A DNA stretch of 64,000 nucleotides from Microbacterium mitrae (GTDB lineage: Bacteria; Actinomycetota; Actinomycetes; Actinomycetales; Microbacteriaceae). The stretch is taken from NCBI RefSeq assembly GCF_008017445.1, contig NZ_VRSW01000001.1:620001-684000 (forward strand), written 5' to 3'. A program made the translations under genes and the position numbers. The first letter of the stretch is position 1, and each line of letters begins with the position of its first letter. Under the pieces are notes generated by a model. The model saw only the letters and a program-made list of their open reading frames with translations, had not been told where the DNA came from and did not search any database. Positions 1-64,000 of the stretch are shown here, piece after piece.

Positions 1-405
1 GCACAACGACTGTATGCGGCGGCCCGCGGCATTGATCTGCTCGATGAGGTGCTGGTCGAATGGCGGGTGCGCAGCGACGGAACCAGCATCACACAACGCG
101 AGGCTGACCCGCGGGTGCTCGCCGATTGCGTTGCGCAGATGGCGGCCGGGCTCGATGTTCTGCGCCGAGCCTCGCCGGAGGCGGCAGCCGCGCGCACGAC
201 CCAAATTCTGCGGATGGACCTGCCACGGCTCGCGAGCGTCGAAGAGCTCACCGCCGCTTCGCACGCCGTGCTTGCCAATTTTGCTCGCACCCTGCGACCG
301 ACGCCCACCGATCGCGCGCTCCTCACCCAGTCACCGGCGAACCCCCATGACCCAGCAGCCCCGACAGTCGGCGCGGTTTACGACCGCGTCACCGCCTGGG
401 GCTAG
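1..405 (+). CDS. C-terminal part of an unrecognised protein (possibly a family 2 glycosyltransferase)
   Basis: The reading frame is open from base 1 and stops with TAG at 403-405, so at least 134 C-terminal residues are present and the N-terminus lies left of the window. The piece is soluble and mostly helical, with no membrane segment. A stretch reading WRVRSDGTSITQ, just after the first residues, resembles the tail of bacterial family 2 glycosyltransferases that build surface polymers, where a similar W-R-x-R-x-D-G-x-S-x-T segment follows the GT-A domain. That resemblance is from memory and weak, and the catalytic domain is not in view. The gene is followed by a long repeat-rich gap and the oppositely oriented ABC exporter, so it is not co-transcribed with anything to its right. 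Confidence 0.35.
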   Translation, partial: AQRLYAAARGIDLLDEVLVEWRVRSDGTSITQREADPRVLADCVAQMAAGLDVLRRASPEAAAARTTQILRMDLPRLASVEELTAASHAVLANFARTLRPTPTDRALLTQSPANPHDPAAPTVGAVYDRVTAWG

Positions 406-885
406 CCGGTCCGCTCATCGCTCCGGCGCGCGGTGCGGGCAGGCGGTGCGGTAGGCGGCAGGGATGGCGCCCCTCGTGGTTCCGCGCCCCCTTAGTTCCA
501 CACCCCGCGTGGTTCCGTACCCCCTTAGTTCCACACCCCGCGTGGTTCCGTACCCCCTTAGTTCCACACCCCGCGTGGTTCCACACCCCGCGTGGTCTCG
601 CATCCTCTTCCTGTTGTGCACGATGGCAACCCTGTTATGCACGATGAAAATGGCGCTGCGCTTCGACACGCCGACAATTCGACCCAAATAATGGATTTAC
701 TCGTGCAGAACAGGATCTCCACCGCGGGTCGACCGGCCGAGAGCACCTGCGTGCGGCACGGCTCGTCGAATCAGAGTCCGGCACGTCAAGGCGCAATAGA
801 TGGAACCCGGGCATGGCTCGGTGAGTCAACGCACGGCTGAGCATGTCACGGTTGAGCCCGTGCGCACGCGGCGAGCGGTGACGCG
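406..885. other. gene-free stretch with tandem and dispersed repeats
   Basis: This stretch lies between the ends of a rightward and a leftward gene. Reading frames here are low-complexity repeat translations or have no ribosome site, so I call no gene. It holds the 33-bp tandem repeat (476-605) and two close copies of a short element, GTTGTGCACGATGGCA at about 613 and GTTATGCACGATGAAAATGG at about 633, related to elements near 39.8 and 40.1 kb. I see no RNA gene and no convincing terminator. Confidence 0.6.
476..605. repeat. 33-bp tandem repeat, three full copies plus half units
   Basis: Copies start at 476, 509 and 542, each beginning GTGGTTCCG and continuing through CCCCCTTAGTTCCACACCCC. 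At 575 a 17-base half unit (GTGGTTCCACACCCCGC) follows, and a degenerate start at 592. The unit is itself an imperfect duplication of 16-17 bases, because GTGGTTCC... and TAGTTCCACACCCC are related. On the other strand every unit carries GGAACCAC, the word that is over-represented across the window and recurs in the repeat near 40.3 kb. Confidence 0.9.
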
Positions 886-2958
886 CTACTGCGGTTCGAC
901 TCTGATGGTTCCGGTGTCGAGATCGGCGGTTGCTTCGTCGTCGCTCAACCCGGCCACATTTGCAGCCGCGAAGCCCACGGCAAACCCCGCGACCGCACCC
1001 GCACCCGCAGACGACGGCGCCCGATCGGCGCGCGGCCCCAGGCGCTCGCCCGCCTCATCGTCATCGATCACAGCCTCATCGTCAAGGATGCGCGATGCGG
1101 CAATCTGCTGGGCGGCAAGGTCGGCGTAAAGACCTCCCAGCGCAATCAGCTCGGCGTGGGTGCCCGACTCGACGATGAGCCCCGCCTGGATCACGTGAAT
1201 CATGTCGGCATGAATCACGGTCGATAGGCGGTGCGCGATCGACAGCGTGGTGCGGCCACGCGATGCCTCATCGAGGGCTGCCTGCACCACCCGCTCCGAC
1301 ACCGTGTCAAGGGCGCTGGTGGCCTCATCGAGAAGAATCACCGGGGGGTCCTTTAGCAGCACGCGGGCAATCGCGATCCGTTGCTTCTCGCCACCCGAAA
1401 GCCGGTAGCCGCGCTCGCCCACGACGGTGTCGTAGCCGTGCTCGAAGCTCTCGATAACGTGATGAATATTGGCTGCGCGGCACGCCTGCTCAATCTCGGC
1501 GTCGCTCGCCTCGGGCTTCGCGTAGCGGAGGTTCTCACGAATCGTGGCGTGAAAGAGGTACGTCTCTTGAGACACAATTCCGACGTTGTCGATGATCGAC
1601 TCGTGGGTGAGTTCGCGCACATCGGTTCCGGCGAATTGCACGGAACCAGCTGTCGCCTCATAAAAGCGCGGCGCGAGATACAGCACCGTCGATTTGCCCG
1701 CACCACTCGGGCCGACGAAGGCAACGTGCTCCCCCGGCTCGGCGGTGAAGGAAATGCCGCGCAGCGTCGCAGGCATCTCTTCTGAGGCATCGGGGTATCG
1801 AAACTGCACGTCACGAAACTCAACGCGACCCAACGGGCCACCCGCCGCGGCAACACTGATGGCATCTGGGGCATCGGAGATTGCGGGCTTGAGGTCAAGG
1901 TATTCAAAAATCCGGGCGAACACCGCAGACGACGTTTGAATGTCAAGCGCAACCCGCATCAGGCCCATGAGTGGTTGCAGCAACCGCGCCTGCACCGTCG
2001 TGAACGCCACAATGGTGCCAGCCGTGATGGTAGGCGAACCGGCACCGAGCAGCCATCCTGACACCAGATACACAACGGCGGGCACACTGGCCATCAGCAC
2101 CTGAACCACCGTGAAGAAGCCCTGACCGCTCATGGCTCGTTTGACCTGCAGCCTCACCTGGTTGGCGTTCTCGGCGCGATAGCGATCTGACTCGGTGCGT
2201 TCGCGGTTAAACGACTTCGACAGCAAAATGCCAGAAACGCTGAGGGTCTCTTGGGTGATAGCGCTCAGCTCACTCAATGACTCTTGCGTTTGCCCTGCAA
2301 TGCGAGCGCGCACCTGGCCGACACGTCGCTGGACGAGCGCCAGAATCGGCATCAGCACCACGGCGAGGAGAGTGAGACGCCAGTCGATCAGGATCATCGC
2401 AACGAGCGAGGCGATGACTGTCACGGTATTGCCCAGGATGCTCGTAACCGTGTTGGTGAGAACGCCGCTAACGGCGCCCACGTCGTTTTGCAGCCGAGAT
2501 TGAATGACCCCCGTCTTGGTGCGGGTGAAGAAACCGAGCTCCATCGACTGCAAATGCTGAAACAGGCTCACGCGGAGATCGCCCGTAATCGCGTTGCCAA
2601 CGGTAGAGGTAAACCACGTCTGCGCGACCCCAACGAGAGCACCGAGAATGAACAACCCGATCATCACGGCAACCAGCCAGCCAAGCAGCGGCATGTTGGG
2701 GCCGCCGGTCGGCGGGAAGAGCGCGTCGTCGAAGATGCGTTGGATGATGAGCGGCGGAACCACACCAATAGCTGCGCCCAGCACCACAAGCATCATGGTG
2801 GTGACAATGCGCCCGCGATACGGCCGAAACAGCGCGAAGATGCGCTTTCTCAGGCCCGTGATCCGCGGCGCCTTCGCATTCTCGCGGCGCTGCGCCGCAG
2901 CGTCGACTCCGCGGAAACCTCCGCCGCCTCCGTGGCCCATGCCGCCGCCCATGCTCAT
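886..2958 (-). CDS. ABC exporter, fused permease and ATPase
   Basis: This 690-residue protein is a type IV ABC half-transporter that should work as a homodimer in the cytoplasmic membrane, probably in drug or lipid export. An N-terminal Gly/Met-rich tail (1-20) is followed by six membrane helices spread over about 50-340. The ATPase domain carries Walker A GPSGAGKST near 416-424, the Q-loop segment IVSQETYLF near 461, signature LSGGEKQR near 520 and Walker B VILLDEATSALD near 540, so all catalytic parts are intact. An acidic C-terminal tail of about 70 residues is unusual and of unknown role. No partner half-transporter is adjacent, which supports a homodimer. Substrate cannot be told from sequence. 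No strong ribosome site is visible at this ATG; the second ATG two codons on is equally possible. Confidence 0.9.
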   Translation of the reverse strand: MSMGGGMGHGGGGGFRGVDAAAQRRENAKAPRITGLRKRIFALFRPYRGRIVTTMMLVVLGAAIGVVPPLIIQRIFDDALFPPTGGPNMPLLGWLVAVMIGLFILGALVGVAQTWFTSTVGNAITGDLRVSLFQHLQSMELGFFTRTKTGVIQSRLQNDVGAVSGVLTNTVTSILGNTVTVIASLVAMILIDWRLTLLAVVLMPILALVQRRVGQVRARIAGQTQESLSELSAITQETLSVSGILLSKSFNRERTESDRYRAENANQVRLQVKRAMSGQGFFTVVQVLMASVPAVVYLVSGWLLGAGSPTITAGTIVAFTTVQARLLQPLMGLMRVALDIQTSSAVFARIFEYLDLKPAISDAPDAISVAAAGGPLGRVEFRDVQFRYPDASEEMPATLRGISFTAEPGEHVAFVGPSGAGKSTVLYLAPRFYEATAGSVQFAGTDVRELTHESIIDNVGIVSQETYLFHATIRENLRYAKPEASDAEIEQACRAANIHHVIESFEHGYDTVVGERGYRLSGGEKQRIAIARVLLKDPPVILLDEATSALDTVSERVVQAALDEASRGRTTLSIAHRLSTVIHADMIHVIQAGLIVESGTHAELIALGGLYADLAAQQIAASRILDDEAVIDDDEAGERLGPRADRAPSSAGAGAVAGFAVGFAAANVAGLSDDEATADLDTGTIRVEPQ

Positions 2959-3087
2959 GTCTCGACCCTACCGAGGGTGGCAGACATCGGGGCCGAAACC
3001 CCTGGTTCCGCCACCCGCCACCTCACTCAAACCCGAGCCCCAGCGCAGAACCCCCGACCCCGCGCCCAAACCCAGAACCCCGCGCCC

Positions 3088-3735
3088 TCACCCGAGCGAG
3101 GAGATGAGGTTGATGATGGTCGCCAGAATGACGGCTCCAAACAGATAGCCCAGCAACGACTGCACCACAAACGCCCGCCGGAAGGTGGTGTTTTGCACAT
3201 CGGTGTCGGCGACTTGATAGGTCAGTCCGAGCCCGAAAGAGACATAGGCAAAGTCGGCGTAGCTCGGCGGTTCGCTCTGGTTGAAGTCGATGCCGCCACC
3301 CTTCTCTGAGTAGTACATGCGCGCGTAGCGCAGCATGGCATCGACCTGAATGAGAAACCACGACGCGACGACCGCCGCAACCACAATGGCTGCCATCCAC
3401 GCCTGCTGCTCTGGTCGGGCCGTCGGCACGGAGACCAGCACGACGACAACCGCCCCGAGGCTTGCCACCGAGCAAATCAGCGTGATCAACCGCGCGACGC
3501 GGCGACCCGGATCTTCTCGTGTGGCGTGGGCGCGAGTCTGCTCGCCATCCATCGGCCAGGTCGCCAAAAGCACCCAGACGACCACGGTGGTAGCGCTGGC
3601 CGCCCAACCGCAAAGCAACCCCGTCCAGATGTCCATGATCGGAACCACCAGCACGGTGACGAGAGCGCCGATCGCGAGTCCCGTGGCCAGTCGCCACCAG
3701 CGAGATGACAGCTTCACGCGTTGCACCTCACGCAT
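3088..3735 (-). CDS. DUF1345 family membrane protein
   Basis: The 215-residue protein has hydrophobic helices at about 15-35, 38-58, 85-105, 112-130 and near the C-terminus (185-212). It contains the polar stretch DFNQSEPPSYADFAYVSFGL that is typical of DUF1345 proteins, a widespread membrane family without assigned function. Length and helix number fit the family, so the gene looks intact. It is leftward, 129 bases upstream of the ABC exporter start, and could share its transcript. The promoter would lie in the 200 bases separating it from the divergent MFS gene. Confidence 0.8.
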   Translation of the reverse strand: MREVQRVKLSSRWWRLATGLAIGALVTVLVVPIMDIWTGLLCGWAASATTVVVWVLLATWPMDGEQTRAHATREDPGRRVARLITLICSVASLGAVVVVLVSVPTARPEQQAWMAAIVVAAVVASWFLIQVDAMLRYARMYYSEKGGGIDFNQSEPPSYADFAYVSFGLGLTYQVADTDVQNTTFRRAFVVQSLLGYLFGAVILATIINLISSLG

Positions 3736-3888
3736 TTTGCGACCGCGAACTGAATCACGTATTCTCTCTCTTCTGCCAATTTTTCGGTCGCCTCCATGCG
3801 CTCATCATGGCACGCGGCCCGCGCTTCAATCGCCTCGGGAACAGATTCGTGTTCGACGGCGTTGGAGCATCCTGAACCCCGACCAATG

Positions 3889-3904
3889 TCTGACCCCCGT
3901 CAGA
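3889..3904. promoter_or_regulatory. inverted repeat upstream of the MFS exporter
   Basis: TCTGAC and GTCAGA are perfect inverted arms separated by CCCC. The site lies 43 bases before the ATG of the MFS exporter, in the divergent promoter region, where a repressor could bind. No regulator gene is adjacent, so this is a candidate operator only. Confidence 0.35.
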
Positions 3905-3946
3905 GAATAGGTCCCTGCCCGCTCCGGGCCAATCTTGGAGAACAAC

Positions 3947-5467
3947 ATGACTGCCGTCACCACGGGACCACCCACCACCATGTCATCGCGCGACACCCGA
4001 CTGATCGCGCTGTTGCTTGGCGCTGCGTTCGTCGCCATTCTGAATGAAACCACGATGGGTGTGGCAATCAAGCACCTCATCGACGACCTTGGCATTCTCG
4101 CCACCGATGCGCAGTGGTTGACCACTGCGTTCATGCTCACCATGGCCGTCGTCATTCCGACGACCGGTTTCATGTTGCAGCGCCTCACCACACGTCAGGT
4201 GTTCTTGCTGGCGATGGGTCTTTTCACCACCGGAACCGCGATCGCGTTCTTCGCCGGCGGCTTTGAAATGCTGCTGGTCGCCCGCGTCGTGCAGGCTTCG
4301 GGTACCGCCATCATGATGCCGTTGCTCATGACCACCACCATGACCCTGGTTCCGCCCGCTTCGCGCGGCCGTTTTATGGGTCGCGTCAGCATTGTGATGT
4401 CGTTGGCTCCCGCCATTGGCCCCACGATGGCTGGCTTCATTTTGGATGCCTGGGGCTGGCGCTGGGTGTTCGGTGTTGTGCTGCCCATCGCGGTGCTCGC
4501 GCTGCTGGCGGGCGCGAAGTTCATGGTGAACACCGGAACGCCCTCGAAGGCTCCGCTTGACGTGCTGAGCGTTATTCTCTCGGCGTTCGCGTTCGGTGGG
4601 CTGGTGTACGGCGTGAGCCAGGTCGGTGGCGCGCACGTTGACCCGTCGGCTTCTGCCGCGGAGCTCGCGGCCGCTCAGGCCACCTCCACCATGACCATGA
4701 CCATCGCCCTCACGGTGGGTGCCATCTCGCTCGCGCTGTTCATTTGGCGCCAGCTGGTCCTGCAGCGTGTCAACGACGCTCTGCTTGATCTGCGCGTCTT
4801 CCTGTCGAAGAACTTCACCATCGCGACGGTGATGATGCTGCTGCTGTCGCTGGGCTTCTTCGGAGCGCTCACCGTGCTGCCGCTGTACCTGCAGGGTGTC
4901 GCCGGATTTGATGCGAAAGACACCGGTCTGATGATGCTGCCCGGCGCCATCGCCATGGGTCTGCTGGGCCCCGTGATCGGTCGCATTTACGACGCGATCG
5001 GCCCGCGCGCCCTGATGGTTCCTGGCACCATGCTCACCTCGGCCGTGCTGTGGTTCTACGCCACCAGCCTCACCCCGACAACGCCCGCGTGGGTGATCGT
5101 TGTGGCACAGATGATCCTGTCGATCGGCCTGGCGATGTCGTTCACACCGCTGTTCACCTCGGCGTTGGGCTCCGTCAAGCGCCAGTTCTACTCGCACGGT
5201 TCTGCCGTCATCTCAACGATTCAGCAGGTCGCCGGTGCTGCCGGCGTCGCGGTGCTGATCACCGTGATGACCAACGTGACCACGTCGGTTGCCGAGAGCG
5301 GAGTGGCGGAACCACTGGCTGGCGCCGAGGGCACGCGCGCGGCGTTTGTTCTGGCTGCCATCATTTCGATTCCGATCATCGCACTGGCCTTCCTCGTGAA
5401 GAAGCCCGCCGACGATGCCGAGTTCGCCGAGGCTTCCCGCGGCGAACCGACCGCAGAACACGCCTGA
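3947..5467 (+). CDS. MFS multidrug exporter, DHA2 (14-helix) type
   Basis: About 506 residues with 14 hydrophobic segments; this length and helix number are typical of proton-driven drug/H+ antiporters of the EmrB/QacA type. The segment beginning LIALLLGAAFVAILNETTMG is the family's first helix, in which D or N-E/T at this position takes part in coupling. I start at ATG 3947 because GGAG lies six bases upstream (3937-3940); the frame is also open to a TTG at 3935 that overlaps this ribosome site. A Ser/Ala-rich acidic tail ends the protein. The gene stands alone, followed by a strong terminator hairpin. Substrate is unknown. Confidence 0.9.
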   Translation: MTAVTTGPPTTMSSRDTRLIALLLGAAFVAILNETTMGVAIKHLIDDLGILATDAQWLTTAFMLTMAVVIPTTGFMLQRLTTRQVFLLAMGLFTTGTAIAFFAGGFEMLLVARVVQASGTAIMMPLLMTTTMTLVPPASRGRFMGRVSIVMSLAPAIGPTMAGFILDAWGWRWVFGVVLPIAVLALLAGAKFMVNTGTPSKAPLDVLSVILSAFAFGGLVYGVSQVGGAHVDPSASAAELAAAQATSTMTMTIALTVGAISLALFIWRQLVLQRVNDALLDLRVFLSKNFTIATVMMLLLSLGFFGALTVLPLYLQGVAGFDAKDTGLMMLPGAIAMGLLGPVIGRIYDAIGPRALMVPGTMLTSAVLWFYATSLTPTTPAWVIVVAQMILSIGLAMSFTPLFTSALGSVKRQFYSHGSAVISTIQQVAGAAGVAVLITVMTNVTTSVAESGVAEPLAGAEGTRAAFVLAAIISIPIIALAFLVKKPADDAEFAEASRGEPTAEHA

Positions 5468-5479
5468 GTCACCATAGAC

Positions 5480-5519
5480 AGAAGCGGCGGGTCACCCTCT
5501 CGGGTGATCCGCCGCTTCT
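5480..5519 (+). terminator. hairpin terminator after the MFS gene
   Basis: Arms AGAAGCGGCGGGTCACCC and GGGTGATCCGCCGCTTCT pair with one G-T mismatch around a four-base loop. It starts 12 bases after the stop codon of the MFS exporter and may serve both strands, because the small leftward Cys-rich gene also ends here. Confidence 0.85.
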
Positions 5520-5535
5520 CGTTTGAGAGTGCGAT

Positions 5536-5658
5536 CTAGCCGCAGCAGTTGCTTCCGCCGCAGCACGAGCCGCCCTCAGCGTCAATGTTCAGCAGGTTCA
5601 GTGCGTCGGCCACGGGTGCCAGCGGCTGAACCGGCGTCTCAGGAGTAGGAGTCGTCAT
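5536..5658 (-). CDS. tiny Cys-rich C-terminus protein, 40 residues
   Basis: The frame starts at ATG 5658 and stops with TAG at 5536-5538. It begins MTTPTPETPVQPLAPV and ends in CCGGSNCCG, two double-cysteine pairs at the extreme C-terminus. It has no signal peptide or membrane helix. The C-terminal cluster looks like a metal-binding or redox tail; function is unknown. I believe similar very small Cys-tailed proteins occur in other Microbacteriaceae, but cannot verify this here. It ends just before the shared terminator at 5480-5519. Stop and start are clean, and the Pro-rich head and Cys tail are unlikely to arise by chance. Confidence 0.6.
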   Translation of the reverse strand: MTTPTPETPVQPLAPVADALNLLNIDAEGGSCCGGSNCCG

Positions 5659-5897
5659 GGCCCCATGCTAACCCCGCCACCCGAGGTGCAGGGCCGATTT
5701 GCGCGAAGTGTGATCCTAGTGATGTTGCGCTTGGTGGCGACTGATCGCGCGACGACTTTCATCATGCGACGATGAGGTCGGCGCAAGCCGCGGCGTTGCG
5801 CTAGCCTTGCGTGACGAGGAGCGCCGGAGCGTGAGCGAACCTCGGTCGGGCCGACCAGCACACGCGCCCGTCTCAGTAGCGTGAAGACAGGGAAAAA

Positions 5898-7031
5898 ATG
5901 CGCAAGCGCACAGACGCCGAACCGGCGGTCAAGACAACCAACTTCATGGGCGGTCACTCACGGGTTAAGCCCTTTGTCTGGGGTTTTCTCGGAGCCCTCG
6001 GCGTGCTTGCGGCCCTCATTCTGGGCGGTTTGGTCAGCCAGTTGGGCACGGTGCTGCTCTACATCGGTATCGCGCTGTTTATTTCGCTGGGCCTTGACCC
6101 CATCGTCACCTCAATTGAGAAGAAGATTCCGCGCCCTGCCGCCATTGCGGCTGTCGTGCTCGCGGTCTTGATGGTGTTTGCTGGCATTCTGATCGCCATC
6201 ATCCCAATCATCGTCGAGCAGATCGCCAACCTCACGCAGTCGCTACCGAAGCTCGTCAACGACATCATGGCCACCGACTGGTACGCGAACATTAATCGCG
6301 ATTACGGCGATCAGATCGGAACCATGCTGGAGGACGCCCTGAAGTTCTTCCAAGACCCGCAAAACATTCTGGGCATCATCGGCGGCGTCGGCGCCGTTAC
6401 CGGCGGTATCGCCTCCGCCATCACCGGCGTTGTGATCGTGCTGATCCTGACCCTGTACTTCATCGCGTCCCTTCGCACCATGAAGAACACCGCCACCCGC
6501 TTTGTTCCGGCCTACAACCGGGAGAAGTTCTCCAGCCTCGTCGACGACATCTCCGGCGCCGTCGGCCGCTACGTTGTCGGTCAAGCGAGCCTGGCGGCGA
6601 TCAACGGCGTGCTGACGTTTATTCTGATGCTCATCATTGGCGCCCCGATGCCCGCGCTTCTCGCGCTCATCGCCTTTATTGGTTCCATGATCCCCATGGT
6701 CGGAACCCTGACGGCCGCGATTATCAACTCCCTCATTTGCCTCATCGCCTCCCCGCTCACGGCCATCGTGGCCGCGATCTGGTACCTCGTTTACATGCAG
6801 ATTGAGGCGTACTACCTGAGCCCGCGCATCATGAATAAGGCGGTGTCGATTCCCGGTGCGCTCGTCGTGATCGCTGCCGTCGGCGGCGCTGCAATCGGCC
6901 AGGTGCTCGGCGCTCTGGTGGCCGTTCCGGTGGCGGCAAGCATCCTCATCATCGTGCAGAAGGTGTGGTTCCCCGCTCAAGACGCAAAGGTCGTCGACCC
7001 CGACGAAGAGCCGGCAATCGCGACGGCATAG
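5898..7031 (+). CDS. AI-2E family transporter (first of two)
   Basis: The 377-residue protein has the AI-2E/TqsA layout: two N-terminal helix pairs (about 28-75 and 80-105), a central amphipathic segment (110-165), and four to five C-terminal helices (170-370) with the conserved block IGAPMPALLALIAFIGSMIP. Family members export autoinducer-2, act as Na+/H+ antiporters or transport unknown substrates; the substrate is not readable here. It stands alone between two terminators. A purine-rich AGGGAAAAA precedes the ATG. A paralogue is encoded at 58615-59790. Confidence 0.85.
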   Translation: MRKRTDAEPAVKTTNFMGGHSRVKPFVWGFLGALGVLAALILGGLVSQLGTVLLYIGIALFISLGLDPIVTSIEKKIPRPAAIAAVVLAVLMVFAGILIAIIPIIVEQIANLTQSLPKLVNDIMATDWYANINRDYGDQIGTMLEDALKFFQDPQNILGIIGGVGAVTGGIASAITGVVIVLILTLYFIASLRTMKNTATRFVPAYNREKFSSLVDDISGAVGRYVVGQASLAAINGVLTFILMLIIGAPMPALLALIAFIGSMIPMVGTLTAAIINSLICLIASPLTAIVAAIWYLVYMQIEAYYLSPRIMNKAVSIPGALVVIAAVGGAAIGQVLGALVAVPVAASILIIVQKVWFPAQDAKVVDPDEEPAIATA

Positions 7032-7040
7032 TCAGCAACA

Positions 7041-7078
7041 AAAAAGCGGGGCGGAACCATGGTTCCGCCCCGCTTTTT
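7041..7078. terminator. perfect palindromic terminator built from an inverted GGAACC pair
   Basis: AAAAAGCGGGGCGGAACC and its exact reverse complement are separated by only AT. The A-tract and T-tract make it a bidirectional intrinsic terminator between the AI-2E gene and the oppositely oriented operon ending at 7089. The centre CGGAACCATGGTTCCG is a head-to-head pair of the window's over-represented word. Confidence 0.95.
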
Positions 7079-7088
7079 GGTGACTGCC

Positions 7089-7703
7089 CTACTCCCCAGC
7101 GGGTGCCACCGGCCGACCGATCGACAACATTAGGCGGTTGGCCCAGTTGAAGAATGCGGTCGAGTGCACGATGTCGACAATTTCATCGGTCGTGAAGCGG
7201 GCATCGCGCAACACCCGCACCCGATCGCTACCGAACTGCGTTGGCACCGCGGTGAGTGCGGCTGCAGCCTCGACCAGCGCGTTCAATCGCGGCCCCAGGT
7301 CGGCGAGGAGTCCGTCTTCCAGCAGCGCATCGACGGCGGTGGCATCTTTCAAGAAGTGCGCGGCAAAACGCGCGTGCACGGAGGCGCAGAACACGCAACC
7401 GTTGACGCGAGAGGCGGCGGCAGCGGCGAGCTCCCGCTCCGCGCGTGGGAGTCCGTCCTTAGCGTTGTAGAAGATGTCTTTGTCAACGAGGGTGCGCGCG
7501 CGGAGAATCTCAGGGTCGCGCGCCAGCAGCCGAAAGTAGTCGCTCTGATCGCGCGCCCGATCGACCAGTCCGTCGTAGTGGCGCGGTGTGAGGTCGTCGA
7601 TGGCGACAGGTTGAAGCCACGGCAGCCAGCCCACCTCCGCACGCGTGAACGCATGCGGGTGCTCGGCTTCTTATTGCAAGAGGTCCGCGGTCGTGGTGGT
7701 CAT
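7089..7703 (-). CDS. alkylhydroperoxidase-domain protein (Avi_7169 type), start interrupted by an in-frame stop
   Basis: The product is an AhpD-fold/carboxymuconolactone-decarboxylase protein. It contains CVFCASVH, the CxxC(x3)H redox site, so peroxidase or thiol-disulphide chemistry is plausible. The expected start is ATG 7703, which overlaps the upstream stop as ATGA exactly like every other junction in this operon. However, codon 11 is TAA (7671-7673), and the family-like sequence EAEHPHAFTRAEVGW follows the stop in the same frame. As it stands, translation would have to restart, for example at GTG 7634 (181 residues), losing about 13 conserved residues. It is a nonsense mutation, a sequencing error or a true restart. 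It is the last gene of the operon. Confidence 0.7.
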
Positions 7704-8287
7704 GCCAACTCCTCCTGAATGGCCCGAAGGCCCGCAATGACGCGCTGCTGAAACGCGAGAAACGCAACAAGTTGCGACAGGGTCACAACGCCGTCTGCGC
7801 TCCAGCCGGCGGCGAGAAGCGCTGCGATCGCGGCGTCATCCGCTTCGCGCGGCCGCAACACCAACAGATGCGTGTGGGCGAGCGCGGCCGCCAGTCGCTC
7901 ACCAAACTGGGCGATGTCGTCGTCGTTGGGTGTCAACCGGGTGCCGTCGGTGTTCTCCTGCTGAAGCCCGATCTCCCGGTAGTGGCCAAACGGGCCGGCG
8001 GTCGCGTACTCGGCGGCATACGCCAACACATCGGAACCACGCTGCGCGTCGCGTGCGAGCGCCCGCTCCGCATAAAACTCGGCCACCGCATCGTCTGAGG
8101 TCAACCGTGTCGCAAAGGCGGCAATGTAATCACGCTCGGTCAGCGAAACGTGGGCAGAACTGACCGGTGAAAACAGCGCGTCAAAACTCGCCTGCAGTTG
8201 CTCGACGGTGACGGGCCGGCGCGCGCGAAGGGCTCGAAGCTCGTCGCTGGCGCCAACCAGCTCGTCAACAATGTCTACGGTGCTCAT
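7700..8287 (-). CDS. CMD-domain protein (Avi_7170 type)
   Basis: This 195-residue protein has two AhpD/carboxymuconolactone-decarboxylase-like helical halves (about 45-110 and 125-190) but no CxxC, so it is probably a partner or degenerate paralogue of the next gene's product rather than a peroxidase itself. Start ATG 8287 is chosen because it overlaps the stop of the monooxygenase gene as ATGA; the frame extends further up but without a ribosome site. Clusters of this type (Avi_7169/Avi_7170 families) place two such proteins beside a luciferase-like monooxygenase and a peptide-type ABC importer. The reaction is unknown. Confidence 0.8.
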   Translation of the reverse strand: MSTVDIVDELVGASDELRALRARRPVTVEQLQASFDALFSPVSSAHVSLTERDYIAAFATRLTSDDAVAEFYAERALARDAQRGSDVLAYAAEYATAGPFGHYREIGLQQENTDGTRLTPNDDDIAQFGERLAAALAHTHLLVLRPREADDAAIAALLAAGWSADGVVTLSQLVAFLAFQQRVIAGLRAIQEELA

Positions 8288-9318
8288 ACGATGGCCTGCC
8301 TCGCTCCCGCGAGCGCGGGTTCGTTGCTGCTCCACCCCAACTGGGGTGCGACTTCGGTGGCAAACAGTTCGATGGAGCGCAGAATGTGCTCGTGCGGCGC
8401 ATCGACGGAGTGCACTTGGAACGCGATCTCGGTGGCGTGGCGGAGGGTCTCATCGGCTGCCAGCGACTCGGCAACCTCATCCGGGGTTCCGATGTGCGTG
8501 TCGGTGCCGCGAATGTAGTCATCCAGCGTGTCGCCGAGAATCTGTTGCCCTTGGCGACGGAACCCGGCCACCGCGCGGGGCAACCCCACCTCCGCAAACC
8601 GCAGTGCTTCGTCGCGACTGTCCGCGACGAAGACCGTGCGCGATGCCGTGACGCGCGGCGTGGTTCCGCTTGGCAATGCATCGCGATACTGCTCGATGAT
8701 AGGAACCTGAATCTCGGCTAGGGCAGCGGTGGACGCATCTGCCGGACGCGGTTGCGTGCGCGAGAGCAGCAAACCGTCGCCTGCGGCACCGGCGCGCGCT
8801 CCCCCAAATGCCGAGAACGTTGCCTGCCAGAGGCGCTCGTCGAGCTGGGGTGCAGGCGGATACAGCCGGTTGGAACCAGGCAGTTCGTCGCCACGATAAG
8901 CCGCGCGAAGCTCCGCGAGCTTCTCGTCGAAAACGGCCGCCTTGTTGGCCGGGTCTTGACCAAACGGGAGGAAGGACGATGGCGTGCCACCGCTGCCGAT
9001 ACCGACGTCAATGCGACCGCCGGTGAGCAGGTCGGCGACGGCCGAATCTTCGGCAACCTTCACCGAATCTTCCAGCGGCAGCGTGATGATGCCGGTGGCG
9101 AGACGAATCGTTGTGGTGTGCGCACCCACATGAGTGAGAAACACGAAGGGTGACGGCAGCCCGCCCTCCGCGGCGCGGAAGTGGTGTTGCGCCACCCATG
9201 CCCGGCCAATGCCGAATCGCTCGGCATGCTGGATTTGTTCGGTCGCCAAGGCGAAACGCTCTGCGGGAGTCGCGTCATCGAGTAGTCGCGTGAAGAACGC
9301 GAGGGTAGGTGCGGTCAT
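8284..9318 (-). CDS. luciferase-like flavin monooxygenase (KPN_01858 type)
   Basis: The 344-residue protein has the bacterial luciferase TIM-barrel pattern: an N-terminal strand TLAFFTRLL, WVAQHHF near 41-47, the HVGAHTTTIRLATGIITLPL block near 63-83 and DVGIGSGG near 104-111, which forms part of the F420/FMN phosphate site. These enzymes oxidise small organic substrates with reduced flavin and O2. Genes on both sides overlap it by four bases, so it is made together with the ABC importer and the two AhpD-fold proteins, and probably acts on the imported compound. The exact substrate is not known for the family. Confidence 0.88.
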   Translation of the reverse strand: MTAPTLAFFTRLLDDATPAERFALATEQIQHAERFGIGRAWVAQHHFRAAEGGLPSPFVFLTHVGAHTTTIRLATGIITLPLEDSVKVAEDSAVADLLTGGRIDVGIGSGGTPSSFLPFGQDPANKAAVFDEKLAELRAAYRGDELPGSNRLYPPAPQLDERLWQATFSAFGGARAGAAGDGLLLSRTQPRPADASTAALAEIQVPIIEQYRDALPSGTTPRVTASRTVFVADSRDEALRFAEVGLPRAVAGFRRQGQQILGDTLDDYIRGTDTHIGTPDEVAESLAADETLRHATEIAFQVHSVDAPHEHILRSIELFATEVAPQLGWSSNEPALAGARQAIV

Positions 9319-10946
9319 GCCAGTACCTCCGATCGAGAAGGAACGGCACCCAGCAGTTCCTTCGTGTAGTCATGAGTTGGTTGCGTAAAGATGGCCTCGG
9401 TGGTGCCCGATTCGACGATGCGGCCGCGCTGCATCACCGACACGGTGTGGCTAAGTGAGCGCACCACCGCGAGGTCGTGGGAAATGAAGAGATACGTCAG
9501 GGCGAGCTCGTGCTGCAGGCCGACGAGCAGCTCGAGGATGCGGGCCTGCACTGTCACATCCAGGGCAGAGACCGCCTCGTCAAGAACCAGCACTTCGGGG
9601 CTCGCGGCGAGTGCTCGCGCAATCGCCACCCGCTGACGCTGGCCGCCGGAGAGTTCTGCTGCCGTGCGGTTCAGCACGCTGGCCGGTAACGCCACTCGTT
9701 CGATCAGCTCGGCCGCGCGCGTGCGACGCTCTGAGCGCGTGCCGATGCCGAAGTTGTGCAGCGGCTCCGCCACGATGCTCTCAATGCGCTGACGCGGATC
9801 GAGCGATGAAAACGGGTTCTGGTACACGAGCTGCAGGGTGCGGCGGTAGTCTCGCAACTCTCGAGCAGAAAGCGCCGTCACCTCTCGTTCAGACACGATG
9901 GCCGTGCCGCTATCCGGACGCAAGAACCCCGAGATGATGCGTGCCGTCGTCGTCTTGCCGGAGCCAGACTCCCCCACGAGCGCATGCGTGGTTCCGCGCC
10001 GCACGGCGAAGGAGACGTCATCAACGGCGCGAAAATCGCTGGCGCCCCGCGTTGCGAAACTCTTCGTCAGCGCGGTCGCCTCAATCGCGTTCACCCTCTC
10101 GGCCGCGACAACCGCCGCCTCACGCAGATACAGCGGTGCCGGGATACGCCGGAACCCCTCCGCCGCGAGCGCAGGCGCATCGGCCAGCAGCTGGCGAGTG
10201 TAGGCATCCTGCGGGTTCTGCAGGATCGTGCGGGCAGCACCCGATTCGACCACACGTCCGCCGTTGAGCACGACGAGGTGGTCGGCGCGCGAAGCGGCCA
10301 CCGCGAGGTCGTGCGTAACCAGCAGCACGGCCGTTCCCTGCTCGGTGCGGAGCTCATCAATCAGGTCGAGAATGCGGCGGGCGACGGTGGCATCCAGCGC
10401 GCTGGTGGGCTCATCGGCGATCAACAGCCGCGGCCGCAGCGCCACCGCCGTAGCGATCAGCACGCGTTGGCGCATGCCGCCAGAGAGTTGGTGAGGGTAC
10501 TGTGCCGCCCGACGCACCGGGTCATCAATACCGACTCGTTCCAACAGCTCCAGGACCTTCGTACGAATCGTGCCGCGGTCACGCTCGCCGTGCAGCCGGA
10601 AGATCTCCCCCACCTGCGTGCCGATGGTTCGCACCGGGTCAAGCGAGGAGACCGGGTCTTGCGGAATCAACCCAATATGCGCGCCACGCACGGTGGCAAG
10701 CCGTCGCTGTGACCAACCGGAGATCTCTTGATCGCCTAGCGCAATGGTTCCGGCGTCGATACGCGCCCCCGCGGGCAGCAGACCAAGCACCGCCTGCGCC
10801 GTCGTGGTCTTGCCTGAGCCAGATTCGCCGACAAGCGCGGTGACCTCACCCTCGGCGATGCCCAGCGAGATGCCGTGCAACGCTTCGCGCCGAGCACGAT
10901 CGGCGGTGTAAGAAACGACCAGATCAGAAATGGTGAGAAGTGTCAT
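9315..10946 (-). CDS. double ATPase subunit of a peptide/nickel-type ABC importer
   Basis: About 543 residues carrying two complete ATPase domains, corresponding to fused DppD and DppF. Each half has Walker A GESGSGKTT (near 38 and 325), signature LSGGMRQR in the first and LSGGQRQR in the second, and Walker B with LIADEPTSALD and VLVLDEAVSALD. The second domain keeps D-E-A in place of D-E-P. Start ATG 10946 overlaps the permease stop as ATGA; the longer frame upstream is a shadow of the permease gene. The fused form implies one ATPase protein per transporter with the two permeases encoded upstream. Confidence 0.92.
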   Translation of the reverse strand: MTLLTISDLVVSYTADRARREALHGISLGIAEGEVTALVGESGSGKTTTAQAVLGLLPAGARIDAGTIALGDQEISGWSQRRLATVRGAHIGLIPQDPVSSLDPVRTIGTQVGEIFRLHGERDRGTIRTKVLELLERVGIDDPVRRAAQYPHQLSGGMRQRVLIATAVALRPRLLIADEPTSALDATVARRILDLIDELRTEQGTAVLLVTHDLAVAASRADHLVVLNGGRVVESGAARTILQNPQDAYTRQLLADAPALAAEGFRRIPAPLYLREAAVVAAERVNAIEATALTKSFATRGASDFRAVDDVSFAVRRGTTHALVGESGSGKTTTARIISGFLRPDSGTAIVSEREVTALSARELRDYRRTLQLVYQNPFSSLDPRQRIESIVAEPLHNFGIGTRSERRTRAAELIERVALPASVLNRTAAELSGGQRQRVAIARALAASPEVLVLDEAVSALDVTVQARILELLVGLQHELALTYLFISHDLAVVRSLSHTVSVMQRGRIVESGTTEAIFTQPTHDYTKELLGAVPSRSEVLA

Positions 10947-11848
10947 GGTGTCCTCCGGGCAAGGGCAGAGCTGAGCCGATTCGCGCTCACCACGACGGCG
11001 ACCACGATGAGACCGGGAAGGGTGGTCAGCCACCAGGCGGTGGCAACGTAGTTTCGACCCTCGGCGATGAGCAAGCCCCACTCCGGTGTTGGCGGCGGGG
11101 CGCCGTAACCGAGAAAGCCGAGGGTCGAAATCGCAAGGATCGCGGTACCGAATTGCAAAGCGGCCAGCGCGAACACCGAGGTGAGGGAGTTCGGAAGCAC
11201 GTGGCGAATCAGCACGTGCACCGTGGTTCCGCCGCTGCCATACGCGGCTTCGATGTAGTCGCTTGCACGCACCTTGACGACTTCGCTGCGTACCAGTCGC
11301 GCGAAGGCGGCAATCGATGCGACACCCACGGCGATCGCCGCGTTGACGGTGCCGAATCCGAGCAGGATGATGATCGACAGCGACAGCAGCAGCGACGGAA
11401 TCGACAACAGCACGTCGACGATGCGCATCACAATGTCATCGACGATGCCGCCCAGGGCGCCGGCAATCACCCCGAGGGTGGTGCCGACGACGAGGCCAAC
11501 AAGCACCGCGATAAGCGCGCCGGTCAGCGAGTGAACGGAACCATAGATCACGCGGGCGAGAAGGTCACGCCCGATCGAGTCGGTGCCGAAGGGGTGCGCA
11601 AGGCTCGGCGCCTGGAGCTTTTCGGCCGGAACGCCCGTCAGCGGGTCATAGCCCGTGAAAAGGCTCGGCACGAATGCCCAGGCGATGGCCACGGCCAACA
11701 CGATGATGGCGAGCACGAGCCCCACCGGAGCAACTCGGGAGCGGCGTTTGCGCGCCGCTTTTGGCGCCGCCGAGGGCTGCGTTCCTTCTGGTTGCTGAGG
11801 CTCGGTGGCGGGCGACGCAACAGGGGGCGTGGCGGTGACGGCGGTCAT
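10943..11848 (-). CDS. ABC importer permease, DppC type
   Basis: The 301-residue inner-membrane permease has a Pro/Ala-rich cytoplasmic N-terminus (1-38), one helix at about 43-63, then the five-helix permease core. The HPFGTDSIGRDLLARVIYG segment (about 87-105) is characteristic of DppC/OppC N-terminal subdomains, and the EAA loop motif that touches the ATPase is EAAYGSGGTTVHVLIRHVLPN. It overlaps both neighbours by four bases and pairs with the DppB-type permease. Confidence 0.92.
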   Translation of the reverse strand: MTAVTATPPVASPATEPQQPEGTQPSAAPKAARKRRSRVAPVGLVLAIIVLAVAIAWAFVPSLFTGYDPLTGVPAEKLQAPSLAHPFGTDSIGRDLLARVIYGSVHSLTGALIAVLVGLVVGTTLGVIAGALGGIVDDIVMRIVDVLLSIPSLLLSLSIIILLGFGTVNAAIAVGVASIAAFARLVRSEVVKVRASDYIEAAYGSGGTTVHVLIRHVLPNSLTSVFALAALQFGTAILAISTLGFLGYGAPPPTPEWGLLIAEGRNYVATAWWLTTLPGLIVVAVVVSANRLSSALARRTP

Positions 11849-12813
11849 ACCAGCGCCTCCTCTCGGGCAGGCGTGGTCTTGGCGCCGCGCTCGGTGCGCA
11901 ACCGCGGATCAAGCACCGGGAACACCAGGTCAACGATCAGATTGACGATCACGAACGTGGTCGCCGCGAGCAACACAATGCCCTGCAGCACCGGAATGTC
12001 TTGATTAGCGACGGCCTGCTCGGTGAGCCGGCCGATGCCGTTGCGGCCAAAAACGGTCTCCGTCACAACGGCGCCTCCGATCAGCTCGCCGAACAGGATT
12101 CCGGCGATCGTAATGGTCGGCAACAGCGCATTGCGCAGCACAGAGCGCGTGAGAACCCACGCCTCATTCGCGCCCTTCGCCCGAATGACCGTCACGAACG
12201 GCTGCAGCTTCACCTCGTCAATACTGCGCAGCAAGATTTGCGCGAGTGGCGCAGAAATCGGAACGGCGAGGGTAATGACGGGGAGGATGAGCGCCTGCAT
12301 GGGGTTGGCGCCAATGATGGGAACCCACCCAAGCCCAAACGAGAAGGTCTGGATGAGGAGGATTCCGACCCAGAACACCGGAACCGCCACCAGGAGCGCT
12401 GGCAACGAATGAAGCGCCGACCGCAGCCAGGCGAACGGGGCAAGCGTCGCCAGGAACGCGAGCCCAAATGCGAGCGTCACGGCGAGCAAGAAGCCCCACC
12501 CGGCAAGCGCAAGCGTCTCGGGAAGCGCCTCTCCGATCAGTCGCAACACGGGGGTTCCGTATTGCGTCGAGTGCCCGAAGTCACCGGTGAGGTAGCCACC
12601 CAGCGTGTGCAGGTACTGCTCCCACGCCGGAGTATCGGCGCCGTACGCGATACGAATCGACGCGATTTGATCGGCCGTCAGCCCCAGCTCGGGGTTCTCA
12701 TACTTGATGAGAATGGCGTCGCCCGGAAGCGACTGCAGCAGGAAGAACGTGGCCGTGAAGGCGGCGATCAGTACGATCGCCGCCTGCCCGACCCGTCTTG
12801 CGACGTAACGCAT
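11845..12813 (-). CDS. ABC importer permease, DppB type
   Basis: The 322-residue protein has an N-terminal helix (8-30), a periplasmic domain to about 95, and five further helices. The segment near 61-85 ending DFGHSTQYGTPV is the conserved DppB periplasmic pattern, and an EAA-like loop (ANEAWVLTRSVLRNALLPT) lies in the second half. Its ATG overlaps the TGA of the binding-protein gene by one base (TGATG), so translation is coupled. It forms the membrane channel with the DppC-type partner. Confidence 0.92.
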   Translation of the reverse strand: MRYVARRVGQAAIVLIAAFTATFFLLQSLPGDAILIKYENPELGLTADQIASIRIAYGADTPAWEQYLHTLGGYLTGDFGHSTQYGTPVLRLIGEALPETLALAGWGFLLAVTLAFGLAFLATLAPFAWLRSALHSLPALLVAVPVFWVGILLIQTFSFGLGWVPIIGANPMQALILPVITLAVPISAPLAQILLRSIDEVKLQPFVTVIRAKGANEAWVLTRSVLRNALLPTITIAGILFGELIGGAVVTETVFGRNGIGRLTEQAVANQDIPVLQGIVLLAATTFVIVNLIVDLVFPVLDPRLRTERGAKTTPAREEALV

Positions 12814-14447
12814 CAGTGCTCGCTCAGCCAGACGTCGTAGAAGCTGGGGCGGCCGACCGATTCGAAGCTGATGCCGTGCACGTAGGGTGCCGCGCCATAC
12901 ACCTGGGGCTCTTCGAACAGCGGGATCACGTAGGCCTGCTCAACGAGATACTCCTGAACGGCGGCGGTTGCCTCCGCGCGCTTGGTGTCGTCGGGCTCCG
13001 AGGCGACCACCTCAAGGAGGCGGTCAAGTTCGGCGTCATTCGACAGCAGGGTGTTGCGGTTCTTCGAGTGATACTGGCTCTTGATCACGTCGTAGTCGGC
13101 TCGACCGACCATCGAGTGGTATAGCGGGGTCTTCAGCGGATCCTTGATGTCTTGCGCGTAGGTTCCGGCATCTCCCGAGAGCACATTCAACTCAACGCCC
13201 ACCTGCTTCAACTGCTGCGACACCAGTTCGAGCGTCTGCTTCGACTGCGGCTGGGGCTTGGCTTCGTAGACGTCGAGGGAGAGCTTGACACCATCCTTCT
13301 CGCGAATTCCGTCGCCGCCCAGCACCCATCCGGCCTCATCGAGCAGTTCTGCGGCACGCTCCGGGTCGTACGCATAGTCGGCGCTGTGGTCGACGTATCC
13401 GAGCGCGGTCTGGCTGAGCGCAGACGTTGCCACCGGATAGTTCGCGGTGAAGACGGTGTCTACCACCTCCTGCGCATTGACCGCCGCGACCAGCGCCTGG
13501 CGCACGCGCAGGTCGCTGAGAAGCGGGTTGGTGAATCGCAGGCTGAGCGAGTTGTTGACGCCCCGCGTCTGCGGCGCGTACAGCGTGAATCCGCTCGATT
13601 CAACCCGGGCCTCATCAAACGCCTGCACGTAGCGGATGTAGTCGGCCTGGCCCGCCAGCAACGAACCGATGCGCACCGAATCTTCCGGCGTGATGAGCAG
13701 CTTCACCTCATCGAGGTAGGCGCGGCCATCGTGCTGCAGGCTTTCGGGCGCCCAGTCGTATTCCTCGCGGGCGGTGAGTGTGATTTCGGTGCCGAGCTTT
13801 TCATCCGAGATGACGAAGGGGCCGGCACCGATGATCTCGGTCGCGTTGCCCGCGCCGAGCTCTTCCAGCGTGCGATCCAGCGTCTCCGGGGAGAGCAACC
13901 CGGAGTTGTTGGTCGACGTTGCCTGCAAGAAGCCCGGCGCGGGAGCGGAGAAGCGGAACGTCACGGTGTCGGCGTCAACGACCTCGCTGGAGGCGTAGTT
14001 GTTGATCGCCTCCGAGACGGTGAGGCCCTTCTCCGGGTCACCGAGGCCGTAGACATCAAAGTTCTTCGCGACGGCCGCGGCGTCAAGCACGGTGCCGTCG
14101 GAGAAGGTCACGTCGTCACGCAGGTTGAAAGTGTACTCCGTCGCGTCGGCGTTTGCCGTCCAGTCGGTGGCAACCCACGGCTCGATTTCGAGCGTTTCTG
14201 GGTTCTGCCAGGTCAGGCGCGCAGCAATGTTGTTGATGAGCGCGCCGTTCGGGTAAAAGCCCGACTGCGGCGGGTACAGGTTGGTGTACGGCTGGTACTC
14301 AAGGTAAACCAGCGTTCCGCCCGTGACCGGATCGCCTGCTTCGCTGGTTCCGGCTCCCGGCGCGGGTGCCGAAGCGCACGACATCAGGGACAACGCTGTC
14401 GCGAACATGGCGGTACCGGCGATCGCGCGAATGGCGGTGCGGGGCAT
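12813..14447 (-). CDS. lipoprotein substrate-binding protein of the importer (KPN_01854 type)
   Basis: The 544-residue precursor has a signal peptide with lipobox LMSC, cysteine at residue 24, so it is lipid-anchored outside the membrane. The mature part is a family 5 extracellular binding protein (DppA/OppA fold), with the cluster-typical stretch YLEYQPYTNLYPPQSGFYPNG-like sequence after the linker. It captures a peptide-sized or similar ligand for the downstream permeases. An excellent ribosome site (AGGAGG, seven bases before the ATG) makes it the first and probably best translated gene of the operon. A 17-bp palindrome lies just upstream. The ligand is unknown, but the flavin monooxygenase suggests that it is oxidised after uptake. 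Confidence 0.9.
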   Translation of the reverse strand: MPRTAIRAIAGTAMFATALSLMSCASAPAPGAGTSEAGDPVTGGTLVYLEYQPYTNLYPPQSGFYPNGALINNIAARLTWQNPETLEIEPWVATDWTANADATEYTFNLRDDVTFSDGTVLDAAAVAKNFDVYGLGDPEKGLTVSEAINNYASSEVVDADTVTFRFSAPAPGFLQATSTNNSGLLSPETLDRTLEELGAGNATEIIGAGPFVISDEKLGTEITLTAREEYDWAPESLQHDGRAYLDEVKLLITPEDSVRIGSLLAGQADYIRYVQAFDEARVESSGFTLYAPQTRGVNNSLSLRFTNPLLSDLRVRQALVAAVNAQEVVDTVFTANYPVATSALSQTALGYVDHSADYAYDPERAAELLDEAGWVLGGDGIREKDGVKLSLDVYEAKPQPQSKQTLELVSQQLKQVGVELNVLSGDAGTYAQDIKDPLKTPLYHSMVGRADYDVIKSQYHSKNRNTLLSNDAELDRLLEVVASEPDDTKRAEATAAVQEYLVEQAYVIPLFEEPQVYGAAPYVHGISFESVGRPSFYDVWLSEH

Positions 14448-14467
14448 GAGGGTCCTCCTGTCGTGTT

Positions 14468-14484
14468 CTCGTGACTGTCACGAG
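14468..14484. promoter_or_regulatory. 17-bp perfect palindrome before the importer operon
   Basis: CTCGTGACTGTCACGAG is a perfect palindrome around a single central T, 20 bases upstream of the binding-protein ATG. Half-site-like GTGAC/GTCAC words recur through 14530-14600. It is a likely operator for a dimeric repressor or activator controlling the operon. No regulator gene is adjacent. Confidence 0.6.
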
Positions 14485-14593
14485 GATGTCCACGCTAGGA
14501 GCCGGTGGCGGGCGGTGAAACCGAAAAAGTCACGCGGTTTCACGTTGTGACACGGCGCGCAATGTGTCGTCACGCCGCGTCACAATCGCCCAG

Positions 14594-15445
14594 TCACACG
14601 CGTGTGCGGTTACCGTCGGCGGCGTCGCCCTCGACCACCCAACGCCCGCGCGCATACGACCACTGGCTCCAGCCACCCGCAAACAGCGCAATATCAAGGC
14701 CGATGAGCGACCCCGCGAAAATGGTGTGGGTGGCGGCAATTCCGGAGCCGCAGTATGCGATGGTCTGCGTTTGCGGACCGATCCCGTGCGCAGCGAACAG
14801 TCGGGAGATGACCTCGGGCGAGCGAAACCGCCCGGCGTCAAGGTGCGTCACCGTCGGGAGGTTTATGGCGCCCGGAATGTGCCCACTCACCCGTTCCACC
14901 GCAACGGGTGAGCCTCGATAACGCTCCGGTGCGCGCACGTCGAGCAGGATGGTTCCGGCCGTCGGCGGATCAACGCGATCGATGCCGACGATCGGTGCGG
15001 CAAGGGGTGTGAGCACGGCGTCACCGGGTGGGAGTTGCACGTCTCCCGTCTCAAGCGGCAGGCCGGCGCTGAGCCACCCGCGCAGTCCGCCATCGAGAAT
15101 CCGTACGTCGGCAACGCCCGAGTTGGCGAGTAAGAACCACGCCCTGGCCGCCGCGACCGACTGCAGGTCGTCGTAAATCACCACGATGTCATCTCGTCTG
15201 AGACCCCAGCGGCGCGCCGCCTGTTGCAGCCGGCGGTGGGTCGGCAGCGGATGCCGGCCCCACTGCGGATCGGGACCCTCGGCGAGCTCGGCCTCGAGAT
15301 CAACGTAGATCGCATCGGGAATGTGGCCGTCAAGGTAGGCGGGACGCCCCTCCGGCTCATCCAGACGCCACCGCACATCAAGCAGACAAACTCCGACGCC
15401 CGTTTGCCGCAGGGCCACGAGTTCGTCCGGAGTTATCAGCGTCAC
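14594..15445 (-). CDS. sseA: thiosulfate/3-mercaptopyruvate sulfurtransferase
   Basis: The 283-residue protein has two rhodanese domains. The N-terminal one (1-130) has lost its cysteine, and the C-terminal one carries the active-site loop CGSGIAAT with Cys at 232. The loop sequence starting C-G-S-G favours 3-mercaptopyruvate as donor over thiosulfate, where C-R-x-G is more common; this is an inference. It moves sulfane sulfur to cyanide or thiols in the cytoplasm. The gene is leftward, upstream of the importer operon, with 146 bases between its stop and that operon's ATG. Length is normal and it looks intact. Confidence 0.88.
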   Translation of the reverse strand: MTLITPDELVALRQTGVGVCLLDVRWRLDEPEGRPAYLDGHIPDAIYVDLEAELAEGPDPQWGRHPLPTHRRLQQAARRWGLRRDDIVVIYDDLQSVAAARAWFLLANSGVADVRILDGGLRGWLSAGLPLETGDVQLPPGDAVLTPLAAPIVGIDRVDPPTAGTILLDVRAPERYRGSPVAVERVSGHIPGAINLPTVTHLDAGRFRSPEVISRLFAAHGIGPQTQTIAYCGSGIAATHTIFAGSLIGLDIALFAGGWSQWSYARGRWVVEGDAADGNRTRV

Positions 15446-15590
15446 TCAATGATCGTCACCCCGGCTCGGTGGGCTGCCGGTATTGTGACGACACATGGCG
15501 CAACAGGGCGTCACATCGGTTGTCACGCCGGCGCGGCTTTCGCCGCCGGTGCGCCTCCCACGCCGGTGCGGCTTCCCCCTGATCGAGCGC

Positions 15591-15676
15591 CGTCATTTTG
15601 TCGTCACTGTTTGCCGAAACTCGCCCGCACCGCGCAAAAACCGACGACAAAATGAAAAACTGCCGACAAAATGACG
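15591..15676. repeat. inverted repeat with one left arm and two right arms
   Basis: CGTCATTTTGTCG at 15591-15603 is the exact reverse complement of CGACAAAATGACG at 15664-15676. The overlapping CATTTTGTCGTC (15594-15605) is also the exact reverse complement of GACGACAAAATG at 15643-15654. Two alternative hairpins are therefore possible. The AT-rich arms stand out in this GC-rich DNA. Confidence 0.8.
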
Positions 15677-15720
15677 ATGCGCAACACGGCAGGGCCGACC
15701 GCACGGCGGTGACGGCGGGC

Positions 15721-15785
15721 GCGGAACCAGGTGCTGGGGGGCTGGAAGGGGCGCGGAACCAGGTGCTGGGTTGCGGAACCAGGGG
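15721..15785. repeat. three direct copies of GCGGAACCAGG
   Basis: GCGGAACCAGGTGCTGGG occurs at 15721 and 15753 and GCGGAACCAGGGGGG at 15773. Spacing is 32 and 20 bases. All contain the window-wide GGAACC word in the same orientation. Confidence 0.85.
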
Positions 15786-15787
15786 GG

Positions 15788-16195
15788 CTACGGGGCTGAG
15801 GTGGGGGCCGGGTTGGCGTCGTCGTATTCGCGGCGCAGGTAGCCGGGAGCTTGCACCCGCCACGCTTCGATGACGAGTTCGCGGAGGTGGTCGCCGTCGA
15901 TACCCGCCATGCGAAACGCGACCTTTGGTTCCGACCACTTTGTGGTCTGCGGCAAGAACACCTCGGGTGCCATGTGCCGCAGCGCTCGCGCTTCGATTGC
16001 GTCGCCGATCTTGACGCCGAGCACCAATTCGCGGGCGATGATCTCGTTCAGTTCTTCGGCAATACTCGGATAGGGGCGGCACTCCCAGGCGAAGGGTTTG
16101 GAGCGCACAAACCATGAGACGCCTGACGCGGTGGCGCGTTCTTCGCTGCCGGGGAGTTCGGCCGCGATACGTCGCACGTCATCGAGGGTCGCCAT
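15788..16195 (-). CDS. MmcQ/YjbR family protein
   Basis: The 135-residue protein starts with MATLDDVRRIAAELPGSEE and has the YjbR fold signature: a short helix, then SWFVRSKPFAWECRP and the C-terminal LRELVIEAWRVQAPGYLRREY. The family resembles the DNA-binding C-terminal part of some regulators, but most members are uncharacterised. I start at ATG 16195; the longer frame upstream has no ribosome site and translates poorly. It stands alone. Confidence 0.75.
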   Translation of the reverse strand: MATLDDVRRIAAELPGSEERATASGVSWFVRSKPFAWECRPYPSIAEELNEIIARELVLGVKIGDAIEARALRHMAPEVFLPQTTKWSEPKVAFRMAGIDGDHLRELVIEAWRVQAPGYLRREYDDANPAPTSAP

Positions 16196-16338
16196 GATCT
16201 TGACCATACAAGTGGCCGTCGACACCCAACAAGTTGGCGTGTGCATTCAGGTCACTCATCACAAAGCGTGTGCGAATCGTGACCGGGCAAGCGGCATTCT
16301 CGGGCTTGTCGCGATGAGGGGTGCCGTAGCGTTGAAAG

Positions 16339-16941
16339 ATGATGCCCCGTCCCCTCGCTCGCCTCTACTGGTCGCTCTCACGATGGAAGCTGGTCACCCG
16401 ACCCGCGCCGGAGAGCCCGACCATTCTGCTGGGTGCGCCGCACACCTCAAACTGGGACTTCGTGCTCATGTTGGCGATTGCCGGGCGGCTGCGCATGGAT
16501 GTGCGCTGGCTCGGCAAAGACAGCCTGTTTCGCGGCTGGCGCGGGCCCATCATGCGCAAGCTCGGCGGCATCCCCGTTGACCGCAAGAATCCTGCCGGGC
16601 TCGTCGATGAGATCGTCTCGCGCATGAATTCTGGCGAGGTATTTAGCCTGGTCGTCACGCCGGACGGAACGCGTTCGGGACACACCTATTGGAAGAGCGG
16701 CTTCTACCGCATTGCCCGCGAAACGGGCCTCGCGGTCACGCTCGGCTACGTTGACCGCACCACCATGACGACGGGGCTCGGGCCGACGATCGAACTGACC
16801 GGCGATGTTTCTGCCGACATGGACAAGATCCGGGAGTTCTACGCCGACAAGGCGGGTCTGCGCCCAGAACATCGCGTCGAACCGCGTCTGCGCGAAGAGA
16901 ACGCCGCGGCCGCTGGAGCACCGGAAATCACGGGCGCGTAG
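16339..16941 (+). CDS. PlsC-like 1-acyl-glycerol-3-phosphate acyltransferase
   Basis: The 200-residue protein carries the acyltransferase motif HTSNWD (His 35, Asp 40), the H-x4-D catalytic pair, then GGIPVDRKN near 76-84 and a TPDGTRS block near 110-116. These are motifs I to III of lysophospholipid acyltransferases. It probably places an acyl chain on lysophosphatidate or a related lipid at the inner membrane, held by its basic N-terminus rather than a membrane helix. The frame begins with two ATG codons; the second is equally possible. The gene is monocistronic. Confidence 0.82.
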   Translation: MMPRPLARLYWSLSRWKLVTRPAPESPTILLGAPHTSNWDFVLMLAIAGRLRMDVRWLGKDSLFRGWRGPIMRKLGGIPVDRKNPAGLVDEIVSRMNSGEVFSLVVTPDGTRSGHTYWKSGFYRIARETGLAVTLGYVDRTTMTTGLGPTIELTGDVSADMDKIREFYADKAGLRPEHRVEPRLREENAAAAGAPEITGA

Positions 16942-17009
16942 CGCTTGGGCGCCACTGCGCGGACCCCCGGCACCGGCACCGCAGAGACGGAACCGGCTCT
17001 GACGCCGCG

Positions 17010-17588
17010 CTAGTTTTGCGCGATCCAGAGCCACGCCACGGCCGCGACCGGCAGCACAATAGCGATCGCGATGACGGCGGGAAACGCCAGCAGCTCCCCC
17101 GAGCGAACGGAACCAAGGCTCAGCTTGCGAGCACGCGCCGGCGTCACCGCTTCGCGGATGATCTGCACCGTGACCCCGTGTCGCACGAGTTCTGCCCCGA
17201 TTCCCGCGTCGCGCGGCGATACCGCCACCGTGGTTCCGTTGCGCAGGCGCAACACCAGCCGCGGCGATGCGCCAGATGCGGAGCGTGATGGCATCAGAAT
17301 GTCGTGAAAAAGAACGGCGTGGTCAAGGTCGCCGACGGCGATCATTCGTCGCGGAGCGAGTACGTAGCGAATGATGACGGCATCGTTGGAGATCGTCACC
17401 TCGCCGCGGTGGATCGCGGTGATGCTCACAATGAGACGGAACACCACACAGACGAGCAAGAGCACGGCGACGATCGGGGTCATCGCGGTGCCCGCGCTCT
17501 GGTCAAACGTGGCCATGAGCCACAACGCTGATGCGGCCGTTAGGCCCGCCAGCCCTGCCAGGGCGATGCGCGTTGGTACGACCCTCAT
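17010..17588 (-). CDS. membrane protein with a central PH-like soluble domain, unknown
   Basis: The 192-residue protein has two helices at about 7-28 and 38-58, a soluble beta-rich stretch (65-150, GEVTISNDAVIIRYVLAPRR ...) and a C-terminal helix at about 168-190. The layout resembles small bacterial PH-domain (bPH2-like) membrane proteins common in Actinobacteria, whose role is unknown. Start ATG 17588 has GGAGGA nearby on its 5' side. It converges on the acyltransferase gene, which ends 68 bases away. Confidence 0.65.
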   Translation of the reverse strand: MRVVPTRIALAGLAGLTAASALWLMATFDQSAGTAMTPIVAVLLLVCVVFRLIVSITAIHRGEVTISNDAVIIRYVLAPRRMIAVGDLDHAVLFHDILMPSRSASGASPRLVLRLRNGTTVAVSPRDAGIGAELVRHGVTVQIIREAVTPARARKLSLGSVRSGELLAFPAVIAIAIVLPVAAVAWLWIAQN

Positions 17589-17720
17589 GATCCTCCTCCC
17601 TGCGTTTTCGAGCGACCGGCGGAGGCGCCCCTCCCACAGTATCCACGGCTCGGGCCCCGGCGCGCGCCCCAAACCGCGGCCCGCGTGGCGCGAATTGTGT
17701 CAATACGGCAGGGTGGAGGT

Positions 17721-18671
17721 ATGTCAACATCTCCGATGATGCGCACGTCAACGCAGCGAACCCTCGGCGGCCCCGAGGTTCTCGAGATCGTAGAGGTGCA
17801 GCGGCCAGAACCGCGGACCAACGAGGTGCTGGTGCGCGTTCATGCCGCGGGACTGAACCCCACCGACTTCAAGCACCGTGCGGCAAAGCGATTTATCGAG
17901 GATCCGCCATTCACGCTCGGGTGGGACGTCTCGGGGGTCGTAGAAAAGGTCGGTATCGGGGTGGCGCGGTTTGCGCCGGGCGATGAGGTGTTTGGCATGT
18001 TGCCGTACCCGTTTGGGCACGGGTCGCACGCTGAATTTGTGGCGGCACCGGCTCGTCTGTTCACGAAGAAACCGACGAGCGTCGATCATGTGCAAGCCGG
18101 GGCGCTCCCCCTGGTATCGTTGACCGCTTGGCAGGCCCTCGTGGAGAACGCGAACCTGCAGCCAGGGCAGCGCGTGCTGGTGCACGCCGCGGCCGGCGGC
18201 GTCGGGCACATCGCCGTGCAGATCGCGAAAGCGCGCGGCGCCTACGTGATCGGAACGGCCAGTGCTGGCAAGCATGAATTCTTGCGCGAGTTGGGCGCTG
18301 ATGAGGCCATCGACTACCACGCCGAAGACTTCGCCGAGGTCGCGAAAGACATCGATGTCGTGCTTGACACCATCGGCGGCGAGACTCAAATGCGGTCGCT
18401 TCGCACGCTCCGCCCCGGCGGCATCGTCGTCTCGATCGTGCCCATGGGTTCCGATGACTTCTATCGCGAGGCGGAGGCACTCGGCGTGCGAGCGGTACGC
18501 ATGTTGGTCGATGCCTCACGCTCGCAGTTGGCCTCGATCGCCGAGCTTGTTGACGCCGGATCGGTGCGCGCGCGCATCGCCGCAACCTTTCCGTTGGCGG
18601 AGATTGCCGCCGCTCACGCCCTCGGTGAAACCGGTCGCACGGCAGGCAAGATCGTCATCACGATGGTTTAG
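17721..18671 (+). CDS. NADP-dependent quinone/zinc-type alcohol dehydrogenase family oxidoreductase
   Basis: About 316 residues of the medium-chain dehydrogenase/reductase superfamily. The N-terminal catalytic domain has GWDVSGVVEKVG near 70, and the Rossmann domain contains HAAAGGVGHIAVQIAKARGA, the nucleotide-binding AAxxGVG pattern of quinone reductases. Zinc ligands are absent, so it is a QOR/Zta1-type NADPH reductase. I start at ATG 17721 behind GGTGGAGGT. The C-terminal end overlaps the 3' end of the convergent membrane-protein gene by four bases. Confidence 0.88.
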   Translation: MSTSPMMRTSTQRTLGGPEVLEIVEVQRPEPRTNEVLVRVHAAGLNPTDFKHRAAKRFIEDPPFTLGWDVSGVVEKVGIGVARFAPGDEVFGMLPYPFGHGSHAEFVAAPARLFTKKPTSVDHVQAGALPLVSLTAWQALVENANLQPGQRVLVHAAAGGVGHIAVQIAKARGAYVIGTASAGKHEFLRELGADEAIDYHAEDFAEVAKDIDVVLDTIGGETQMRSLRTLRPGGIVVSIVPMGSDDFYREAEALGVRAVRMLVDASRSQLASIAELVDAGSVRARIAATFPLAEIAAAHALGETGRTAGKIVITMV

Positions 18672-19156
18672 GTTCGAGCTCTGTCGGGGCGTTCGGTTCG
18701 AAGCGTTTCCGCTTCGAACCTGTTGCGCGTTCCGTGCAGCAGGGGGATAGCAGCCCACCCCGAAACCACCGCCACGAAAAATCCAACCGTGCCGAACAGC
18801 ATGAATTCGCTCCCCATCGCTCGGTTATTGATATCGCTGACGATGCCAACGGTGAGGAAGAGCAGAAACACCCCCACGGCCGCGCCGTAGCATGTTCCGC
18901 TCACCCAGACCCGAGGTTCCGGCCTCGATCGATCGGTGATCAGCGCCGTGAGCACGCCGCCAACGAGCCCGGCAGCGGCGGTCACGATGCCGACGCCAGC
19001 TCCAGCACCAACGGTTTGAGCGAAGGCACTCCACCCGCCAAAATTTCTAAAGTCAGGGTTGCCAAGCAGGTATAGCAGCAACCCCAGGGTGGTTCCGATC
19101 ATTGCGCCGACCGGGATCGCCCAGGTGAGGGCGAACCGGTAGCGGGCGAAGAACAT
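18668..19156 (-). CDS. four-helix membrane protein, unknown
   Basis: The 162-residue protein shows hydrophobic helices at about 8-32, 45-70, 84-106 and 116-140 with many small residues, then a basic C-terminal tail. I recognise no family. It stands alone and ends head-on against the oxidoreductase gene with a four-base overlap. No ribosome site is obvious at ATG 19156 beyond GGTATG context. Confidence 0.6.
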   Translation of the reverse strand: MFFARYRFALTWAIPVGAMIGTTLGLLLYLLGNPDFRNFGGWSAFAQTVGAGAGVGIVTAAAGLVGGVLTALITDRSRPEPRVWVSGTCYGAAVGVFLLFLTVGIVSDINNRAMGSEFMLFGTVGFFVAVVSGWAAIPLLHGTRNRFEAETLRTERPDRART

Positions 19157-19276
19157 ACCGCCACACTAGCGGGCGGTCATCGTTGCTCGCCACCCGCCGC
19201 AGTGGGTGCCGATCGTGCTGAGACGAACGCGCGGCCGGCTACGGCGCTGTCGGCTTCCGCGCAACCGTTTACCGGC

Positions 19277-19711
19277 CTACTTCGTCAGATCCTGCGCGAG
19301 CATGACGAGAATGCCGCTTGGCCCGTTGATATAGGTGAGCTTGTAGACGTTCTGATAGTTCGCGACGCCCCGCAACGGGTAGCATCCGTGCCGCGCGGCG
19401 ACCGCGAGCGACGCCTCAATATCGCCAACCGAGAATGCGACACGGTGCATGCCGATCTCGTTGGGCTTGGTCGGTTCGGTGTCAATCGCGGCCGGATGGA
19501 GGTACTCGAAGAGCTCGATCTGTCCCTGCCCATCAGGCGTCTGCAACACGGCAATCTTGGCGTGGTTGCCGTCGAGACCGACCGCCGTGTCGGCCCACTC
19601 CCCGCTCACCGTGTCGCGTCCGAGAAGGCTGAGGCCCAGGTCGGTGAAGAACGCGATTGTCGCCTCGATATCGCGCACCGCGATTCCCGCGTTCTCAAGT
19701 TTGATCGCCAT
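19277..19711 (-). CDS. VOC (glyoxalase/bleomycin-resistance fold) family protein
   Basis: The 144-residue protein has two beta-alpha-beta-beta-beta halves: MAIKLENAGIAVRDIEATIAFFTDLG opens the first and MHRVAFSVGDIEASLAVAARHG the second. Candidate metal ligands are E (IELFEYLH) and H in GMHRVAF. Members include glyoxalase I, methylmalonyl-CoA epimerase and resistance proteins; the substrate cannot be told. Start ATG 19711 is chosen because the family motif begins there; upstream frame is unrelated. Monocistronic. Confidence 0.8.
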   Translation of the reverse strand: MAIKLENAGIAVRDIEATIAFFTDLGLSLLGRDTVSGEWADTAVGLDGNHAKIAVLQTPDGQGQIELFEYLHPAAIDTEPTKPNEIGMHRVAFSVGDIEASLAVAARHGCYPLRGVANYQNVYKLTYINGPSGILVMLAQDLTK

Positions 19712-19845
19712 GCAACAACGGTACGCTGTGGGCGCCACGCGCACGCCGCGCGGCGCCCACAGAACGGCAACACGGTTCCGCTACTCCCCCGCTTCGCGCG
19801 CTCACGTGCCAGACTTGGCGCGACGTTTCGCTTTTGGAGGTCTTT

Positions 19846-20292
19846 GTGACTGATCAACCTGCCGACTCGGCGCAGCCGGCAACTCGTGAGCCCAGCGCGG
19901 ACACTCTCGCCGAGCTTCACCGCCTCAACGATGTCTGCCGGGCTGAGCCGGGCAACATCGATGCGCAGATCGCGTTGTGGCAGGCTGTGGCGCGCCTCAA
20001 GATGTGGGTGTGCATCAACCGCGGAACCGCTGAGGCGCCCCGCCCGTACATGATTTCTGGCGAGCGCGGACCCATTCTGTGCATCTTCAGCAACGGTGAG
20101 CAGGCCACCGAAACGGCTCACAGCAGTGGGCTGGTGCCGGCGACGGAACCAGTGCCGCTGTTTGCCGTGCCGCTGCCGGAGGCGTTGGATTGGGCGATGT
20201 CGTTCGGCGAGTACGGTGTTGTCGGGGTCACGATCGACTACCCCCGCATTGGTGCCTGGTCGCCGCTGCCTAACCTCGCGCAACTGAAATAG
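19846..20292 (+). CDS. SseB-like domain protein, unknown
   Basis: The 148-residue soluble protein starts at GTG 19846 behind a textbook GGAGGT. The core (about 40-148) reads like a small SseB-type fold: ALWQAVARLKMWVCINRGT, then PYMISGERGPILCIFSNGEQA, PLFAVPLPEALDWAM and the closing DYPRIGAWSPLPNLAQL. SseB-like proteins are widespread in Actinobacteria with no assigned function. The assignment rests on pattern only. Confidence 0.55.
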   Translation: MTDQPADSAQPATREPSADTLAELHRLNDVCRAEPGNIDAQIALWQAVARLKMWVCINRGTAEAPRPYMISGERGPILCIFSNGEQATETAHSSGLVPATEPVPLFAVPLPEALDWAMSFGEYGVVGVTIDYPRIGAWSPLPNLAQLK

Positions 20293-20333
20293 GCGCGGCG
20301 ATGCGGCTCACGCAGGCGAAGCGATGCTCGCCG

Positions 20334-20867
20334 CTAATCGGTGAGCATCGGGATGCCCGTAAACGCGGGCACCGGATCGGAGCGTAGGCGCCCGTAGGTA
20401 TCGACGTCGATGCGTTCGCCATCGATCAAGAATTTGCCGCGCTCGGTCCCCTCCTTCACGAACCCAGCGCGTCGGGCCACACCCCCGGACGCCTGATTGT
20501 TGACGCGGTGCCCTAGTTCGAGGCGTTCCAGCGCGCGCTCGGTGAGCGCCCAGTGCGCGACAGTCGCTGCCGCGCGCGCTGTCCATCCTCGGCCGCGCGC
20601 ACTGGCTGTCATCCAGTACCAGAACCAACCCGAACGATTCGTTTCGTCAACGCTGACCCCGACGAGTCCCACCAAGTCATTCTCGACGACGACGGCCCAG
20701 GCCTCGTGCGGCGGCACAACCAGCCGATCAACGTACTGCTGGGCCTCCTCCTCGGAGGTAACTTGCCCCTGTCGTTCCATATCAGGATTCGAGGTGAAGG
20801 CCGAAAGCACCGCGGGCGCGTCGGTGCGCGTCAGTCGCCGGAGGTGTACCGAAGGTTGCGTTGTCAC
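20334..20867 (-). CDS. GNAT acetyltransferase, RimJ/RimL type
   Basis: The 177-residue protein matches the GNAT fold used by RimJ/RimL and related N-acetyltransferases: LRRLTRTDAPAVLSAFTSNP at the start, an acceptor strand WFWYWMTASARGRGWTARAA with the acetyl-CoA R-G-x-G region, and the C-terminal LELGHRVNNQASGGVARRAGF typical of the family. It acetylates an amine using acetyl-CoA in the cytoplasm; the acceptor may be a protein N-terminus, an antibiotic or a small molecule. It is followed downstream-in-sequence by the P-loop kinase gene, ten bases apart, in the same direction. Confidence 0.85.
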   Translation of the reverse strand: MTTQPSVHLRRLTRTDAPAVLSAFTSNPDMERQGQVTSEEEAQQYVDRLVVPPHEAWAVVVENDLVGLVGVSVDETNRSGWFWYWMTASARGRGWTARAAATVAHWALTERALERLELGHRVNNQASGGVARRAGFVKEGTERGKFLIDGERIDVDTYGRLRSDPVPAFTGIPMLTD

Positions 20868-20876
20868 CCCGCCAGA

Positions 20877-21428
20877 CTACGTGGCGTTGCGGGAGGGCCG
20901 AGCCGAACTGTCGTTGCTGAGGTGCCTGATGATCGCGTCGGCGATGCCATCGGGTGAGGATGCCGCCGCGTCGATCGTGAGCACAGTATCGGGCCAGTCT
21001 TCGTAGGTGGCGCGGCGTCTGTTCACCGCCTCCCAGCTGGGCTCTGAGACGTGGCTGAAGCCCCGGTCGCGGTTGACGAGTCGGCGCTCATGGGCGTCAA
21101 GGTCGGCGATGTTCAAGGACACGAACACCAGTTCTGCGCCGGTCGCTTGCGCCGCCCGTTGCCACGTCTCGCGGGCGGGCGCGCTGTCGTTGACCGCGTC
21201 GACAACGACGCCGAGTCTTTGGCGCAGGTTGAGTTCGGCCATCGCGCGAACGGCCTCGTAGGCGGCTATCCCGACCGGCTCACCGGGCGGGAGGCCACAT
21301 GAGAGCAGGGCATCCTCGACTGGATCGACCGAGAGGTGCACGAGTCCCAGACGCGACGCGAGGAGTTCGGCGGCGGTGGTCTTGCCAACGCCAGGCAACC
21401 CGGATATTACGACAAGCTGACCAGTCAT
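20877..21428 (-). CDS. small P-loop kinase-like ATPase
   Basis: The 183-residue protein begins MTGQLVVISGLPGVGKTTAA, a Walker A loop at about 10-17, and has the compact layout of nucleoside/antibiotic kinases (chloramphenicol phosphotransferase, zeta-toxin-like and gluconate kinase relatives), with DAVNDSAPARETW in the middle and a lid-like RRLVNRDRGFSHV. It probably phosphorylates a small substrate; which one is unknown. It lies ten bases from the RimJ-like acetyltransferase and is probably co-transcribed with it. No antitoxin-like partner is adjacent, so a toxin role has no support. Confidence 0.75.
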   Translation of the reverse strand: MTGQLVVISGLPGVGKTTAAELLASRLGLVHLSVDPVEDALLSCGLPPGEPVGIAAYEAVRAMAELNLRQRLGVVVDAVNDSAPARETWQRAAQATGAELVFVSLNIADLDAHERRLVNRDRGFSHVSEPSWEAVNRRRATYEDWPDTVLTIDAAASSPDGIADAIIRHLSNDSSARPSRNAT

Positions 21429-21464
21429 GTGTCTCTTCGCATCGCGTTCGAGGCATCAGTGAGC

Positions 21465-22007
21465 TTAGCGACGGTCATGCCGTAACCAGTCCATTCGGGT
21501 CAACGCGTACTGCGCGTAGGTCGACGGTGATCCCGCGAAGACGGCAGCCTCACCCTCCCCCGTATACGTCATGCCCAATCGCTGCAGAATACGAACCGAT
21601 GCCGCGTTCGCGTGCAGTGCCTCTGCCCAAATGGATGACAGCCCCACTTGCTCGAAGCCGTACGCCAGCCCTGCCAGCGCAGCCGCGGTTCCGAGCCTCT
21701 GCCCCCAACGAGTTGACGGGCCGATCACGAATCCCAGCTCGCGCGTGCTCGCGGTGTCGCCGTGTAGGTCGACGTAACCCACGATGTCGTCGCCGAGCAC
21801 GGCGGCGAGGCGCAGAAGGTCCGGGGGCGGGCTCGTGATCTGCGCCCGCCACCACGGAACCAGAAAGTGACTGCTTGACTGCGTGGTCCAGTCGGCGTGG
21901 TCGCAGAAGGTCGCATCGGTTGCCCACGACGCAAAGGTCGCGGCGTCATCGAGCACCATCGGGCGCAGCACGATTTTGTGTGCGGCGAACTTCGCGAGGG
22001 GTTGCAT
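21465..22007 (-). CDS. GNAT acetyltransferase
   Basis: About 180 residues with the RimJ/RimL-type pattern: KIVLRPMVLDDAATFASWATD at the N-terminus, ELGFVIGPSTRWGQRLGTAAALAG containing the acetyl-CoA loop (R-W-G-Q-R-L-G), and IWAEALHANAASVRILQRLGM at the C-terminal helix. The frame continues seven codons upstream to 22028; I prefer the ATG at 22007, but this is open. Acceptor unknown. The gene follows its neighbours in direction and is one of five GNAT-like genes within about 6.3 kb. Confidence 0.82.
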   Translation of the reverse strand: MQPLAKFAAHKIVLRPMVLDDAATFASWATDATFCDHADWTTQSSSHFLVPWWRAQITSPPPDLLRLAAVLGDDIVGYVDLHGDTASTRELGFVIGPSTRWGQRLGTAAALAGLAYGFEQVGLSSIWAEALHANAASVRILQRLGMTYTGEGEAAVFAGSPSTYAQYALTRMDWLRHDRR

Positions 22008-22097
22008 CACCAACGACGGTAGCACCACGCTCAGCCCCGGGGCGACCCTCGCATCAGCGGTGCGCCGCCACCAGCGGCGACGCCAGCACCCATGCTG

Positions 22098-22508
22098 CTA
22101 ACGGGAGGCTGCGGCGCCCCAAAATGCGTCCTCCGCGGGAGGATCCTCGGAATACAGGTGCACCTCGGCGATCTTTCCGTCGCGAATGGTCAACAGATCG
22201 ACGCCCGCCATGTCCATGACAGCGCCGTCACGCTCGCCCGTGAAGCGCACCGGCACGGCGACAGACTCGCCGTTCGTCATCATCGCTCCCGACACCGTCA
22301 AGGCAAACGTGCCGCGGCTGACCTGCATCATGCCTCCGATAACGGCGCCAACAGCCTCGATGCCAGTGTGGACACCCGAGAACTGGTTGTCTCCGGGCTG
22401 ATGCCACGCGACGCTCGGGCTGAGAAGGCCCATCGCAGTGGCGACATCACCCGCGCCCAGGGCATCGAAGTACGCGGTTGCGACGGTCTTAGGGTTTTGA
22501 TTGGTCAT
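22098..22508 (-). CDS. SnoaL/NTF2-like cyclase-fold protein
   Basis: The 136-residue protein matches the SnoaL-like NTF2 fold: KTVATAYFDALGAGDVATAM helix, SPSVAWHQPGDNQFSGVHTG, and the strands VDLLTIRDGKIAEVHLYSED. Such proteins are polyketide cyclases, isomerases or ligand-binding proteins. Start ATG 22508 has GAGGAGCG upstream. It is divergent from the HxlR-type regulator, and the inverted repeat between them suggests that the regulator controls both genes. Confidence 0.8.
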   Translation of the reverse strand: MTNQNPKTVATAYFDALGAGDVATAMGLLSPSVAWHQPGDNQFSGVHTGIEAVGAVIGGMMQVSRGTFALTVSGAMMTNGESVAVPVRFTGERDGAVMDMAGVDLLTIRDGKIAEVHLYSEDPPAEDAFWGAAASR

Positions 22509-22572
22509 GTTCTCGCTCCTCGGTGAATGCGTTGCGACGGATGGTGCCGCGTTGCATTTCCATAGTGACAAA

Positions 22573-22588
22573 AGGTAACCTGTTACCT
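22573..22588. promoter_or_regulatory. operator candidate between the SnoaL-like and HxlR genes
   Basis: AGGTAAC and GTTACCT are perfect 7-bp inverted arms separated by CT; a further GTAAC follows at about 22593. The site lies in the divergent promoter region 22509-22609. HxlR-type regulators bind such palindromes near their own start. Confidence 0.7.
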
Positions 22589-22609
22589 CAACGTAACTGG
22601 GGTAGACAC

Positions 22610-22990
22610 ATGACTCGTCCGGAGTGGAACGTGATGCTGGCGTCGTGCCCGTCGCGCACGTCGCTTGCTCGCATCGCCAACAAATGGACGGCGATGATCG
22701 TGATCGCGCTCGAAGGCAAGCGCTTGCGTTTCGGTGAGATCCGCGTGGCGGTCGACGGCATTAGCGGCAAGGTACTGTCGGAGACGCTGCGACAGTTAGA
22801 ACGCGACGGAATCGTCGCGCGCACCGCCTACGATGAGATGCCACCGCGCGTTGAGTACGAACTCACGCCGCTCGGAACCACGCTGTACGAGCCGCTGTCA
22901 GCGCTCGGTCGATGGGCCGAGCAACACATAGAGGCGGTCGAAGACGCGCGATTCGCCTACGACGTCCGCGAGCACTCGGCCGTCCTTTAG
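22610..22990 (+). CDS. HxlR-type winged-helix transcription regulator
   Basis: The 126-residue protein is of the MarR/HxlR superfamily: CPSRTSLARIANKWTAMIVI places the conserved Cys and the first helix, GKRLRFGEIRVAVDGISGKVLSETLRQLERDGIVAR is the winged helix-turn-helix, and PRVEYELTPLGTTL the wing. The N-terminal cysteine fits redox or electrophile sensing known for several HxlR proteins. Start ATG 22610 is preferred since the family begins there. It probably represses the divergent SnoaL-like gene and itself through the AGGTAAC palindrome. Confidence 0.88.
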   Translation: MTRPEWNVMLASCPSRTSLARIANKWTAMIVIALEGKRLRFGEIRVAVDGISGKVLSETLRQLERDGIVARTAYDEMPPRVEYELTPLGTTLYEPLSALGRWAEQHIEAVEDARFAYDVREHSAVL

Positions 22991-23012
22991 CTCCGTCGGG
23001 TGGCTGCCGCAC

Positions 23013-23594
23013 TCACCACGCCCGGCCCCGCAGGTGGATATCACCTTCGGGCCAGTCTTCGAGATTGCGGTCAATAGGCAGGATGAGCAGTGGTTGCCCG
23101 GGCGGGTCGGCAACCGGGTGTCCGGTGCGGTCAAGCGAACACTCAACGGCGGAGATTCGACTCCAGCCGCATGACACATAGAACGGAACCACGGACTCGC
23201 GGCACCCCAAGTAGCCAAAGTCGATGCCGCCAGCGGCGTTCATGCACTCCGCCGCGCGCGTCATCAGGCGCTCGCCCAAACCCGCGCCGTGTGCATCGTC
23301 GGAGATCAGCACGCCACCGACACCCGCAATGACGACGTCGTGCCCCGCGACGCTGATGGCGCGTCTCGCCCAGCCGACATGCCCCATGACCGCGCCCACT
23401 TGGTTCCGGGCAATGATGTGGTGGTCGTGTGGCGCGTACCCATACGGCTGATTCGGGTTCCACGCGCCGAAATCATCGAGGTACTCGGCGTCAAACAGGT
23501 CGCGGAGCGCAGTGAGCTGACCCGCGGTCAGCGCAGCGTGCGCGATCACGTCGATTTCGATCCCGAGCGTATTGTGCCGTGACCCTGCCCCCAT
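23013..23594 (-). CDS. GNAT acetyltransferase resembling aminoglycoside 2'-N-acetyltransferases
   Basis: The 193-residue protein has the AAC(2')-like layout: a leading ALTAGQLTALRDLFDAEY helix, HHIIARNQVGAVMGHVGWARR, VIAGVGGVLISDDAHGAGLG with the acetyl-CoA loop, YLGCRESVVPFYVSCGW, and a C-terminal LPIDRNLEDWPEGDIHLRGR resembling the ends of mycobacterial AAC(2') enzymes. This order is from memory and the similarity is structural rather than close. It may acetylate aminoglycosides or an unknown amine. The ribosome site is weak at ATG 23594. It converges on the HxlR gene. Confidence 0.7.
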   Translation of the reverse strand: MGAGSRHNTLGIEIDVIAHAALTAGQLTALRDLFDAEYLDDFGAWNPNQPYGYAPHDHHIIARNQVGAVMGHVGWARRAISVAGHDVVIAGVGGVLISDDAHGAGLGERLMTRAAECMNAAGGIDFGYLGCRESVVPFYVSCGWSRISAVECSLDRTGHPVADPPGQPLLILPIDRNLEDWPEGDIHLRGRAW

Positions 23595-23616
23595 GGTTCC
23601 ACGCTATCGAACGGCG

Positions 23617-23784
23617 TCAGGCGTCTCGTTGCGGGTCGATCGGAACGCTGGCGCGATCGATCGAGAAAAGGTCGGGTTGAGCGCGCTCAAAAGCACTTTC
23701 GAGAGCGTCGGCGCCGTGGGTCATAACCAGATCTGCTTGGAAGGCGTCGAGTACCCGATCGATTACGTCGTGAGGTTGGATCAT
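23617..23784 (-). CDS. possible 55-residue protein, unknown
   Basis: A clean frame from ATG 23784 to TGA 23617 begins MIQPHDVIDRVLDAFQADLV and ends DPQRDA. It is predicted helical, acidic and soluble and uses codons like its neighbours. It lies in a gap between two leftward genes with no other coding candidate. No clear ribosome site precedes it, so it is a candidate only. I recognise no family. Confidence 0.35.
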   Translation of the reverse strand: MIQPHDVIDRVLDAFQADLVMTHGADALESAFERAQPDLFSIDRASVPIDPQRDA

Positions 23785-23807
23785 ACGTGATCTGTAGCGG
23801 CCGGTCG

Positions 23808-24377
23808 CTATCGGACAGTGCCAAGGCTATCGCCGGCGGAATCCGCCGCGGCCTGTTCGATGAGACGAATGCCATGCGCTTTCGTCTTCGCCAACCATTC
23901 TTCGTTACGCGACGAGTCTGGGGCGTAGCGCAGCTCGAAATACGCCTTCCAGGCGGAGCGGATGCGAGCGACATTCCCGTCATTGCCCGCCGCGAGCCAG
24001 TCCAGCGCGGCCCATCCGTGCGCGCCGATATCGGGGCTGAAGTGGTCGGGGTCTTCCAGCGGAACCACGGCACCCGTCGAACGCGCCCATCCGAGCACCG
24101 CATAGGACAACGGATAGAAGTCGATGGATCGGTCACCATCGGACCCCACCAGCACGCCATCGACAAATCCCCTCTCGATGCCGAAGCGAAGTGCGCGCCC
24201 ATTGCTGTGGAGCCTCAGAGCCCAGACATCCATCTGCTCCGGGCCCCAAAAGTCACTGACTTCCCACCCGACCCCGAGTAACCCGCGAACGAATGTCGAC
24301 AAGCCCGCGTCTCGAGCGCGCAAATGATCGATGAACCGGGGAAGGTTCGTGAGATCGAGGGGCTCTTGAGCAACCAT
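23808..24377 (-). CDS. unknown soluble protein, 189 residues
   Basis: The protein has no signal peptide or membrane helix. It starts MVAQEPLDLTNLPRFIDHLR and continues with GWEVSDFWGPEQMDVWALRL and RSIDFYPLSYAVLGWARSTG, rich in Trp. I recognise no family. It lies upstream (in transcription order) of the 55-residue candidate and just downstream of the 301-residue helical protein, all leftward. Function is not inferable. Confidence 0.55.
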   Translation of the reverse strand: MVAQEPLDLTNLPRFIDHLRARDAGLSTFVRGLLGVGWEVSDFWGPEQMDVWALRLHSNGRALRFGIERGFVDGVLVGSDGDRSIDFYPLSYAVLGWARSTGAVVPLEDPDHFSPDIGAHGWAALDWLAAGNDGNVARIRSAWKAYFELRYAPDSSRNEEWLAKTKAHGIRLIEQAAADSAGDSLGTVR

Positions 24378-24438
24378 GGCTACAACTCTAAGGGCCGAGT
24401 GCTCGGCGGATTTGGGTCAGTGTCAGACGATACGCGCC

Positions 24439-25344
24439 TTAGCGCGTGGGTCTGGAACCAGCGGCGAGTGTGTCTACGGCCCACTTGCTCACGTTCTTCT
24501 GAGGCGATGTGCTCAAGCGCTCGACCACCTCACGGTGCGAGGCGAGAACTTCGGCTGGCGTCACCTGCAGTGCTTCGAGAAAAAGACGGTGGAGGCTCAC
24601 GCTCGCAGCGTTGGCCTGGTCGTCTTGCAGCCCCTTCATCACGGCAGCGACAACCTGGTCGCGTTGCACGAGTCCCTCCTCGACCAGAGTCTTGACGATC
24701 GCGGGGTACCCACGGGTTCGAGACTCCTCCTTGGTGTGCATCCAAAATTTGGTCACTCGCACCAGCCCTGTGCACTCCATGGCGATGAGCAACTGTTGAC
24801 GAAGCTCATCGTCGCCGCGGTACATCGCAAGCGTTGGTTCCATCCGCTCATGAAAGTCTGGGCCATCGCCAGACCGCCCTGTGGTCAGACGGAAGACCGT
24901 CGCGACGGCGTAACGATGCGTCGTGGGCCGCGGCATGCTGAGGCGAGCGCGCAGCGCTTCTCCCGAGGCATGGTTGCTGTCTTCGATCAGGTCGCTTGGC
25001 AGCTTGGTGGCGAGGAACTCCTCCACCATCCCGGCCAGCCATGAGGGGTTCCTATCCGCCAGCGCATCGGCGTAATCGTCAAACATCCAGGCCGCCGACT
25101 TGATGATTCTGCGAGTTGCACTGGTGTCGTCGTCAACGAGCGAAAGAGCCATGTCGGCTAGCGACAGTGCATTGCTGTACTTGGCGTAGCTCGGCAGCCC
25201 TCGATAGATGTCCGTGCGCAACCCTTTTAACGGACGAACCAGCCCTGCGCGTTCCGCTTCTGGTACCCCCTGGAGCAGCGCGAAGGTGTCCTCGAACGCG
25301 GCAGCGCGAATGGCAGATTCGAGTTTGCTGAAGTCGACGGGCAT
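24439..25344 (-). CDS. unknown all-helical protein, possibly HEAT-like (DUF6493-like N-terminus)
   Basis: The 301-residue protein is predicted almost entirely helical: MPVDFSKLESAIRAAAFEDT, LVRPLKGLRTDIYRGL, SATRRIIKSAAWMFDDYADAL, GYPAIVKTLVEEGLVQRDQVVAAVMKGLQ. The middle block PTTHRYAVATVFRLTTGRSG separates two helical halves. This looks like an alpha-solenoid. It recalls the N-terminal part of the much longer DUF6493 proteins, but the match is from memory and the rest of such a protein is missing. No partner is apparent. Confidence 0.5.
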   Translation of the reverse strand: MPVDFSKLESAIRAAAFEDTFALLQGVPEAERAGLVRPLKGLRTDIYRGLPSYAKYSNALSLADMALSLVDDDTSATRRIIKSAAWMFDDYADALADRNPSWLAGMVEEFLATKLPSDLIEDSNHASGEALRARLSMPRPTTHRYAVATVFRLTTGRSGDGPDFHERMEPTLAMYRGDDELRQQLLIAMECTGLVRVTKFWMHTKEESRTRGYPAIVKTLVEEGLVQRDQVVAAVMKGLQDDQANAASVSLHRLFLEALQVTPAEVLASHREVVERLSTSPQKNVSKWAVDTLAAGSRPTR

Positions 25345-25446
25345 GGTAGAAATCCAATCTCACAGAGCGCGAAACCCTGTCTAGGGCACCATGCTACGGG
25401 TGATCTGTGCGCTGGCACGACCGCGTGGAGCGGGCGTGGAGCCGCC

Positions 25447-26244
25447 TCACCGTGGAGTGGCAAGCCATCGGCGAAGAACGTCCACCCACTCATCGAAAGC
25501 GTCGAGGTGCGCATCGTGGCTGCCTGCGGCGAGATCTACCCGCTGGGTCTCGGGTCTCCGACGGATCAGTTCGTCCTTCGCCTCAGCGGTGAACATGCCG
25601 TGCTTTGCGAAGACGGCGAGTGTCGGAACCACGAGGCCTTCCCACTCGCCCCAACGCGGTTGATGCACCGCGGCGATGGTGCGTTCCATGACGTCCGCGT
25701 CGAAGCGAGCGACCAGCCCTTCCCCGGTGCGGCGGAGGTCCGCCACCCAGGCATCGACGATCGCGTCGTCGCCGAGAAACTGGCGCGCCGATGCTTCGTT
25801 TTCGAACTTCGTCGGCCACGATGCGAAGTACCGGCCAAGTCGCAGCGCCTCGTCTGGGTCGTCGCTCCCCGCAACGTGTCCTTCGAGCATCACCAGGCCA
25901 TCGACGAGGTCTGGACGCGCGGCGGCCACCAGGAACGCTGTGTGCGCTCCCATCGACTGACCCACAAGTGTGACGCGCCGGCCTGGAGCGCAGTCCTCGA
26001 TCACCGCGATGATGTCGCCCACGAAGGCGTTGCGCGACAGGTCCTGCGGGCGACGCGTACTGTCACCGTGTCCGCGCTGGTCGATGAGCAACACATGACA
26101 GCCCTCGAGCGCCTCGGCGGTAGCGCGCATCTCGCGCGAGCTTCCGGCGAGACCGTGGAGCAAGATCACGATCGGCCCGTCGCCACCCAAGTCGTGGACG
26201 GCGATCGACGCACCGTCACGGTGCACCGTCAGGCGTGCGGGCAC
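25447..26244 (-). CDS. alpha/beta hydrolase
   Basis: About 265 residues of alpha/beta-hydrolase fold: IVILLHGLAGSSREM supplies the oxyanion HG, LVGQSMGAHTAF is the nucleophile elbow with Ser in G-x-S-x-G, and GSHDAHLDAF near the C-terminus holds the catalytic His. It hydrolyses esters or similar bonds; the substrate is unknown. I start at GTG 26244, where homology to hydrolases should begin. Neither this GTG nor the one at 26310 has a ribosome site, and the ychF-like repeat A0 sits at 26252-26285, so the original upstream region may have been replaced when foreign DNA joined here. Confidence 0.75.
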   Translation of the reverse strand: MPARLTVHRDGASIAVHDLGGDGPIVILLHGLAGSSREMRATAEALEGCHVLLIDQRGHGDSTRRPQDLSRNAFVGDIIAVIEDCAPGRRVTLVGQSMGAHTAFLVAAARPDLVDGLVMLEGHVAGSDDPDEALRLGRYFASWPTKFENEASARQFLGDDAIVDAWVADLRRTGEGLVARFDADVMERTIAAVHQPRWGEWEGLVVPTLAVFAKHGMFTAEAKDELIRRRPETQRVDLAAGSHDAHLDAFDEWVDVLRRWLATPR

Positions 26245-26664
26245 GGCGCGGGGTGTTGAAGCGGACTCGACCGCGTTGCGGCACCGAAACACGCCGGCTC
26301 GGAAGAACACCGCACCAGCACACCCTCCCCACCGGTGAACTCGATCCCTGCCAACGTTGCAGCTCGCTCGACCTCCGCGAACCCGATCCCCTTATGTAGA
26401 TCGATCGATGCGAGATTCTGGGCGTTGATCACGCTGCAGATCGGCTCCCCCGGCGCTGCACGCCCGGTGAATCGAAGCACTTCGCTCAACAGCCTCACCG
26501 CGATTCCCTGCCGATGCGCCTCAGTGCTAGTCATGACTACTCCGGTAGGACTTTGCTGGCCACCGAACCAGGTCAGTCGCTTCGAGCTCCTCTGGCCCGC
26601 CGCCTTCGGTATGGTGCGCTTCGGTGACAGCTGTTTCTGCAGTGGCAATCCGGTCTTAGTGTGA
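26229..26664 (-). pseudogene. GNAT acetyltransferase fragment
   Basis: The frame contains the C-terminal two thirds of a GNAT protein: SPTGVVMTSTEAHRQGIAVR with the acetyl-CoA-binding Q/R-x-x-G-x-A segment, INAQNLASIDLHKGIGFAEV, which is the typical late helix and strand, and GIEFTGGEGVLVRC. The usual first strand and helices are absent; the 29 residues before it look unrelated, and site A lies directly upstream at 26674-26700. Downstream the frame runs through site A0 into the hydrolase start. It appears truncated at both ends by recombination at the flanking sites. It is not expected to be functional. Confidence 0.6.
26252..26285 (-). repeat. att-like site A0 (degenerate ychF 3'-end copy)
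   Basis: The plus strand reads GTTGAAGCGGACTCGACCGC here, which aligns with one missing base to the site-B sequence GTTGAAGCGGAACTCCACCA; the following GTTGCGGCA parallels GTCGCCGCA. It is the leftmost and most degenerate member of the series and marks the left boundary of the cassette array next to the hydrolase gene. Being degenerate, it could be chance. Confidence 0.5.
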
Positions 26665-26673
26665 AGGAAGATG

Positions 26674-26704
26674 CCAGACGTTGAAGCGGAATTTCACCAA
26701 CTGA
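26674..26704 (-). repeat. att-like site A
   Basis: The plus strand carries AGACGTTGAAGCGGAA followed by TTTCACC, 16 bases identical to sites B and C and matching the reverse complement of a YchF ending ...EFRFNV. Beyond that it diverges from B. It separates the acetyltransferase remnant from the NUDIX gene cassette. Confidence 0.8.
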
Positions 26705-26758
26705 CGTCAGGGATTGGCAATGCAACGGATGACCAAGATACCACTGCGAGCCCATGGG

Positions 26759-28021
26759 CTAAGCCTCAACGACGGACGACTCCCCCATCCTTCGCCGAAC
26801 CTCAGCTGCTAGTTCCGATGTTCCTAGACCCACCTCGCGCGCCAGCAGAGATAACGCCACCCCGAGTGGCAGTGAAACTCGCCCGCGCTCCCCATGAGGG
26901 AGGATGAGTTCGGCATTTGACGGATCCCAAAGGGCCGGCGACAGTGCCGGTCGAACGAACGAAACGCCGTCAACGTACACCCGCTCCTCGTTTCGACGCT
27001 TGCGTTGCCGAAGTTCGTGCGAATCCACGCTCAAGAAGGTCACGGCCAACACCTCGGGGTTCGCGGCTTTGTTCAGCCAGCGGCCGAAGCCGAGAAAGTA
27101 CGACGCCGCAATATCTGCAGGCTTGATCGAAGCTTCCTCCTGCAACTCGCGGTTCGCCCCGGCAATGGACACGGTCGCGACATCCACCGCCGTCGCGCCT
27201 CCCAAGTCCTTCGGTTCGAGGCTACCCGAGCCGCTCGGAGCGAGTAGGCCCTGCTCGCCGACGTTCCGGACGCTCTGCTCCGTGATGACGAACATCCCAT
27301 CGGAGGTGACGGCGATCGTGCTGACTCCAATGCCATTAAACAACCAACTAGCATCGAAATCGCGAAGCCGTGCCATCCGGTCGACAAACAGCCGCCGACC
27401 GGCGAGAACTGTCTCCGATCCATCACGTCGCGTGTCGACTGCGGCGAAGTAGTCCGAAGCGAGCCGGTCGAAGAAGGTGCCGCGGACCAGCATCACGGTC
27501 CCCGTCTCGTCCGGCACCTCCGCCAAGGCGCTCCGCCAACCGAGCCCGGGTCCGTTGAAGATCGAGCTGTCCTTGGCGATTCTCTCCCGACGGTAGCGAT
27601 GCCCGAGCACTCTCAGGTCGCTGGGAAGCGCGTACGGCTGCGGCCGCACCACCGCATTCAGGCGCCCCTCGGCGATCCGGAGGCTCATGTCGACGTCGTG
27701 CACGAAAGTCTCCGCGTGGACGCGGATAATATTCCACCGCTCGTCACCGGCAAGCTCCGCGGTAACGTCGGCGAAGTCGTCCAACGGCCGCCTGACGAAG
27801 GTGGTCCGTCGCCGCTCAAGCCAGTAGCGCCGGACATCGGCCCCAAGGAGGACCAGCGAGACAGTGGCGAGGAGCCAGTTGATCCACACGGGGATGGCGA
27901 CGAAAATCCCCAGGACGCCGACGGCCGCGAGAATGGTGCTCAACAGGATCCAGCGAGCGGACGCAATCGCCTCACCGAGGTGCACCGCCGAAGTCAGCAG
28001 GCGCCGCTTAAGAGAAATCAT
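26759..28021 (-). CDS. membrane-anchored NUDIX-domain protein
   Basis: The 420-residue protein begins with a basic 24-residue tail and two close membrane helices (about 24-45 and 46-63), so the rest is cytoplasmic. A soluble domain of about 180 residues follows, then a NUDIX-like domain (about 240-395) with the box GANRELQEEASI near 288-299, i.e. R-E-L-x-E-E, the metal-binding core; the glycine spacing before it is looser than in the consensus. NUDIX enzymes hydrolyse nucleoside diphosphates linked to another group. Two-helix anchors joined to nucleotide-processing domains are known from nucleotide-based conflict systems, so a defence or signalling role is possible but inferred. It is the sole gene between sites A and B. 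Confidence 0.6.
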   Translation of the reverse strand: MISLKRRLLTSAVHLGEAIASARWILLSTILAAVGVLGIFVAIPVWINWLLATVSLVLLGADVRRYWLERRRTTFVRRPLDDFADVTAELAGDERWNIIRVHAETFVHDVDMSLRIAEGRLNAVVRPQPYALPSDLRVLGHRYRRERIAKDSSIFNGPGLGWRSALAEVPDETGTVMLVRGTFFDRLASDYFAAVDTRRDGSETVLAGRRLFVDRMARLRDFDASWLFNGIGVSTIAVTSDGMFVITEQSVRNVGEQGLLAPSGSGSLEPKDLGGATAVDVATVSIAGANRELQEEASIKPADIAASYFLGFGRWLNKAANPEVLAVTFLSVDSHELRQRKRRNEERVYVDGVSFVRPALSPALWDPSNAELILPHGERGRVSLPLGVALSLLAREVGLGTSELAAEVRRRMGESSVVEA

Positions 28022-28053
28022 CGATGGACCTCCGTCCGGACAGTGCGATCATG

Positions 28054-28103
28054 GTAGACGTTGAAGCGGAACTCCACCACGTCGCCGCAGATACCAACCT
28101 CTG
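28054..28103 (-). repeat. att-like site B (best copy of a ychF 3' end)
   Basis: The plus strand reads GACGTTGAAGCGGAACTCCA then CCACGTCGCC. Its reverse complement encodes G-D-V-V-E-F-R-F-N-V, the end of a typical YchF, whereas the local YchF ends F-R-F-A-V with different codons. The site continues GCAGATACCAACCT, a tail shared with sites C' and D but not with ychF. Confidence 0.9.
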
Positions 28104-28222
28104 TGAACCCGGCGAATCCCCAAAAATGACGGCCCTCGACTGGCTCGGCAATTATCGAGCTCGCCGAGCGGGGGGCGCAACCCAGGTTGACAACCCGTCA
28201 CTTAGCAACGTAGGTTGACGGC

Positions 28223-28468
28223 ATGGAGTCTCCGCGGATCGCAGCAGTAGCAGCCGATACCAGCGACCCGAAAGCAGGATTGCGGGCCGTAGCGTCCTTG
28301 CGCGTACTCGCGGACACCTTGGAACTTCGACAGGTCGAGGCCGCGTTGCGCTCGGGCATGAGTTGGCAGGAGATCGCCGACGCGCTCGGAGTGACGCGAC
28401 AAGCCGCCCACAAGAAGCACTCCAAAAGAATTGACCCAGCGATCTCGACACCCAGGAGGAACAGATGA
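28223..28468 (+). CDS. small helix-turn-helix protein
   Basis: The 81-residue protein has a C-terminal helix-turn-helix: VEAALRSGMSWQEIADALGVTRQAAHKKHSKR, resembling the sigma-70 region 4 / AsnC-type recognition helix, preceded by a helical N-terminus. It lacks a sensor domain. Its stop overlaps the next ATG as ATGA, so it is translationally coupled to the Clp-N/SRPBCC gene and probably regulates the pair. It lies just right of site B and is oriented rightward. Confidence 0.8.
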   Translation: MESPRIAAVAADTSDPKAGLRAVASLRVLADTLELRQVEAALRSGMSWQEIADALGVTRQAAHKKHSKRIDPAISTPRRNR

Positions 28469-29454
28469 ACAAACTCGTCCGCGCCGCTCAAACCAGCCAA
28501 TCGCTGTCCCTGGCCGCCATGGAGGAAGCATCCCGGCTCGGGCTCCGCGAAGCCGACATCGACCACCTGTTCCTCGCATTGGTCATCAACGACCAGTCCG
28601 CCGGCCGCGCACTGCGCGAGCTCGGTATCGACATTGATAGCGCCCGTCTCGCCGTCGAGGAACAACGTGATGCACAGCTGACCTCGCTCGGCATCGAGGC
28701 GACGTTCCCCGAGGCCGGGCGCATCGTGTTCCACGAGACGGATGGGTACGAGTGGACTCGTCGCGCTCGGGACCTCATCGCGAAGTCCAGCGGCAAAGGC
28801 AAGCCAGGCGACGCTGCCGCCGTTCTCCGGGAACTCGTCGCAGAACCCAGCGGTCTGATCACGGGTATCCTCCGCCGCCTAGGCACGACACCCGATGTGC
28901 TCATCGAACGCCTCGATCGGGCCGACTCGCTCTCGACGAAGTCCATGCCCGCCGCAACGAAAGTGAAGGGGCGGACCACGGGAACGACTGAGACGTTCGT
29001 ATCTGCACCACTGGACGAAGTGTGGGCGTTCCTCACAGATCCCGCACGTATCCCCGAGTGGGAACCGAGCATCGGCATCCTCGATCAGACCAGTCAAGAA
29101 GCGACGCCAGGTACGGTCTGGGAGGGCGTTGCACCCGTAACCTATCCAGACGGCAAGCCTGCGAAGATCAAGCCTCAGTTTCGTCGACGCAGTGTTGAAC
29201 TCATCGCAATTCACCAACCGGACAGGATCGCATGGAGCTTCGGATATCCCGACGTCGCGCAAGGCAATTCGGTTCTGACTGAATTCGCCTTGGTGAACGC
29301 GCCCGGTGGCACACAGGTACGGATTAGTAGGTCCTGGTCGCGACGCCGAGGGTGGCGAGGACTTGTCGCATGGCCGCTGCGTCCAATCCAAAAGTTCCTG
29401 GTGTGGATCACCCTGTTTCAGACTGGCAGCGCGATCAGCCGAGCATTTCGCTAG
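28465..29454 (+). CDS. Clp N-terminal repeat domain fused to an SRPBCC domain
   Basis: The 329-residue protein starts with a Clp-N-like double repeat (about 1-155: HLFLALVINDQSAGRALREL and AVLRELVAEPSGLITGILRR are the two repeat cores), but there is no AAA+ ATPase or protease domain. From about 172 an SRPBCC (START-like) domain follows, beginning TTETFVSAPLDEVWAFLTDP and ending RISRSWSRRRGWRGLVAWPL. Clp-N domains bind adaptor or substrate proteins and SRPBCC domains bind hydrophobic ligands, so this may be a ligand-dependent adaptor; that is inference. Coupled to the HTH gene, it forms a two-gene cassette between sites B and C. Confidence 0.75.
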   Translation: MNKLVRAAQTSQSLSLAAMEEASRLGLREADIDHLFLALVINDQSAGRALRELGIDIDSARLAVEEQRDAQLTSLGIEATFPEAGRIVFHETDGYEWTRRARDLIAKSSGKGKPGDAAAVLRELVAEPSGLITGILRRLGTTPDVLIERLDRADSLSTKSMPAATKVKGRTTGTTETFVSAPLDEVWAFLTDPARIPEWEPSIGILDQTSQEATPGTVWEGVAPVTYPDGKPAKIKPQFRRRSVELIAIHQPDRIAWSFGYPDVAQGNSVLTEFALVNAPGGTQVRISRSWSRRRGWRGLVAWPLRPIQKFLVWITLFQTGSAISRAFR

Positions 29455-29492
29455 CCCAACCCGCGGCGACTTGCCTGGTGGTCGAGCATAAT

Positions 29493-29531
29493 CGAGTGCC
29501 CGGATCTCCCACAGGAAGATCCGGGCACTCG
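29493..29531. terminator. 15-bp perfect hairpin at the end of the Clp-N/SRPBCC cassette
   Basis: CGAGTGCCCGGATCT pairs perfectly with AGATCCGGGCACTCG around a nine-base loop. It lies 38 bases after the SRPBCC gene and three bases before site C. No T-run follows, so it may act as a terminator or as part of the recombination site. Confidence 0.75.
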
Positions 29532-29534
29532 AAC

Positions 29535-29558
29535 CAGACGTTGAAGCGGAACGCGACT
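29535..29558 (-). repeat. att-like site C
   Basis: AGACGTTGAAGCGGAA is identical over 16 bases to sites A and B, then diverges (CGCGACTAC). It stands immediately left of site C', so two sites are placed back to back. Confidence 0.8.
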
Positions 29559-29608
29559 ACACGTTAAACCTGAACTCCACCGCATTCCGGCACATACCAA
29601 CCTGTGGT
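29559..29608 (-). repeat. att-like site C'
   Basis: ACACGTTAAACCTGAACTCC then ACCGCATTCCGGCACATACC aligns without gaps to site B, about three quarters of positions matching, including the GAACTCCACC core and the ATACCAACCT tail. It is the left end of the nucleotidyltransferase-like cassette. Confidence 0.8.
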
Positions 29609-29769
29609 TGCGTGTCTGGCTGGCATCGCCTCGGCCCCCACCTCGCCCCTTCCGGAGACGCAGAAGGTGGGGCAGCGGGGGCACGCGACCCGATCTCGCG
29701 TCCGCCTCTGTCGGCAGCCCCTGATAGGACATAATGACAGGTGACTGCGACCCACAGGGAGGTGACTTG

Positions 29770-30332
29770 GTGCTGCCTGCACTTGACGAGCAGACGGGCC
29801 TGCTTCCGCTGGGCCGATTCGGCGCGTCGTTGGAAGAGATCAAATCCCACTACGTTGACGATCCCCGGTTCGCGAAGTCGGCGACCCGCGCCGAGATCTG
29901 GCAGCACTTCGAGTCCGCTACCGACGGCATCCGCTCTGTCGTCCCCGTGGTGTGCGTATGGGTGGGTGGCAGCTTCCTTACCGACAAGATCGATCCTGAC
30001 GACATCGACCTCGTCTACTGGGCGCAGACGTGCTCGTTGACCAGGTGACCGACCCCAAGGATCGGTACATCCTGCAGATGTTCGGGATGAACCAGGTCCG
30101 ACCAGCGACGGGCCTGCGCGTTGATACTCGATACTGCCTATGGCACGTGTTCCCCGAGGCGGACCGCGCCCACTCAGTCGAGCACCAGTCATATGCGTTG
30201 AATCGTGGCTACTGGGATGACTTCTGGATGCGCAAGCGCAACGGCGCGAAGGAAGATCCTCCGCAACGGCCGGATGCCCTACCGCAGCGCGGCTACTTCG
30301 AAGTGACTCTGGACGGTTTCCATGGCGTTTGA
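29770..30332 (+). pseudogene. DUF6932-like nucleotidyltransferase-fold gene broken by a frameshift
   Basis: Starting at GTG 29770 behind GGAGG, the product reads MLPALDEQTGLLPLGRF and reaches GGSFLTDKIDPDDIDLVYW, a nucleotidyltransferase-type G-S-x(n)-D-x-D motif, then stops at 30046-30048. Moving to the preceding frame just after TACTGGGCG gives the natural continuation A-D-V-L-V-D-Q-V-T-D-P-K-D and a further 95 residues to 30332. A single-base deletion near 30022 explains this. Restored length would be about 187 residues, fitting small DUF6932-like proteins as I remember them. Either it is inactive, or frame shifting or a sequencing error is involved. It overlaps the next gene by 11 bases. 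Confidence 0.65.
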
Positions 30333-31275
30333 CTGGGAGCAGTTCAAGGCCAACGTCCAAGGCGAAGCTGAGTGGCAGGACGCAGATGATCTTGCGCGCA
30401 TGAGCATCGAGACTCTGCGCGCTGAGCACGGCTTGCTGCGGCGCGACGCTTCTTCAGGGTCTCTGCGCCTGACTGGGCCAGGAATCACGATCCACTCGGG
30501 AGCGATCGACGGGATTGCTGACACGCTTCGCAATTTTCAGCGCCTGGTGCTTGCGACAGGCCTCGCGGTGAAGGGGCACAAGTCGTTGCGTGGGCAACCG
30601 CCCGCCGACGTCGTCTCGAAGACCCGACTGAACCTCAATGGTTCACCACTGCCGGGAAGCCTCATCCTGCAGATCGTGCCGACGACTTCGCCAGCGGACG
30701 AGATCTCACCCGATGGCCAAGTGGGGCTGTTCGGAGACGACAATGCAGAGCCCCAGTTGATCGACACCGCCATGAAGCGAGCACTGGGACTGCTCGAGGA
30801 CGGACGTCGTCTCGGCCCAGATGCCGACACCAGTGACTTCTTGGCGCGCATCCGCGAGTACGGACCGCGCGTCGCCACGACGTTGCGCGACTTCTCGACA
30901 GGTCTGGTGAAATCAGGGTTCGAGCCTGATCTCACTTGGTCCCAGCCTCGCCAGGCGCGCCTGCGCACGCGCCTCTCCACGGCTGAACTCGCTCACATTG
31001 GAGAGCTCATCGCTTCTCGGGAACTCGAGCTCGAGCCGACCACCATCCGCGGCATCTTGCGGACTGTCAGCGAGATCAGCGCTTGGCAGCTGGAGATCGA
31101 GGACGGCGAGATCGTCAAGATCGACGCGAAGAAGATCCCTGCGGCGAACACTGCAACGCTGCGCACCGGCATGTCAGTTTCAGTCGATGTGTCAGTCACG
31201 GAAGAAACCGGCCCTGCCGGCGAAGTTAAGCCCAAGTACACGGCGACGTCGTTCACAGTGCTGAGCAACCCGTAA
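30322..31275 (+). CDS. unknown partner of the nucleotidyltransferase-like gene
   Basis: The 317-residue soluble protein begins MAFDWEQFKANVQGEAEWQD. A middle block (LRNFQRLVLATGLAVKGHKSL, about 74-94) and a helical second half (DFLARIREYGPRVATTLRDF; AHIGELIASRELELEPTTI) are followed by a beta-rich end with TATLRTGMSVSVDVSVTEET. I recognise no family. The 11-base overlap with the preceding gene indicates co-translation, so the two products probably act together, as in toxin-antitoxin or defence pairs, although nothing in sequence proves that. Confidence 0.6.
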   Translation: MAFDWEQFKANVQGEAEWQDADDLARMSIETLRAEHGLLRRDASSGSLRLTGPGITIHSGAIDGIADTLRNFQRLVLATGLAVKGHKSLRGQPPADVVSKTRLNLNGSPLPGSLILQIVPTTSPADEISPDGQVGLFGDDNAEPQLIDTAMKRALGLLEDGRRLGPDADTSDFLARIREYGPRVATTLRDFSTGLVKSGFEPDLTWSQPRQARLRTRLSTAELAHIGELIASRELELEPTTIRGILRTVSEISAWQLEIEDGEIVKIDAKKIPAANTATLRTGMSVSVDVSVTEETGPAGEVKPKYTATSFTVLSNP

Positions 31276-31296
31276 GGCCGAGTCGTTACACCACAT

Positions 31297-31848
31297 CTAG
31301 TCCAACGGCTGGATCCGGAGGTTGGTCCGCGGCGGCAAATCCCAGCCGTGACGCGCATGAATTTCCCTAACCAACTCTTCCGCGTTGACCTGGAGCTTGG
31401 CAAGTGCAGCCGCGTCGTGGCCGACTGATCGTAAATGGCGCAGGTTGCTGCTCAGCGCGTGCGCCCAACTCATCAGCGGGTCGAGGTTCGCCACCCGCCG
31501 CTCAACGGTGTCGCCGGGCTTGGCGGCCTCAATCACCTGGCGGCCGATGGTCGCGCCCAGCGTGCGCTCGGCCTCCAGCCACGAGTCGATACCATCCCAG
31601 CCGTCGAGCTGGTCGACGAGCGCGATCGACGTGATGCGCAGGTTGGCGAGCCGCTCCCCCACCGGCTCGGCCGTCGGATCGAACCCGATTAGGCGCTGCA
31701 CGGCTTCCTGCACCGCGAACCAGCGTGCGTCCTCGGCCGCCTTGCGCGACTCGGCGAGTGCCTCGTTCGCGCGCTTGTTCGCTTGGTAAGTGCCGACGCC
31801 GGCGATCAGCAGCGACAGGGCCGAGATCACCAGCGCGAGGACATCCAT
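31297..31848 (-). CDS. single-helix membrane protein with coiled-coil, unknown
   Basis: The 183-residue protein starts with one membrane helix (MDVLALVISALSLLIAGVGT) and then a charged helix QANKRANEALAESRKAAEDA likely to form a coiled coil, followed by a helical cytoplasmic domain ending DLPPRTNLRIQPL. It is oriented against the preceding pair and ends 22 bases from it. Small one-helix proteins of this shape are frequent in defence islands, but I recognise no family. It closes the cassette between C' and D. Confidence 0.55.
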   Translation of the reverse strand: MDVLALVISALSLLIAGVGTYQANKRANEALAESRKAAEDARWFAVQEAVQRLIGFDPTAEPVGERLANLRITSIALVDQLDGWDGIDSWLEAERTLGATIGRQVIEAAKPGDTVERRVANLDPLMSWAHALSSNLRHLRSVGHDAAALAKLQVNAEELVREIHARHGWDLPPRTNLRIQPLD

Positions 31849-31966
31849 GGCTCGATCCTGCCACTACAAGAAGCAGTTCCTGAAGCACTTCCGGCTATTG
31901 CTTGCCCGAGGCGCGTCAGCCGACTAACCCGCGCTCACTACGACGCTCCGCGCGGCGACCAATCCC

Positions 31967-32022
31967 TACAGCGCGAATCTCCACTCCACCGATTTCCGGT
32001 ACATACCACCCTCTTGAGGTGT
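31967..32022 (-). repeat. att-like site D
   Basis: ACAGCGCGAATCTCCACTCC then ACCGATTTCCGGTACATACC aligns without gaps to site C' over 40 bases, sharing ACTCCACCG, TTCCGG and ACATACC, and continues CACCCTCTTGAGG. It separates the membrane-protein cassette from the metal-transport operon. Confidence 0.8.
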
Positions 32023-32072
32023 GCAGTGAAGCGCTCGGCCCCGCGTCCGGGACCGACAGCTTGCGTTCGACG

Positions 32073-32381
32073 TCAACGATACGTCTCGTGCAACCCCTCC
32101 TCGATCTGAGACGGAGTCGGTGCACCGGCGTACCCGCGCTCAGTCGCGTAGACCCGGCACGCGAGCGAGCGAACCGGTTGCGTCGGAAAAAGGTCGACGC
32201 CGTCGACGAGGATCGTGGGCGAGCCTCCGAATCGGGTGTTCGCCGCTTCGGTCTCGGTGTGGATCGTTACCAGCTCGATGGGCACTTCCGCGAGCTCGGC
32301 GGCATCCAGCGCGGCGCGCGCGTTTGCTTCGGCGATGGCCGTGTTCGGGCAGTCGACGATGTGCAGCAGTTCGACCTTCAT
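32073..32381 (-). CDS. thioredoxin-fold protein of the metal operon
   Basis: The 102-residue protein has a thioredoxin-like pattern: MKVELLHIVDCPNTAIAEAN (strand, single Cys-Pro, helix) and GGSPTILVDGVDLFPTQPV with the cis-Pro SPT. Only one of the usual two cysteines is present in the motif, so it may bind metal or form mixed disulphides rather than catalyse exchange. Similar proteins are often annotated near mercury or heavy-metal genes in Actinobacteria. Its start overlaps the ATPase stop by four bases, so it is the third gene of the arsR-ATPase operon. Confidence 0.7.
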   Translation of the reverse strand: MKVELLHIVDCPNTAIAEANARAALDAAELAEVPIELVTIHTETEAANTRFGGSPTILVDGVDLFPTQPVRSLACRVYATERGYAGAPTPSQIEEGLHETYR

Positions 32382-34291
32382 ACGATCTGCTCCATCCGGG
32401 TCCGGGCCGCGCGCAAGCCATTGAGGATCACGATGACCTCCGCGATCTCGTGCACGAGCACCACGGCAGCGAGTCCCAGGACGCCGAAGAGGGCGAGCGG
32501 GAGCAGGGCGATGATGATCAGCAGCGACAGGATGATGTTCTGGTTGATGATGTGCCGTCCGCGCCGGGCATGGTCGAACGCGCGCGGCAGCAGCCGCAGG
32601 TCGTGCCCGGTGAACGCGACATCGGCCGACTCGATCGCGGCATCCGACCCGGTCGCGCCCATCGCGATCCCGATGTCCGCGGCGGCGAGGGCGGGGGCGT
32701 CGTTGATGCCGTCGCCGATCATCGCCACCGAACCATGCTGGCCGAGCTCAGCGATCGCAGCGGCCTTGTCCTCGGGGCGCAGCTCGGCGCGCACGTCCTC
32801 GATCCCGGCCTGCGCCGCGAGAGCGCGGGCGGTGCGGGCGTTGTCGCCGGTGAGCATCGTGACCCCGATGCACTGCGCGGCGAGCGTGCGGACGACCTCC
32901 GGGACCTCCAGGCGCAACTCGTCGCGGACGCCGATCGCAGCGACCGGCTCGCCGTCGCGGTGCACGATGACGACCGTCATGCCCTGCTCCTCCAGCCCTG
33001 CGACCCGGTCGCCGAGCGTCCCGGCGTCCAGCCAGCGGGGGCTGCCGACCGTGATCCGCGCGCCGTCGAGCTTGCCCTCGATGCCGTGCCCGGCCTGCTC
33101 GGTCACGTCCTCGGCTACTGAGGCCCCCGGCGCGGCGGCGGTGATCGCGGCCGCGAGCGGGTGGGTGCTGTGTTGCTCCAGCGCGGCCGCCCACGCCAGC
33201 GCCTGCGCCTCGGTGGTCCCGTCGGCGGTGAGAACGGCGTTGACGACGGGCTCGTTTCGGGTGAGGGTGCCGGTCTTGTCGACGGCGACGTGGCGGATCA
33301 CGCCGAAGCGCTCGAACGCGGCACCGGACTTGATGATCACGCCGAACTTGCTCGCCGAGCCGATCGCGGCGACCACGGTCAGCGGCACGGAGATCGCCAG
33401 CGCGCACGGCGACGCCGCCACGAGGACGACCAGGGCGCGAGTGACCCACAGCTCGGGGTCGCCGAACAGCGAACCGATCAGCGCCACCAGGACGGCGAGG
33501 ACGAGCACACCAGGGACGAGGGGTCGGGCGATGCGGTCGGCGAGGCGGGCGCGGTCTCCCTTCTCGGCCTGCGCCTGCTCAACGAGGTCCACGATCGTGG
33601 TCAGCGAGTTGTCGGTGCCCGCCGCGGTCGTCTCGACTTCCAGCGCGCCGGCGGAGTTGATTGCACCGGCCGAGACTGCATCTCCCAGCTCGACCTCGAC
33701 CGGGATCGACTCTCCAGTGATCGCAGACGTATCCAAACTCGAACGACCCGTGACCACGACGCCGTCGGTCGCGATCCGTTCGCCCGGCCGCACCAGCATC
33801 AGCTGGCCCACCTGGAGGTCTTTCGCGGCGACCTCGACCGACGCGCCGTCGCGGCGGATGGTCGCTGTCTCAGGGACGAGCTTGAGCAGCGCCCGGAGCC
33901 CGCCGCGGGCGCGGTCCATCGCCTTGTCCTCCAGCGCCTCAGCGATCGAGTACAGGAACGCCAGGGCCGCGGCCTCCTCGACGTAGCCGAGGATCACCGC
34001 GCCAATGGCGCTGATCGTCATCAGCAGGCTGATGCCGAGCTTGCGCTTGAACAGTTTGCGGATCGCGCCCGGGGTGAACGTCGACGCTCCCAGCAGCAGA
34101 CCGAGCCAGAACAGCACCAGCGCCAGGATCTCGAGCCCGGACCACTCCAGGACGAGACCGGTCAGGAAAGCGACGCCGGAGAGGACCGGGACCATGATCC
34201 CGCGGTCCCGCCACCAGGGTCGCTCCTGCACCTCCTCAACTGCTTCGCCGACCGTGGTCTCGGGCTCGTCGCAGCCGCACGCCGCGCTCAT
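32378..34291 (-). CDS. P1B-type heavy-metal transporting ATPase (P1B-4-like)
   Basis: The 637-residue protein has the P-type ATPase series: TGES (actuator), SPCAL in the sixth-helix position, DKTGT with the phosphorylated Asp, and GDGINDAP. The SPC metal motif instead of CPC, together with VHEIAEVIVILNG in the last helix, points to the P1B-4 group that exports Co, Zn or Cd. It has no N-terminal HMA domain but carries a Cys-rich head CGCDEPE after the start. I start at ATG 34291, which overlaps the arsR stop as ATGA; the frame continues upstream into arsR. It pumps metal out of the cytoplasm, with expression controlled by the linked ArsR protein. Confidence 0.88.
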   Translation of the reverse strand: MSAACGCDEPETTVGEAVEEVQERPWWRDRGIMVPVLSGVAFLTGLVLEWSGLEILALVLFWLGLLLGASTFTPGAIRKLFKRKLGISLLMTISAIGAVILGYVEEAAALAFLYSIAEALEDKAMDRARGGLRALLKLVPETATIRRDGASVEVAAKDLQVGQLMLVRPGERIATDGVVVTGRSSLDTSAITGESIPVEVELGDAVSAGAINSAGALEVETTAAGTDNSLTTIVDLVEQAQAEKGDRARLADRIARPLVPGVLVLAVLVALIGSLFGDPELWVTRALVVLVAASPCALAISVPLTVVAAIGSASKFGVIIKSGAAFERFGVIRHVAVDKTGTLTRNEPVVNAVLTADGTTEAQALAWAAALEQHSTHPLAAAITAAAPGASVAEDVTEQAGHGIEGKLDGARITVGSPRWLDAGTLGDRVAGLEEQGMTVVIVHRDGEPVAAIGVRDELRLEVPEVVRTLAAQCIGVTMLTGDNARTARALAAQAGIEDVRAELRPEDKAAAIAELGQHGSVAMIGDGINDAPALAAADIGIAMGATGSDAAIESADVAFTGHDLRLLPRAFDHARRGRHIINQNIILSLLIIIALLPLALFGVLGLAAVVLVHEIAEVIVILNGLRAARTRMEQIV

Positions 34292-34647
34292 GCGCCTGCC
34301 CCCGTCCCGCAGCAGCCCGGCACCGGGCACTGGTCATCAACGCATGGCGCGTGCTCGTCGACGGCCAGCGTCACATCCACGAGCGCCGTGAGCGCCGCAG
34401 CAAGGTGCGGGTCGGCGATCTCGTAGCGCGTCTGCCGTCCCTCGGGCTCGGCGGCCACGATGCCACAGTCGCGCAGACAGGTCAGGTGGTTCGACACGTT
34501 CGACCGGGTCAGCTCCAGCTCGCGCGACAGCACCGCCGGATAGCTCGGGCCGTCGAGCAGGGCCATCAGGATCCGGGATCGCGTCGGGTCCGCCATGGCT
34601 CGGCCGAGCCGGTGCATGACGTCGAGGCGTGAAGCAATGGTCAGCAT
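34288..34647 (-). CDS. ArsR/SmtB-type metal-sensing repressor
   Basis: The 119-residue winged-helix protein has the ArsR core AMADPTRSRILMALLDGPSY, recognition helix SRELELTRSNVSNHLTCLRD and wing EPEGRQTRYEIADPHL. Cysteines in LTCLRDCG and in the C-terminal CVDDQCPVPGCC provide metal ligands, resembling CadC/CmtR-type sensors (Cd/Pb). It is first in the operon and should repress it when metal-free. Its ATG lies directly downstream of a -10 element, so the message is probably leaderless. Confidence 0.88.
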   Translation of the reverse strand: MLTIASRLDVMHRLGRAMADPTRSRILMALLDGPSYPAVLSRELELTRSNVSNHLTCLRDCGIVAAEPEGRQTRYEIADPHLAAALTALVDVTLAVDEHAPCVDDQCPVPGCCGTGAGA

Positions 34648-34648
34648 G

Positions 34649-34665
34649 CACTGAACTATACAGTG
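34649..34665 (-). promoter_or_regulatory. operator and -10 region of the metal operon
   Basis: CACTG (34649-34653) and CAGTG (34661-34665) are perfect inverted arms over seven bases. On the minus strand the spacer gives TATAGT, a good -10 box, seven bases before the arsR ATG at 34647. Transcription would start at or next to the ATG, i.e. a leaderless message, and repressor bound to the palindrome would block RNA polymerase. A clear -35 box is not visible. Confidence 0.65.
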
Positions 34666-34725
34666 ACTGCTGACCTATTTTGGTCATCGCATCGGCAGGT
34701 CAGACCACTCAATCGACGCCAGAGG

Positions 34726-34760
34726 TTATACGGCGAAACGAAATTCCACCACGTCGCCGT
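34726..34760 (-). repeat. site E: native ychF 3' end, right boundary of the array
   Basis: TTATACGGCGAAACGAAATT then CCACCACGTCGCC holds the stop codon and last codons of ychF (…G-D-V-V-E-F-R-F-A-V). TCCACCACGTCGCCG is identical to site B. All repeats to the left keep this orientation, as expected if elements insert at the ychF end. Confidence 0.85.
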
Positions 34761-35808
34761 CGCGCATGATGTAGTCCTTGCCCTCGAGGCGGGCCTTGCC
34801 CTTCGCGCGCGCCTCGGCGACCGAGCCGGTCGCGATGAGGTCTTCGAACGAGATGACCTCAGCCTTGATGAAGCCCTTCTCGAAGTCAGTGTGAATGACA
34901 CCGGCAGCCTGCGGAGCCCTCGCGCCCTGCGGAATCGTCCACGCGCGGGCTTCTTTCGGCCCCGCCGTGAGGTAGGTCTGCAGGCCGAGCGTCGCGAATC
35001 CGATGCGCGCGAGCTGGTCAAGGCCCGACTCGGTCTGGCCGGTCGCTTCGAGCAACTCCTGTGCGTCTTCGGGGTCGAGGTCGATCAACTCAGACTCAAT
35101 CTTCGCGTCGAGGAAGACAGCCTGGGCGGGAGCCACGAGCTCCGCAAGCTCGGCCTTTTTCGAATCATCGGTGAGAATCGCCTCGTCGACGTTGAAAACG
35201 TAAATGTAGGGCTTGGCGGTCAGTAGGCCCAGCTCTCGAATCGGCGTGACGTCGATGTTGCTGCCCGACAGCAAGATGCCGCGCTCCAGCGCGTCTTTCG
35301 CCGCGTTCGCGGCCTCAAGAACCGAGGGGTCAGCCTTCTTCTGCTTGACCTCTTTTTCGTAGCGAACGATCGCCTTTTCGAGGGTCTGCAGGTCTGCGAG
35401 CATCAGCTCGGCGTTGATGGTCTCCATGTCATTGCGCGGGTTGACCTCGCCGTCAACGTGCACGACATCGCCATCGGTAAAGCCACGCACCACCTGCGCG
35501 ATCGCGTCAGCCTCACGAATGTTCGCCAGAAACTGGTTACCCAGCCCTTCGCCCTCGCTCGCGCCGCGAACGATGCCTGCGATATCGACGAACGACACGC
35601 TCGCCGGAAGAATGCGCTCGGAATGGAACACATCGGCAAGCTGCTGCAGACGCGGGTCAGGCAGGTTCACCACGCCAACGTTCGGCTCAATCGTCGCGAA
35701 CGGGTAGTTCGCCGCGAGCACGTTGTTGCGCGTCAGCGCGTTGAACAGGGTTGACTTGCCGACGTTGGGCAGGCCGACGATTCCGATAGTAAGAGCCACG
35801 GGTGACAA
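34726..35808 (-). CDS. ychF: redox-regulated ATPase YchF (Obg-related)
   Basis: The 360-residue universal P-loop protein has GIVGLPNVGKSTLFNALT near 10-27 and FVDIAGIVRGASEGEGLGN (switch region), and in place of the GTP-specific N-K-x-D reads N-V-D-E, which explains ATP preference in this family. A coiled-coil insertion (about 130-170) and a C-terminal TGS domain (LEGKDYIMRDGDVVEFRFAV) are complete. YchF binds ribosomes and modulates translation under stress. The C-terminal codons double as the target site of the cassette array: its 3' end is repeated five or six times to the left. Confidence 0.96.
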   Translation of the reverse strand: MSPVALTIGIVGLPNVGKSTLFNALTRNNVLAANYPFATIEPNVGVVNLPDPRLQQLADVFHSERILPASVSFVDIAGIVRGASEGEGLGNQFLANIREADAIAQVVRGFTDGDVVHVDGEVNPRNDMETINAELMLADLQTLEKAIVRYEKEVKQKKADPSVLEAANAAKDALERGILLSGSNIDVTPIRELGLLTAKPYIYVFNVDEAILTDDSKKAELAELVAPAQAVFLDAKIESELIDLDPEDAQELLEATGQTESGLDQLARIGFATLGLQTYLTAGPKEARAWTIPQGARAPQAAGVIHTDFEKGFIKAEVISFEDLIATGSVAEARAKGKARLEGKDYIMRDGDVVEFRFAV

Positions 35809-35848
35809 GTCTACGTGGCTTTACCCCCAGCGCTGGCGCACGAAGCAC

Positions 35849-35949
35849 AGCACGGAACCTACGGGCCTGTGGCGCGGAACAGACGAGCGCGTTGCACGGA
35901 ACGCCGTGAGCGCGTCGCACGGAACCTACGGGCGCGTAGCGCGGAACGC
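35849..35949. repeat. imperfect repeats GCACGGAAC/GCGGAAC
   Basis: GCACGGAAC occurs at 35850, 35894 and 35917, the outer two continuing CTACGGGC, and GCGGAAC at 35874 and 35941. Spacing is about 20-24 bases. The repeat covers the ychF-methyltransferase gap and runs into the last eight codons of the methyltransferase. Confidence 0.85.
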
Positions 35950-36669
35950 CTTCGTCACGTAGGGCATCGCGATCGTCGCCTCTCCGACAACGCCGATTCG
36001 ATCCATTAGGTCATATACCTCCCCCATCATTCGGTCTTGTTCGGCCCGAGGCGCCGTAATGAAGTAGCTGCGCGAGCGCACCATCGCCTCAATATCGCTG
36101 CGCGCCATCGGCCGTTGCCACTCCACAGTGTGTTCTTCGAGCGCGCCAAACGGCTCGTGCAGCGGAATCTTGCCGGAGGCAATCATTTCTTCCGCGTTCG
36201 AAGCATGCAGAATATGAGTCAGCTCGCGCACCCACGCCACGCGTTCGTTGCGCACATTCCAAATCAGTCCCAGCACGCCCCCGGGTTTCAGCACGCGTGC
36301 GATCTCACGCGAAGCATCAACTGGGTCAACCCAATGCCAGGCCTGTCCCATCGCGACCAGGTCGACGCTTGCCGTATCCAGCGGCACCTGCTCCGCGGTT
36401 CCGACCCTCGTGTCAACCTCGGGCGTGCGCTCAGAGAGCACACGTAGCATCGCCTCATCGGGGTCAATCGCAATCGCCTCGACCTCACGAACGCGCAGAA
36501 TCGAGCGCAACAGCTTGCCGGTTCCGGCGCCAATATCTGCCACCCGCGCTGCATCCGGCAGCGAGGCGAGCAAGAACGCAACAGCCTCCGCGGGGTACTC
36601 GGGGCGACCCGCGTCGTACGCTGCGGAGGCGGCTCCGAACGAGGTCGACATTTCTTCACGACTGGCCAT
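35926..36669 (-). CDS. class I SAM-dependent methyltransferase
   Basis: The 247-residue protein has motif I VADIGAGTGKLLRSIL near 42-57, acidic motif II AIDPDEAML near 70, and motif IV-like VDLVAMGQAWHWVDP near 102. It resembles the UbiE/Methyltransf_11 group acting on small molecules. The last residues FRATRP lie within the GGAAC-rich repeat, so the C-terminal tail may have been altered. It is 117 bases from the ychF start in the same direction. Confidence 0.85.
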   Translation of the reverse strand: MASREEMSTSFGAASAAYDAGRPEYPAEAVAFLLASLPDAARVADIGAGTGKLLRSILRVREVEAIAIDPDEAMLRVLSERTPEVDTRVGTAEQVPLDTASVDLVAMGQAWHWVDPVDASREIARVLKPGGVLGLIWNVRNERVAWVRELTHILHASNAEEMIASGKIPLHEPFGALEEHTVEWQRPMARSDIEAMVRSRSYFITAPRAEQDRMMGEVYDLMDRIGVVGEATIAMPYVTKAFRATRP

Positions 36670-36775
36670 GACGCGACGCTAACACCGCCCTCAGACATCG
36701 CGCGATGGCACTCGGGATACGCTGGAATACGGCGCGCCTGAAGCGAATGGCGCGCGGCAGGAGAAGAGTCAAGAC

Positions 36776-37375
36776 ATGTCACTGGATTTCACGGCCATCG
36801 ATTTTGAGACGGCGAATTCCAGCAACGCTTCGGCATGTTCCGTCGGTCTCGTGCGTGTGCGCGGGGGCGAAATCGTTGACCAGACGGGCTGGTTGATTCA
36901 ACCGCCAGTCGGCTACGACGAATTCCATCCGCGAAATGTGGAGATTCACGGCATTCATGCCGAAGACGTATCGACCGCAATTGGGTGGAGTGATCAGCTC
37001 GAATTTCTCGAGGATTTCGCGGGTGATGACGTCATGGTCGCTCACAATGCGGGCTTCGATATGGCAGTGTTGCGGCGCGCGTGCGAGGCGACGGGCGACG
37101 TCTGCCCGCCCTATCGCTACGTGTGCAGCGTGCAGGTGGCGCGCCAGGTTTACGACCTTGAGTCCTACCGATTGCCGTTTGCCGCAGCCGCCGCCGGTTT
37201 CACCGACTTCTCGCATCACGAGGCGACCGCCGACGCCCTCGCATCGGCTCACATCATGATTGATGCCGCGCGCCGCGTCGACGCGAGCGATATTCGCGAA
37301 CTCGCTGCGAAAACGCGCGTGCGTGTCGGTCAGATTCCCATCGGCGCCGTTACCGGAGCGCTAATCACAGCTTAG
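36776..37375 (+). CDS. DEDDh 3'-5' exonuclease (DNA polymerase III epsilon-like)
   Basis: The 199-residue protein has the three exonuclease motifs: IDFETAN (Asp and Glu of ExoI), VMVAHNAGFDMAVL (Asp of ExoII) and HHEATADALAS (His and Asp of ExoIII). It should remove nucleotides from 3' ends of DNA or RNA with two metal ions. The domain stands alone without helicase or UvrC partner. It is divergent from the methyltransferase gene and 61 bases before rmuC in the same direction. Confidence 0.88.
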   Translation: MSLDFTAIDFETANSSNASACSVGLVRVRGGEIVDQTGWLIQPPVGYDEFHPRNVEIHGIHAEDVSTAIGWSDQLEFLEDFAGDDVMVAHNAGFDMAVLRRACEATGDVCPPYRYVCSVQVARQVYDLESYRLPFAAAAAGFTDFSHHEATADALASAHIMIDAARRVDASDIRELAAKTRVRVGQIPIGAVTGALITA

Positions 37376-37435
37376 TTTTGGCGCTGCGGAACATCGCGCG
37401 CCGGCAATGTCGGAAGCCCCCGGCACACTGATGGC

Positions 37436-38704
37436 ATGGAACCACTGATCGCCGTCATTCTGGTCGTGCTCGCACTCGCAGGCGGCCTTGCCCTGGGTTG
37501 GCTCGCGCGCGGTCAAGTAACCGCCGACGATACGGTCCTGCTGGCACGCCTGTCGGCGAGCGAGGCAAGCGCGACCGCGTTGCGCGAGCAGCTCATGCAA
37601 CAGCAGGCGACGTATCGCGAGTACACCGAGCGCGCCCGCGATGAGCAAGAGGCGAATCGCGAACGCGAACGACAAGAGGCGCGTGTGCTGACGGCGCTCA
37701 GCCCTGTTGCCGAGACGCTGAGCAACATGCAACGCGCGATGGCCTCGATGGAACGTGATCGCCAGGAGCAGTTTGGCCAGCTGGGTGAGCAGTTGCGGCA
37801 GGCACAGGTCAGCGACGAATCGCTTCGGCAGGCCACGAGCACGTTGGCGAGCGCTTTGCGTTCAACGACGACCCGCGGAACCTGGGGCGAGACCCAGCTG
37901 CGCCGCGTTGTTGAGGCGGCGGGGTTGACCCACCACGTCGATTTTGATGTTCAGACGAGCATCACTACCGACTCCGGTGCGACGGGGCGACCAGACATGA
38001 TTGTGCGGTTGCCAGGCGGAAAGGCGATCGCGCTCGACGCAAAGGCGCCGCTTGATGCGTACCTCGACGCCTCCGCGCGCGAGGTCGAGGCGGAACGAAC
38101 CACCGCACTCTCGCAACATGCCCGCGCGGTGAAGGCGCACATCGACGCGCTGGCGAAGCGTCAGTACTGGACGGGCCTTGACGCCAGCCCCGAGTTCGTT
38201 ATCTGCTTTCTCCCGAATGAGGCGATGCTGTCGGCCGCGCTCGACGCAGACCCGGCGCTGTTGGACTATGCCTTCCGTCAGCGGGTCGCTCTCGCCTCGC
38301 CCGTGAGCCTGTGGGCGGTGTTGAAATCGGTCGCCTACACGTGGACGCAAGATGAAGTCTCGGCTGAGGCACACGAGCTGTTCGTGCTTGGCAATCAGCT
38401 CTACGACCGGCTCGGATCGCTCGCCGGCCATGCTGACGAGCTGCGCCGGGCGATTGAGCGTACCGTCGGCGCTTACAACAAGTTCGCGGGTTCGCTTGAG
38501 TCGCGCGTTTTGGTGACGGCAAGAAAGTTTCCCGGCATCGATGCGACAAAGCTCACCAACATGCCGGCGCCCGCCGAGGTGGGCGAATCGCCCCGCCCGC
38601 TGGTCGCAGCCGAGTTCGTGCAGGTCGATTCTCACGAGGGCGAGAGTACCGGGCTATGGCAGGCTGACCTCGCCAGCGAGATTCGCCACCGCGCCACCGA
38701 GTAG
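37436..38704 (+). CDS. rmuC: DNA recombination protein RmuC
   Basis: The 422-residue protein has one N-terminal membrane helix (about 4-22), a long coiled coil (about 30-125, LSASEASATALREQLMQQQA...) and the RmuC nuclease-like core with TTTRGTWGETQLRRVVEAAG, GRPDMIVRLPGGKAIALDAK and YWTGLDASPEFVICFLPNEA. RmuC limits inversions at inverted repeats and acts as a PD-(D/E)XK-like nuclease. It is typical of this part of Microbacteriaceae chromosomes. Length is normal. Confidence 0.93.
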   Translation: MEPLIAVILVVLALAGGLALGWLARGQVTADDTVLLARLSASEASATALREQLMQQQATYREYTERARDEQEANRERERQEARVLTALSPVAETLSNMQRAMASMERDRQEQFGQLGEQLRQAQVSDESLRQATSTLASALRSTTTRGTWGETQLRRVVEAAGLTHHVDFDVQTSITTDSGATGRPDMIVRLPGGKAIALDAKAPLDAYLDASAREVEAERTTALSQHARAVKAHIDALAKRQYWTGLDASPEFVICFLPNEAMLSAALDADPALLDYAFRQRVALASPVSLWAVLKSVAYTWTQDEVSAEAHELFVLGNQLYDRLGSLAGHADELRRAIERTVGAYNKFAGSLESRVLVTARKFPGIDATKLTNMPAPAEVGESPRPLVAAEFVQVDSHEGESTGLWQADLASEIRHRATE

Positions 38705-38937
38705 TTGGCACTGTCTGGGGACAGGTCCGGACGTTCCCCTGCATACCGGTCGGGTCGGCCCTGTCAAGTCCGTTCAGTTGGCACTCCAGACGCCAGTCGA
38801 GTTGGCGTGATGTCCACTTGCTTGTTCGCTTCTCAGCTCGCCGTGGGTTTTCTCCCCAACTGAAGGTAGCGGCCCGTCCTACCCACAGTTGAGGTCGGGA
38901 TCCGCAAATGAGACGGTGCGACGCGCACAGTGGCGGG

Positions 38938-39750
38938 ATGCAGGTTCTCCAAGCACTCTCCAGCCAGGGCGGCGTCGCTAGAACGCATTCGCTATACGCA
39001 ATTGGTGTGACCCACACGACGCTCGCCCAGGCCCTGTCGGATGGAACAGCCGTCAAGCTCCGCAAGGGTATTGTCGCTTCCGACGCGGACAGCGAGACAG
39101 CGACTGCGGCCTGGCATGGGGGCACCGCGACGTGTGTGTCCGCGCTTCGCCACTACGGCGTTTGGGTGCTCCATGACAACGTTCTTCACGTGCATGTGCC
39201 GACCGGAAGCCGTATACATCCCCACCCCAACTGCAGCTGTGTGACGCATCGCTCCCCGGGTCGCCAGCCATTCGGTGTGATGCCTATTCGCGAAGCTTTC
39301 ATTCATGCGGCGCGCTGCCTGACAAGCGAGGCCTTCTTCGCCGCATTCGAATCCGCCTGGCACTTGCGACTTCTCACCCGCGCGGATCGCGCCCGAATTC
39401 GCTCCCGCGTGCCGGCTCGACTCAAGCACCTCATCGACATCGCGCGACCCGATGCGGAAAGTGGGCTCGAGTCGCTCCTACGTCTGAGGCTTCGAGCCGC
39501 GGGCATCATTCTGCGCACGCAAGTGAACATCCCACGCGTGGGTCGAGTCGACTTTGTTGTCGAGCACCTTATTCTCGAGGTTGATGGAAGGCTCGGTCAC
39601 GCCGATCCGACGTCCCGCCACAAGGACCTGGTCCGCGACGCACGAGCCGCCGAGGCAGGCTATCGAACTCTCCGCTTCGACTACGCCCTCGTGGTTCACG
39701 ACTGGCCTCAGGTACTCGCCGCTGTTCTCGGCGCGCTCTATCTCGTCTAG
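38938..39750 (+). CDS. DUF559/Vsr-like endonuclease-fold protein with N-terminal winged helix
   Basis: About 270 residues. The N-terminus (MQVLQALSSQGGVARTHSLY ... LRKGIVAS) is the AbiEi-type antitoxin winged helix, and the C-terminus has the Vsr/DUF559 nuclease pattern LILEVDGRLGHADPTSRHKD (Glu-x-Asp-Gly motif) and RTLRFDYALVVHDWPQVLAA. This layout is common in Actinobacteria, often in several copies, with no established function. The frame is open ten codons further up to 38908; I prefer ATG 38938. The gene sits in a repeat-rich gap between conserved genes and may be an accessory insertion. Confidence 0.78.
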   Translation: MQVLQALSSQGGVARTHSLYAIGVTHTTLAQALSDGTAVKLRKGIVASDADSETATAAWHGGTATCVSALRHYGVWVLHDNVLHVHVPTGSRIHPHPNCSCVTHRSPGRQPFGVMPIREAFIHAARCLTSEAFFAAFESAWHLRLLTRADRARIRSRVPARLKHLIDIARPDAESGLESLLRLRLRAAGIILRTQVNIPRVGRVDFVVEHLILEVDGRLGHADPTSRHKDLVRDARAAEAGYRTLRFDYALVVHDWPQVLAAVLGALYLV

Positions 39751-39792
39751 CTGGACCGTCGTGCGGAAGTCGCATGCTGGTTCCAACGCGAC

Positions 39793-39832
39793 GTTATGCA
39801 TCCGGCGCCGGTGCCAAAGTGGCGAAAATGGA
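39793..39832 (+). repeat. dispersed element, copy 1
   Basis: GTTATGCATCCGGCGCCGGT is followed by GCCAAAGTGGCG and AAAATGG. It shares GTTATGCATC and the GGTGCCA(A/G)AGTGGCG block, at the same spacing, with the copy at 40130, and GTTATGCA plus GAAAATGG with the sequence at 633-652. Confidence 0.7.
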
Positions 39833-40129
39833 AGGTGATCACGGTCAGCCATATCGGCCCTTGCCTCACCCGGGGCGTTTCTAGCGGAACCGCGCAGGCC
39901 TGCCGCCGACGGGTCTACGAAGGTATGGAACCATGCTGCGCACGTCAATCGTCGAGGCGCCACGACGACCGATAGCCGTCCTCGCCGCGGCGGGTTGTTC
40001 AGTCGGCGCGAGGTGTCCGAAGTCCCGATCTCTGCCAGTGGTGTCGGACATCACGGCGTCCAGCTTCGGTCCGACGCCCTACTGCTGGCCGACACCCTGC
40101 CCGCGTGGAACCACATGCCGCGAGGCTCA

Positions 40130-40206
40130 GTTATGCATCAAAACCTGGTGCCAGAGTGGCGGGAGTGACGGATGGGTACGAAATTTCACATTCTCTGATG
40201 CATAAC
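40130..40206. repeat. 77-bp segment with terminal inverted repeats
   Basis: GTTATGCATC (40130-40139) and its exact reverse complement GATGCATAAC (40197-40206) bound 57 bases containing TGGTGCCAGAGTGGCGG. The left half is the second copy of the element at 39793. It is long enough to fold as a hairpin or to be a relic of a small inserted element. Confidence 0.75.
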
Positions 40207-40287
40207 GCCGCGGCCGCGAGCTCACATAGGGATGGACCTGGAACCAGGTGGGTTGTGGGGACGCCTCATCCGAGGCACCCCTTCGAA

Positions 40288-40360
40288 ACCGGGAAACCAC
40301 GCCGCCGAGACTGGAAACCACGCCCTGAACCGGGGAACCACGCAGGACGATGGAACCACC
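40288..40360. repeat. degenerate 21-bp tandem repeat with GGAA(A)CCACGC
   Basis: GGAAACCACGC at 40292 and 40313, GGAACCACGC at 40334 and GGAACCACCC at 40352 lie 21, 21 and 18 bases apart. The core equals the reverse complement of GCGTGGTTCC in the 33-bp repeat at 476-605. Confidence 0.8.
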
Positions 40361-40426
40361 CAGTCGCGGCGCGAGGAAGCCCAATTGCGGCGTGGGGAAG
40401 GCCATCCGTCGCCCGGGGAATTCGGG

Positions 40427-40624
40427 TTAGCCGGGGATGAAGCTGAGCAGTGAGACGACGCAGATCGTCACGAAGACGAAGGCGGCGACGGGCCACCACG
40501 AGCTCATCTCTTCGCCCGCGGCGCGACGCTTACGAAACAGAACGTCTTTGCGACGTGCGGGGTCGGTTGCGTCTGCAATGACGGCGTGGGCGGCCGTTGC
40601 CGGGCGACTCGCATCTATTGCCAT
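40427..40624 (-). CDS. 65-residue protein with one C-terminal membrane helix
   Basis: The small protein reads MAIDASRPATAAHAVIADAT, then a basic segment with DPARRKDVLFRKRRAAGEE and one helix WWPVAAFVFVTICVVSLLSF at the C-terminus, a tail-anchor-like layout. ATG 40624 is preceded by AGAGG seven bases away, which decides the start. I recognise no family. It lies between the terminator of glpX and the repeat-rich gap. Confidence 0.65.
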   Translation of the reverse strand: MAIDASRPATAAHAVIADATDPARRKDVLFRKRRAAGEEMSSWWPVAAFVFVTICVVSLLSFIPG

Positions 40625-40804
40625 GATCAAACCTCTTAATCGCACGACGCGCGTTATTCGCGCGGCTCGTAACATCTATCTTCCCACCACGAACCTGAGC
40701 GTCACCGGCAGACACGTCACGAAGCGGCCACGTTTTCGCAACGGCCAGGTGGCGAACCGGTAACGAAATAGCACGTTTGGGCAGCAGAAAACCCACTAAC
40801 GAGA

Positions 40805-40833
40805 AAGTGCCGAGCCCCATGGACTCGGCACTT
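40805..40833. terminator. terminator of glpX
   Basis: AAGTGCCGAG and CTCGGCACTT are perfect 10-bp arms around a nine-base loop, 55 bases beyond the glpX stop codon. Confidence 0.8.
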
Positions 40834-40887
40834 CATACCGGGCATCTCACCCCGCAAATCCAGGCATCTCAGCCCGAAAAACTGAGC

Positions 40888-41880
40888 TCAACCGAACCAC
40901 TTCGACACGAGGTGCTCCGAGGAGACGCGACGCAAGGTTCCGGATGCGCTTCGTAGCACGACCGACTCGGTGTAGATGTAGTCGCCCTCGCGGCGCACGC
41001 CGGCGACCAGCTGGCCGTCGGTCACACCGGTTGCGACGAAAATCGTGTTGTCGCTGGCGACCAGCTCGTCAGCCTCGTAGACGTGACCGTCAAACTTCAG
41101 TCCGGCGTCGCGGCCGCGCTGCTCTTCGTCATCAGTCTGCGGCCAGAGGCGCCCCTGAATGTGGCCGCCCAGAGCCTTGATCGCGCACGCCGTCACGATG
41201 CCCTCGGGGCTACCGCCGACGCCAACGCACATGTCGGTGCGCGCATTGTGGCGCGCGGCGTTGATGCCACCGGCGACGTCACCGTCGGTCATGAGGCGGG
41301 TGCCTGCGCCAGCCTCGCGGATCTCCTGAATCAGCTTCTCGTGGCGAGGACGGTGCAGCACCGAAACCACCATCTCCTCGACCGGTTTGCCCAGCGCCTT
41401 CGCCAGCAGGCGAATGTTCTCACCAATCGGCAGGCGAATGTCGACGACGCCGACACCGGCGGGGCCCGTCACCAGCTTGTCCATGTAAAAAACGCTGGAG
41501 GCGTCGAGCATCGTGCCGCGGTCAGCAACCGCAATCACAGACAGCGCGTTGTTGCGCCCCATCGCGGTCAGCGTGGTTCCGTCGATCGGGTCAACGGCGA
41601 CATCGCACTGCATTCCTTGACCGGAACCAACGTGCTCCCCGTTGAAGAGCATGGGAGCGTTGTCTTTCTCGCCCTCACCAATCACGATGCGACCGTCAAA
41701 GTTCACGGTGCGAAGGAACGCGCGCATCGCGTCAACGGCCGCTCCGTCGGCTTCTTCTTTGGCGCCGCGGCCGATAAACGGTACGGCGCGAATCGACGCG
41801 GCCTCCGTCGCTCGCACGAGCTCCATTGCCAAGTTTCGGTCGGGACGAAGGGGGGACATATCTGCCGTCAGGCTCACCAT
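40888..41880 (-). CDS. glpX: class II fructose-1,6-bisphosphatase
   Basis: The 330-residue enzyme hydrolyses fructose-1,6-bisphosphate to fructose-6-phosphate for gluconeogenesis. It has GRIVIGEGEKDNAPMLFNGE near 64-83, VDPIDGTTLTAMGRNNALSV (metal-binding D-P-I-D-G-T) near 97, and GVGGSPEGIVTACAIKALGG near 219. This is the normal actinobacterial FBPase. It is divergent from fbaA over 187 bases, which places the two enzymes that make and break fructose-1,6-bisphosphate under linked control. Confidence 0.95.
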   Translation of the reverse strand: MVSLTADMSPLRPDRNLAMELVRATEAASIRAVPFIGRGAKEEADGAAVDAMRAFLRTVNFDGRIVIGEGEKDNAPMLFNGEHVGSGQGMQCDVAVDPIDGTTLTAMGRNNALSVIAVADRGTMLDASSVFYMDKLVTGPAGVGVVDIRLPIGENIRLLAKALGKPVEEMVVSVLHRPRHEKLIQEIREAGAGTRLMTDGDVAGGINAARHNARTDMCVGVGGSPEGIVTACAIKALGGHIQGRLWPQTDDEEQRGRDAGLKFDGHVYEADELVASDNTIFVATGVTDGQLVAGVRREGDYIYTESVVLRSASGTLRRVSSEHLVSKWFG

Positions 41881-42067
41881 GACCTCAGCGTATCGATGCA
41901 GGCGTCAGAAAATGGCGCTGTTTCCGAAACCAGCACCGTAGGAATTGCCATTCTTTCGCGAGCAGCAAAGATGGTTCCGATTACCGGCTCCGACATAGAG
42001 AAAGCGCACATCCCTACGCTTCGCTAGAGTAAGCGAGACACCTCTTCACCGCTCTGAAGGAGACTCC

Positions 42068-43096
42068 ATGCCCTTGGCAACCCCCGATCAGTATGCAGAC
42101 ATGCTTTCGCGCGCAAAGGCAGGAGGTTTCGCCTACCCCGCCATCAACGTGGCCAGCTCGCAGTCGATCAATGCGGTCCTGCAGGGTCTGACCGAAGCCG
42201 GCTCCGACGGCATCCTTCAGGTCACCACCGGCGGTGCCGACTACTTTGCCGGTCAGACCGTGAAGGCTCGCGCGACCGGCGCACTGGCGATGGCACGCTT
42301 CGTTGCCGAAGTTGCCAAGAGCTACCCCATCACGGTTGCTGTGCACACCGACCACTGCCCGAAGGATGCCCTCGGCTCGTTCTTGCTGCCCCTTCTGGAG
42401 GCCAGCGAAGAGCAGGTCAAGGCCGGCGGCGAGCCGATCTTCCAGTCGCACATGTGGGATGGCTCGGCCGTGCCACTCGCGGAGAACATCGAGATCGCAC
42501 GCGAACTGCTGCCACGCATGAAGGCCATCAACGCGATCCTTGAGGTCGAGATTGGTGTCGTCGGCGGCGAGGAAGACGGCGTGCAGCACGAAGGTTCCAA
42601 CGACGCGCTTTACACCACCACCGGCGATGTGGCGCAGGCCGTTGAGGCGCTCGGTCTCGGCGAGAACGGCCGCTGGATCGCCGCCCTGACGTTCGGCAAC
42701 GTGCACGGCGTCTACAAGCCGGGCAATGTGAAGCTCCGCCCGGAACTCCTCGGCGAAATTCAGGCGGGCATTGCCGCCCAGTTCGGCACCGGCCCCAAGC
42801 CGCTTGACCTCGTGTTCCACGGTGGTTCCGGCTCGACCGATGAAGAAATCGCACTCGCTGTCGCCAACGGCGTCGTCAAGATGAACATCGACACCGACAC
42901 TCAGTACGCCTTCACCCGTGCGGTTGCCGGCTACATGATGAGGAACTACGACGGCGTGCTCAAGATCGATGGCGAGGTCGGCAACAAGAAGCAGTACGAC
43001 CCGCGCGCGTGGGGCAAGGTCGCAGAGTCGGCCATGGCCGCTCGTGTTGTTGAGGCCACCAAGCAGCTGGGCTCGTTCGGCAAGTCGCAGAGCTAA
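42068..43096 (+). CDS. fbaA: class II fructose-bisphosphate aldolase
   Basis: The 342-residue zinc aldolase interconverts fructose-1,6-bisphosphate with dihydroxyacetone phosphate and glyceraldehyde-3-phosphate. Diagnostic parts are ITVAVHTDHCPKDALGSFLL with the zinc-binding His and Asp near 100-106, EVEIGVVGGEEDGVQHEG near 161-178 and VFHGGSGSTDEEIALAVANG with substrate contacts near 251. GAAGGAGA precedes ATG 42068. A strong terminator follows. It is divergent from glpX. Confidence 0.97.
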   Translation: MPLATPDQYADMLSRAKAGGFAYPAINVASSQSINAVLQGLTEAGSDGILQVTTGGADYFAGQTVKARATGALAMARFVAEVAKSYPITVAVHTDHCPKDALGSFLLPLLEASEEQVKAGGEPIFQSHMWDGSAVPLAENIEIARELLPRMKAINAILEVEIGVVGGEEDGVQHEGSNDALYTTTGDVAQAVEALGLGENGRWIAALTFGNVHGVYKPGNVKLRPELLGEIQAGIAAQFGTGPKPLDLVFHGGSGSTDEEIALAVANGVVKMNIDTDTQYAFTRAVAGYMMRNYDGVLKIDGEVGNKKQYDPRAWGKVAESAMAARVVEATKQLGSFGKSQS

Positions 43097-43103
43097 ACGA
43101 CAA

Positions 43104-43142
43104 CGAAAATGGTCCTCGGCACCCGCCGAGGACCATTTTCGT
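43104..43142 (+). terminator. terminator of fbaA
   Basis: CGAAAATGGTCCTCGGC and GCCGAGGACCATTTTCG form a perfect 17-bp stem with a short ACCC-type loop right after the fbaA stop codon. It may work in both directions, since the DUF6264 gene ends at 43178. Confidence 0.9.
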
Positions 43143-43177
43143 GCCTAGAACCGCTCACGCACCGTCAGGCGCTGCGC

Positions 43178-43795
43178 CTACGACGGCTGGTTTGAAACCA
43201 AGTAGTCAACAAACGCCGGGTCTGACATGAGCGGAACCGAGATGCACGCCATGATGATCACGTACGTCACGACGGCGCCCGCGATGGCAACCCACCAGGC
43301 CGTCTTGTTCGCCTTCATCCGCCCACGCGCGATGATGACGGTGCCAACGTAACCGGCCAGCAACACCAGCGAGGCGATCGTGCCCCACAGCTTTCCGGAC
43401 TCGAAGTTCGAGAATGATCCGTCGATGCCCATGATCAGGTACGACCGATCCACCATGGCGGCGAAGTCTTGGAACGAGAAGAACGTGGTGATCACGTTGA
43501 GCGCGCCGAACGCCAGCAGGGCGATGGTGATGATGCGATCGGTCTGACGTGCAGCCCGCGCCGGGTCGACCGCGGCACCTGCGGCACCCGCACGAGCGCC
43601 TGGGCCAAAACCGGCGTTCAGACCAGACGGAGCCGCGGAACCAGGGGTGCGATCCGCGTAAACGCTCGCGTCAGCGGGAGGGGTCAACGGCGTGGGTGTT
43701 ACCTCGGGCAACGGTTCACGAATGTGAGCACGCTGCTCGCTCTCGGATGCATACTCGCCGTATTGCGGGCGAGGGCGCCCCTGTGGGTCAGACAT
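43178..43795 (-). CDS. DUF6264 family membrane protein
   Basis: The 205-residue protein begins with the family's hallmark RPRPQYGEYAS, then a Pro/Ala-rich, probably disordered region to about 80. Helices lie at about 88-108, 133-152 and 167-190 with a polar loop between. DUF6264 proteins are found in Microbacteriaceae next to ispH; their function is unknown. It is 39 bases upstream of nothing coding on its strand and lies between fbaA and ispH. Confidence 0.78.
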   Translation of the reverse strand: MSDPQGRPRPQYGEYASESEQRAHIREPLPEVTPTPLTPPADASVYADRTPGSAAPSGLNAGFGPGARAGAAGAAVDPARAARQTDRIITIALLAFGALNVITTFFSFQDFAAMVDRSYLIMGIDGSFSNFESGKLWGTIASLVLLAGYVGTVIIARGRMKANKTAWWVAIAGAVVTYVIIMACISVPLMSDPAFVDYLVSNQPS

Positions 43796-43833
43796 GTCAA
43801 TATGCTACGGCCGCAGCCTTTGCATCCGCTGTG

Positions 43834-44892
43834 TCAGTCGCGACGTCCGCCCAGTGCGCGCTCGTCGCGACGACCAGACGCATCCTGTCGAAGCTCCTTC
43901 GGCAGCGAGAACATAAGGTCTTCCTCGGCGGTGCGCACCTCTTCGACATCGGCGTATCCGGCGCCAGCCAGCTCGGCGAGCACCTCCTGCACGAGAATTT
44001 CCGGCACCGAGGCGCCGCTCGTCACGCCAACAGTCTTGACCCCATCGAGCCACTCCTGCTTGACCTCATCGACGTAGTCAACGCGGTAGGCAGCCTTCGC
44101 GCCGTACTCCAACGCCACTTCCACCAGTCGCACACTGTTGGACGAGTTCGCCGAGCCCACCACAATCACCAGATCGGCGTCTTTCGCGACCTTCTTGATC
44201 GCGACCTGACGGTTCTGCGTCGCATAGCAAATATCGTCCGACGGCGGGTCTTGCAGGTTGGGGAAGCGCTCCCGCAACCGCCGAACCGTCTCCATGGTCT
44301 CGTCGACCGACAGCGTCGTCTGCGACAGCCACACCACCTTGTTCGGGTCGGCGACTTCAATCGTGTCGGCCTCATCGGGAGAGTTCACGATGGTCACGTG
44401 ATCGGGCGCCTCCCCTGCGGTACCCTCAACCTCTTCGTGCCCTTCGTGGCCGATGAGCAAGATTTGGTAGTCGTCGCGCGCAAAACGCACCGCCTCGCGG
44501 TGCACCTTGGTCACCAGCGGGCAGGTGGCATCAATCGCGTGCAGTTCGCGGTCGGCCGCCGCGTTCACCACGGCGGGTGAAACTCCGTGGGCGCTAAAGA
44601 CAACGTGCGCGCCAGACGGAACCTCGTCTACCTCCTCGACAAAGATGGCACCCATCTTCTCCAGCTCGGTGACGACGTGAATGTTGTGCACGATCTGTTT
44701 GCGCACGTAAACCGGCGCGCCGTAACGCTCCAAAGCCTTCTCCACCGCGACCACGGCACGGTCAACACCGGCGCAGTATCCGCGGGGGGCGGCGAGCAGA
44801 ACCTTCTTGGGCCCATCAACCGGGATATTCTGGAGTCGCTCACGACGCCCAGGGACACGGGGAATAGGCAGGCGCACGGCAGGGGTACTCAC
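43834..44892 (-). CDS. ispH: 4-hydroxy-3-methylbut-2-enyl diphosphate reductase
   Basis: The 352-residue Fe-S enzyme makes isopentenyl and dimethylallyl diphosphate in the last step of the MEP pathway. All three cluster cysteines are present in [10 protein letters not shown] (Cys 40), [11 protein letters not shown] (about 123) and [11 protein letters not shown] (about 225), together with the catalytic Glu segment [14 protein letters not shown] context. An Arg/Asp-rich C-terminal tail of about 20 residues is extra. It is divergent from xseA, whose ATG is 48 bases away. Confidence 0.96.
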
Positions 44893-44940
44893 CCCTTGAT
44901 TCTATCGGCGAACAACTGATCAAGCCCCGAGAGGACACGA

Positions 44941-46230
44941 ATGACCAATCCGGCCAGCGGCCCCTCCTTTACCCCGGCGGTGCGCCCGCGCGATTCGACG
45001 GCGGATATGCCGTGCCAGGTAGGCGATCTCGGCCGCGATATGCGCGACTACATCGCGCGCCTCGGCTCGCCGTGGGTTGAGGGTGAAATCACCGAATGGA
45101 ACCATCGGGCCGTCGGCACATTTGCGACGTTGCGTGACATGAATGGCGATGCCATCATTCGCCTGACGATCTGGTCAAGCGTGCGCAACCGTATTCCGCA
45201 AGACATCAAGGCGGGCGACCGCGTCGTGGTGTGCGTTAAGCCCGAATACCGCGCGCAGCGGGGCGAACTGAGCTTCATTGTCTCGGCCATGAAGCAAGTT
45301 GGTCTTGGCGATCTGCTGGAAAAGCTGGAGCGCCTGCGCCAGCAACTGCGCTCCGAAGGCCTGCTTGACGCGTCGCGCAAGCGATCGCTACCGTTCTTGC
45401 CCACAACCGTCGGGCTGATCACCGGCAAGGCAACCGATGCCGAGAAAGACGTGCTGCGAAACGCGGAGCTGCGCTGGCCGAACGTCTCCTTTCGGGTGGA
45501 GCATGCGGCGGTGCAGGGCGAGCAATCGGTTCCGCAACTGCTGGCCGCGTTGCAGAAACTTGACGCCGATCCTGAGGTCGATGTCATCATCTTCGCGCGC
45601 GGCGGCGGCGACTTCCAAGACCTCCTCGGCTTTAGCGATGAGCGGCTCCTGCGTGCGGTCGCCGCGGCGCACACCCCGATCGTGAGCGCCATCGGCCACG
45701 AGAACGACCGCCCGCTGCTCGATGACGTCGCCGACCTGCGCGCCTCAACACCCACCGACGCCGCCAAGCGCGTGGTTCCGGATATCTCTGAGCAACTCGC
45801 CCTGGTGCGAGATGCTCGCTCCCGCATCATGACGCGCCTCGCCGGGCGCCTGCAGCATGAACAACACGTTGTGCAACAGCTGCACTCGCGCCCGGTGCTC
45901 GCCAACCCCGATCGCTGGTTGCAGGATCGTGAGCTTCAGCTCGAGCAGTCCATCTCGCGCATCCGCGCCCGCACCGGACTCAGCCTCGAGCAGGAGGCCA
46001 CGCGCATCGCTCGCCTCCACGCATCGCTGGGCGCCCTCTCCCCCCTGCGCACGCTGGACCGCGGCTACGCCATCGTGCAGCGCCGGGGCGACGGCATCGT
46101 GCGCACCCCCGATGATGCCCCCGACGGAGCCGAACTCGTCGTCATGCTGGCGGAGGGAACCATTAGCGCCGTCTCGCGCGGCGAGGTAGCGCAGGAGGGC
46201 GCGCCAGAGGGCCGCGCGGATCGCATCTAA
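44941..46230 (+). CDS. xseA: exonuclease VII large subunit
   Basis: The 429-residue protein has an N-terminal OB fold (GEITEWNHRAVGTFATLRDM), the catalytic region with PTTVGLITGKATDAEKDVLR and DVIIFARGGGDFQDLLGFSD, and a coiled-coil part with a final LSPLRTLDRGYAIVQRRGDG. Together with XseB it degrades single-stranded DNA from both ends. GAGAGGACACGA precedes the ATG. xseB follows immediately. Confidence 0.95.
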   Translation: MTNPASGPSFTPAVRPRDSTADMPCQVGDLGRDMRDYIARLGSPWVEGEITEWNHRAVGTFATLRDMNGDAIIRLTIWSSVRNRIPQDIKAGDRVVVCVKPEYRAQRGELSFIVSAMKQVGLGDLLEKLERLRQQLRSEGLLDASRKRSLPFLPTTVGLITGKATDAEKDVLRNAELRWPNVSFRVEHAAVQGEQSVPQLLAALQKLDADPEVDVIIFARGGGDFQDLLGFSDERLLRAVAAAHTPIVSAIGHENDRPLLDDVADLRASTPTDAAKRVVPDISEQLALVRDARSRIMTRLAGRLQHEQHVVQQLHSRPVLANPDRWLQDRELQLEQSISRIRARTGLSLEQEATRIARLHASLGALSPLRTLDRGYAIVQRRGDGIVRTPDDAPDGAELVVMLAEGTISAVSRGEVAQEGAPEGRADRI

Positions 46231-46231
46231 G

Positions 46232-46471
46232 ATGGAGAACATGAGCGACGCACAGACCGCGGAATTCGCTGACGTGAACGATCTCTCGTTCGAACAGGCT
46301 CGCGACGAACTCACTCAGGTGGTAGCCCAACTCGAACAGGGCGCACCGACGCTTGAGCGATCCATTGCTCTGTGGGAGCGCGGCGAGGTGCTCTACCAGC
46401 GCTGCGAAGAATGGTTGCTCGGGGCCAAGAAGCGGCTCGATGCCGCGCGCGGCGTGGCAGGAGACGACTAA
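46232..46471 (+). CDS. xseB: exonuclease VII small subunit
   Basis: The 79-residue protein has the XseB pattern LSFEQARDELTQVVAQLEQG ... LEESIALWERGE-like ERSIALWERGEVLYQRCEEW. It forms the helical sheath on XseA. The first ATG (46232) lies one base after the xseA stop; an ATG at 46241 behind GGAG is an alternative start. Its stop overlaps the next start as TAATG. Confidence 0.93.
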   Translation: MENMSDAQTAEFADVNDLSFEQARDELTQVVAQLEQGAPTLERSIALWERGEVLYQRCEEWLLGAKKRLDAARGVAGDD

Positions 46472-47103
46472 TGGCGCGGGTAGTCGCAGAGCTTGGCCGG
46501 CCAGAAACGCCGTCAGAAACGGCTGCCCGCAAGGCCGAGGCGTCGCGCATCTACCGTGGCAGCCAGACGATGCGCAACCTCTTTGCCGCGCTCATCGCAA
46601 CGCTCGCCGTCGTTATCATCATCGTGCTCATGGTTCCGCGTGGCGATATTGAACGCCCCTCCTCCATCGATGTCGCCGCCGTCGCCGAGCGCGTGGAGCG
46701 CGACATCAAGCACCCCGTGGTGGTTCCGCCGGTTTCAGATGACTGGCGGGTGAACTCTGCGAAGCTCGTCAGCGGTCAGCCGACGCAGTGGGAGATCATC
46801 TACGCCCCCGGCGACGGTCAGGGATTCTTGCGCGTCTCGCAGGGCATTCAGGCCGACGCCGGATGGGCGTCGCGCGAACTGCAGGCCGCGAAGCTGGGCG
46901 AAGTTCTCACCCTTGACGGCGTCGAATGGCAGTCATACACCTTCGCCGATCCGTCGAAGTCCGGCAACATTTCGTACGCCCTCAGCACGATCGCCGGAGC
47001 CGACCAGATTCTGGTGTTTGGCTCCTCTCCGGAAAAGCTGATCCAGGAGACTGCGGCTGAACTTGCCCCACAAATCGCCGAACTGAAGGATGCAGCCCAG
47101 TGA
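46471..47103 (+). CDS. DUF4245 family membrane-anchored protein
   Basis: The 210-residue protein has one helix near 31-53 (NLFAALIATLAVVIIIVLMV) and an extracytoplasmic beta-rich domain including WRVNSAKLVSGQPTQWEIIY and WQSYTFADPSKSGNISYALS, matching DUF4245, an actinobacterial family of unknown function commonly linked to xseAB. Start ATG 46471 shares bases with the xseB stop (TAATG) and follows AGGAG. The long frame upstream is a shadow of xseB. Confidence 0.82.
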   Translation: MARVVAELGRPETPSETAARKAEASRIYRGSQTMRNLFAALIATLAVVIIIVLMVPRGDIERPSSIDVAAVAERVERDIKHPVVVPPVSDDWRVNSAKLVSGQPTQWEIIYAPGDGQGFLRVSQGIQADAGWASRELQAAKLGEVLTLDGVEWQSYTFADPSKSGNISYALSTIAGADQILVFGSSPEKLIQETAAELAPQIAELKDAAQ

Positions 47104-47741
47104 CCCAGCTCACTCCAGCCCAGTCGTGGGCCGCCATGCAGGCAGGCAACGCACGCTTTGTCGCCGGAACCCCCAAGCACCCGCATCAGGATGCGATGCG
47201 GCGATTGGAGACGTCGGGTGCGCAGCTCCCGCACGCCATGGTGTTCGGCTGCTCTGACTCACGCCTCGCCGCAGAAATCATCTTCGATGAGGGCCTGGGC
47301 GATCTCTTCGTCATTCGAAACGCCGGCCAGGTCAGCTCGGAATCGGTGATCGGGTCGCTGGAGTACGGCATCGCGGCGCTGGAAATTCCGCTGATCGTGG
47401 TGCTTGGTCACGATGCATGTGGTGCAGTTGCCGCCGCGATCGCAAGCACGCACGCCGACCCGCCGGAGCTGCCCATGCAGGTGTGGCGTCAGATCTCCCC
47501 CATCGTTCCGTCGGTGCACCGCGTCATGAAAGAAACCGATTCGCTGCCGTCGACGGTCTCCCCTGAAGACGTTGGCCGCGCACACCTGCGCGCCACGGTC
47601 GCGGGTATCTTGCGCTCTTCCGAGCTCATCAGCGACGCCGTGAACGCTGGCAAGGTGGCCATTGTTGCCGCCAACTACCGCCTTACCGAGGGCACGGCTG
47701 TGCCCGACTTTATCGTCGGCCCCGCGACTGCGGACGCCTGA
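47100..47741 (+). CDS. beta-type carbonic anhydrase
   Basis: The 213-residue enzyme interconverts CO2 and bicarbonate. Zinc ligands are Cys in FGCSDSRLAAE (Asp-Arg dyad next to it) and His and Cys in VLGHDACGAVAAA; spacing fits plant-type beta carbonic anhydrases. It starts at GTG 47100 and overlaps the DUF4245 stop as GTGA, so it is the fourth gene of the xseA operon. Confidence 0.93.
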   Translation: MTQLTPAQSWAAMQAGNARFVAGTPKHPHQDAMRRLETSGAQLPHAMVFGCSDSRLAAEIIFDEGLGDLFVIRNAGQVSSESVIGSLEYGIAALEIPLIVVLGHDACGAVAAAIASTHADPPELPMQVWRQISPIVPSVHRVMKETDSLPSTVSPEDVGRAHLRATVAGILRSSELISDAVNAGKVAIVAANYRLTEGTAVPDFIVGPATADA

Positions 47742-47771
47742 CCCACACATCAGCAAGACATGAGGAGAATC

Positions 47772-49166
47772 GTGGCTGACACCGAATACCGTATTGAGCA
47801 CGACACGATGGGCGAAGTTCGCGTCCCCGTGAACGCCCTGTATAGCGCTCAGACGCAGCGTGCCGTCGAGAACTTCCCGATCTCGGGCAAGGGGCTGGAA
47901 TCGACGCAGATTGCCGCCCTGGCACGAATCAAGAAGGCAGCAGCCCTCGCCAACAAGGAACTGGGTGTTCTGGACGGCGCTATCGCCGACGCCATCGCCG
48001 CGGCGGCAGACGATGTTGTTACCGGTCAGTTCGACGACCAGTTTCCGGTCGACACCTACCAGACCGGTTCGGGCACCAGCTCGAACATGAACATGAACGA
48101 GGTGCTGGCAAACCTGGCCAGCACCAAGCTCGGCGCGCCGGTTCACCCCAACGACCACGTGAACGCCTCGCAGTCCTCCAACGACGTCTTCCCGACGTCG
48201 GTGCACGTCGCCGTCACCCAGGCCATCATCGATGACCTGATCCCCGCGCTTGACCACCTCGCCGTCGCCCTTGAGGCGAAGGCTGAGCTGTGGAAGGACG
48301 CGGTCAAGTCGGGTCGCACGCACCTCATGGATGCAACCCCCGTCACCCTCGGCCAGGAGTTCGGCGGCTACGCTCGCCAGATTCGCCTCGGCATCGAGCG
48401 CGTGCGCGCCGCCCTCCCCCGCGTTGCCGAGGTTCCGCTCGGCGGCACCGCCGTCGGTACCGGCATCAACACGCCGCTCGGTTTTCCGCAGAAAGTCATC
48501 GAGCTGCTTGCCGCCGAAACCGAGCTGCCGATCACCGAGGCCAAGGACCACTTTGAGGCTCAGGCCAACCGCGACGGTTTGGTGGAGGCGTCTGGCGCAC
48601 TGCGCGTCATCGCGGTCTCGCTGACCAAGATGAACAACGACCTTCGTTGGATGGGTTCGGGCCCGAACACGGGTCTCGGCGAACTGCACATTCCTGACCT
48701 GCAGCCCGGCTCCTCGATCATGCCCGGTAAGGTCAACCCGGTCGTTCCCGAGGCTGTACTGATGGTTGCCGCCCGCGTGATCGGCAACGATGCCACGATC
48801 GCGTGGGCTGGCGCGTCGGGCTCGTTCGAGCTCAACGTGGCAATTCCCGTGATGGGCACCGCCCTCCTCGAGTCGATTCGCCTGCTCTCCAACGCCGTGC
48901 GCGTTCTTGCCGACAAGACCATTGATGGCCTGGAAGCTAACCTCGAGCGCGCCGCCGCGTTTGCTGGCATGTCGCCCTCGATCGTCACGCCGCTGAACAA
49001 GCTCATCGGCTACGAAGCGGCGGCCAAGATTGCTAAGTACGCGGTCGCCAAGGGCATCACCGTTCGCGAGGCCGTCATCGAGCTCGGCTACATCGAGCGC
49101 GGCGAGCTGACCATCGAGCAGTTGGACGAAAAGCTCGACCTGCTGTCGATGACGCACGCCGGCTAA
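47772..49166 (+). CDS. fumC: class II fumarate hydratase
   Basis: The 464-residue iron-independent fumarase interconverts fumarate and malate in the citric acid cycle. It has [19 protein letters not shown] near 98, [40 protein letters not shown] and the superfamily signature [11 protein letters not shown] near 315 with the catalytic Ser. I start at GTG 47772 behind AGGAG; the ATG at 47760 overlaps that site. It follows the carbonic anhydrase by 30 bases and may be co-transcribed. Confidence 0.96.
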
Positions 49167-49191
49167 GCGTTCATTCCCCGATAATCGGAGA

Positions 49192-50730
49192 ATGACGAAA
49201 CCTGGTCGTTCGGTTCCGACGCGCATTCGCCTGATCGTCGCCATCCTGTCGGTGGCGCTGATCGGGTTCACGCTCGCCGGCTCGATCGCGTTTGCCATGC
49301 AGCGAGACCGCATTGTGCACGCCGTCGATGAAAGGCTGAACGACCAGGTTTCTGCGTTATCGGGAGCCTCGGCGCCATCCAGCGTGGATGTGTTGGTGAG
49401 CCCGGCGCCAGACCCTATCTCCCCGCCGCCGGCGACGGCGTTCGACAATGTCGAAGAAGCGCTCTACGACGCGGTGTCACGTCTGCCTCCCGGCGTTAAC
49501 GCCACGGCATTCGCCATTATTGACGGGGTTCCGACCTACCGCGCATCAACCGCACCGTCACTCGGGCTCGCCGACGACGAGGCGGCGGTCGACGAGATCG
49601 TCAGCGACGTGCTCGCGGCCAATACTCCGGTGCTCGGAACCGTCACCACGCCCACGGCAACGGCGCGCTATATCGCTATTCCGGTGCAGGTCGACGGCAG
49701 TGCCGAGGTCGGCATTTATGTGCACGTGATCAACCTGACGGCCGAGCTCGCGCCGCTCGATGCGAGTATCTGGATTTACGCGATCACCGTCGCCGCCTGC
49801 CTCATCGTGATGGGGGTGGTGACGTGGTTCATTCTCGCCCGCCTCGTACCCCCTGCCCCGTCAGCGTCACCCGACTCCGGCGGCTCCCACGAGGTTCCGC
49901 CCCCGCCGTTTGCTAGCGATCCGTCGCCAGCGCCCCCTGTCACGTTCGCCACCAAACCTCCCGCGCCGCCCAACGTGAACGACATGATGGATCAGGTGGA
50001 GGGCTCGCTCAACGCGCAGCGCCAACTGCTCGATGACGTGCGGCACGAACTCAAGACCCCAATCACCATCGTTCGCGGCTACCTCGAAATGATGAACGTG
50101 TCTGACCCGTTCGATGTGCAGGCAGCGCGTGAAATCGGCATCTCCGAGCTTGACCGCATGACGCGTCTGGTCGAAGACATTGACACGCTGGCGACCGTCG
50201 AGGGCGATGAGTACACCATGGGATCCATCGACATCGCGCAACTCACCGAGCGCGTCGGCGATCTGATCACCGTGATTCCGGGCCACACGTGGCATGTGAC
50301 CCGCGTTGCCGATGGCATCATTCGCGGCAACTCCGACCGCGTTTTGCAAGCGTGGCTTGCGCTCTGCGATAACGCCGCAAAGTACACGCCCACCGGTTCC
50401 GCTATCGAAATCGGCAGCGCGCGCACCCTCGATTCCATGATGCTGTGGGTGCGTGATCACGGACCAGGAATTCCGCCCGCCGCACGCCACCGCATCTTCC
50501 GCCGCTTTGACCGCGGAGCCGGAAAACGCGAAGTGGGCGGGTCGGGTCTAGGCTTGGCGATTGTCGATGTTATTGCACGCGCTCATGGCGGATCGTGTAG
50601 CGTCAGCGAGACACCGGGTGGTGGGGCGACCTTCACCATTCAGGTTCCGCTCCGTCTGGGTGGCGGAACCACGTTGCCGGCTCCGGTTCGAGCGGGAGAC
50701 GTTGTGCAGCAGCGAGAGGAACAAGAATGA
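49192..50730 (+). CDS. sensor histidine kinase
   Basis: The 512-residue membrane kinase has helix 1 (about 12-36), an extracytoplasmic sensor (37-190), helix 2 (about 192-217), a Pro-rich linker, the HisKA domain with RHELKTPITIVRGY (phospho-His 285), and HATPase with N-box LCDNAAKYTP, G1 DHGPGIP and G2 GGSGLGLAIV. It phosphorylates the OmpR-type regulator encoded next with a four-base overlap. The signal is unknown; the sensor lacks a recognisable domain and there is no HAMP domain. Confidence 0.92.
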   Translation: MTKPGRSVPTRIRLIVAILSVALIGFTLAGSIAFAMQRDRIVHAVDERLNDQVSALSGASAPSSVDVLVSPAPDPISPPPATAFDNVEEALYDAVSRLPPGVNATAFAIIDGVPTYRASTAPSLGLADDEAAVDEIVSDVLAANTPVLGTVTTPTATARYIAIPVQVDGSAEVGIYVHVINLTAELAPLDASIWIYAITVAACLIVMGVVTWFILARLVPPAPSASPDSGGSHEVPPPPFASDPSPAPPVTFATKPPAPPNVNDMMDQVEGSLNAQRQLLDDVRHELKTPITIVRGYLEMMNVSDPFDVQAAREIGISELDRMTRLVEDIDTLATVEGDEYTMGSIDIAQLTERVGDLITVIPGHTWHVTRVADGIIRGNSDRVLQAWLALCDNAAKYTPTGSAIEIGSARTLDSMMLWVRDHGPGIPPAARHRIFRRFDRGAGKREVGGSGLGLAIVDVIARAHGGSCSVSETPGGGATFTIQVPLRLGGGTTLPAPVRAGDVVQQREEQE

Positions 50731-51386
50731 CGCGGATCCTGATTGCAGAGGACGAGTCACGCATCTCCGCATTTGTTGCGAAGGGGCTCGAAGCTGCCGG
50801 CTACCCCACGACGGTGGTCGAAGACGGCGCCGAGGCCCTCGAGCTTGCCCTCGGCGGCGAGTACAGCCTGCTGCTTCTCGACGTTGGCCTGCCCTCGATG
50901 GATGGCTTTGACGTGCTCGCGCATCTGCGTGGCCAGGGCGCCACCCTTCCCGTCATCATGCTCACCGCGCGCTCCAGCACGCGAGACACCGTCGAAGGTC
51001 TCGACAGCGGTGCCAACGACTACATCACCAAGCCCTTTAAGTTCGACGAACTCCTCGCCCGGGTGCGCGTGCGCCTGCGCGAGGGCTCGCTGGCATCGAC
51101 ATCGACCACCGTTCAGCACCGCGATGTGACGCTTGATGTGATCGGCCGCCGCGCCATCGTGAGCGGCCGCGAAGTTGAGCTTTCGGCGCGTGAATTTGCG
51201 CTCGCGGAACAATTTCTGCGGCACGCAGGTCAGATTCTGAGCCGTGAGCAGCTGCTGAGCCGCGTGTGGGGGCTGGACTTTGATCCGGGCTCGAACGTCG
51301 TCGATGTTTATGTGCGGTACTTGCGCACCAAATTCGGAGCCGAACGCATTGAAACCGTGCGTGGTTCCGGGTACCGCTGGCAGTAG
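50727..51386 (+). CDS. OmpR-family response regulator
   Basis: The 219-residue regulator has a receiver domain with acidic pair E8-D9, phospho-acceptor Asp 52 (LLLLDVGLPSMDGF), Thr in MLTARSS and Lys in YITKPF, followed by a winged helix with SAREFALAEQFLRHAGQILS and VDVYVRYLRTKFG. Its start overlaps the kinase stop as ATGA, so they form a pair. Target genes are not evident. A hairpin follows. Confidence 0.94.
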   Translation: MTRILIAEDESRISAFVAKGLEAAGYPTTVVEDGAEALELALGGEYSLLLLDVGLPSMDGFDVLAHLRGQGATLPVIMLTARSSTRDTVEGLDSGANDYITKPFKFDELLARVRVRLREGSLASTSTTVQHRDVTLDVIGRRAIVSGREVELSAREFALAEQFLRHAGQILSREQLLSRVWGLDFDPGSNVVDVYVRYLRTKFGAERIETVRGSGYRWQ

Positions 51387-51399
51387 CCGAGAACGAAGG

Positions 51400-51427
51400 A
51401 GGCCCCCGGCTATGTGCCAGGGGCCTC
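51400..51427 (+). terminator. hairpin after the two-component operon
   Basis: AGGCCCCCGGC and GCCAGGGGCCT pair with one mismatch around TATGT, 14 bases beyond the regulator stop codon. Further short palindromes (CACCGTAACGGTG at about 51470) lie in the 233-base gap before phoH2, in which I see no gene. Confidence 0.65.
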
Positions 51428-51619
51428 GAAGGAAGCGGACCCGAAACCGCTTAGACACTCACCGTAACGGTGTTGTCTACCCTCTCAATTTCATCTCCCG
51501 GGGAGACGGGAGGCGGGCACAAGTGCCACGTCATCTATTCTCGCTCCCCTTTTCTGGTTCCGATACAAATTTGCGTGAGATCTTTCTCATGCGTCTTCTC
51601 ATTCGGACATGTTGGGCCG

Positions 51620-52990
51620 TCAGGCGAGCTCGTTTGACTCCAGCAACTCGGTGACGAGCGCCGCGATTGCCGAGCGTTCTGAGCGCATCAGCGTGACGTG
51701 ACCGAACAGCCCGTGACCCTTGAGCGTTTCGATCACCGAGGCGATGCCGTCGTGGCGTCCGACGCGGAGGTTATCGCGCTGCGCGACATCGTGGGTGAGC
51801 ACGACGCGCGAGTTCTGGCCGATGCGGCTGAGCACGGTGAGCAGCACGTTGCGCTCCAGCGACTGGGCTTCGTCGACGATCACAAACGCGTCGTGAAGTG
51901 AGCGGCCGCGAATGTGTGTCAGCGGCAGGACCTCCAAGATACCGCGCTCCACGACCTCCTCCATCACGTTGCCCGAGACGACGGAGCCGAGGGTGTCAAA
52001 CACTGCCTGACCCCACGGGTTCATCTTCTCGCCCTGATCGCCTGGCAGGTAGCCCAGCTCTTGGCCACCGACGGCGAACAGCGGACGAAACACCAGAATC
52101 TTTCGCTGCTGTTGGCGCTCGAGCACCGCCTCCAGCGCCGCGCAGAGTGCGAGCGCGGACTTCCCCGTTCCTGCTCGCCCTCCCAACGACACGATTCCCA
52201 CCTCGGGGTCAAGCAGCAGGTCGATCGCGACGCGCTGTTCTGCCGATCGCCCGTGCAGACCGAACACGTCGCGATCCCCTCGAATCAGCCGGTATGAGCT
52301 ATCTCCGGTGACGCGGGCGAGGGCGGAACCACGCTCCGAGTGAATCACCATGCCGGTGTTGATCGGGATGCCCGCGACATCGTCGTGTGAGCCCACCTCG
52401 GCTTCATAGAGGTCAGCCATTTCGTCACCCGAGAGGTCGAGCGTGGTCATGCCCGTCCATCCCGAGTCGAGGGCTTGCTCGGCCAGGTACTCGTCGGCGT
52501 CGATGCCAAGCGACGCTGCCTTAACGCGGAGCGGGAGATCCTTTGACACGACCGTGACCTCTTCGCCGTTTTGCGCGAGATGCGCGGCGACGGCCAGAAT
52601 GCGCGTGTCGTTATCACTCAGACGTACGCCCGCGGGCAACACGGAGGTGTCGGCATGGTTGAGTTCGACGCGCAACGTGCCGCCCTCCCCCACTTCGACA
52701 GGAAAGTCCAAACGACCGTGCGCAATGCGAAGGTCATCAAGGTGGCGCAGGGCTTGACGGGCAAAGTAGCCCAGCTCTGGGTCATGGCGCTTGGCCTCAA
52801 GCTCGGTGATAACCGCCACCGGTAGCACCACGGAATGCTCGGCAAATCGGAACATCGCACGCGGGTCACTCAGCAGCACTGAGGTGTCCAGGATGTACGT
52901 GCGAACCCCGGTGGAAACATCAAACGCGACGGAATCATCCGTCGCGTTGTACGTCTGCCGGTTGGTGCCTTGCCGCGTTTGTGTACTCAC
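51620..52990 (-). CDS. PIN-PhoH (PhoH2) RNase/helicase protein
   Basis: The 456-residue protein joins an N-terminal PIN RNase domain ([20 protein letters not shown] with catalytic Asp, later [11 protein letters not shown]) to a C-terminal PhoH ATPase domain with Walker [13 protein letters not shown], Walker [12 protein letters not shown] and [10 protein letters not shown]. PhoH2 proteins are RNA-unwinding ribonucleases. I start at GTG 52990 because GGAG lies six bases upstream; the TTG at 53026 has no such site. No upstream antitoxin-like phoAT gene is visible in the 220-base gap, so it appears to act alone here. Confidence 0.9.
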
Positions 52991-53213
52991 AGTCGACTCC
53001 GACCCGGGGAGAACCCCAGCTCTCAAAGTCGGCGTCGGTGCGGCAGGTGCCGCCTCTCAGCCGACCCGAATAGGCGCTTTGCCTATTGAGATGAAAGTAT
53101 GCGGGTCCCGTGACAAAAGCGTGCGTACGCGTCAGCGTGTCGATGACATCTTTGTGAACAACGGGTGTCGCGAACCTGGGCGGCCGTGCGTGACGGCGAA
53201 GTGGTCGATGCGA

Positions 53214-54332
53214 CTACATCGCGTGCTGCGCGAAGCCGGCAACGGCATCTTCGAACATGCGCATGGTGTCGTCGTCCGTTCCGGCGTGCACCGCAACCCG
53301 CACGGTTCCGGAGCGCGTCGTGGTGACCAGACCCGCGTTAGTCAACGAAGCACCCAGCATCGCGGCGCCGTCGTTTCGCGGAGCCAACGCCACGATGCCG
53401 CCGCGCTGAGCAGCCCCTCGCGGGGTGACGACATCGATCGCGAACCGGTCGGCGATCGCAATGACCTCCGCCGTGCGACGCGCAAGCTCCGCTTCGATGG
53501 TTCCGACTCCCACCGCGCGAATCTCTTGCAGCGATGAGACGAGACGAGCACACGCAAGGTGATCGGGCGGAGAAATTTGGAAGGCGGCCGCGGTGTCGGC
53601 CGGCTTACCGATCGCGTCAAAGACAAGCCCGCCGAGGCCTGCGGGGCCAGAAAGCACCGGGTCAAGGCGCTCACGCGCCTGATCCGAGAACGACGCCCAA
53701 CCGGCACCGCGACCTGCGCGCAACCACTTGTATCCGTTACCCGTCACCACATCGGCGGCCGCGTAGTCCGCCTCGACAACGCCAAAGCCCTGCACCGCGT
53801 CAACGATCAGCAGTCGGTCCTCGCCGATCACGTCTCGCAAGGCGCCGAGATCCGCGCGGTACCCGGTGCGGAAGTCAATCAGGCTCACCACGACGGCCGT
53901 CGTTTCTGGCGTGAGCGCCTCGGCGACCGCCTCCGGCGTCATCATGTTCTCCGGCGGGGTGATCAACTGGGCCGTGATGCACCCAAATGCGTCTGCGGCA
54001 CGGGCAATCGGAATCGTGACGCTGGGCCATTCGGCCATCGACGCCATCACGGCACCGGAACGCACGCCAAGAATAGCCTGTTGCAGGCCGTGTGAGGTCG
54101 ACGGCTGGTGCGTCATCCAGGAAAGCGGAACATCGAGCAGCTGCGAGAGGAGGTCAACCGCCTCGTTGGCGTGTTCGTTGACCAGGCCGATGCCCGATTG
54201 CCTGCCGGAAGCGTAGAGGTCTGCATCAATGTGCACCTCATCGACGACGCTTGTCGACAGCGGGCCAAAGGCCGCCCAGTTTAGGTAACCGGGCTCAATC
54301 GCAAATGTCGCGCGAAACTCATCGATACTCAC
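53214..54332 (-). CDS. class V aminotransferase-fold PLP enzyme
   Basis: The 372-residue PLP enzyme has the cysteine-desulfurase/isopenicillin-epimerase fold: GYLNWAAFGPLSTSVVDEV at the start, LLIVDAVQGFGVVE (Asp for the pyridine N) and TGNGYKWLRAGRGAGW with the PLP lysine. It may be a desulfurase, lyase or aminotransferase; no active-site cysteine loop of SufS type is seen. It stands alone. Confidence 0.82.
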   Translation of the reverse strand: MSIDEFRATFAIEPGYLNWAAFGPLSTSVVDEVHIDADLYASGRQSGIGLVNEHANEAVDLLSQLLDVPLSWMTHQPSTSHGLQQAILGVRSGAVMASMAEWPSVTIPIARAADAFGCITAQLITPPENMMTPEAVAEALTPETTAVVVSLIDFRTGYRADLGALRDVIGEDRLLIVDAVQGFGVVEADYAAADVVTGNGYKWLRAGRGAGWASFSDQARERLDPVLSGPAGLGGLVFDAIGKPADTAAAFQISPPDHLACARLVSSLQEIRAVGVGTIEAELARRTAEVIAIADRFAIDVVTPRGAAQRGGIVALAPRNDGAAMLGASLTNAGLVTTTRSGTVRVAVHAGTDDDTMRMFEDAVAGFAQHAM

Positions 54333-54369
54333 TTAGCCATTCTGGCACGCCACCGTGCGGCGAGAGTCG

Positions 54370-55161
54370 TTAGCCGCCAAACCGACGATCGCGACTGGCG
54401 TAATCACGAATCGCTCGCAAGAAATCGACTTCGCGCAAATCTGGCCCGAGTGCCTCAACGAAATAGAACTCGCTGTGGGCGCTCTGCCACAGCAAAAAGT
54501 CGCTGAGGCGTTGCTCTCCCGACGTGCGAATCACCAGATCCGGGTCGGCCTGGCCGGTGGTGTAGAGGTGCTGGCCGATGATCTCTGGCGTCAGGCTCTC
54601 CGCCAACTCTGCAATGGTTCCGCCATTGGCATCGTGCTGCGCGAGAATCGAACGCACCGCGTCGACAATCTCGTTTCGGCCGCCGTAGCCCACCGCCAGG
54701 TTGACGTGCAGGCCGGTGTGGTCTTTGGTGCGCTCGGTGGCATCGCTCAGCACCCGCGCAAGATCCGGCGGCAACAGGTCGGTTCTGCCGACCGTCTGTA
54801 CCCGCCAATTGCCCTCACGCGACAGCGCCTCGGCAAGTTCCGCGATGATATCGATGAGATCGGCGAGCTCATTCGAATCGCGCTTTCGCAGGTTGTCTGC
54901 CGAGAGCAGGTAGAGCGAGACGACGTCGATGCCGAGCTCGTCACACCATCCGAGAAACTCACGCATCTTCGCGGCGCCGGCGCGATGGCCGTGCGCGGGG
55001 GTCGCGTAACCGAGTTGTTTGGCCCAGCGGCGGTTGCCGTCAATCATCATCGCGACATGGTGAGGCACGTGAAGTTGCGCCAACTGACGACGCAATCGCG
55101 CCGTGTAGAGGCGATACAGCGGACCTGCACCACTGCCGTTCTGTCCGAAGGTCACCTTCAT
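54370..55161 (-). CDS. uppS: isoprenyl (undecaprenyl) diphosphate synthase
   Basis: The 263-residue cis-prenyltransferase has the catalytic motif HVAMMIDGNRRWAKQLG near 35-51, GHRAGAAKMREFLGWC, LYLLSADNLRKR and the closing PDLVIRTSGEQRLSDFLLWQ with SEFYFVE. It makes the long-chain lipid carrier for cell-wall synthesis. It is divergent from the hemolysin III gene and followed by the aminotransferase-like gene in the same direction. Confidence 0.95.
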   Translation of the reverse strand: MKVTFGQNGSGAGPLYRLYTARLRRQLAQLHVPHHVAMMIDGNRRWAKQLGYATPAHGHRAGAAKMREFLGWCDELGIDVVSLYLLSADNLRKRDSNELADLIDIIAELAEALSREGNWRVQTVGRTDLLPPDLARVLSDATERTKDHTGLHVNLAVGYGGRNEIVDAVRSILAQHDANGGTIAELAESLTPEIIGQHLYTTGQADPDLVIRTSGEQRLSDFLLWQSAHSEFYFVEALGPDLREVDFLRAIRDYASRDRRFGG

Positions 55162-55223
55162 ACGCTACCCCTCGTTGCGGCCATGTGCCGCACATGGCAT
55201 ACGCAAGGCCGTACCCTCAGAGA

Positions 55224-55955
55224 GTGACCAATGAGCAGAACCTGTCTCCCCTCCCGCAGCTACCCCTGCTCGAAGATGCGACCGTCAATCACACCGCCGA
55301 AGTCAAGCCGACGTGGCGCGGTTGGATACACGCTGGCACCTTTCCCGTCACGATTGCCGCCGGCATCGTTCTCATCGCGCTGGCAGACGGCCCCGGAGCG
55401 AAGTGGGCAAGCGCCGTCTTCATGGTCAGCTCGATGCTGTTGTTTGGCAATTCGGCGCTGTATCACCGCTTTAACTGGAGCCCCAAGGTCAAGGCGGTCT
55501 TCAAGCGCATCGACCACGCCAACATCATGTTGCTGATCGCCGGAACCTACACGCCGATCGCGATGCTGGCGCTGCCCCCCGAGAAGGGTGCGTTGCTGCT
55601 CGGATTGGTGTGGGGTGGCGCGATCGCCGGCATCTTGTTCCGCGTGTTCTGGATCAACGCCCCGCGCTGGCTGTACGTTGCGATCTACCTCGCGCTGGGA
55701 TGGGCCGCCATGATGTACATCGTCGATCTGGTCAACGCGAACGTCGCAATGATGGTGCTGGTGTGCGTCGGTGGCCTGCTTTACACCGGTGGCGCCATCG
55801 TCTACGCCCTCAAGAAGCCGAACCCGTGGCCCGGCCACTTCGGGTTCCACGAGATTTTCCACGTGTGCACCGTGCTGGCGTTCCTGTGCCACTGGACGGC
55901 ATGTCTGCTGATTGCCATGCACCCGCTCACGCCGTCGTTGGGCGTTCCGGCCTAA
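55224..55955 (+). CDS. hemolysin III (PAQR/YqfA) family membrane protein
   Basis: About 243 residues with seven hydrophobic helices. The metal-site residues of the PAQR superfamily are present: SALYHRFNWSPKVK (His after helix 2) and FHEIFHVCTVLAFLCHW with two His near the C-terminus. These proteins may be metal-dependent lipid hydrolases; the haemolysin name is historical. I start at GTG 55224 because conserved sequence begins soon after, but the ribosome site is weak. Confidence 0.85.
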   Translation: MTNEQNLSPLPQLPLLEDATVNHTAEVKPTWRGWIHAGTFPVTIAAGIVLIALADGPGAKWASAVFMVSSMLLFGNSALYHRFNWSPKVKAVFKRIDHANIMLLIAGTYTPIAMLALPPEKGALLLGLVWGGAIAGILFRVFWINAPRWLYVAIYLALGWAAMMYIVDLVNANVAMMVLVCVGGLLYTGGAIVYALKKPNPWPGHFGFHEIFHVCTVLAFLCHWTACLLIAMHPLTPSLGVPA

Positions 55956-55970
55956 CAGTCGTCACAGACG

Positions 55971-56008
55971 AACGCCGCGCTGCCGGGCTAAACCGGCGGT
56001 GCGGCGTT
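55971..56008. terminator. bidirectional hairpin between convergent genes
   Basis: AACGCCGCGCTGCCGG pairs with CCGGCGGTGCGGCGTT around GCTAAA, two mismatches. It lies between the end of the hemolysin III gene and the end of the leftward small membrane-protein gene. Confidence 0.75.
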
Positions 56009-56297
56009 ATTTGCGTGGTTCGTCGGAGTCGTTCGCGTCTGCATTGTCGGCGTCGGTATCGGTTGCACGTACCGCTGCCGCCGCTTCTTGCTCGGCGTCG
56101 AGCTCGGCGCGTACTTCGTCGCGGTACCGGGTGCGACGAATCCGGCGCTGCATGTCCCAGATCAGCAGAATCACAAAGACCACGACCAGCGCGATCGCGG
56201 CGAATCCGACCGGACCAGGCGTTACCAGGTCGGGGTCAATCGTCGGGGTCGGCGTGGGAACCGGCGTCGCTTGCGACAGCCAGGAGTACAGCAGCAT
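56007..56297 (-). CDS. 96-residue single-helix membrane protein
   Basis: The protein starts MLLYSWLSQATPVPTPTPTI, a Pro/Thr-rich extracytoplasmic part, then one helix (VGFAAIALVVVFVILLIWDM) and a charged tail RRIRRTRYRDEVRAELDAEQ ending in an Asp-rich run. It is found here divergent from the DUF4307 gene and is probably a conserved small actinobacterial protein of unknown function. ATG 56297 with AGAGG upstream decides the start; the longer upstream frame is a shadow. Confidence 0.7.
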   Translation of the reverse strand: MLLYSWLSQATPVPTPTPTIDPDLVTPGPVGFAAIALVVVFVILLIWDMQRRIRRTRYRDEVRAELDAEQEAAAAVRATDTDADNADANDSDEPRK

Positions 56298-56362
56298 CGA
56301 ATCCTCTTTTCGGGCAACAACGCGTAGCCTGGTATCAAGCCTAATCTCTGAACAGGACTCGC

Positions 56363-56755
56363 ATGACCTCCCCCGAACTCGACGACCGTTACGGCCGCAC
56401 GGCCTCCCCGATGGCAAAACGGTTGCGATGGGGCGTGGTGGGCCTTGTCGCCGTGGTGTTCTTCGGTTACATCGGCTGGACGACCGTCGTGTCAAACATG
56501 AATGCGGTCTCGGTCGATGACCTCGGCTATGAGGTCGTCGATGAAAACACCACGCAGGTGCACTTTCAGTTCACGGCACCCGAGGGGCGCAACGTGGTCT
56601 GCGCCATCGAAGCGCTCGACGAAGAGTTCGGCGCCGTCGGCTACCGCCTCGTCGAGTACCCCGCCGGCGAGCAGCGCGGCCAGAAGCACTCAGAAACGGT
56701 CAGAACGGTCGGCGAAGCCACGACGGGTTTTGTCAGCGGCTGTTGGGTTGCCTAA
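56363..56755 (+). CDS. DUF4307 family membrane protein
   Basis: The 130-residue protein begins MTSPELDDRYGRTASPMAKR, has one helix (about 24-46) and a short extracytoplasmic domain with TTQVHFQFTAPEGRNVVCAI and a final TGFVSGCWV. DUF4307 is an actinobacterial family of unknown function, commonly next to greA as here. Two cysteines outside the membrane may pair. A hairpin separates it from greA. Confidence 0.85.
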   Translation: MTSPELDDRYGRTASPMAKRLRWGVVGLVAVVFFGYIGWTTVVSNMNAVSVDDLGYEVVDENTTQVHFQFTAPEGRNVVCAIEALDEEFGAVGYRLVEYPAGEQRGQKHSETVRTVGEATTGFVSGCWVA

Positions 56756-56771
56756 GATAGCGGCAACGAAT

Positions 56772-56797
56772 AACGCCCGGGCTTTCGGCCGGGCGTT
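56772..56797 (+). terminator. hairpin between the DUF4307 gene and greA
   Basis: AACGCCCGG and CCGGGCGTT are perfect arms around an eight-base loop, 17 bases after the DUF4307 stop codon and followed by GTTGCTT. Confidence 0.7.
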
Positions 56798-56834
56798 GTT
56801 GCTTATCTCCCCTCCGCCATGGAAGGAGCCAGTC

Positions 56835-57326
56835 ATGGCTGAAGAAAAATCGGTCACCTTTTTGACCCAGGAAGCGTACGACCGTCTTGCGGCCGAGCTT
56901 GAAGAGATCTCGACCGTCGGTCGCGTCGAGATCGCGAAGAAGATTGAGGCTGCCCGCGAAGAGGGCGACCTCAAGGAGAACGGTGGCTACCACGCCGCCA
57001 AAGACGAGCAGGGCAAGCAGGAGGCGCGCATTCGGCAGCTGGAGGCGCTGCTGAAGAGCGCCACGGTTGGCGAGGCTCCGGCAAGCCGTGGCGTGGTGGA
57101 ACCCGGAACCGTTGTGACCGCGCTGATCGCTGGAGATGAAGAAGTCTTCTTGCTTGGCAGCCGCGAGATCGGCGCCAATAGCTCACTGGATGTCTACAGC
57201 GAGGCTAGCCCCCTGGGCGCTGCCATCATGGGACTCAAGGAGGGCGAAGAGACGTCATTTGAAACGCCGAATGGCAAGACGATCTCGGTCTCCGTCGTCA
57301 AGGTTGACACCTACACCGGGCAGTAG
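56835..57326 (+). CDS. greA: transcription elongation factor GreA
   Basis: The 163-residue protein has the N-terminal coiled-coil with EEGDLKENGGYHAAKDEQGK near 40-59, whose acidic tip D-L-x-E-N enters the polymerase secondary channel and triggers transcript cleavage, and the C-terminal FKBP-like domain. ATG 56835 follows AAGGAG. Normal length. Confidence 0.95.
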   Translation: MAEEKSVTFLTQEAYDRLAAELEEISTVGRVEIAKKIEAAREEGDLKENGGYHAAKDEQGKQEARIRQLEALLKSATVGEAPASRGVVEPGTVVTALIAGDEEVFLLGSREIGANSSLDVYSEASPLGAAIMGLKEGEETSFETPNGKTISVSVVKVDTYTGQ

Positions 57327-57341
57327 CCCTCAGCACAATGC

Positions 57342-57379
57342 CGTGATCCCCGCACGATCTGTGGTGCGGGGATCACGGC
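57342..57379. terminator. bidirectional terminator between greA and ilvA
   Basis: CCGTGATCCCCGCAC and GTGCGGGGATCACGG form a perfect 15-bp stem around GATCTGTG, between two convergent genes. Confidence 0.9.
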
Positions 57380-57388
57380 TTTGTTGCG

Positions 57389-58618
57389 TCAGTCGTCAAT
57401 GAGAATCGGTTCGTATCCGTCTTCTCGCAGAGCCTCGAGGGTTACCTGCTGGTGTTCGTGACCGCGAGTCTCGACAGAGATCTGAATCATGACCTCGTTG
57501 ATCTGCATGCCTTGACCGTGTCGAGTGTGCATGACTTCGACCACGTTGGCGCCGGCGTTAGCGATGATCTCGGAGATCCGAACCAGCTGGCCGGGGCGGT
57601 CAGGCAACGGAATGCGAATGGTCATGTACCTGCCAGACGCCGCCAAGCCGTGCGCGACGATGCGCTGCAGCAATAGCGGGTCAATGTTGCCACCAGACAA
57701 CACCGTCACGGTCTTGCCCGTCGACCGAATCTTGCCGGCAAGGATAGCGGCGACGCCAACGGCACCCGCTGGTTCCACCACCACCTTCGCGCGCTCGAGC
57801 AGCACCAGCAACGCGCGGGCGATGTCATCGTCGGTGACCGTTACGACCTCGTCAACGAGGTCTTTGATGATGTCAAACGGCACATCTCCCGGGCGGGCAA
57901 CGTTGATGCCGTCGGCGATGGTGGGTTTGGTTTGCACCGCCACCGGCTCGCCGGCGATAAGCGACTGCGGGTAGGGCGAGGCGTTCTCCGCCTGTACGCC
58001 AATGATGCGAATTGTGCGCCCCGCGACGGCCGCGCGCTGCTTGAGCGCGGACGCCACACCGGCGATCAAGCCGCCGCCGCCAATACCCATGATGACGGTG
58101 TCAACGTCGGGCAGGTCATCGAAAATCTCAAGGCCAAGGGTTGCCTGACCGGTGACGACGTCGATGTGGTCGTAAGGGTGAATCAACACCGCACCGGTGC
58201 GCTCGGCAAACTCCGCCGCCAATCGCAACGGGGTCTCCACCGTGTCTCCCTGTAGCACGACCTCCGCGCCGTATCCACGCGTGGAGAGAAGCTTCGGAAC
58301 CGGAACGCCCAGCGGCATGAAGATGGTGGCCGCAACGCCCAGCTCACGCGCGGCAAGCGCGACACCCTGTGCGTGGTTGCCTGCCGATGCCGCGACGACG
58401 CCGCGAGCGCGCTCTTCCGGTGTCAGGCGCGACAGTCGATACGTCGCCCCACGCACCTTGAACGAACCGGTCTTTTGCAGGTTCTCCATCTTGAGGTAGA
58501 CGGGCGCGCCCAGCACATCGCTGAGGTATTGCGACGGTTCGAGAGGCGTGTGCCCAATATGGGGGGCCAGACTCTCTGCCGCGTGCTCGATGTCGGACAG
58601 CTCAGGTCCGTGACTCAT
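57389..58618 (-). CDS. ilvA: threonine ammonia-lyase
   Basis: The 409-residue PLP enzyme deaminates threonine to 2-oxobutanoate. It has KMENLQKTGSFKVRGATYRL with the PLP lysine near 54, SAGNHAQGVALAA, the glycine loop MGIGGGGLIAGVASA and a C-terminal ACT-type domain (YMTIRIPLPDRPGQLVRISE, about 330-405). The single ACT domain and length match the catabolic-like/short type found in Actinobacteria, which may serve both degradation and isoleucine synthesis. Its start overlaps the AI-2E gene stop by four bases. Confidence 0.93.
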   Translation of the reverse strand: MSHGPELSDIEHAAESLAPHIGHTPLEPSQYLSDVLGAPVYLKMENLQKTGSFKVRGATYRLSRLTPEERARGVVAASAGNHAQGVALAARELGVAATIFMPLGVPVPKLLSTRGYGAEVVLQGDTVETPLRLAAEFAERTGAVLIHPYDHIDVVTGQATLGLEIFDDLPDVDTVIMGIGGGGLIAGVASALKQRAAVAGRTIRIIGVQAENASPYPQSLIAGEPVAVQTKPTIADGINVARPGDVPFDIIKDLVDEVVTVTDDDIARALLVLLERAKVVVEPAGAVGVAAILAGKIRSTGKTVTVLSGGNIDPLLLQRIVAHGLAASGRYMTIRIPLPDRPGQLVRISEIIANAGANVVEVMHTRHGQGMQINEVMIQISVETRGHEHQQVTLEALREDGYEPILIDD

Positions 58619-59790
58619 CGGGCCCGCCTTTCTCTCGGTACGGTTTTCCAGATCAAATCATCGTGATTCACGGTGCCTTCACGCCAGGATCCGCTTGCCA
58701 GCGATACGGCGACAACGTTGGCGAATGCGGCGAGCGGAACCGCGAACAGCGCGCCGGGGATGCCAGCGATCATGGCGCCGCCTGCGACGGCGAGCACCAC
58801 GGCCAGCGGGTGCACCTTGACGGCGGCGCCCATCAGCAGCGGTTGCAGCAGGTGACTCTCGATCTGCTGCACGGCAAGTACGCCGACGAGCATCCACAGC
58901 GCAATCAGCGGGCCGTTATACACCAGCGCGAGGAACACCGCGAGAGCGCCCGTGACGACGGCACCAATGAAGGGCACGAAAGATCCGAGGAACACCAGCA
59001 CCGCGACCGGAACGGCCATGGGAACTCCCAGCCCGAAGGCCACGGCACCAATACCGATCGCGTCGATCGTTGCGACCAGCAACTGGGTGCGCGCGTAGTT
59101 TCGTACCGTCTTCCATCCGGCGCGAGCCGAAGCGTCAACGGCGGGGCGTGCGGTGCGCGGAAACAGTCGGAGCGTCCACCGCCAAATGCCGGCACCATCA
59201 GCCAGCAGGCAGATCAAGATGAACAGGACCAACAGCGCGCCGGTGGCGATGTGCCCGACGGTGGAGCCAACGGCCAACACGCCCTGAATGAGAGCCTGCG
59301 CTTGTTCTTGCAGCAGCTTGAATCCCTCGGCAAACCACGCGTTGAAGTCGTCAGCGCTGATCTGCAGCGGACTCTCCGCTAGATACTGCTGTAGCGCCTG
59401 AATGCCTTCAACGGTTCGGGCGCGAACTTCGGGCAGTTGGCGTGAAATCTGCCAGATGGCGAGCCACATGAGCCCCGAAATAATGGCGATCGTGCTGACC
59501 ATGACGATGATGATCGAAAGCCAGCGCGGCACGCGGTGCCCGTTGAGCCAGTCAAAGAAGGGCGCAACCAGTGCACTGATCAAGAGCGCAACCAACAGCG
59601 GGATAACGAGCAGCTTGAGCTGGATGATGAGGAAAACAACGCCGGCAACGGCGAGCCCTACCACCAGCAATCGCCATGAGTACGCCGTCGCAACCTGCAG
59701 CCCGTGCGGAACGGGCGCGGAACCCTCCCCCGCTTGTGGCCGGGCGCGCACGGCATCCCAAAATCGGGAGTTGCGCCGTTCGTCAGCCAT
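58615..59790 (-). CDS. AI-2E family transporter (second)
   Basis: The 391-residue membrane protein has the same layout as the one at 5898-7031: helices at about 38-80 and 88-112, a long amphipathic middle, and C-terminal helices with VPMAVPVAVLVFLGSFVPFI. The two differ widely in sequence, so they probably have different substrates. It is coupled to ilvA by a four-base ATGA-type overlap, which is unexpected and may indicate shared expression only. Confidence 0.85.
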   Translation of the reverse strand: MADERRNSRFWDAVRARPQAGEGSAPVPHGLQVATAYSWRLLVVGLAVAGVVFLIIQLKLLVIPLLVALLISALVAPFFDWLNGHRVPRWLSIIIVMVSTIAIISGLMWLAIWQISRQLPEVRARTVEGIQALQQYLAESPLQISADDFNAWFAEGFKLLQEQAQALIQGVLAVGSTVGHIATGALLVLFILICLLADGAGIWRWTLRLFPRTARPAVDASARAGWKTVRNYARTQLLVATIDAIGIGAVAFGLGVPMAVPVAVLVFLGSFVPFIGAVVTGALAVFLALVYNGPLIALWMLVGVLAVQQIESHLLQPLLMGAAVKVHPLAVVLAVAGGAMIAGIPGALFAVPLAAFANVVAVSLASGSWREGTVNHDDLIWKTVPRERRAR

Positions 59791-59834
59791 TTACACAGTC
59801 TAGGACTGTCGGTGGGTCGCATTACGCTGGGGTC

Positions 59835-61061
59835 GTGGTCGATTCTCTCTCCCGTCGTCAGGCCCAGCGCATCACCCTCGCCGCCCAAGGGTTCGGTCGC
59901 CGCCGCCCGCCGACGCCGACGGCAAAACACCTCCATGCGGTGATGCGCGATATCGGCGTCTTGCAGATCGATAGCGTCAATGTCTTTGCGCGCAGCCACT
60001 ACATGCCGATGTTCTCCCGCGTCGGCGCGTACGATCCGGCGCTATTAGACGCCGCCATGTTTGGCGAGGGTGGCGACTATGTGGAGTACTGGGCTCACGT
60101 CGCGACCCTGGTTCCGGTATCCGACTGGAACCTGTGGAACTTTCGCATGGTGGCCAATCGCGAAAAGTACGGCGAGCACGCTGGTGGCTGGGTCTCGGAA
60201 AACGCCGCAACCATGCAGTGGGTGCGCGAGGAGCTTGCCGCCCGTGGGCCGCTGCGTCCCGCGGAGATCGAAGACGACGCCCACCAGGGCGCGCGAGGCC
60301 CGTGGTGGGACTGGAACCGCGTGAAGCAGGCGTTGGAGTACATGTTTTTGTTTGGCGAGGTGGCCGTCGCCGGGCGCCGCGGCTTTGAGCGCCGGTATGG
60401 CCTCGCCGAGCAGGTGATACCGGCGGCGCATCGTGACTCTCCCCTGCCACGCACCGATGCCATTCGCGAGTTGATGAGCCGGGCGCTCGCCTCGTACGGT
60501 GTCGCCACCACGGCCGATCTCGCCGACTACTACCGCATTACGATCGCTGACGCGTCCAGCGCGCTCGCCGACCTGCGTGACGCCGGCATCGCCATCCCCA
60601 CCGAAGTTGAGGGGTGGAGCCGCAATAACAAACCGTTGCCGGCCTGGCGGCACCGCGACGCGGTCGCGGCGCGCGCCATTCCCCGCGCCGCCCTGCTCAC
60701 GCCCTTTGATCCGCTGGTGTGGTTCCGCGATCGGGCAGCACGGCTGTACGACTTCGACTACCGCATTGAGATTTACACGCCAGCCGCCAAGCGAAAGTTC
60801 GGGTACTACTCGCTACCCGTCTTAGCCGATGGCGACGTCGTGGGGCGCGTTGACCTCAAGGCTGATCGCGCCCGCTCCACCCTGCTCGTTCAGTCGGCGT
60901 GGTGGGAGGCAGACGCGGCGGCAAAACATGCCGAGGCCGTCGCCGATGAGCTGCGTCTCGCGGCACGCTGGCAGGGCCTGGAATCGATCAGCGTGTCATC
61001 CTGGGGCACGGCTACCGCCGACCTGCACGCGGCGCTTCCTGGCGCCGCACGGCACGCGTGA
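59835..61061 (+). CDS. YcaQ-type winged-helix DNA glycosylase family protein
   Basis: About 408 residues of the DUF1006/HTH_42 family that includes crosslink-repair glycosylases YcaQ/AlkX. The active-site Q-x-D is seen in IGVLQIDSVNVFARSHYMPM, and winged-helix units follow (REELAARGPLRPAEIEDDAH; MSRALASYGVATTADLADYY), ending in the beta domain FDPLVWFRDRAARLYDFDYR. These enzymes remove alkylated bases including interstrand crosslinks. I start at GTG 59835; the ribosome site is weak. Divergent from the AI-2E gene. Confidence 0.85.
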   Translation: MVDSLSRRQAQRITLAAQGFGRRRPPTPTAKHLHAVMRDIGVLQIDSVNVFARSHYMPMFSRVGAYDPALLDAAMFGEGGDYVEYWAHVATLVPVSDWNLWNFRMVANREKYGEHAGGWVSENAATMQWVREELAARGPLRPAEIEDDAHQGARGPWWDWNRVKQALEYMFLFGEVAVAGRRGFERRYGLAEQVIPAAHRDSPLPRTDAIRELMSRALASYGVATTADLADYYRITIADASSALADLRDAGIAIPTEVEGWSRNNKPLPAWRHRDAVAARAIPRAALLTPFDPLVWFRDRAARLYDFDYRIEIYTPAAKRKFGYYSLPVLADGDVVGRVDLKADRARSTLLVQSAWWEADAAAKHAEAVADELRLAARWQGLESISVSSWGTATADLHAALPGAARHA

Positions 61062-61080
61062 CACCGCCGATAGATACGAG

Positions 61081-61110
61081 TTCGGCCCGGCGCTCATGCA
61101 CCGGGCCGAA
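61081..61110. terminator. bidirectional terminator between the YcaQ-type gene and lemA
   Basis: TTCGGCCCGG and CCGGGCCGAA are perfect 10-bp arms around a ten-base loop, between two convergent genes. Confidence 0.8.
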
Positions 61111-61120
61111 ATCAAAGACT

Positions 61121-61690
61121 CTAGAACTGAACGCGTGGCGGCTCTGAGATAGCCGCACCGTCAAGAACTTCAAAGAACTCGCGCTCCGTGAAGCCCAGGC
61201 TTCGAGCGAACAGGTTGTTCGGGAACACCTTGATCTTCGTGTTCAGCTCACGCACGCCACCGTTGTAGAAGCGACGCGAGGCCTGAATCTTGTCTTCGGT
61301 GTCAACGATTGCCTCCTGCAACTGCAGGTAGTTCTGGCTCGCCTGCAGGGCAGGATACGCCTCGGCAACCGCGAACAGGCTCTTCAGAGCGCGCTCCATG
61401 TGGCCTTCGGCAACACCGGCAGTGGCCGGCGACGTTGCCGACAGCGTCTCAGCGCGAGCGCGGGTTACGTTCTCGAAGACCGCCTTTTCGTGCGCGGCAT
61501 AGCCCTTGACCGTCTCGATCAGGTTTGGAATGAGATCGGCGCGACGCTTGAGTTGCACCGTGATGTCGCTCCAGGCCTCATCGACGCGCACGTTCAACGC
61601 GACGAGGGCGTTGTACGTCGCCCACAGGTAGATTGCACCGATAACCACGATCGCCACGACGATCAGCACCGGGATTAGCCATTCCCACAT
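61121..61690 (-). CDS. lemA: LemA family protein
   Basis: The 189-residue protein has one N-terminal helix (about 4-26), then the LemA helical-bundle sequence: YNALVALNVRVDEAWSDITV, QLKRRADLIPNLIETVKGYA, SQNYLQLQEAIVDTEDKIQA and RRFYNGGVRELNTKIKVFPN. The function of LemA proteins is poorly known. It stands alone with no TPM-domain partner adjacent. Confidence 0.92.
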   Translation of the reverse strand: MWEWLIPVLIVVAIVVIGAIYLWATYNALVALNVRVDEAWSDITVQLKRRADLIPNLIETVKGYAAHEKAVFENVTRARAETLSATSPATAGVAEGHMERALKSLFAVAEAYPALQASQNYLQLQEAIVDTEDKIQASRRFYNGGVRELNTKIKVFPNNLFARSLGFTEREFFEVLDGAAISEPPRVQF

Positions 61691-61773
61691 TGTTGTGAGC
61701 CCCCTTCTTTCGCTTCACATCCTATCGGCGCGGCTCGCACTGTCGAAGTGTGCGCCGACGACTCTCAGGGAGT

Positions 61774-63087
61774 TCACGCCCCCAGCACGCGGTCAAGGTA
61801 GGCGTTGCGAAAGAGCCGCTCCGGATCCATTTCGTTGCGCAGGGCAACGAAGTCATCGAATCGCGGGTAGCGCTCTCGCAGTTCGTCGGCACCGAGGGTG
61901 TGCATCTTGCCCCAGTGCGGACGCCCGCCGTATTGCGTCATGATCTCCTCGACGGCGCGGAAGTACTCGCTGGGGTCCTCGCGCCAGTAGCGATGCACGG
62001 CAATGTACGCGGTCTCCCGCCCGTGCGCGGTAGAGAGCATGAGATCGTCGGCGGCGGCAAAGCGCACCTCGACCGGGAACGAAATGTTCCACCGCTTGCG
62101 CTTGATAACGGCTCGCAATTCGTCAAATGCCGCCGCTACGTTGTTCGCCGGGATGGCGTACTCCATCTCCCGAAACCGCACCGTGCGCGATTGGGTCAGC
62201 ACGCGGGCGGAATGATCGGTGTACTCGCGTGAGCCGGTGAGCTGGGTGGCGATGCGAGAAACGTGCGGGACCACGGCGGGCACGACACGTCCGAGCGCGC
62301 ACGTGACGCGGAAGACGCCGTTGGCGAGCAGAGTCTCATCGAGCCATTTGGATACGGCGGGCAGCGGGTGGCGCTTCTCGCTCTCGGGCAGCCGGGTGTC
62401 TTCCTTCGTGAGTGCATACGTGGTTCCGGGAAACCAGTAGAACTCAAAATGGTCAACGCCCGCGGTGCGCTCGTGAAGGGTGGCGATGACCTCGTCAATC
62501 GGCTCGCGGCGTTCTACCGCGTGCAGCAAGAATGCGGGCACACACTGCACGGTCACGTCGACCAGAATCCCCAGCGCCCCGAGGCCCAGGGCTATCGCGG
62601 GCAACAGCTCCGGCGAGTGGTCTTCATCGATGGTGCGAAATTCGCCATCGGCCGTCACGATGGTTGCGCCAACGATCTGGGTGGAAATTCCGCCGAACCG
62701 AGAACCGGTGCCGTGCGTTCCGGTCGAAATCGCGCCGCTGATGGACTGTCTGTCGATATCGCCCAGATTTTGCATCGCCAGCCCGTAGGGCGAAAGCAAC
62801 GCCGGAATCTGATGCAACTTGGTTCCGGCTTTCAGCGTGACGCGGCTTCGCGCCTCGTCGACGCTGACGAGGCCGGTGAGATCGATCAGATCAAGCAGCA
62901 CGCCCGGCGCGACCGCGATCCCCGTGAACGAGTGACCGGAACCAACGGCCTTGATGGCCATGCCACGGTGCTTGGCTGCAACGACCGCTCGCTGCACGGC
63001 CTCCGCCGACCGCGGAAACTCCGTGCGTTGCGGGCGAACGCTGGCCGATCGAGCCCAGTTCTGCCAGTTGCCACCTGGTCGTGTCAC
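61774..63087 (-). CDS. FAD-linked sugar-lactone oxidase (D-arabinono-1,4-lactone oxidase type)
   Basis: The 437-residue flavoenzyme has an FAD-binding 4 domain: VGSGHSFTGIAVAPGVLLDL near 48-67, where the His after S-G in other members can carry covalent FAD, and GDIDRQSISGAISTGTHGTG near 110. The C-terminal ALO domain ends with GGRPHWGKMHTLGADELRER, whose H-W-G-K motif is diagnostic. It oxidises an aldonolactone or alditol with O2. Its ATG overlaps the stop of the upstream racemase-like gene, so the two are co-expressed. Confidence 0.9.
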   Translation of the reverse strand: MTRPGGNWQNWARSASVRPQRTEFPRSAEAVQRAVVAAKHRGMAIKAVGSGHSFTGIAVAPGVLLDLIDLTGLVSVDEARSRVTLKAGTKLHQIPALLSPYGLAMQNLGDIDRQSISGAISTGTHGTGSRFGGISTQIVGATIVTADGEFRTIDEDHSPELLPAIALGLGALGILVDVTVQCVPAFLLHAVERREPIDEVIATLHERTAGVDHFEFYWFPGTTYALTKEDTRLPESEKRHPLPAVSKWLDETLLANGVFRVTCALGRVVPAVVPHVSRIATQLTGSREYTDHSARVLTQSRTVRFREMEYAIPANNVAAAFDELRAVIKRKRWNISFPVEVRFAAADDLMLSTAHGRETAYIAVHRYWREDPSEYFRAVEEIMTQYGGRPHWGKMHTLGADELRERYPRFDDFVALRNEMDPERLFRNAYLDRVLGA

Positions 63088-64000
63088 AAGAATGCCTTTC
63101 CTTCTCCGCGATACGTCGGAATCTCATCGACCACCGCACCGTTCTCAACGACATGAAACGATGCGACGCGTTCCGATCCTTCGCCACTTTTTGCGTGACG
63201 CATCCACACGCGATCCCCCACCCGAAGGGTGCGGGCGGTGCGTCCGCGCAGCGGCGTCTGCACCTCGCCTGCGCCCTCGCGACTCAGTGTGCGTAGTCCC
63301 GTTGGCCAGGCCGCGCGGGGCTGACGGGATGCCGCGGGTGGGCCGGAGGCAATCCAGCCACCGCCGAGAATGGTGGCGATGTCGGTGGTGGGCTTTCGCA
63401 CGACGTCGAAGGCGAATGCCGACGCGGGCGCCGGGTCAAAGCCCTGATAGTCGTCAAAGAGCGTGCCGGCGAGAAACCCGCTGCCAGCGGTGAGCTCCGT
63501 CACTGCGTTGTCGGCGGCGGTGTATTCCAGCGATCCGGTGCCACCACCGTTGACAAACTCGAGGTCAGCGATGCCACGCACCCTGGCCACAATGTCGCCG
63601 CGACGCTCGACAAGTTCGGTGCCCGACTGACGCTTCATCCACCGCATCAGGCCGTCTTGGCGACCACTGGCATCCGTCTGCCCGGCAATTTGCGCCTCGT
63701 ACATCATCACTCCGACGAGCGCGAAGCCCGGCCGGCTGGCAACGCGGGCAGCAAACGCCGCGACGTCAGCCGCTGAATACAATGGCGAGCGTCGAACACC
63801 AACATGACCGAGCGCCGGTGCGCGCCACGACGCATCCGCGTCGATGGCCACTCGAATGGTGGGGCGCGTCTGTGGCGGCGCAATGGCGTCAATCAAGTCG
63901 AGTTGCGCGGCATCATCGATCATCAGCGTGATGCGCGATGCTGCCCGCTCGTCTGCGAGCAACCGCCCAAGCGCCGCGCGATCCGTGGTTGGGTACCCCA
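63084..64000 (-). CDS. alanine racemase/D-threonine-aldolase-like PLP enzyme, N-terminus beyond the window
   Basis: The frame is open to the right edge; about 304 C-terminal residues are present. It resembles fold-type III PLP proteins of the D-threonine aldolase/amino-acid deaminase group: an alpha/beta barrel with IRVAIDADASWRAP, FALVGVMMYEAQIAG, FVNGGGTGSLEYTA (phosphate loop) and a C-terminal beta domain with RVGDRVWMRHAKSGEGSERV, which has the metal-site character of D-serine dehydratase-like enzymes. The PLP lysine should lie right of the window. It overlaps the lactone-oxidase gene by four bases, suggesting a linked pathway. Confidence 0.8.
   Translation of the reverse strand, partial: GYPTTDRAALGRLLADERAASRITLMIDDAAQLDLIDAIAPPQTRPTIRVAIDADASWRAPALGHVGVRRSPLYSAADVAAFAARVASRPGFALVGVMMYEAQIAGQTDASGRQDGLMRWMKRQSGTELVERRGDIVARVRGIADLEFVNGGGTGSLEYTAADNAVTELTAGSGFLAGTLFDDYQGFDPAPASAFAFDVVRKPTTDIATILGGGWIASGPPAASRQPRAAWPTGLRTLSREGAGEVQTPLRGRTARTLRVGDRVWMRHAKSGEGSERVASFHVVENGAVVDEIPTYRGEGKAFL

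Follow-up and report, generated by a model that had tools for sequence, protein, structure and literature searches.

Prophages and islands of the Bxb1, A118 and phiC31 types represent the elements that are moved by serine integrases. According to the cited passages of one account, a zinc-domain motif stands 5 bp more distant from the center in attP sites than in attB sites, and without an RDF these integrases recombine no other pairings than attP/attB (PMC3783163). SCC, pseudo-SCC and composite islands are outlined at rlmH (orfX) of staphylococci, as is ECC in enterococci (PMC6243372, PMC6222049). For ychF itself, a pneumococcal prophage is summarized as using a 14-bp attB upstream of the gene and altering the ychF promoter (PMC6375853). 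A literature search, conducted mainly at search-result level, returned no account in which the 3' end of ychF hosts such arrays or is used by serine integrases.

Here, we analyzed a 64-kb stretch of DNA (the window) in which an earlier note had described a row of gene cassettes behind ychF. On the sequence comparisons given below, we consider it probable that this part of the window represents a row of mobile cassettes, likely inserted serially by a large serine recombinase (LSR) at one GT dinucleotide, each renewing the ychF end.

Organization of the Array Behind ychF

Behind ychF, six sites on one strand delimit five cassettes between 26.27 and 34.75 kb, and the cassette genes lie in both orientations:

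34726..35808, minus strand: ychF; the last 7 codons and stop (from GT 34748-9) are the newest cassette's and encode VEFRFAV*
34726..34775, minus strand: site E; GT 34748-9, score 14.8; ychF left half (B-type) and cassette 1 right half
31989..34748, minus strand: cassette 1, 2760 bp; cmtR-type regulator, cadmium-type P-type ATPase and 102-aa DF-family-like protein
34288..34647, minus strand: cmtR-like Cd(II)/Pb(II) sensor (NF047906, 179.7 bits, cut-off 150)
32378..34330, minus strand: cadmium-family heavy-metal P-type ATPase (TIGR01512, 486.9 bits, cut-off 313.5)
32073..32381, minus strand: small DF-family-like protein (NF049942, 61.1 bits, under the curated cut-off of 70)
31966..32015, minus strand: site D; GT 31988-9, score 32.5; right half altered, reads VEWRFAL*
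29580..31988, minus strand: cassette 2, 2409 bp; DUF6932 protein, then a 100-aa ORF, plus 317-aa and 183-aa proteins, these last two without a match in Pfam or NCBIfam
29557..29606, minus strand: site C'; GT 29579-80, score 43.3; encodes VEFRFNV*
29534..29556, minus strand: 'C'; second ychF-tail copy, 23 bp right of C'
28077..29579, minus strand: cassette 3, 1503 bp; HTH-like protein and Clp_N/SRPBCC protein
28054..28103, minus strand: site B; GT 28076-7, score 39.2; encodes VEFRFNV, stop absent
26697..28076, minus strand: cassette 4, 1380 bp; 420-aa protein without a match in Pfam or NCBIfam
26674..26723, minus strand: site A; GT 26696-7, score 12.8 (weak); left half poor, right half good
26271..26696, minus strand: cassette 5, 426 bp; GNAT remnant (weak GNAT match)
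26248..26297, minus strand: site A0; GT 26270-1, score 22.0; last site recognized

The scores are in-sample values from a matrix that spans the left half-site, GT and 6 bases and was trained on 73 sites including some of the window; off the sites, the same matrix reached at most 8.4 on the site strand and 7.5 on the opposite strand of the 64 kb. All seven ychF-like stretches that the earlier note had placed here, reading in a single direction, were recovered, and TTCCGCTTCAACGTC, which it had assigned to A, B and C, occurs without mismatch only at these three in the whole 2.82-Mb genome. One of the seven, 'C', had been counted as a separate site and marks no cassette boundary; the same double tail is also present in L027, L049, L060 and L130. 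Interpreting the double-tail sites as attC-like hairpins was rejected: the dyad is centered on GT, and the left half is conserved by itself. The shared tail ending ATACCA(A/C)CCT, which the note had described as missing from ychF, corresponds to the P-type left half-site. Searches of the window array turned up no recombinase. Among the cargo, cmtR, the cadmium-type ATPase, DUF6932, Clp_N/SRPBCC and, weakly, GNAT were confirmed; the proposed 'NUDIX membrane protein' had no Pfam match at E 0.01.

Apparent Crossover at One GT and Rewriting of the ychF Tail

Locus L134 carries the whole of cassette 1, together with the same EFRFAV tail, directly behind its ychF. Between the window and L134, ychF is ~74% identical over the 380 bp preceding GT, versus 91.2% from GT across the cassette as far as the GT at site D, with the jump at GT 34748-9. 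Comparisons show that cassettes start and stop in the seventh-last ychF codon, at its GT or close to it, and carry a ychF tail along. On the same alignment, the newest window cassette, with cmtR and the cadmium ATPase, is evidently what delivered the tail EFRFAV, and EFRFNV is the ordinary ychF end; the earlier note, which had taken EFRFNV for the tail of a foreign ychF, had this the wrong way round.

At 13 sites, the displaced right side matched another genome's ychF right side from the first base of GT (28 of the 32 listed matches, the list holding only matches that begin within 60 bases and L020 and L180 being one record). Right halves were kept for codon counts if they read V-(E/D/A/G)-(F/L)-(R/K) or were of FRFNV type; among the 84 displaced right halves, 46 were still FRFNV-type with a stop, and 21 were further in-frame variants. 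Their changes fell mostly on the third codon position (0.328 versus 0.098 and 0.053), counts that are conditioned in codons 1-4 because the halves were selected by that reading; the averages over codons 5-7 were about 0.10, 0.10 and 0.38. Altered ychF tails were observed at 11 of 38 loci with sites versus 1 of 58 callable loci without them (4 uncallable loci dropped).

Sites and Common Cassettes in Relatives

The 26-bp left half-site was scanned over 114 loci at a score of at least 15, leaving one locus out at a time, as the held-out counterpart of the in-sample matrix figures. Downstream of ychF, 83 matches lay on the ychF strand versus 2 on the other; upstream, there were 1 and 0 in 0.77 Mb. 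A stricter site pattern found 21 places in 19 of 394 genomes of the class, with 0 control matches; four places were ychF itself, and the remaining 17 all lay behind ychF. The sites match far above chance, and in the relatives looked at, gene content and order behind ychF differ from those of the window; neither outcome that the earlier note had named as refuting its reading was seen. Among loci with 5 kb downstream, sites were present in 19 of 68 and 7 of 19, which are not random-sample figures because the loci comprise the best 80 of a capped search and 20 hand-picked genus loci, L185 having been chosen for its known sites; L180, which duplicates the L020 record, and L133, which overlaps L185, were left out of the counts. 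Faecal 'phage' contigs H2-H4 were rejected; they have plain ychF ends.

Five pairs of cassettes, each linking different genera or families in otherwise different contexts, were 90.3-99.6% identical inside and 46-52% outside (random DNA 48.9, sd 2.9). The one exception is the ychF-facing flank in the first pair, at 73%, which is ychF itself. A copy of cassette 3 lies directly behind the L130 ychF with 91.8% identity, and the cassette common to L141 and L179 is 99.6% identical across families. The match ran up to GT in three of the five pairs, ended 9 bp short in one and started 48 bp in in another; when the last 60 bases were compared without gaps, 3 of 10 ends compared poorly (40, 50 and 75%). 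The LSR-less cassettes common to different genera measure 0.5-2.8 kb. Taken together, comparison shows that cassettes, as judged from their sequences, face one way, stand behind ychF only and recur in distant genera.

Cargo at ychF-end sites ranged from metal resistance and a HigBA-type toxin-antitoxin pair to predicted defence genes of TIR type and GajA/OLD-like kind, alongside many unknown genes, in a survey that covered 122 of the 194 genes called by a simple GC-frame script and, for each library, the best 25 families. The 'R-class' post-stop sequences (CGTTATTGACG...), which resemble arm sites, were rejected as such because they open the cassettes of a HigBA-type family.

Elements Carrying a Large Serine Recombinase

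In relatives, six complete elements of 9.5-15.6 kb occupy the same ychF GT with an LSR gene (Resolvase and Recombinase domains) aboard. The ychF tail is altered in 6/6, and the displaced tail is VEFRFNV* in 6/6. Both ends of these six elements are unambiguous, and they form the att set used here. Their half-sites are symmetric about GT, with a dyad of 11-15 of 25, compared with 6.56 (sd 2.14) in random DNA and 7.85 in native ychF halves. The motif AC(G/C)T(C/G) stands at +20 in three of the six right halves, the other three holding variant motifs, and at +15 in 59 of 102 native ychF ends; this shift fits the 5-bp attP/attB rule as given in the cited passages (PMC3783163). Cassette 1 of the window, read from its L134 copy, has a weak dyad of 11 and AACCTC at +21, not +19. 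In most LSR-less cassettes, a left half of P-type is joined to a right half of B-type; as the cited passages allow no pairing other than attP/attB without an RDF (PMC3783163), this counts against movement by an LSR.

The mover enzyme is probably an LSR and not a tyrosine recombinase. When scored with a matrix built on 66 LSR-less sites, the left halves of seven LSR-bearing elements reached only 11.0-17.8, lower than many cassettes, for which the held-out scan gives values above 25; because of these lower scores, the branch that moved the cassettes may be another one. Neither the window array nor its genome holds an LSR, as judged by PF07508; the genome has six tyrosine recombinases (two nearly identical) and short serine resolvases. 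LSR remnants occur inside the arrays of L096 and L085. For 12 of 33 array or LSR records, no LSR relative reached E <= 0.001, and in just 4 of the 33 did one exceed 200 bits. In 3 of 8 LSR relatives, the ychF-type site was absent from the flanks seen, and ychF was absent within the 20 kb examined.

Discussion

Under serial insertion by an LSR, a cassette would enter ychF at one GT, that of the seventh-last codon, supply the new gene end and displace the previous end outward. Most cassettes have a native-type right half, and the target would therefore be restored after each insertion, making stacking possible. The LSR family seen in relatives, or a sister branch, may have built the window array. 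Because the window genome is without an LSR, we infer that its cassettes were either mobilized in trans by the LSR of an incoming element or stranded as remnants after LSR loss. The general proposal of the earlier note, repeated site-specific integration at the 3' end that restores the gene and builds a row of cassettes lacking their own enzyme, is supported by the identity jump against L134, the common cassettes and the held-out site counts.

The same note had suggested looking for tyrosine recombinases beside the sites. A phage-type integrase or integron-like enzyme encoded elsewhere could be imagined as the mover, given the six tyrosine recombinases of the window genome, the tyrosine integrases that adjoin ychF in L072 and L073 or lie ~4 kb downstream in L082, and, in Gordonia L079, a tyrosine integrase ORF ~100 bp from an array-type site. 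Yet the repeat shared with ychF in L072 and L073, approximately GTTCCG(C/T)TTCAACGTCTGA, lies right of GT with a left half unlike the array's, the array-type sites in LSR-bearing elements are symmetric about GT, and eight seed proteins found no tyrosine recombinase in loci other than these four; with six LSR elements in the same GT, we regard a tyrosine recombinase as improbable. Homologous recombination or tandem duplication at ychF is a far poorer candidate still for the origin of the repeats: longer partial ychF copies do stand behind ychF in L054 and L037, but what array sites have in common with ychF lies chiefly to the right of GT, their left halves carry a conserved 26-bp sequence of their own, which disfavours duplication, and cargo varies between genomes.

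A closer competitor is that complete LSR islands were inserted in turn and eroded in place, no cassette having moved without its own LSR. The remnants in L096 and L085, the decay of several right halves and sites, and the two of five common cassettes that fall short of GT at one end agree with such erosion. We nevertheless think it rather unlikely, as the small LSR-less cassettes common to genera need either movement in small form or the same deletion kept twice, and the near identity of the L141 and L179 copies across families also speaks against it.

The ychF end can be named as one attachment port for apparent gene exchange across Actinomycetota, a phylum in which integrons are not known to be the usual vehicle of such exchange. 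The comparisons also yield a simple sequence rule for locating ychF-end cassettes, and they assign predicted attP/attB pairs to a group of serine recombinases. In addition, they show mobile elements rewriting the last residues of the conserved ATPase YchF.

Comparison With Known Systems

Integration beside ychF is shared with the pneumococcal prophage as summarized, whereas the arrays use the 3' end (PMC6375853). With serine-integrase prophages, the ychF elements share the attP dyad around a central dinucleotide and the 5-bp motif shift, in the outline cited (PMC3783163); symmetric att sites and this shift were found in LSR-bearing relatives, and the LSR gene itself only in relatives, not in the window array or its genome. 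Unlike such prophages, ychF elements accumulate at one site, are mostly seen without an integrase, and have an att half that doubles as the coding end of ychF.

The row of small cassettes with the newest beside a fixed port recalls integrons, to which the earlier note had likened it; unlike them, the ychF cassettes hold genes in both orientations, the port is a housekeeping gene, the sites have half-sites of LSR type, and neither an integron integrase beside the array nor any tyrosine recombinase within the window was found. One tentative reading, which we rate as less likely than not, is a serine-recombinase counterpart of the integron: the ychF coding end would be the fixed port, hybrid P-left/B-right cassette sites would re-create the native target, and cassettes could stack without limit, be traded singly across the phylum and perhaps be inserted and excised RDF-free, some of them rewriting the YchF C-terminus.

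By analogy, the nearest relative in kind is SCC/pseudo-SCC at rlmH, and the likeness is greater than to integrons. The L138 LSR falls far under the Ccr cut-offs (CcrB 76.4/900, CcrA 34.5/700, CcrC 29.5/900 bits), and no Ccr recombinase at rlmH is involved. The ychF system differs in its target gene and phylum, in having one LSR seen per element instead of a Ccr set, and in the small size of many cassettes, which at 0.5-3 kb carry one gene or operon. Both systems, as far as the cited outlines of SCC and ECC extend, have LSR enzymes, a target at the 3' end of a conserved gene left intact, tandem elements, recombinase-less elements and metal-resistance cargo, and in the ychF arrays we likewise found the target gene restored and tandem as well as recombinase-less elements.

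Organization of the ychF Array

Six sites were located 3' of ychF, all in its orientation; their GT centres lie at 34748-9 (site E, ychF itself), 31988-9 (D), 29579-80 (C'), 28076-7 (B), 26696-7 (A) and 26270-1 (A0). GT denotes the putative crossover dinucleotide in the seventh-last ychF codon, and each site consists of a left half, GT and a right half that copies the ychF tail. The sites delimit five cassettes, numbered outward from ychF.

Features of the array
34726-35808, minus strand: ychF
Cassette 1 (E to D), 2760 bp: CmtR-type sensor (above the curated cut-off) and cadmium-type P-type ATPase
Cassette 2 (D to C'), 2409 bp: DUF6932 protein and other proteins without a family match
Cassette 3 (C' to B), 1503 bp: HTH-like protein and Clp_N/SRPBCC protein
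Cassette 4 (B to A), 1380 bp: 420-aa protein with no Pfam or NCBIfam match
Cassette 5 (A to A0), 426 bp: GNAT remnant, weak match

No recombinase gene was found in the array. The window holds none of the six tyrosine recombinases of its own genome, in which no PF07508 large serine recombinase (LSR) was detected and all four short resolvase-type matches lie elsewhere than the array. For the start of the cmtR-type gene (34601-34679), matches also exist elsewhere in many genomes of the genus, and the operon may thus occur away from ychF as well.

Beyond the last site, 17300-26200 carries accessory genes (GNATs, an HxlR regulator, a hydrolase) and varies among relatives. The distance from ychF to the homologue of the gene at 16336-16941 is about 5-12.5 kb in the six relatives listed vs 18 kb in the window, and therefore 17-26 kb may contain older cassettes with decayed sites; the site matrix recognized none there.

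Distribution of the Sites

We collected ychF loci from 80 genomes (among the matches listed), 14 genomes of the class with pattern matches and 20 genomes of the same genus, which, once the window and two further records were added, gave 117 loci, ychF being found in 115. Searched with at most three mismatches, the coding tail occurred in these loci only within ychF or 3' of it, always in the ychF orientation. When a matrix built from just the left half was scored by leaving one locus out (114 loci, score >=15), 83 matches lay downstream on the ychF strand vs 2 on the opposite strand, and 1 and 0 upstream in 0.77 Mb; the match list itself has 84 entries in 40 loci, the difference from 83 being due to rounding. 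Across 394 genomes of the class, a stricter pattern recovered 21 places in 19 genomes and its reversed control none; four places were ychF itself and all 17 others lay behind ychF.

Cassette Sharing and Transfer of the Gene End

The cassettes are mobile and bring an end for the gene with them. The native YchF tail reads VEFRFNV*, whereas that of the window, brought by cassette 1, reads VEFRFAV*. Compared with L134, a locus from another family of the same order, ychF is about 74% identical over the 380 bp before GT, and identity rises to 91.2% from GT through the VEFRFAV* tail and the following cassette, ending at the GT of site D. In the five cassette pairs compared, identity was 90.3-99.6% inside and 46-52% outside (random pairs 48.9, sd 2.9), except on the ychF side of this first pair (73%), because both sequences there are ychF. 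Three of the five pairs match from GT to GT; window cassette 3, which lies directly behind ychF in L130, ends its match 9 bp short, and the L076/L182 match starts 48 bp in.

At 13 displaced sites, the DNA to the right equals the right side of another genome's ychF from the first GT base (28 of 32 comparisons, among matches starting within 60 bases). Of 84 displaced right halves, 46 read VEFRFNV* or a near form with a stop, 21 were otherwise in frame and 17 were not ychF-like. Since the in-frame tails vary chiefly at third codon positions, each ychF-like displaced site was probably once a working end of ychF. Several Microbacterium ychF genes (L021, L022, L025, L026, L028 and others) end FRFNN, not FRFNV, and this ending also occurs in displaced sites of L137, L179 and L181. 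Longer partial ychF copies, different from the cassette sites, lie behind ychF in L054 (6340) and L037 (13571).

LSR-Bearing Elements in Relatives

The viral record G467 begins in ychF and finishes in a displaced VEFRFNV* site, about 35 bp from which its LSR starts; in L138 and L055, the LSR begins immediately behind the ychF stop, that of L055 having one in-frame stop. With the G467 LSR as query, 7 of the 394 genomes gave relatives at E <= 1e-70. A VEFRFNV* site lay no more than about 60 bp from where the LSR starts in four of them and in the viral contig L228, and was absent from the flanks seen in the other three of these eight relatives, which also lacked ychF within 20 kb. All three site-bearing genomes (of four) with contigs long enough had ychF at the opposite element end.

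In all six complete elements the ychF tail was altered (e.g., VEFRTGLTSKK, VEFRFSPTSK) and the far site read VEFRFNV*. Their halves, read outward from GT, agree at 11-15 of 25 positions (random DNA 6.56, sd 2.14; native ychF halves 7.85). Three of the six element right halves have the motif AC(G/C)T(C/G) at +20, and 59 of 102 ychF ends have it at +15; in L237, 5 bp simply inserted between VEFRF and this motif account for the difference. A 5-bp displacement of the zinc-domain motif between attP and attB has been described for serine integrases (PMC3783163).

The displaced sites combine an attP-like (P-type) left half with an attB-like (B-type) right half, the form expected of attR, and the native ychF end is B-type. 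An ordinary serine integrase element would leave a P-type tail in ychF, yet 27 of the 38 ychF genes that are followed by sites have a native-type tail (11 altered); among 62 loci without sites, 57 were native, one was altered and four could not be called. For this reason, most LSR-less cassettes seem to bear a putative hybrid site, so that insertion would restore the native target. Ordinary serine integrases are stated not to recombine other pairings without a directionality factor (PMC3783163). The main alternative is that the LSR and the P-type ends were lost after insertion. Among 33 array or LSR records searched, 4 had an LSR of the ychF branch (>200 bits), and the top score in the remaining 29 was 135.8 bits. 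Seven LSR-bearing elements had left halves that scored just 11.0-17.8 on the matrix from LSR-less sites. On both counts, the LSR branch behind the window's cassettes may lie outside those found.

Tyrosine integrases adjoin ychF or lie some kb behind it in L072 (11121-12401), L073, L082 (15289-16470) and L079 (18970-20688). The genera with such ychF-linked integrases are Amycolatopsis, Blastococcus, Nocardioides and Gordonia, and ychF seems to be the target of a second enzyme class too. The window's genome encodes two near-identical tyrosine recombinases of 376-377 aa (L006 and L007; C5:106879-107391 and C1:1480349-1480861), one of them 2-3 kb from a contig end.

Cargo and Comparison With Known Systems

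Among the best 25 families of 122 cargo proteins, the recurrent ones are HTH, PIN, GNAT, RibD and glyoxalase, each with few members; GajA/OLD-like defence models had two matches. A HigBA-type cassette family, which begins about TAGCGTTATTGACG, stands behind ychF in many genera:

Members of the HigBA-type family
L135, 1637-2689: HigB-like toxin and HTH antitoxin-like gene (HigB domain checked in this copy alone)
L062 and L096: HTH protein confirmed
L020, L067, L125 and L186: further members

A cassette gene of L077 (11892-14441) has TIR, NB-ARC-like and TPR domains and is predicted to encode a defence or signalling protein.

Our literature search, with a coverage that excluded most subscription papers and all preprints, found no paper on ychF cassette arrays. 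SCC and pseudo-SCC arrays at rlmH share the architecture of the ychF arrays, which differ from them in gene, LSR branch and phylum and are built of units that are often much smaller.
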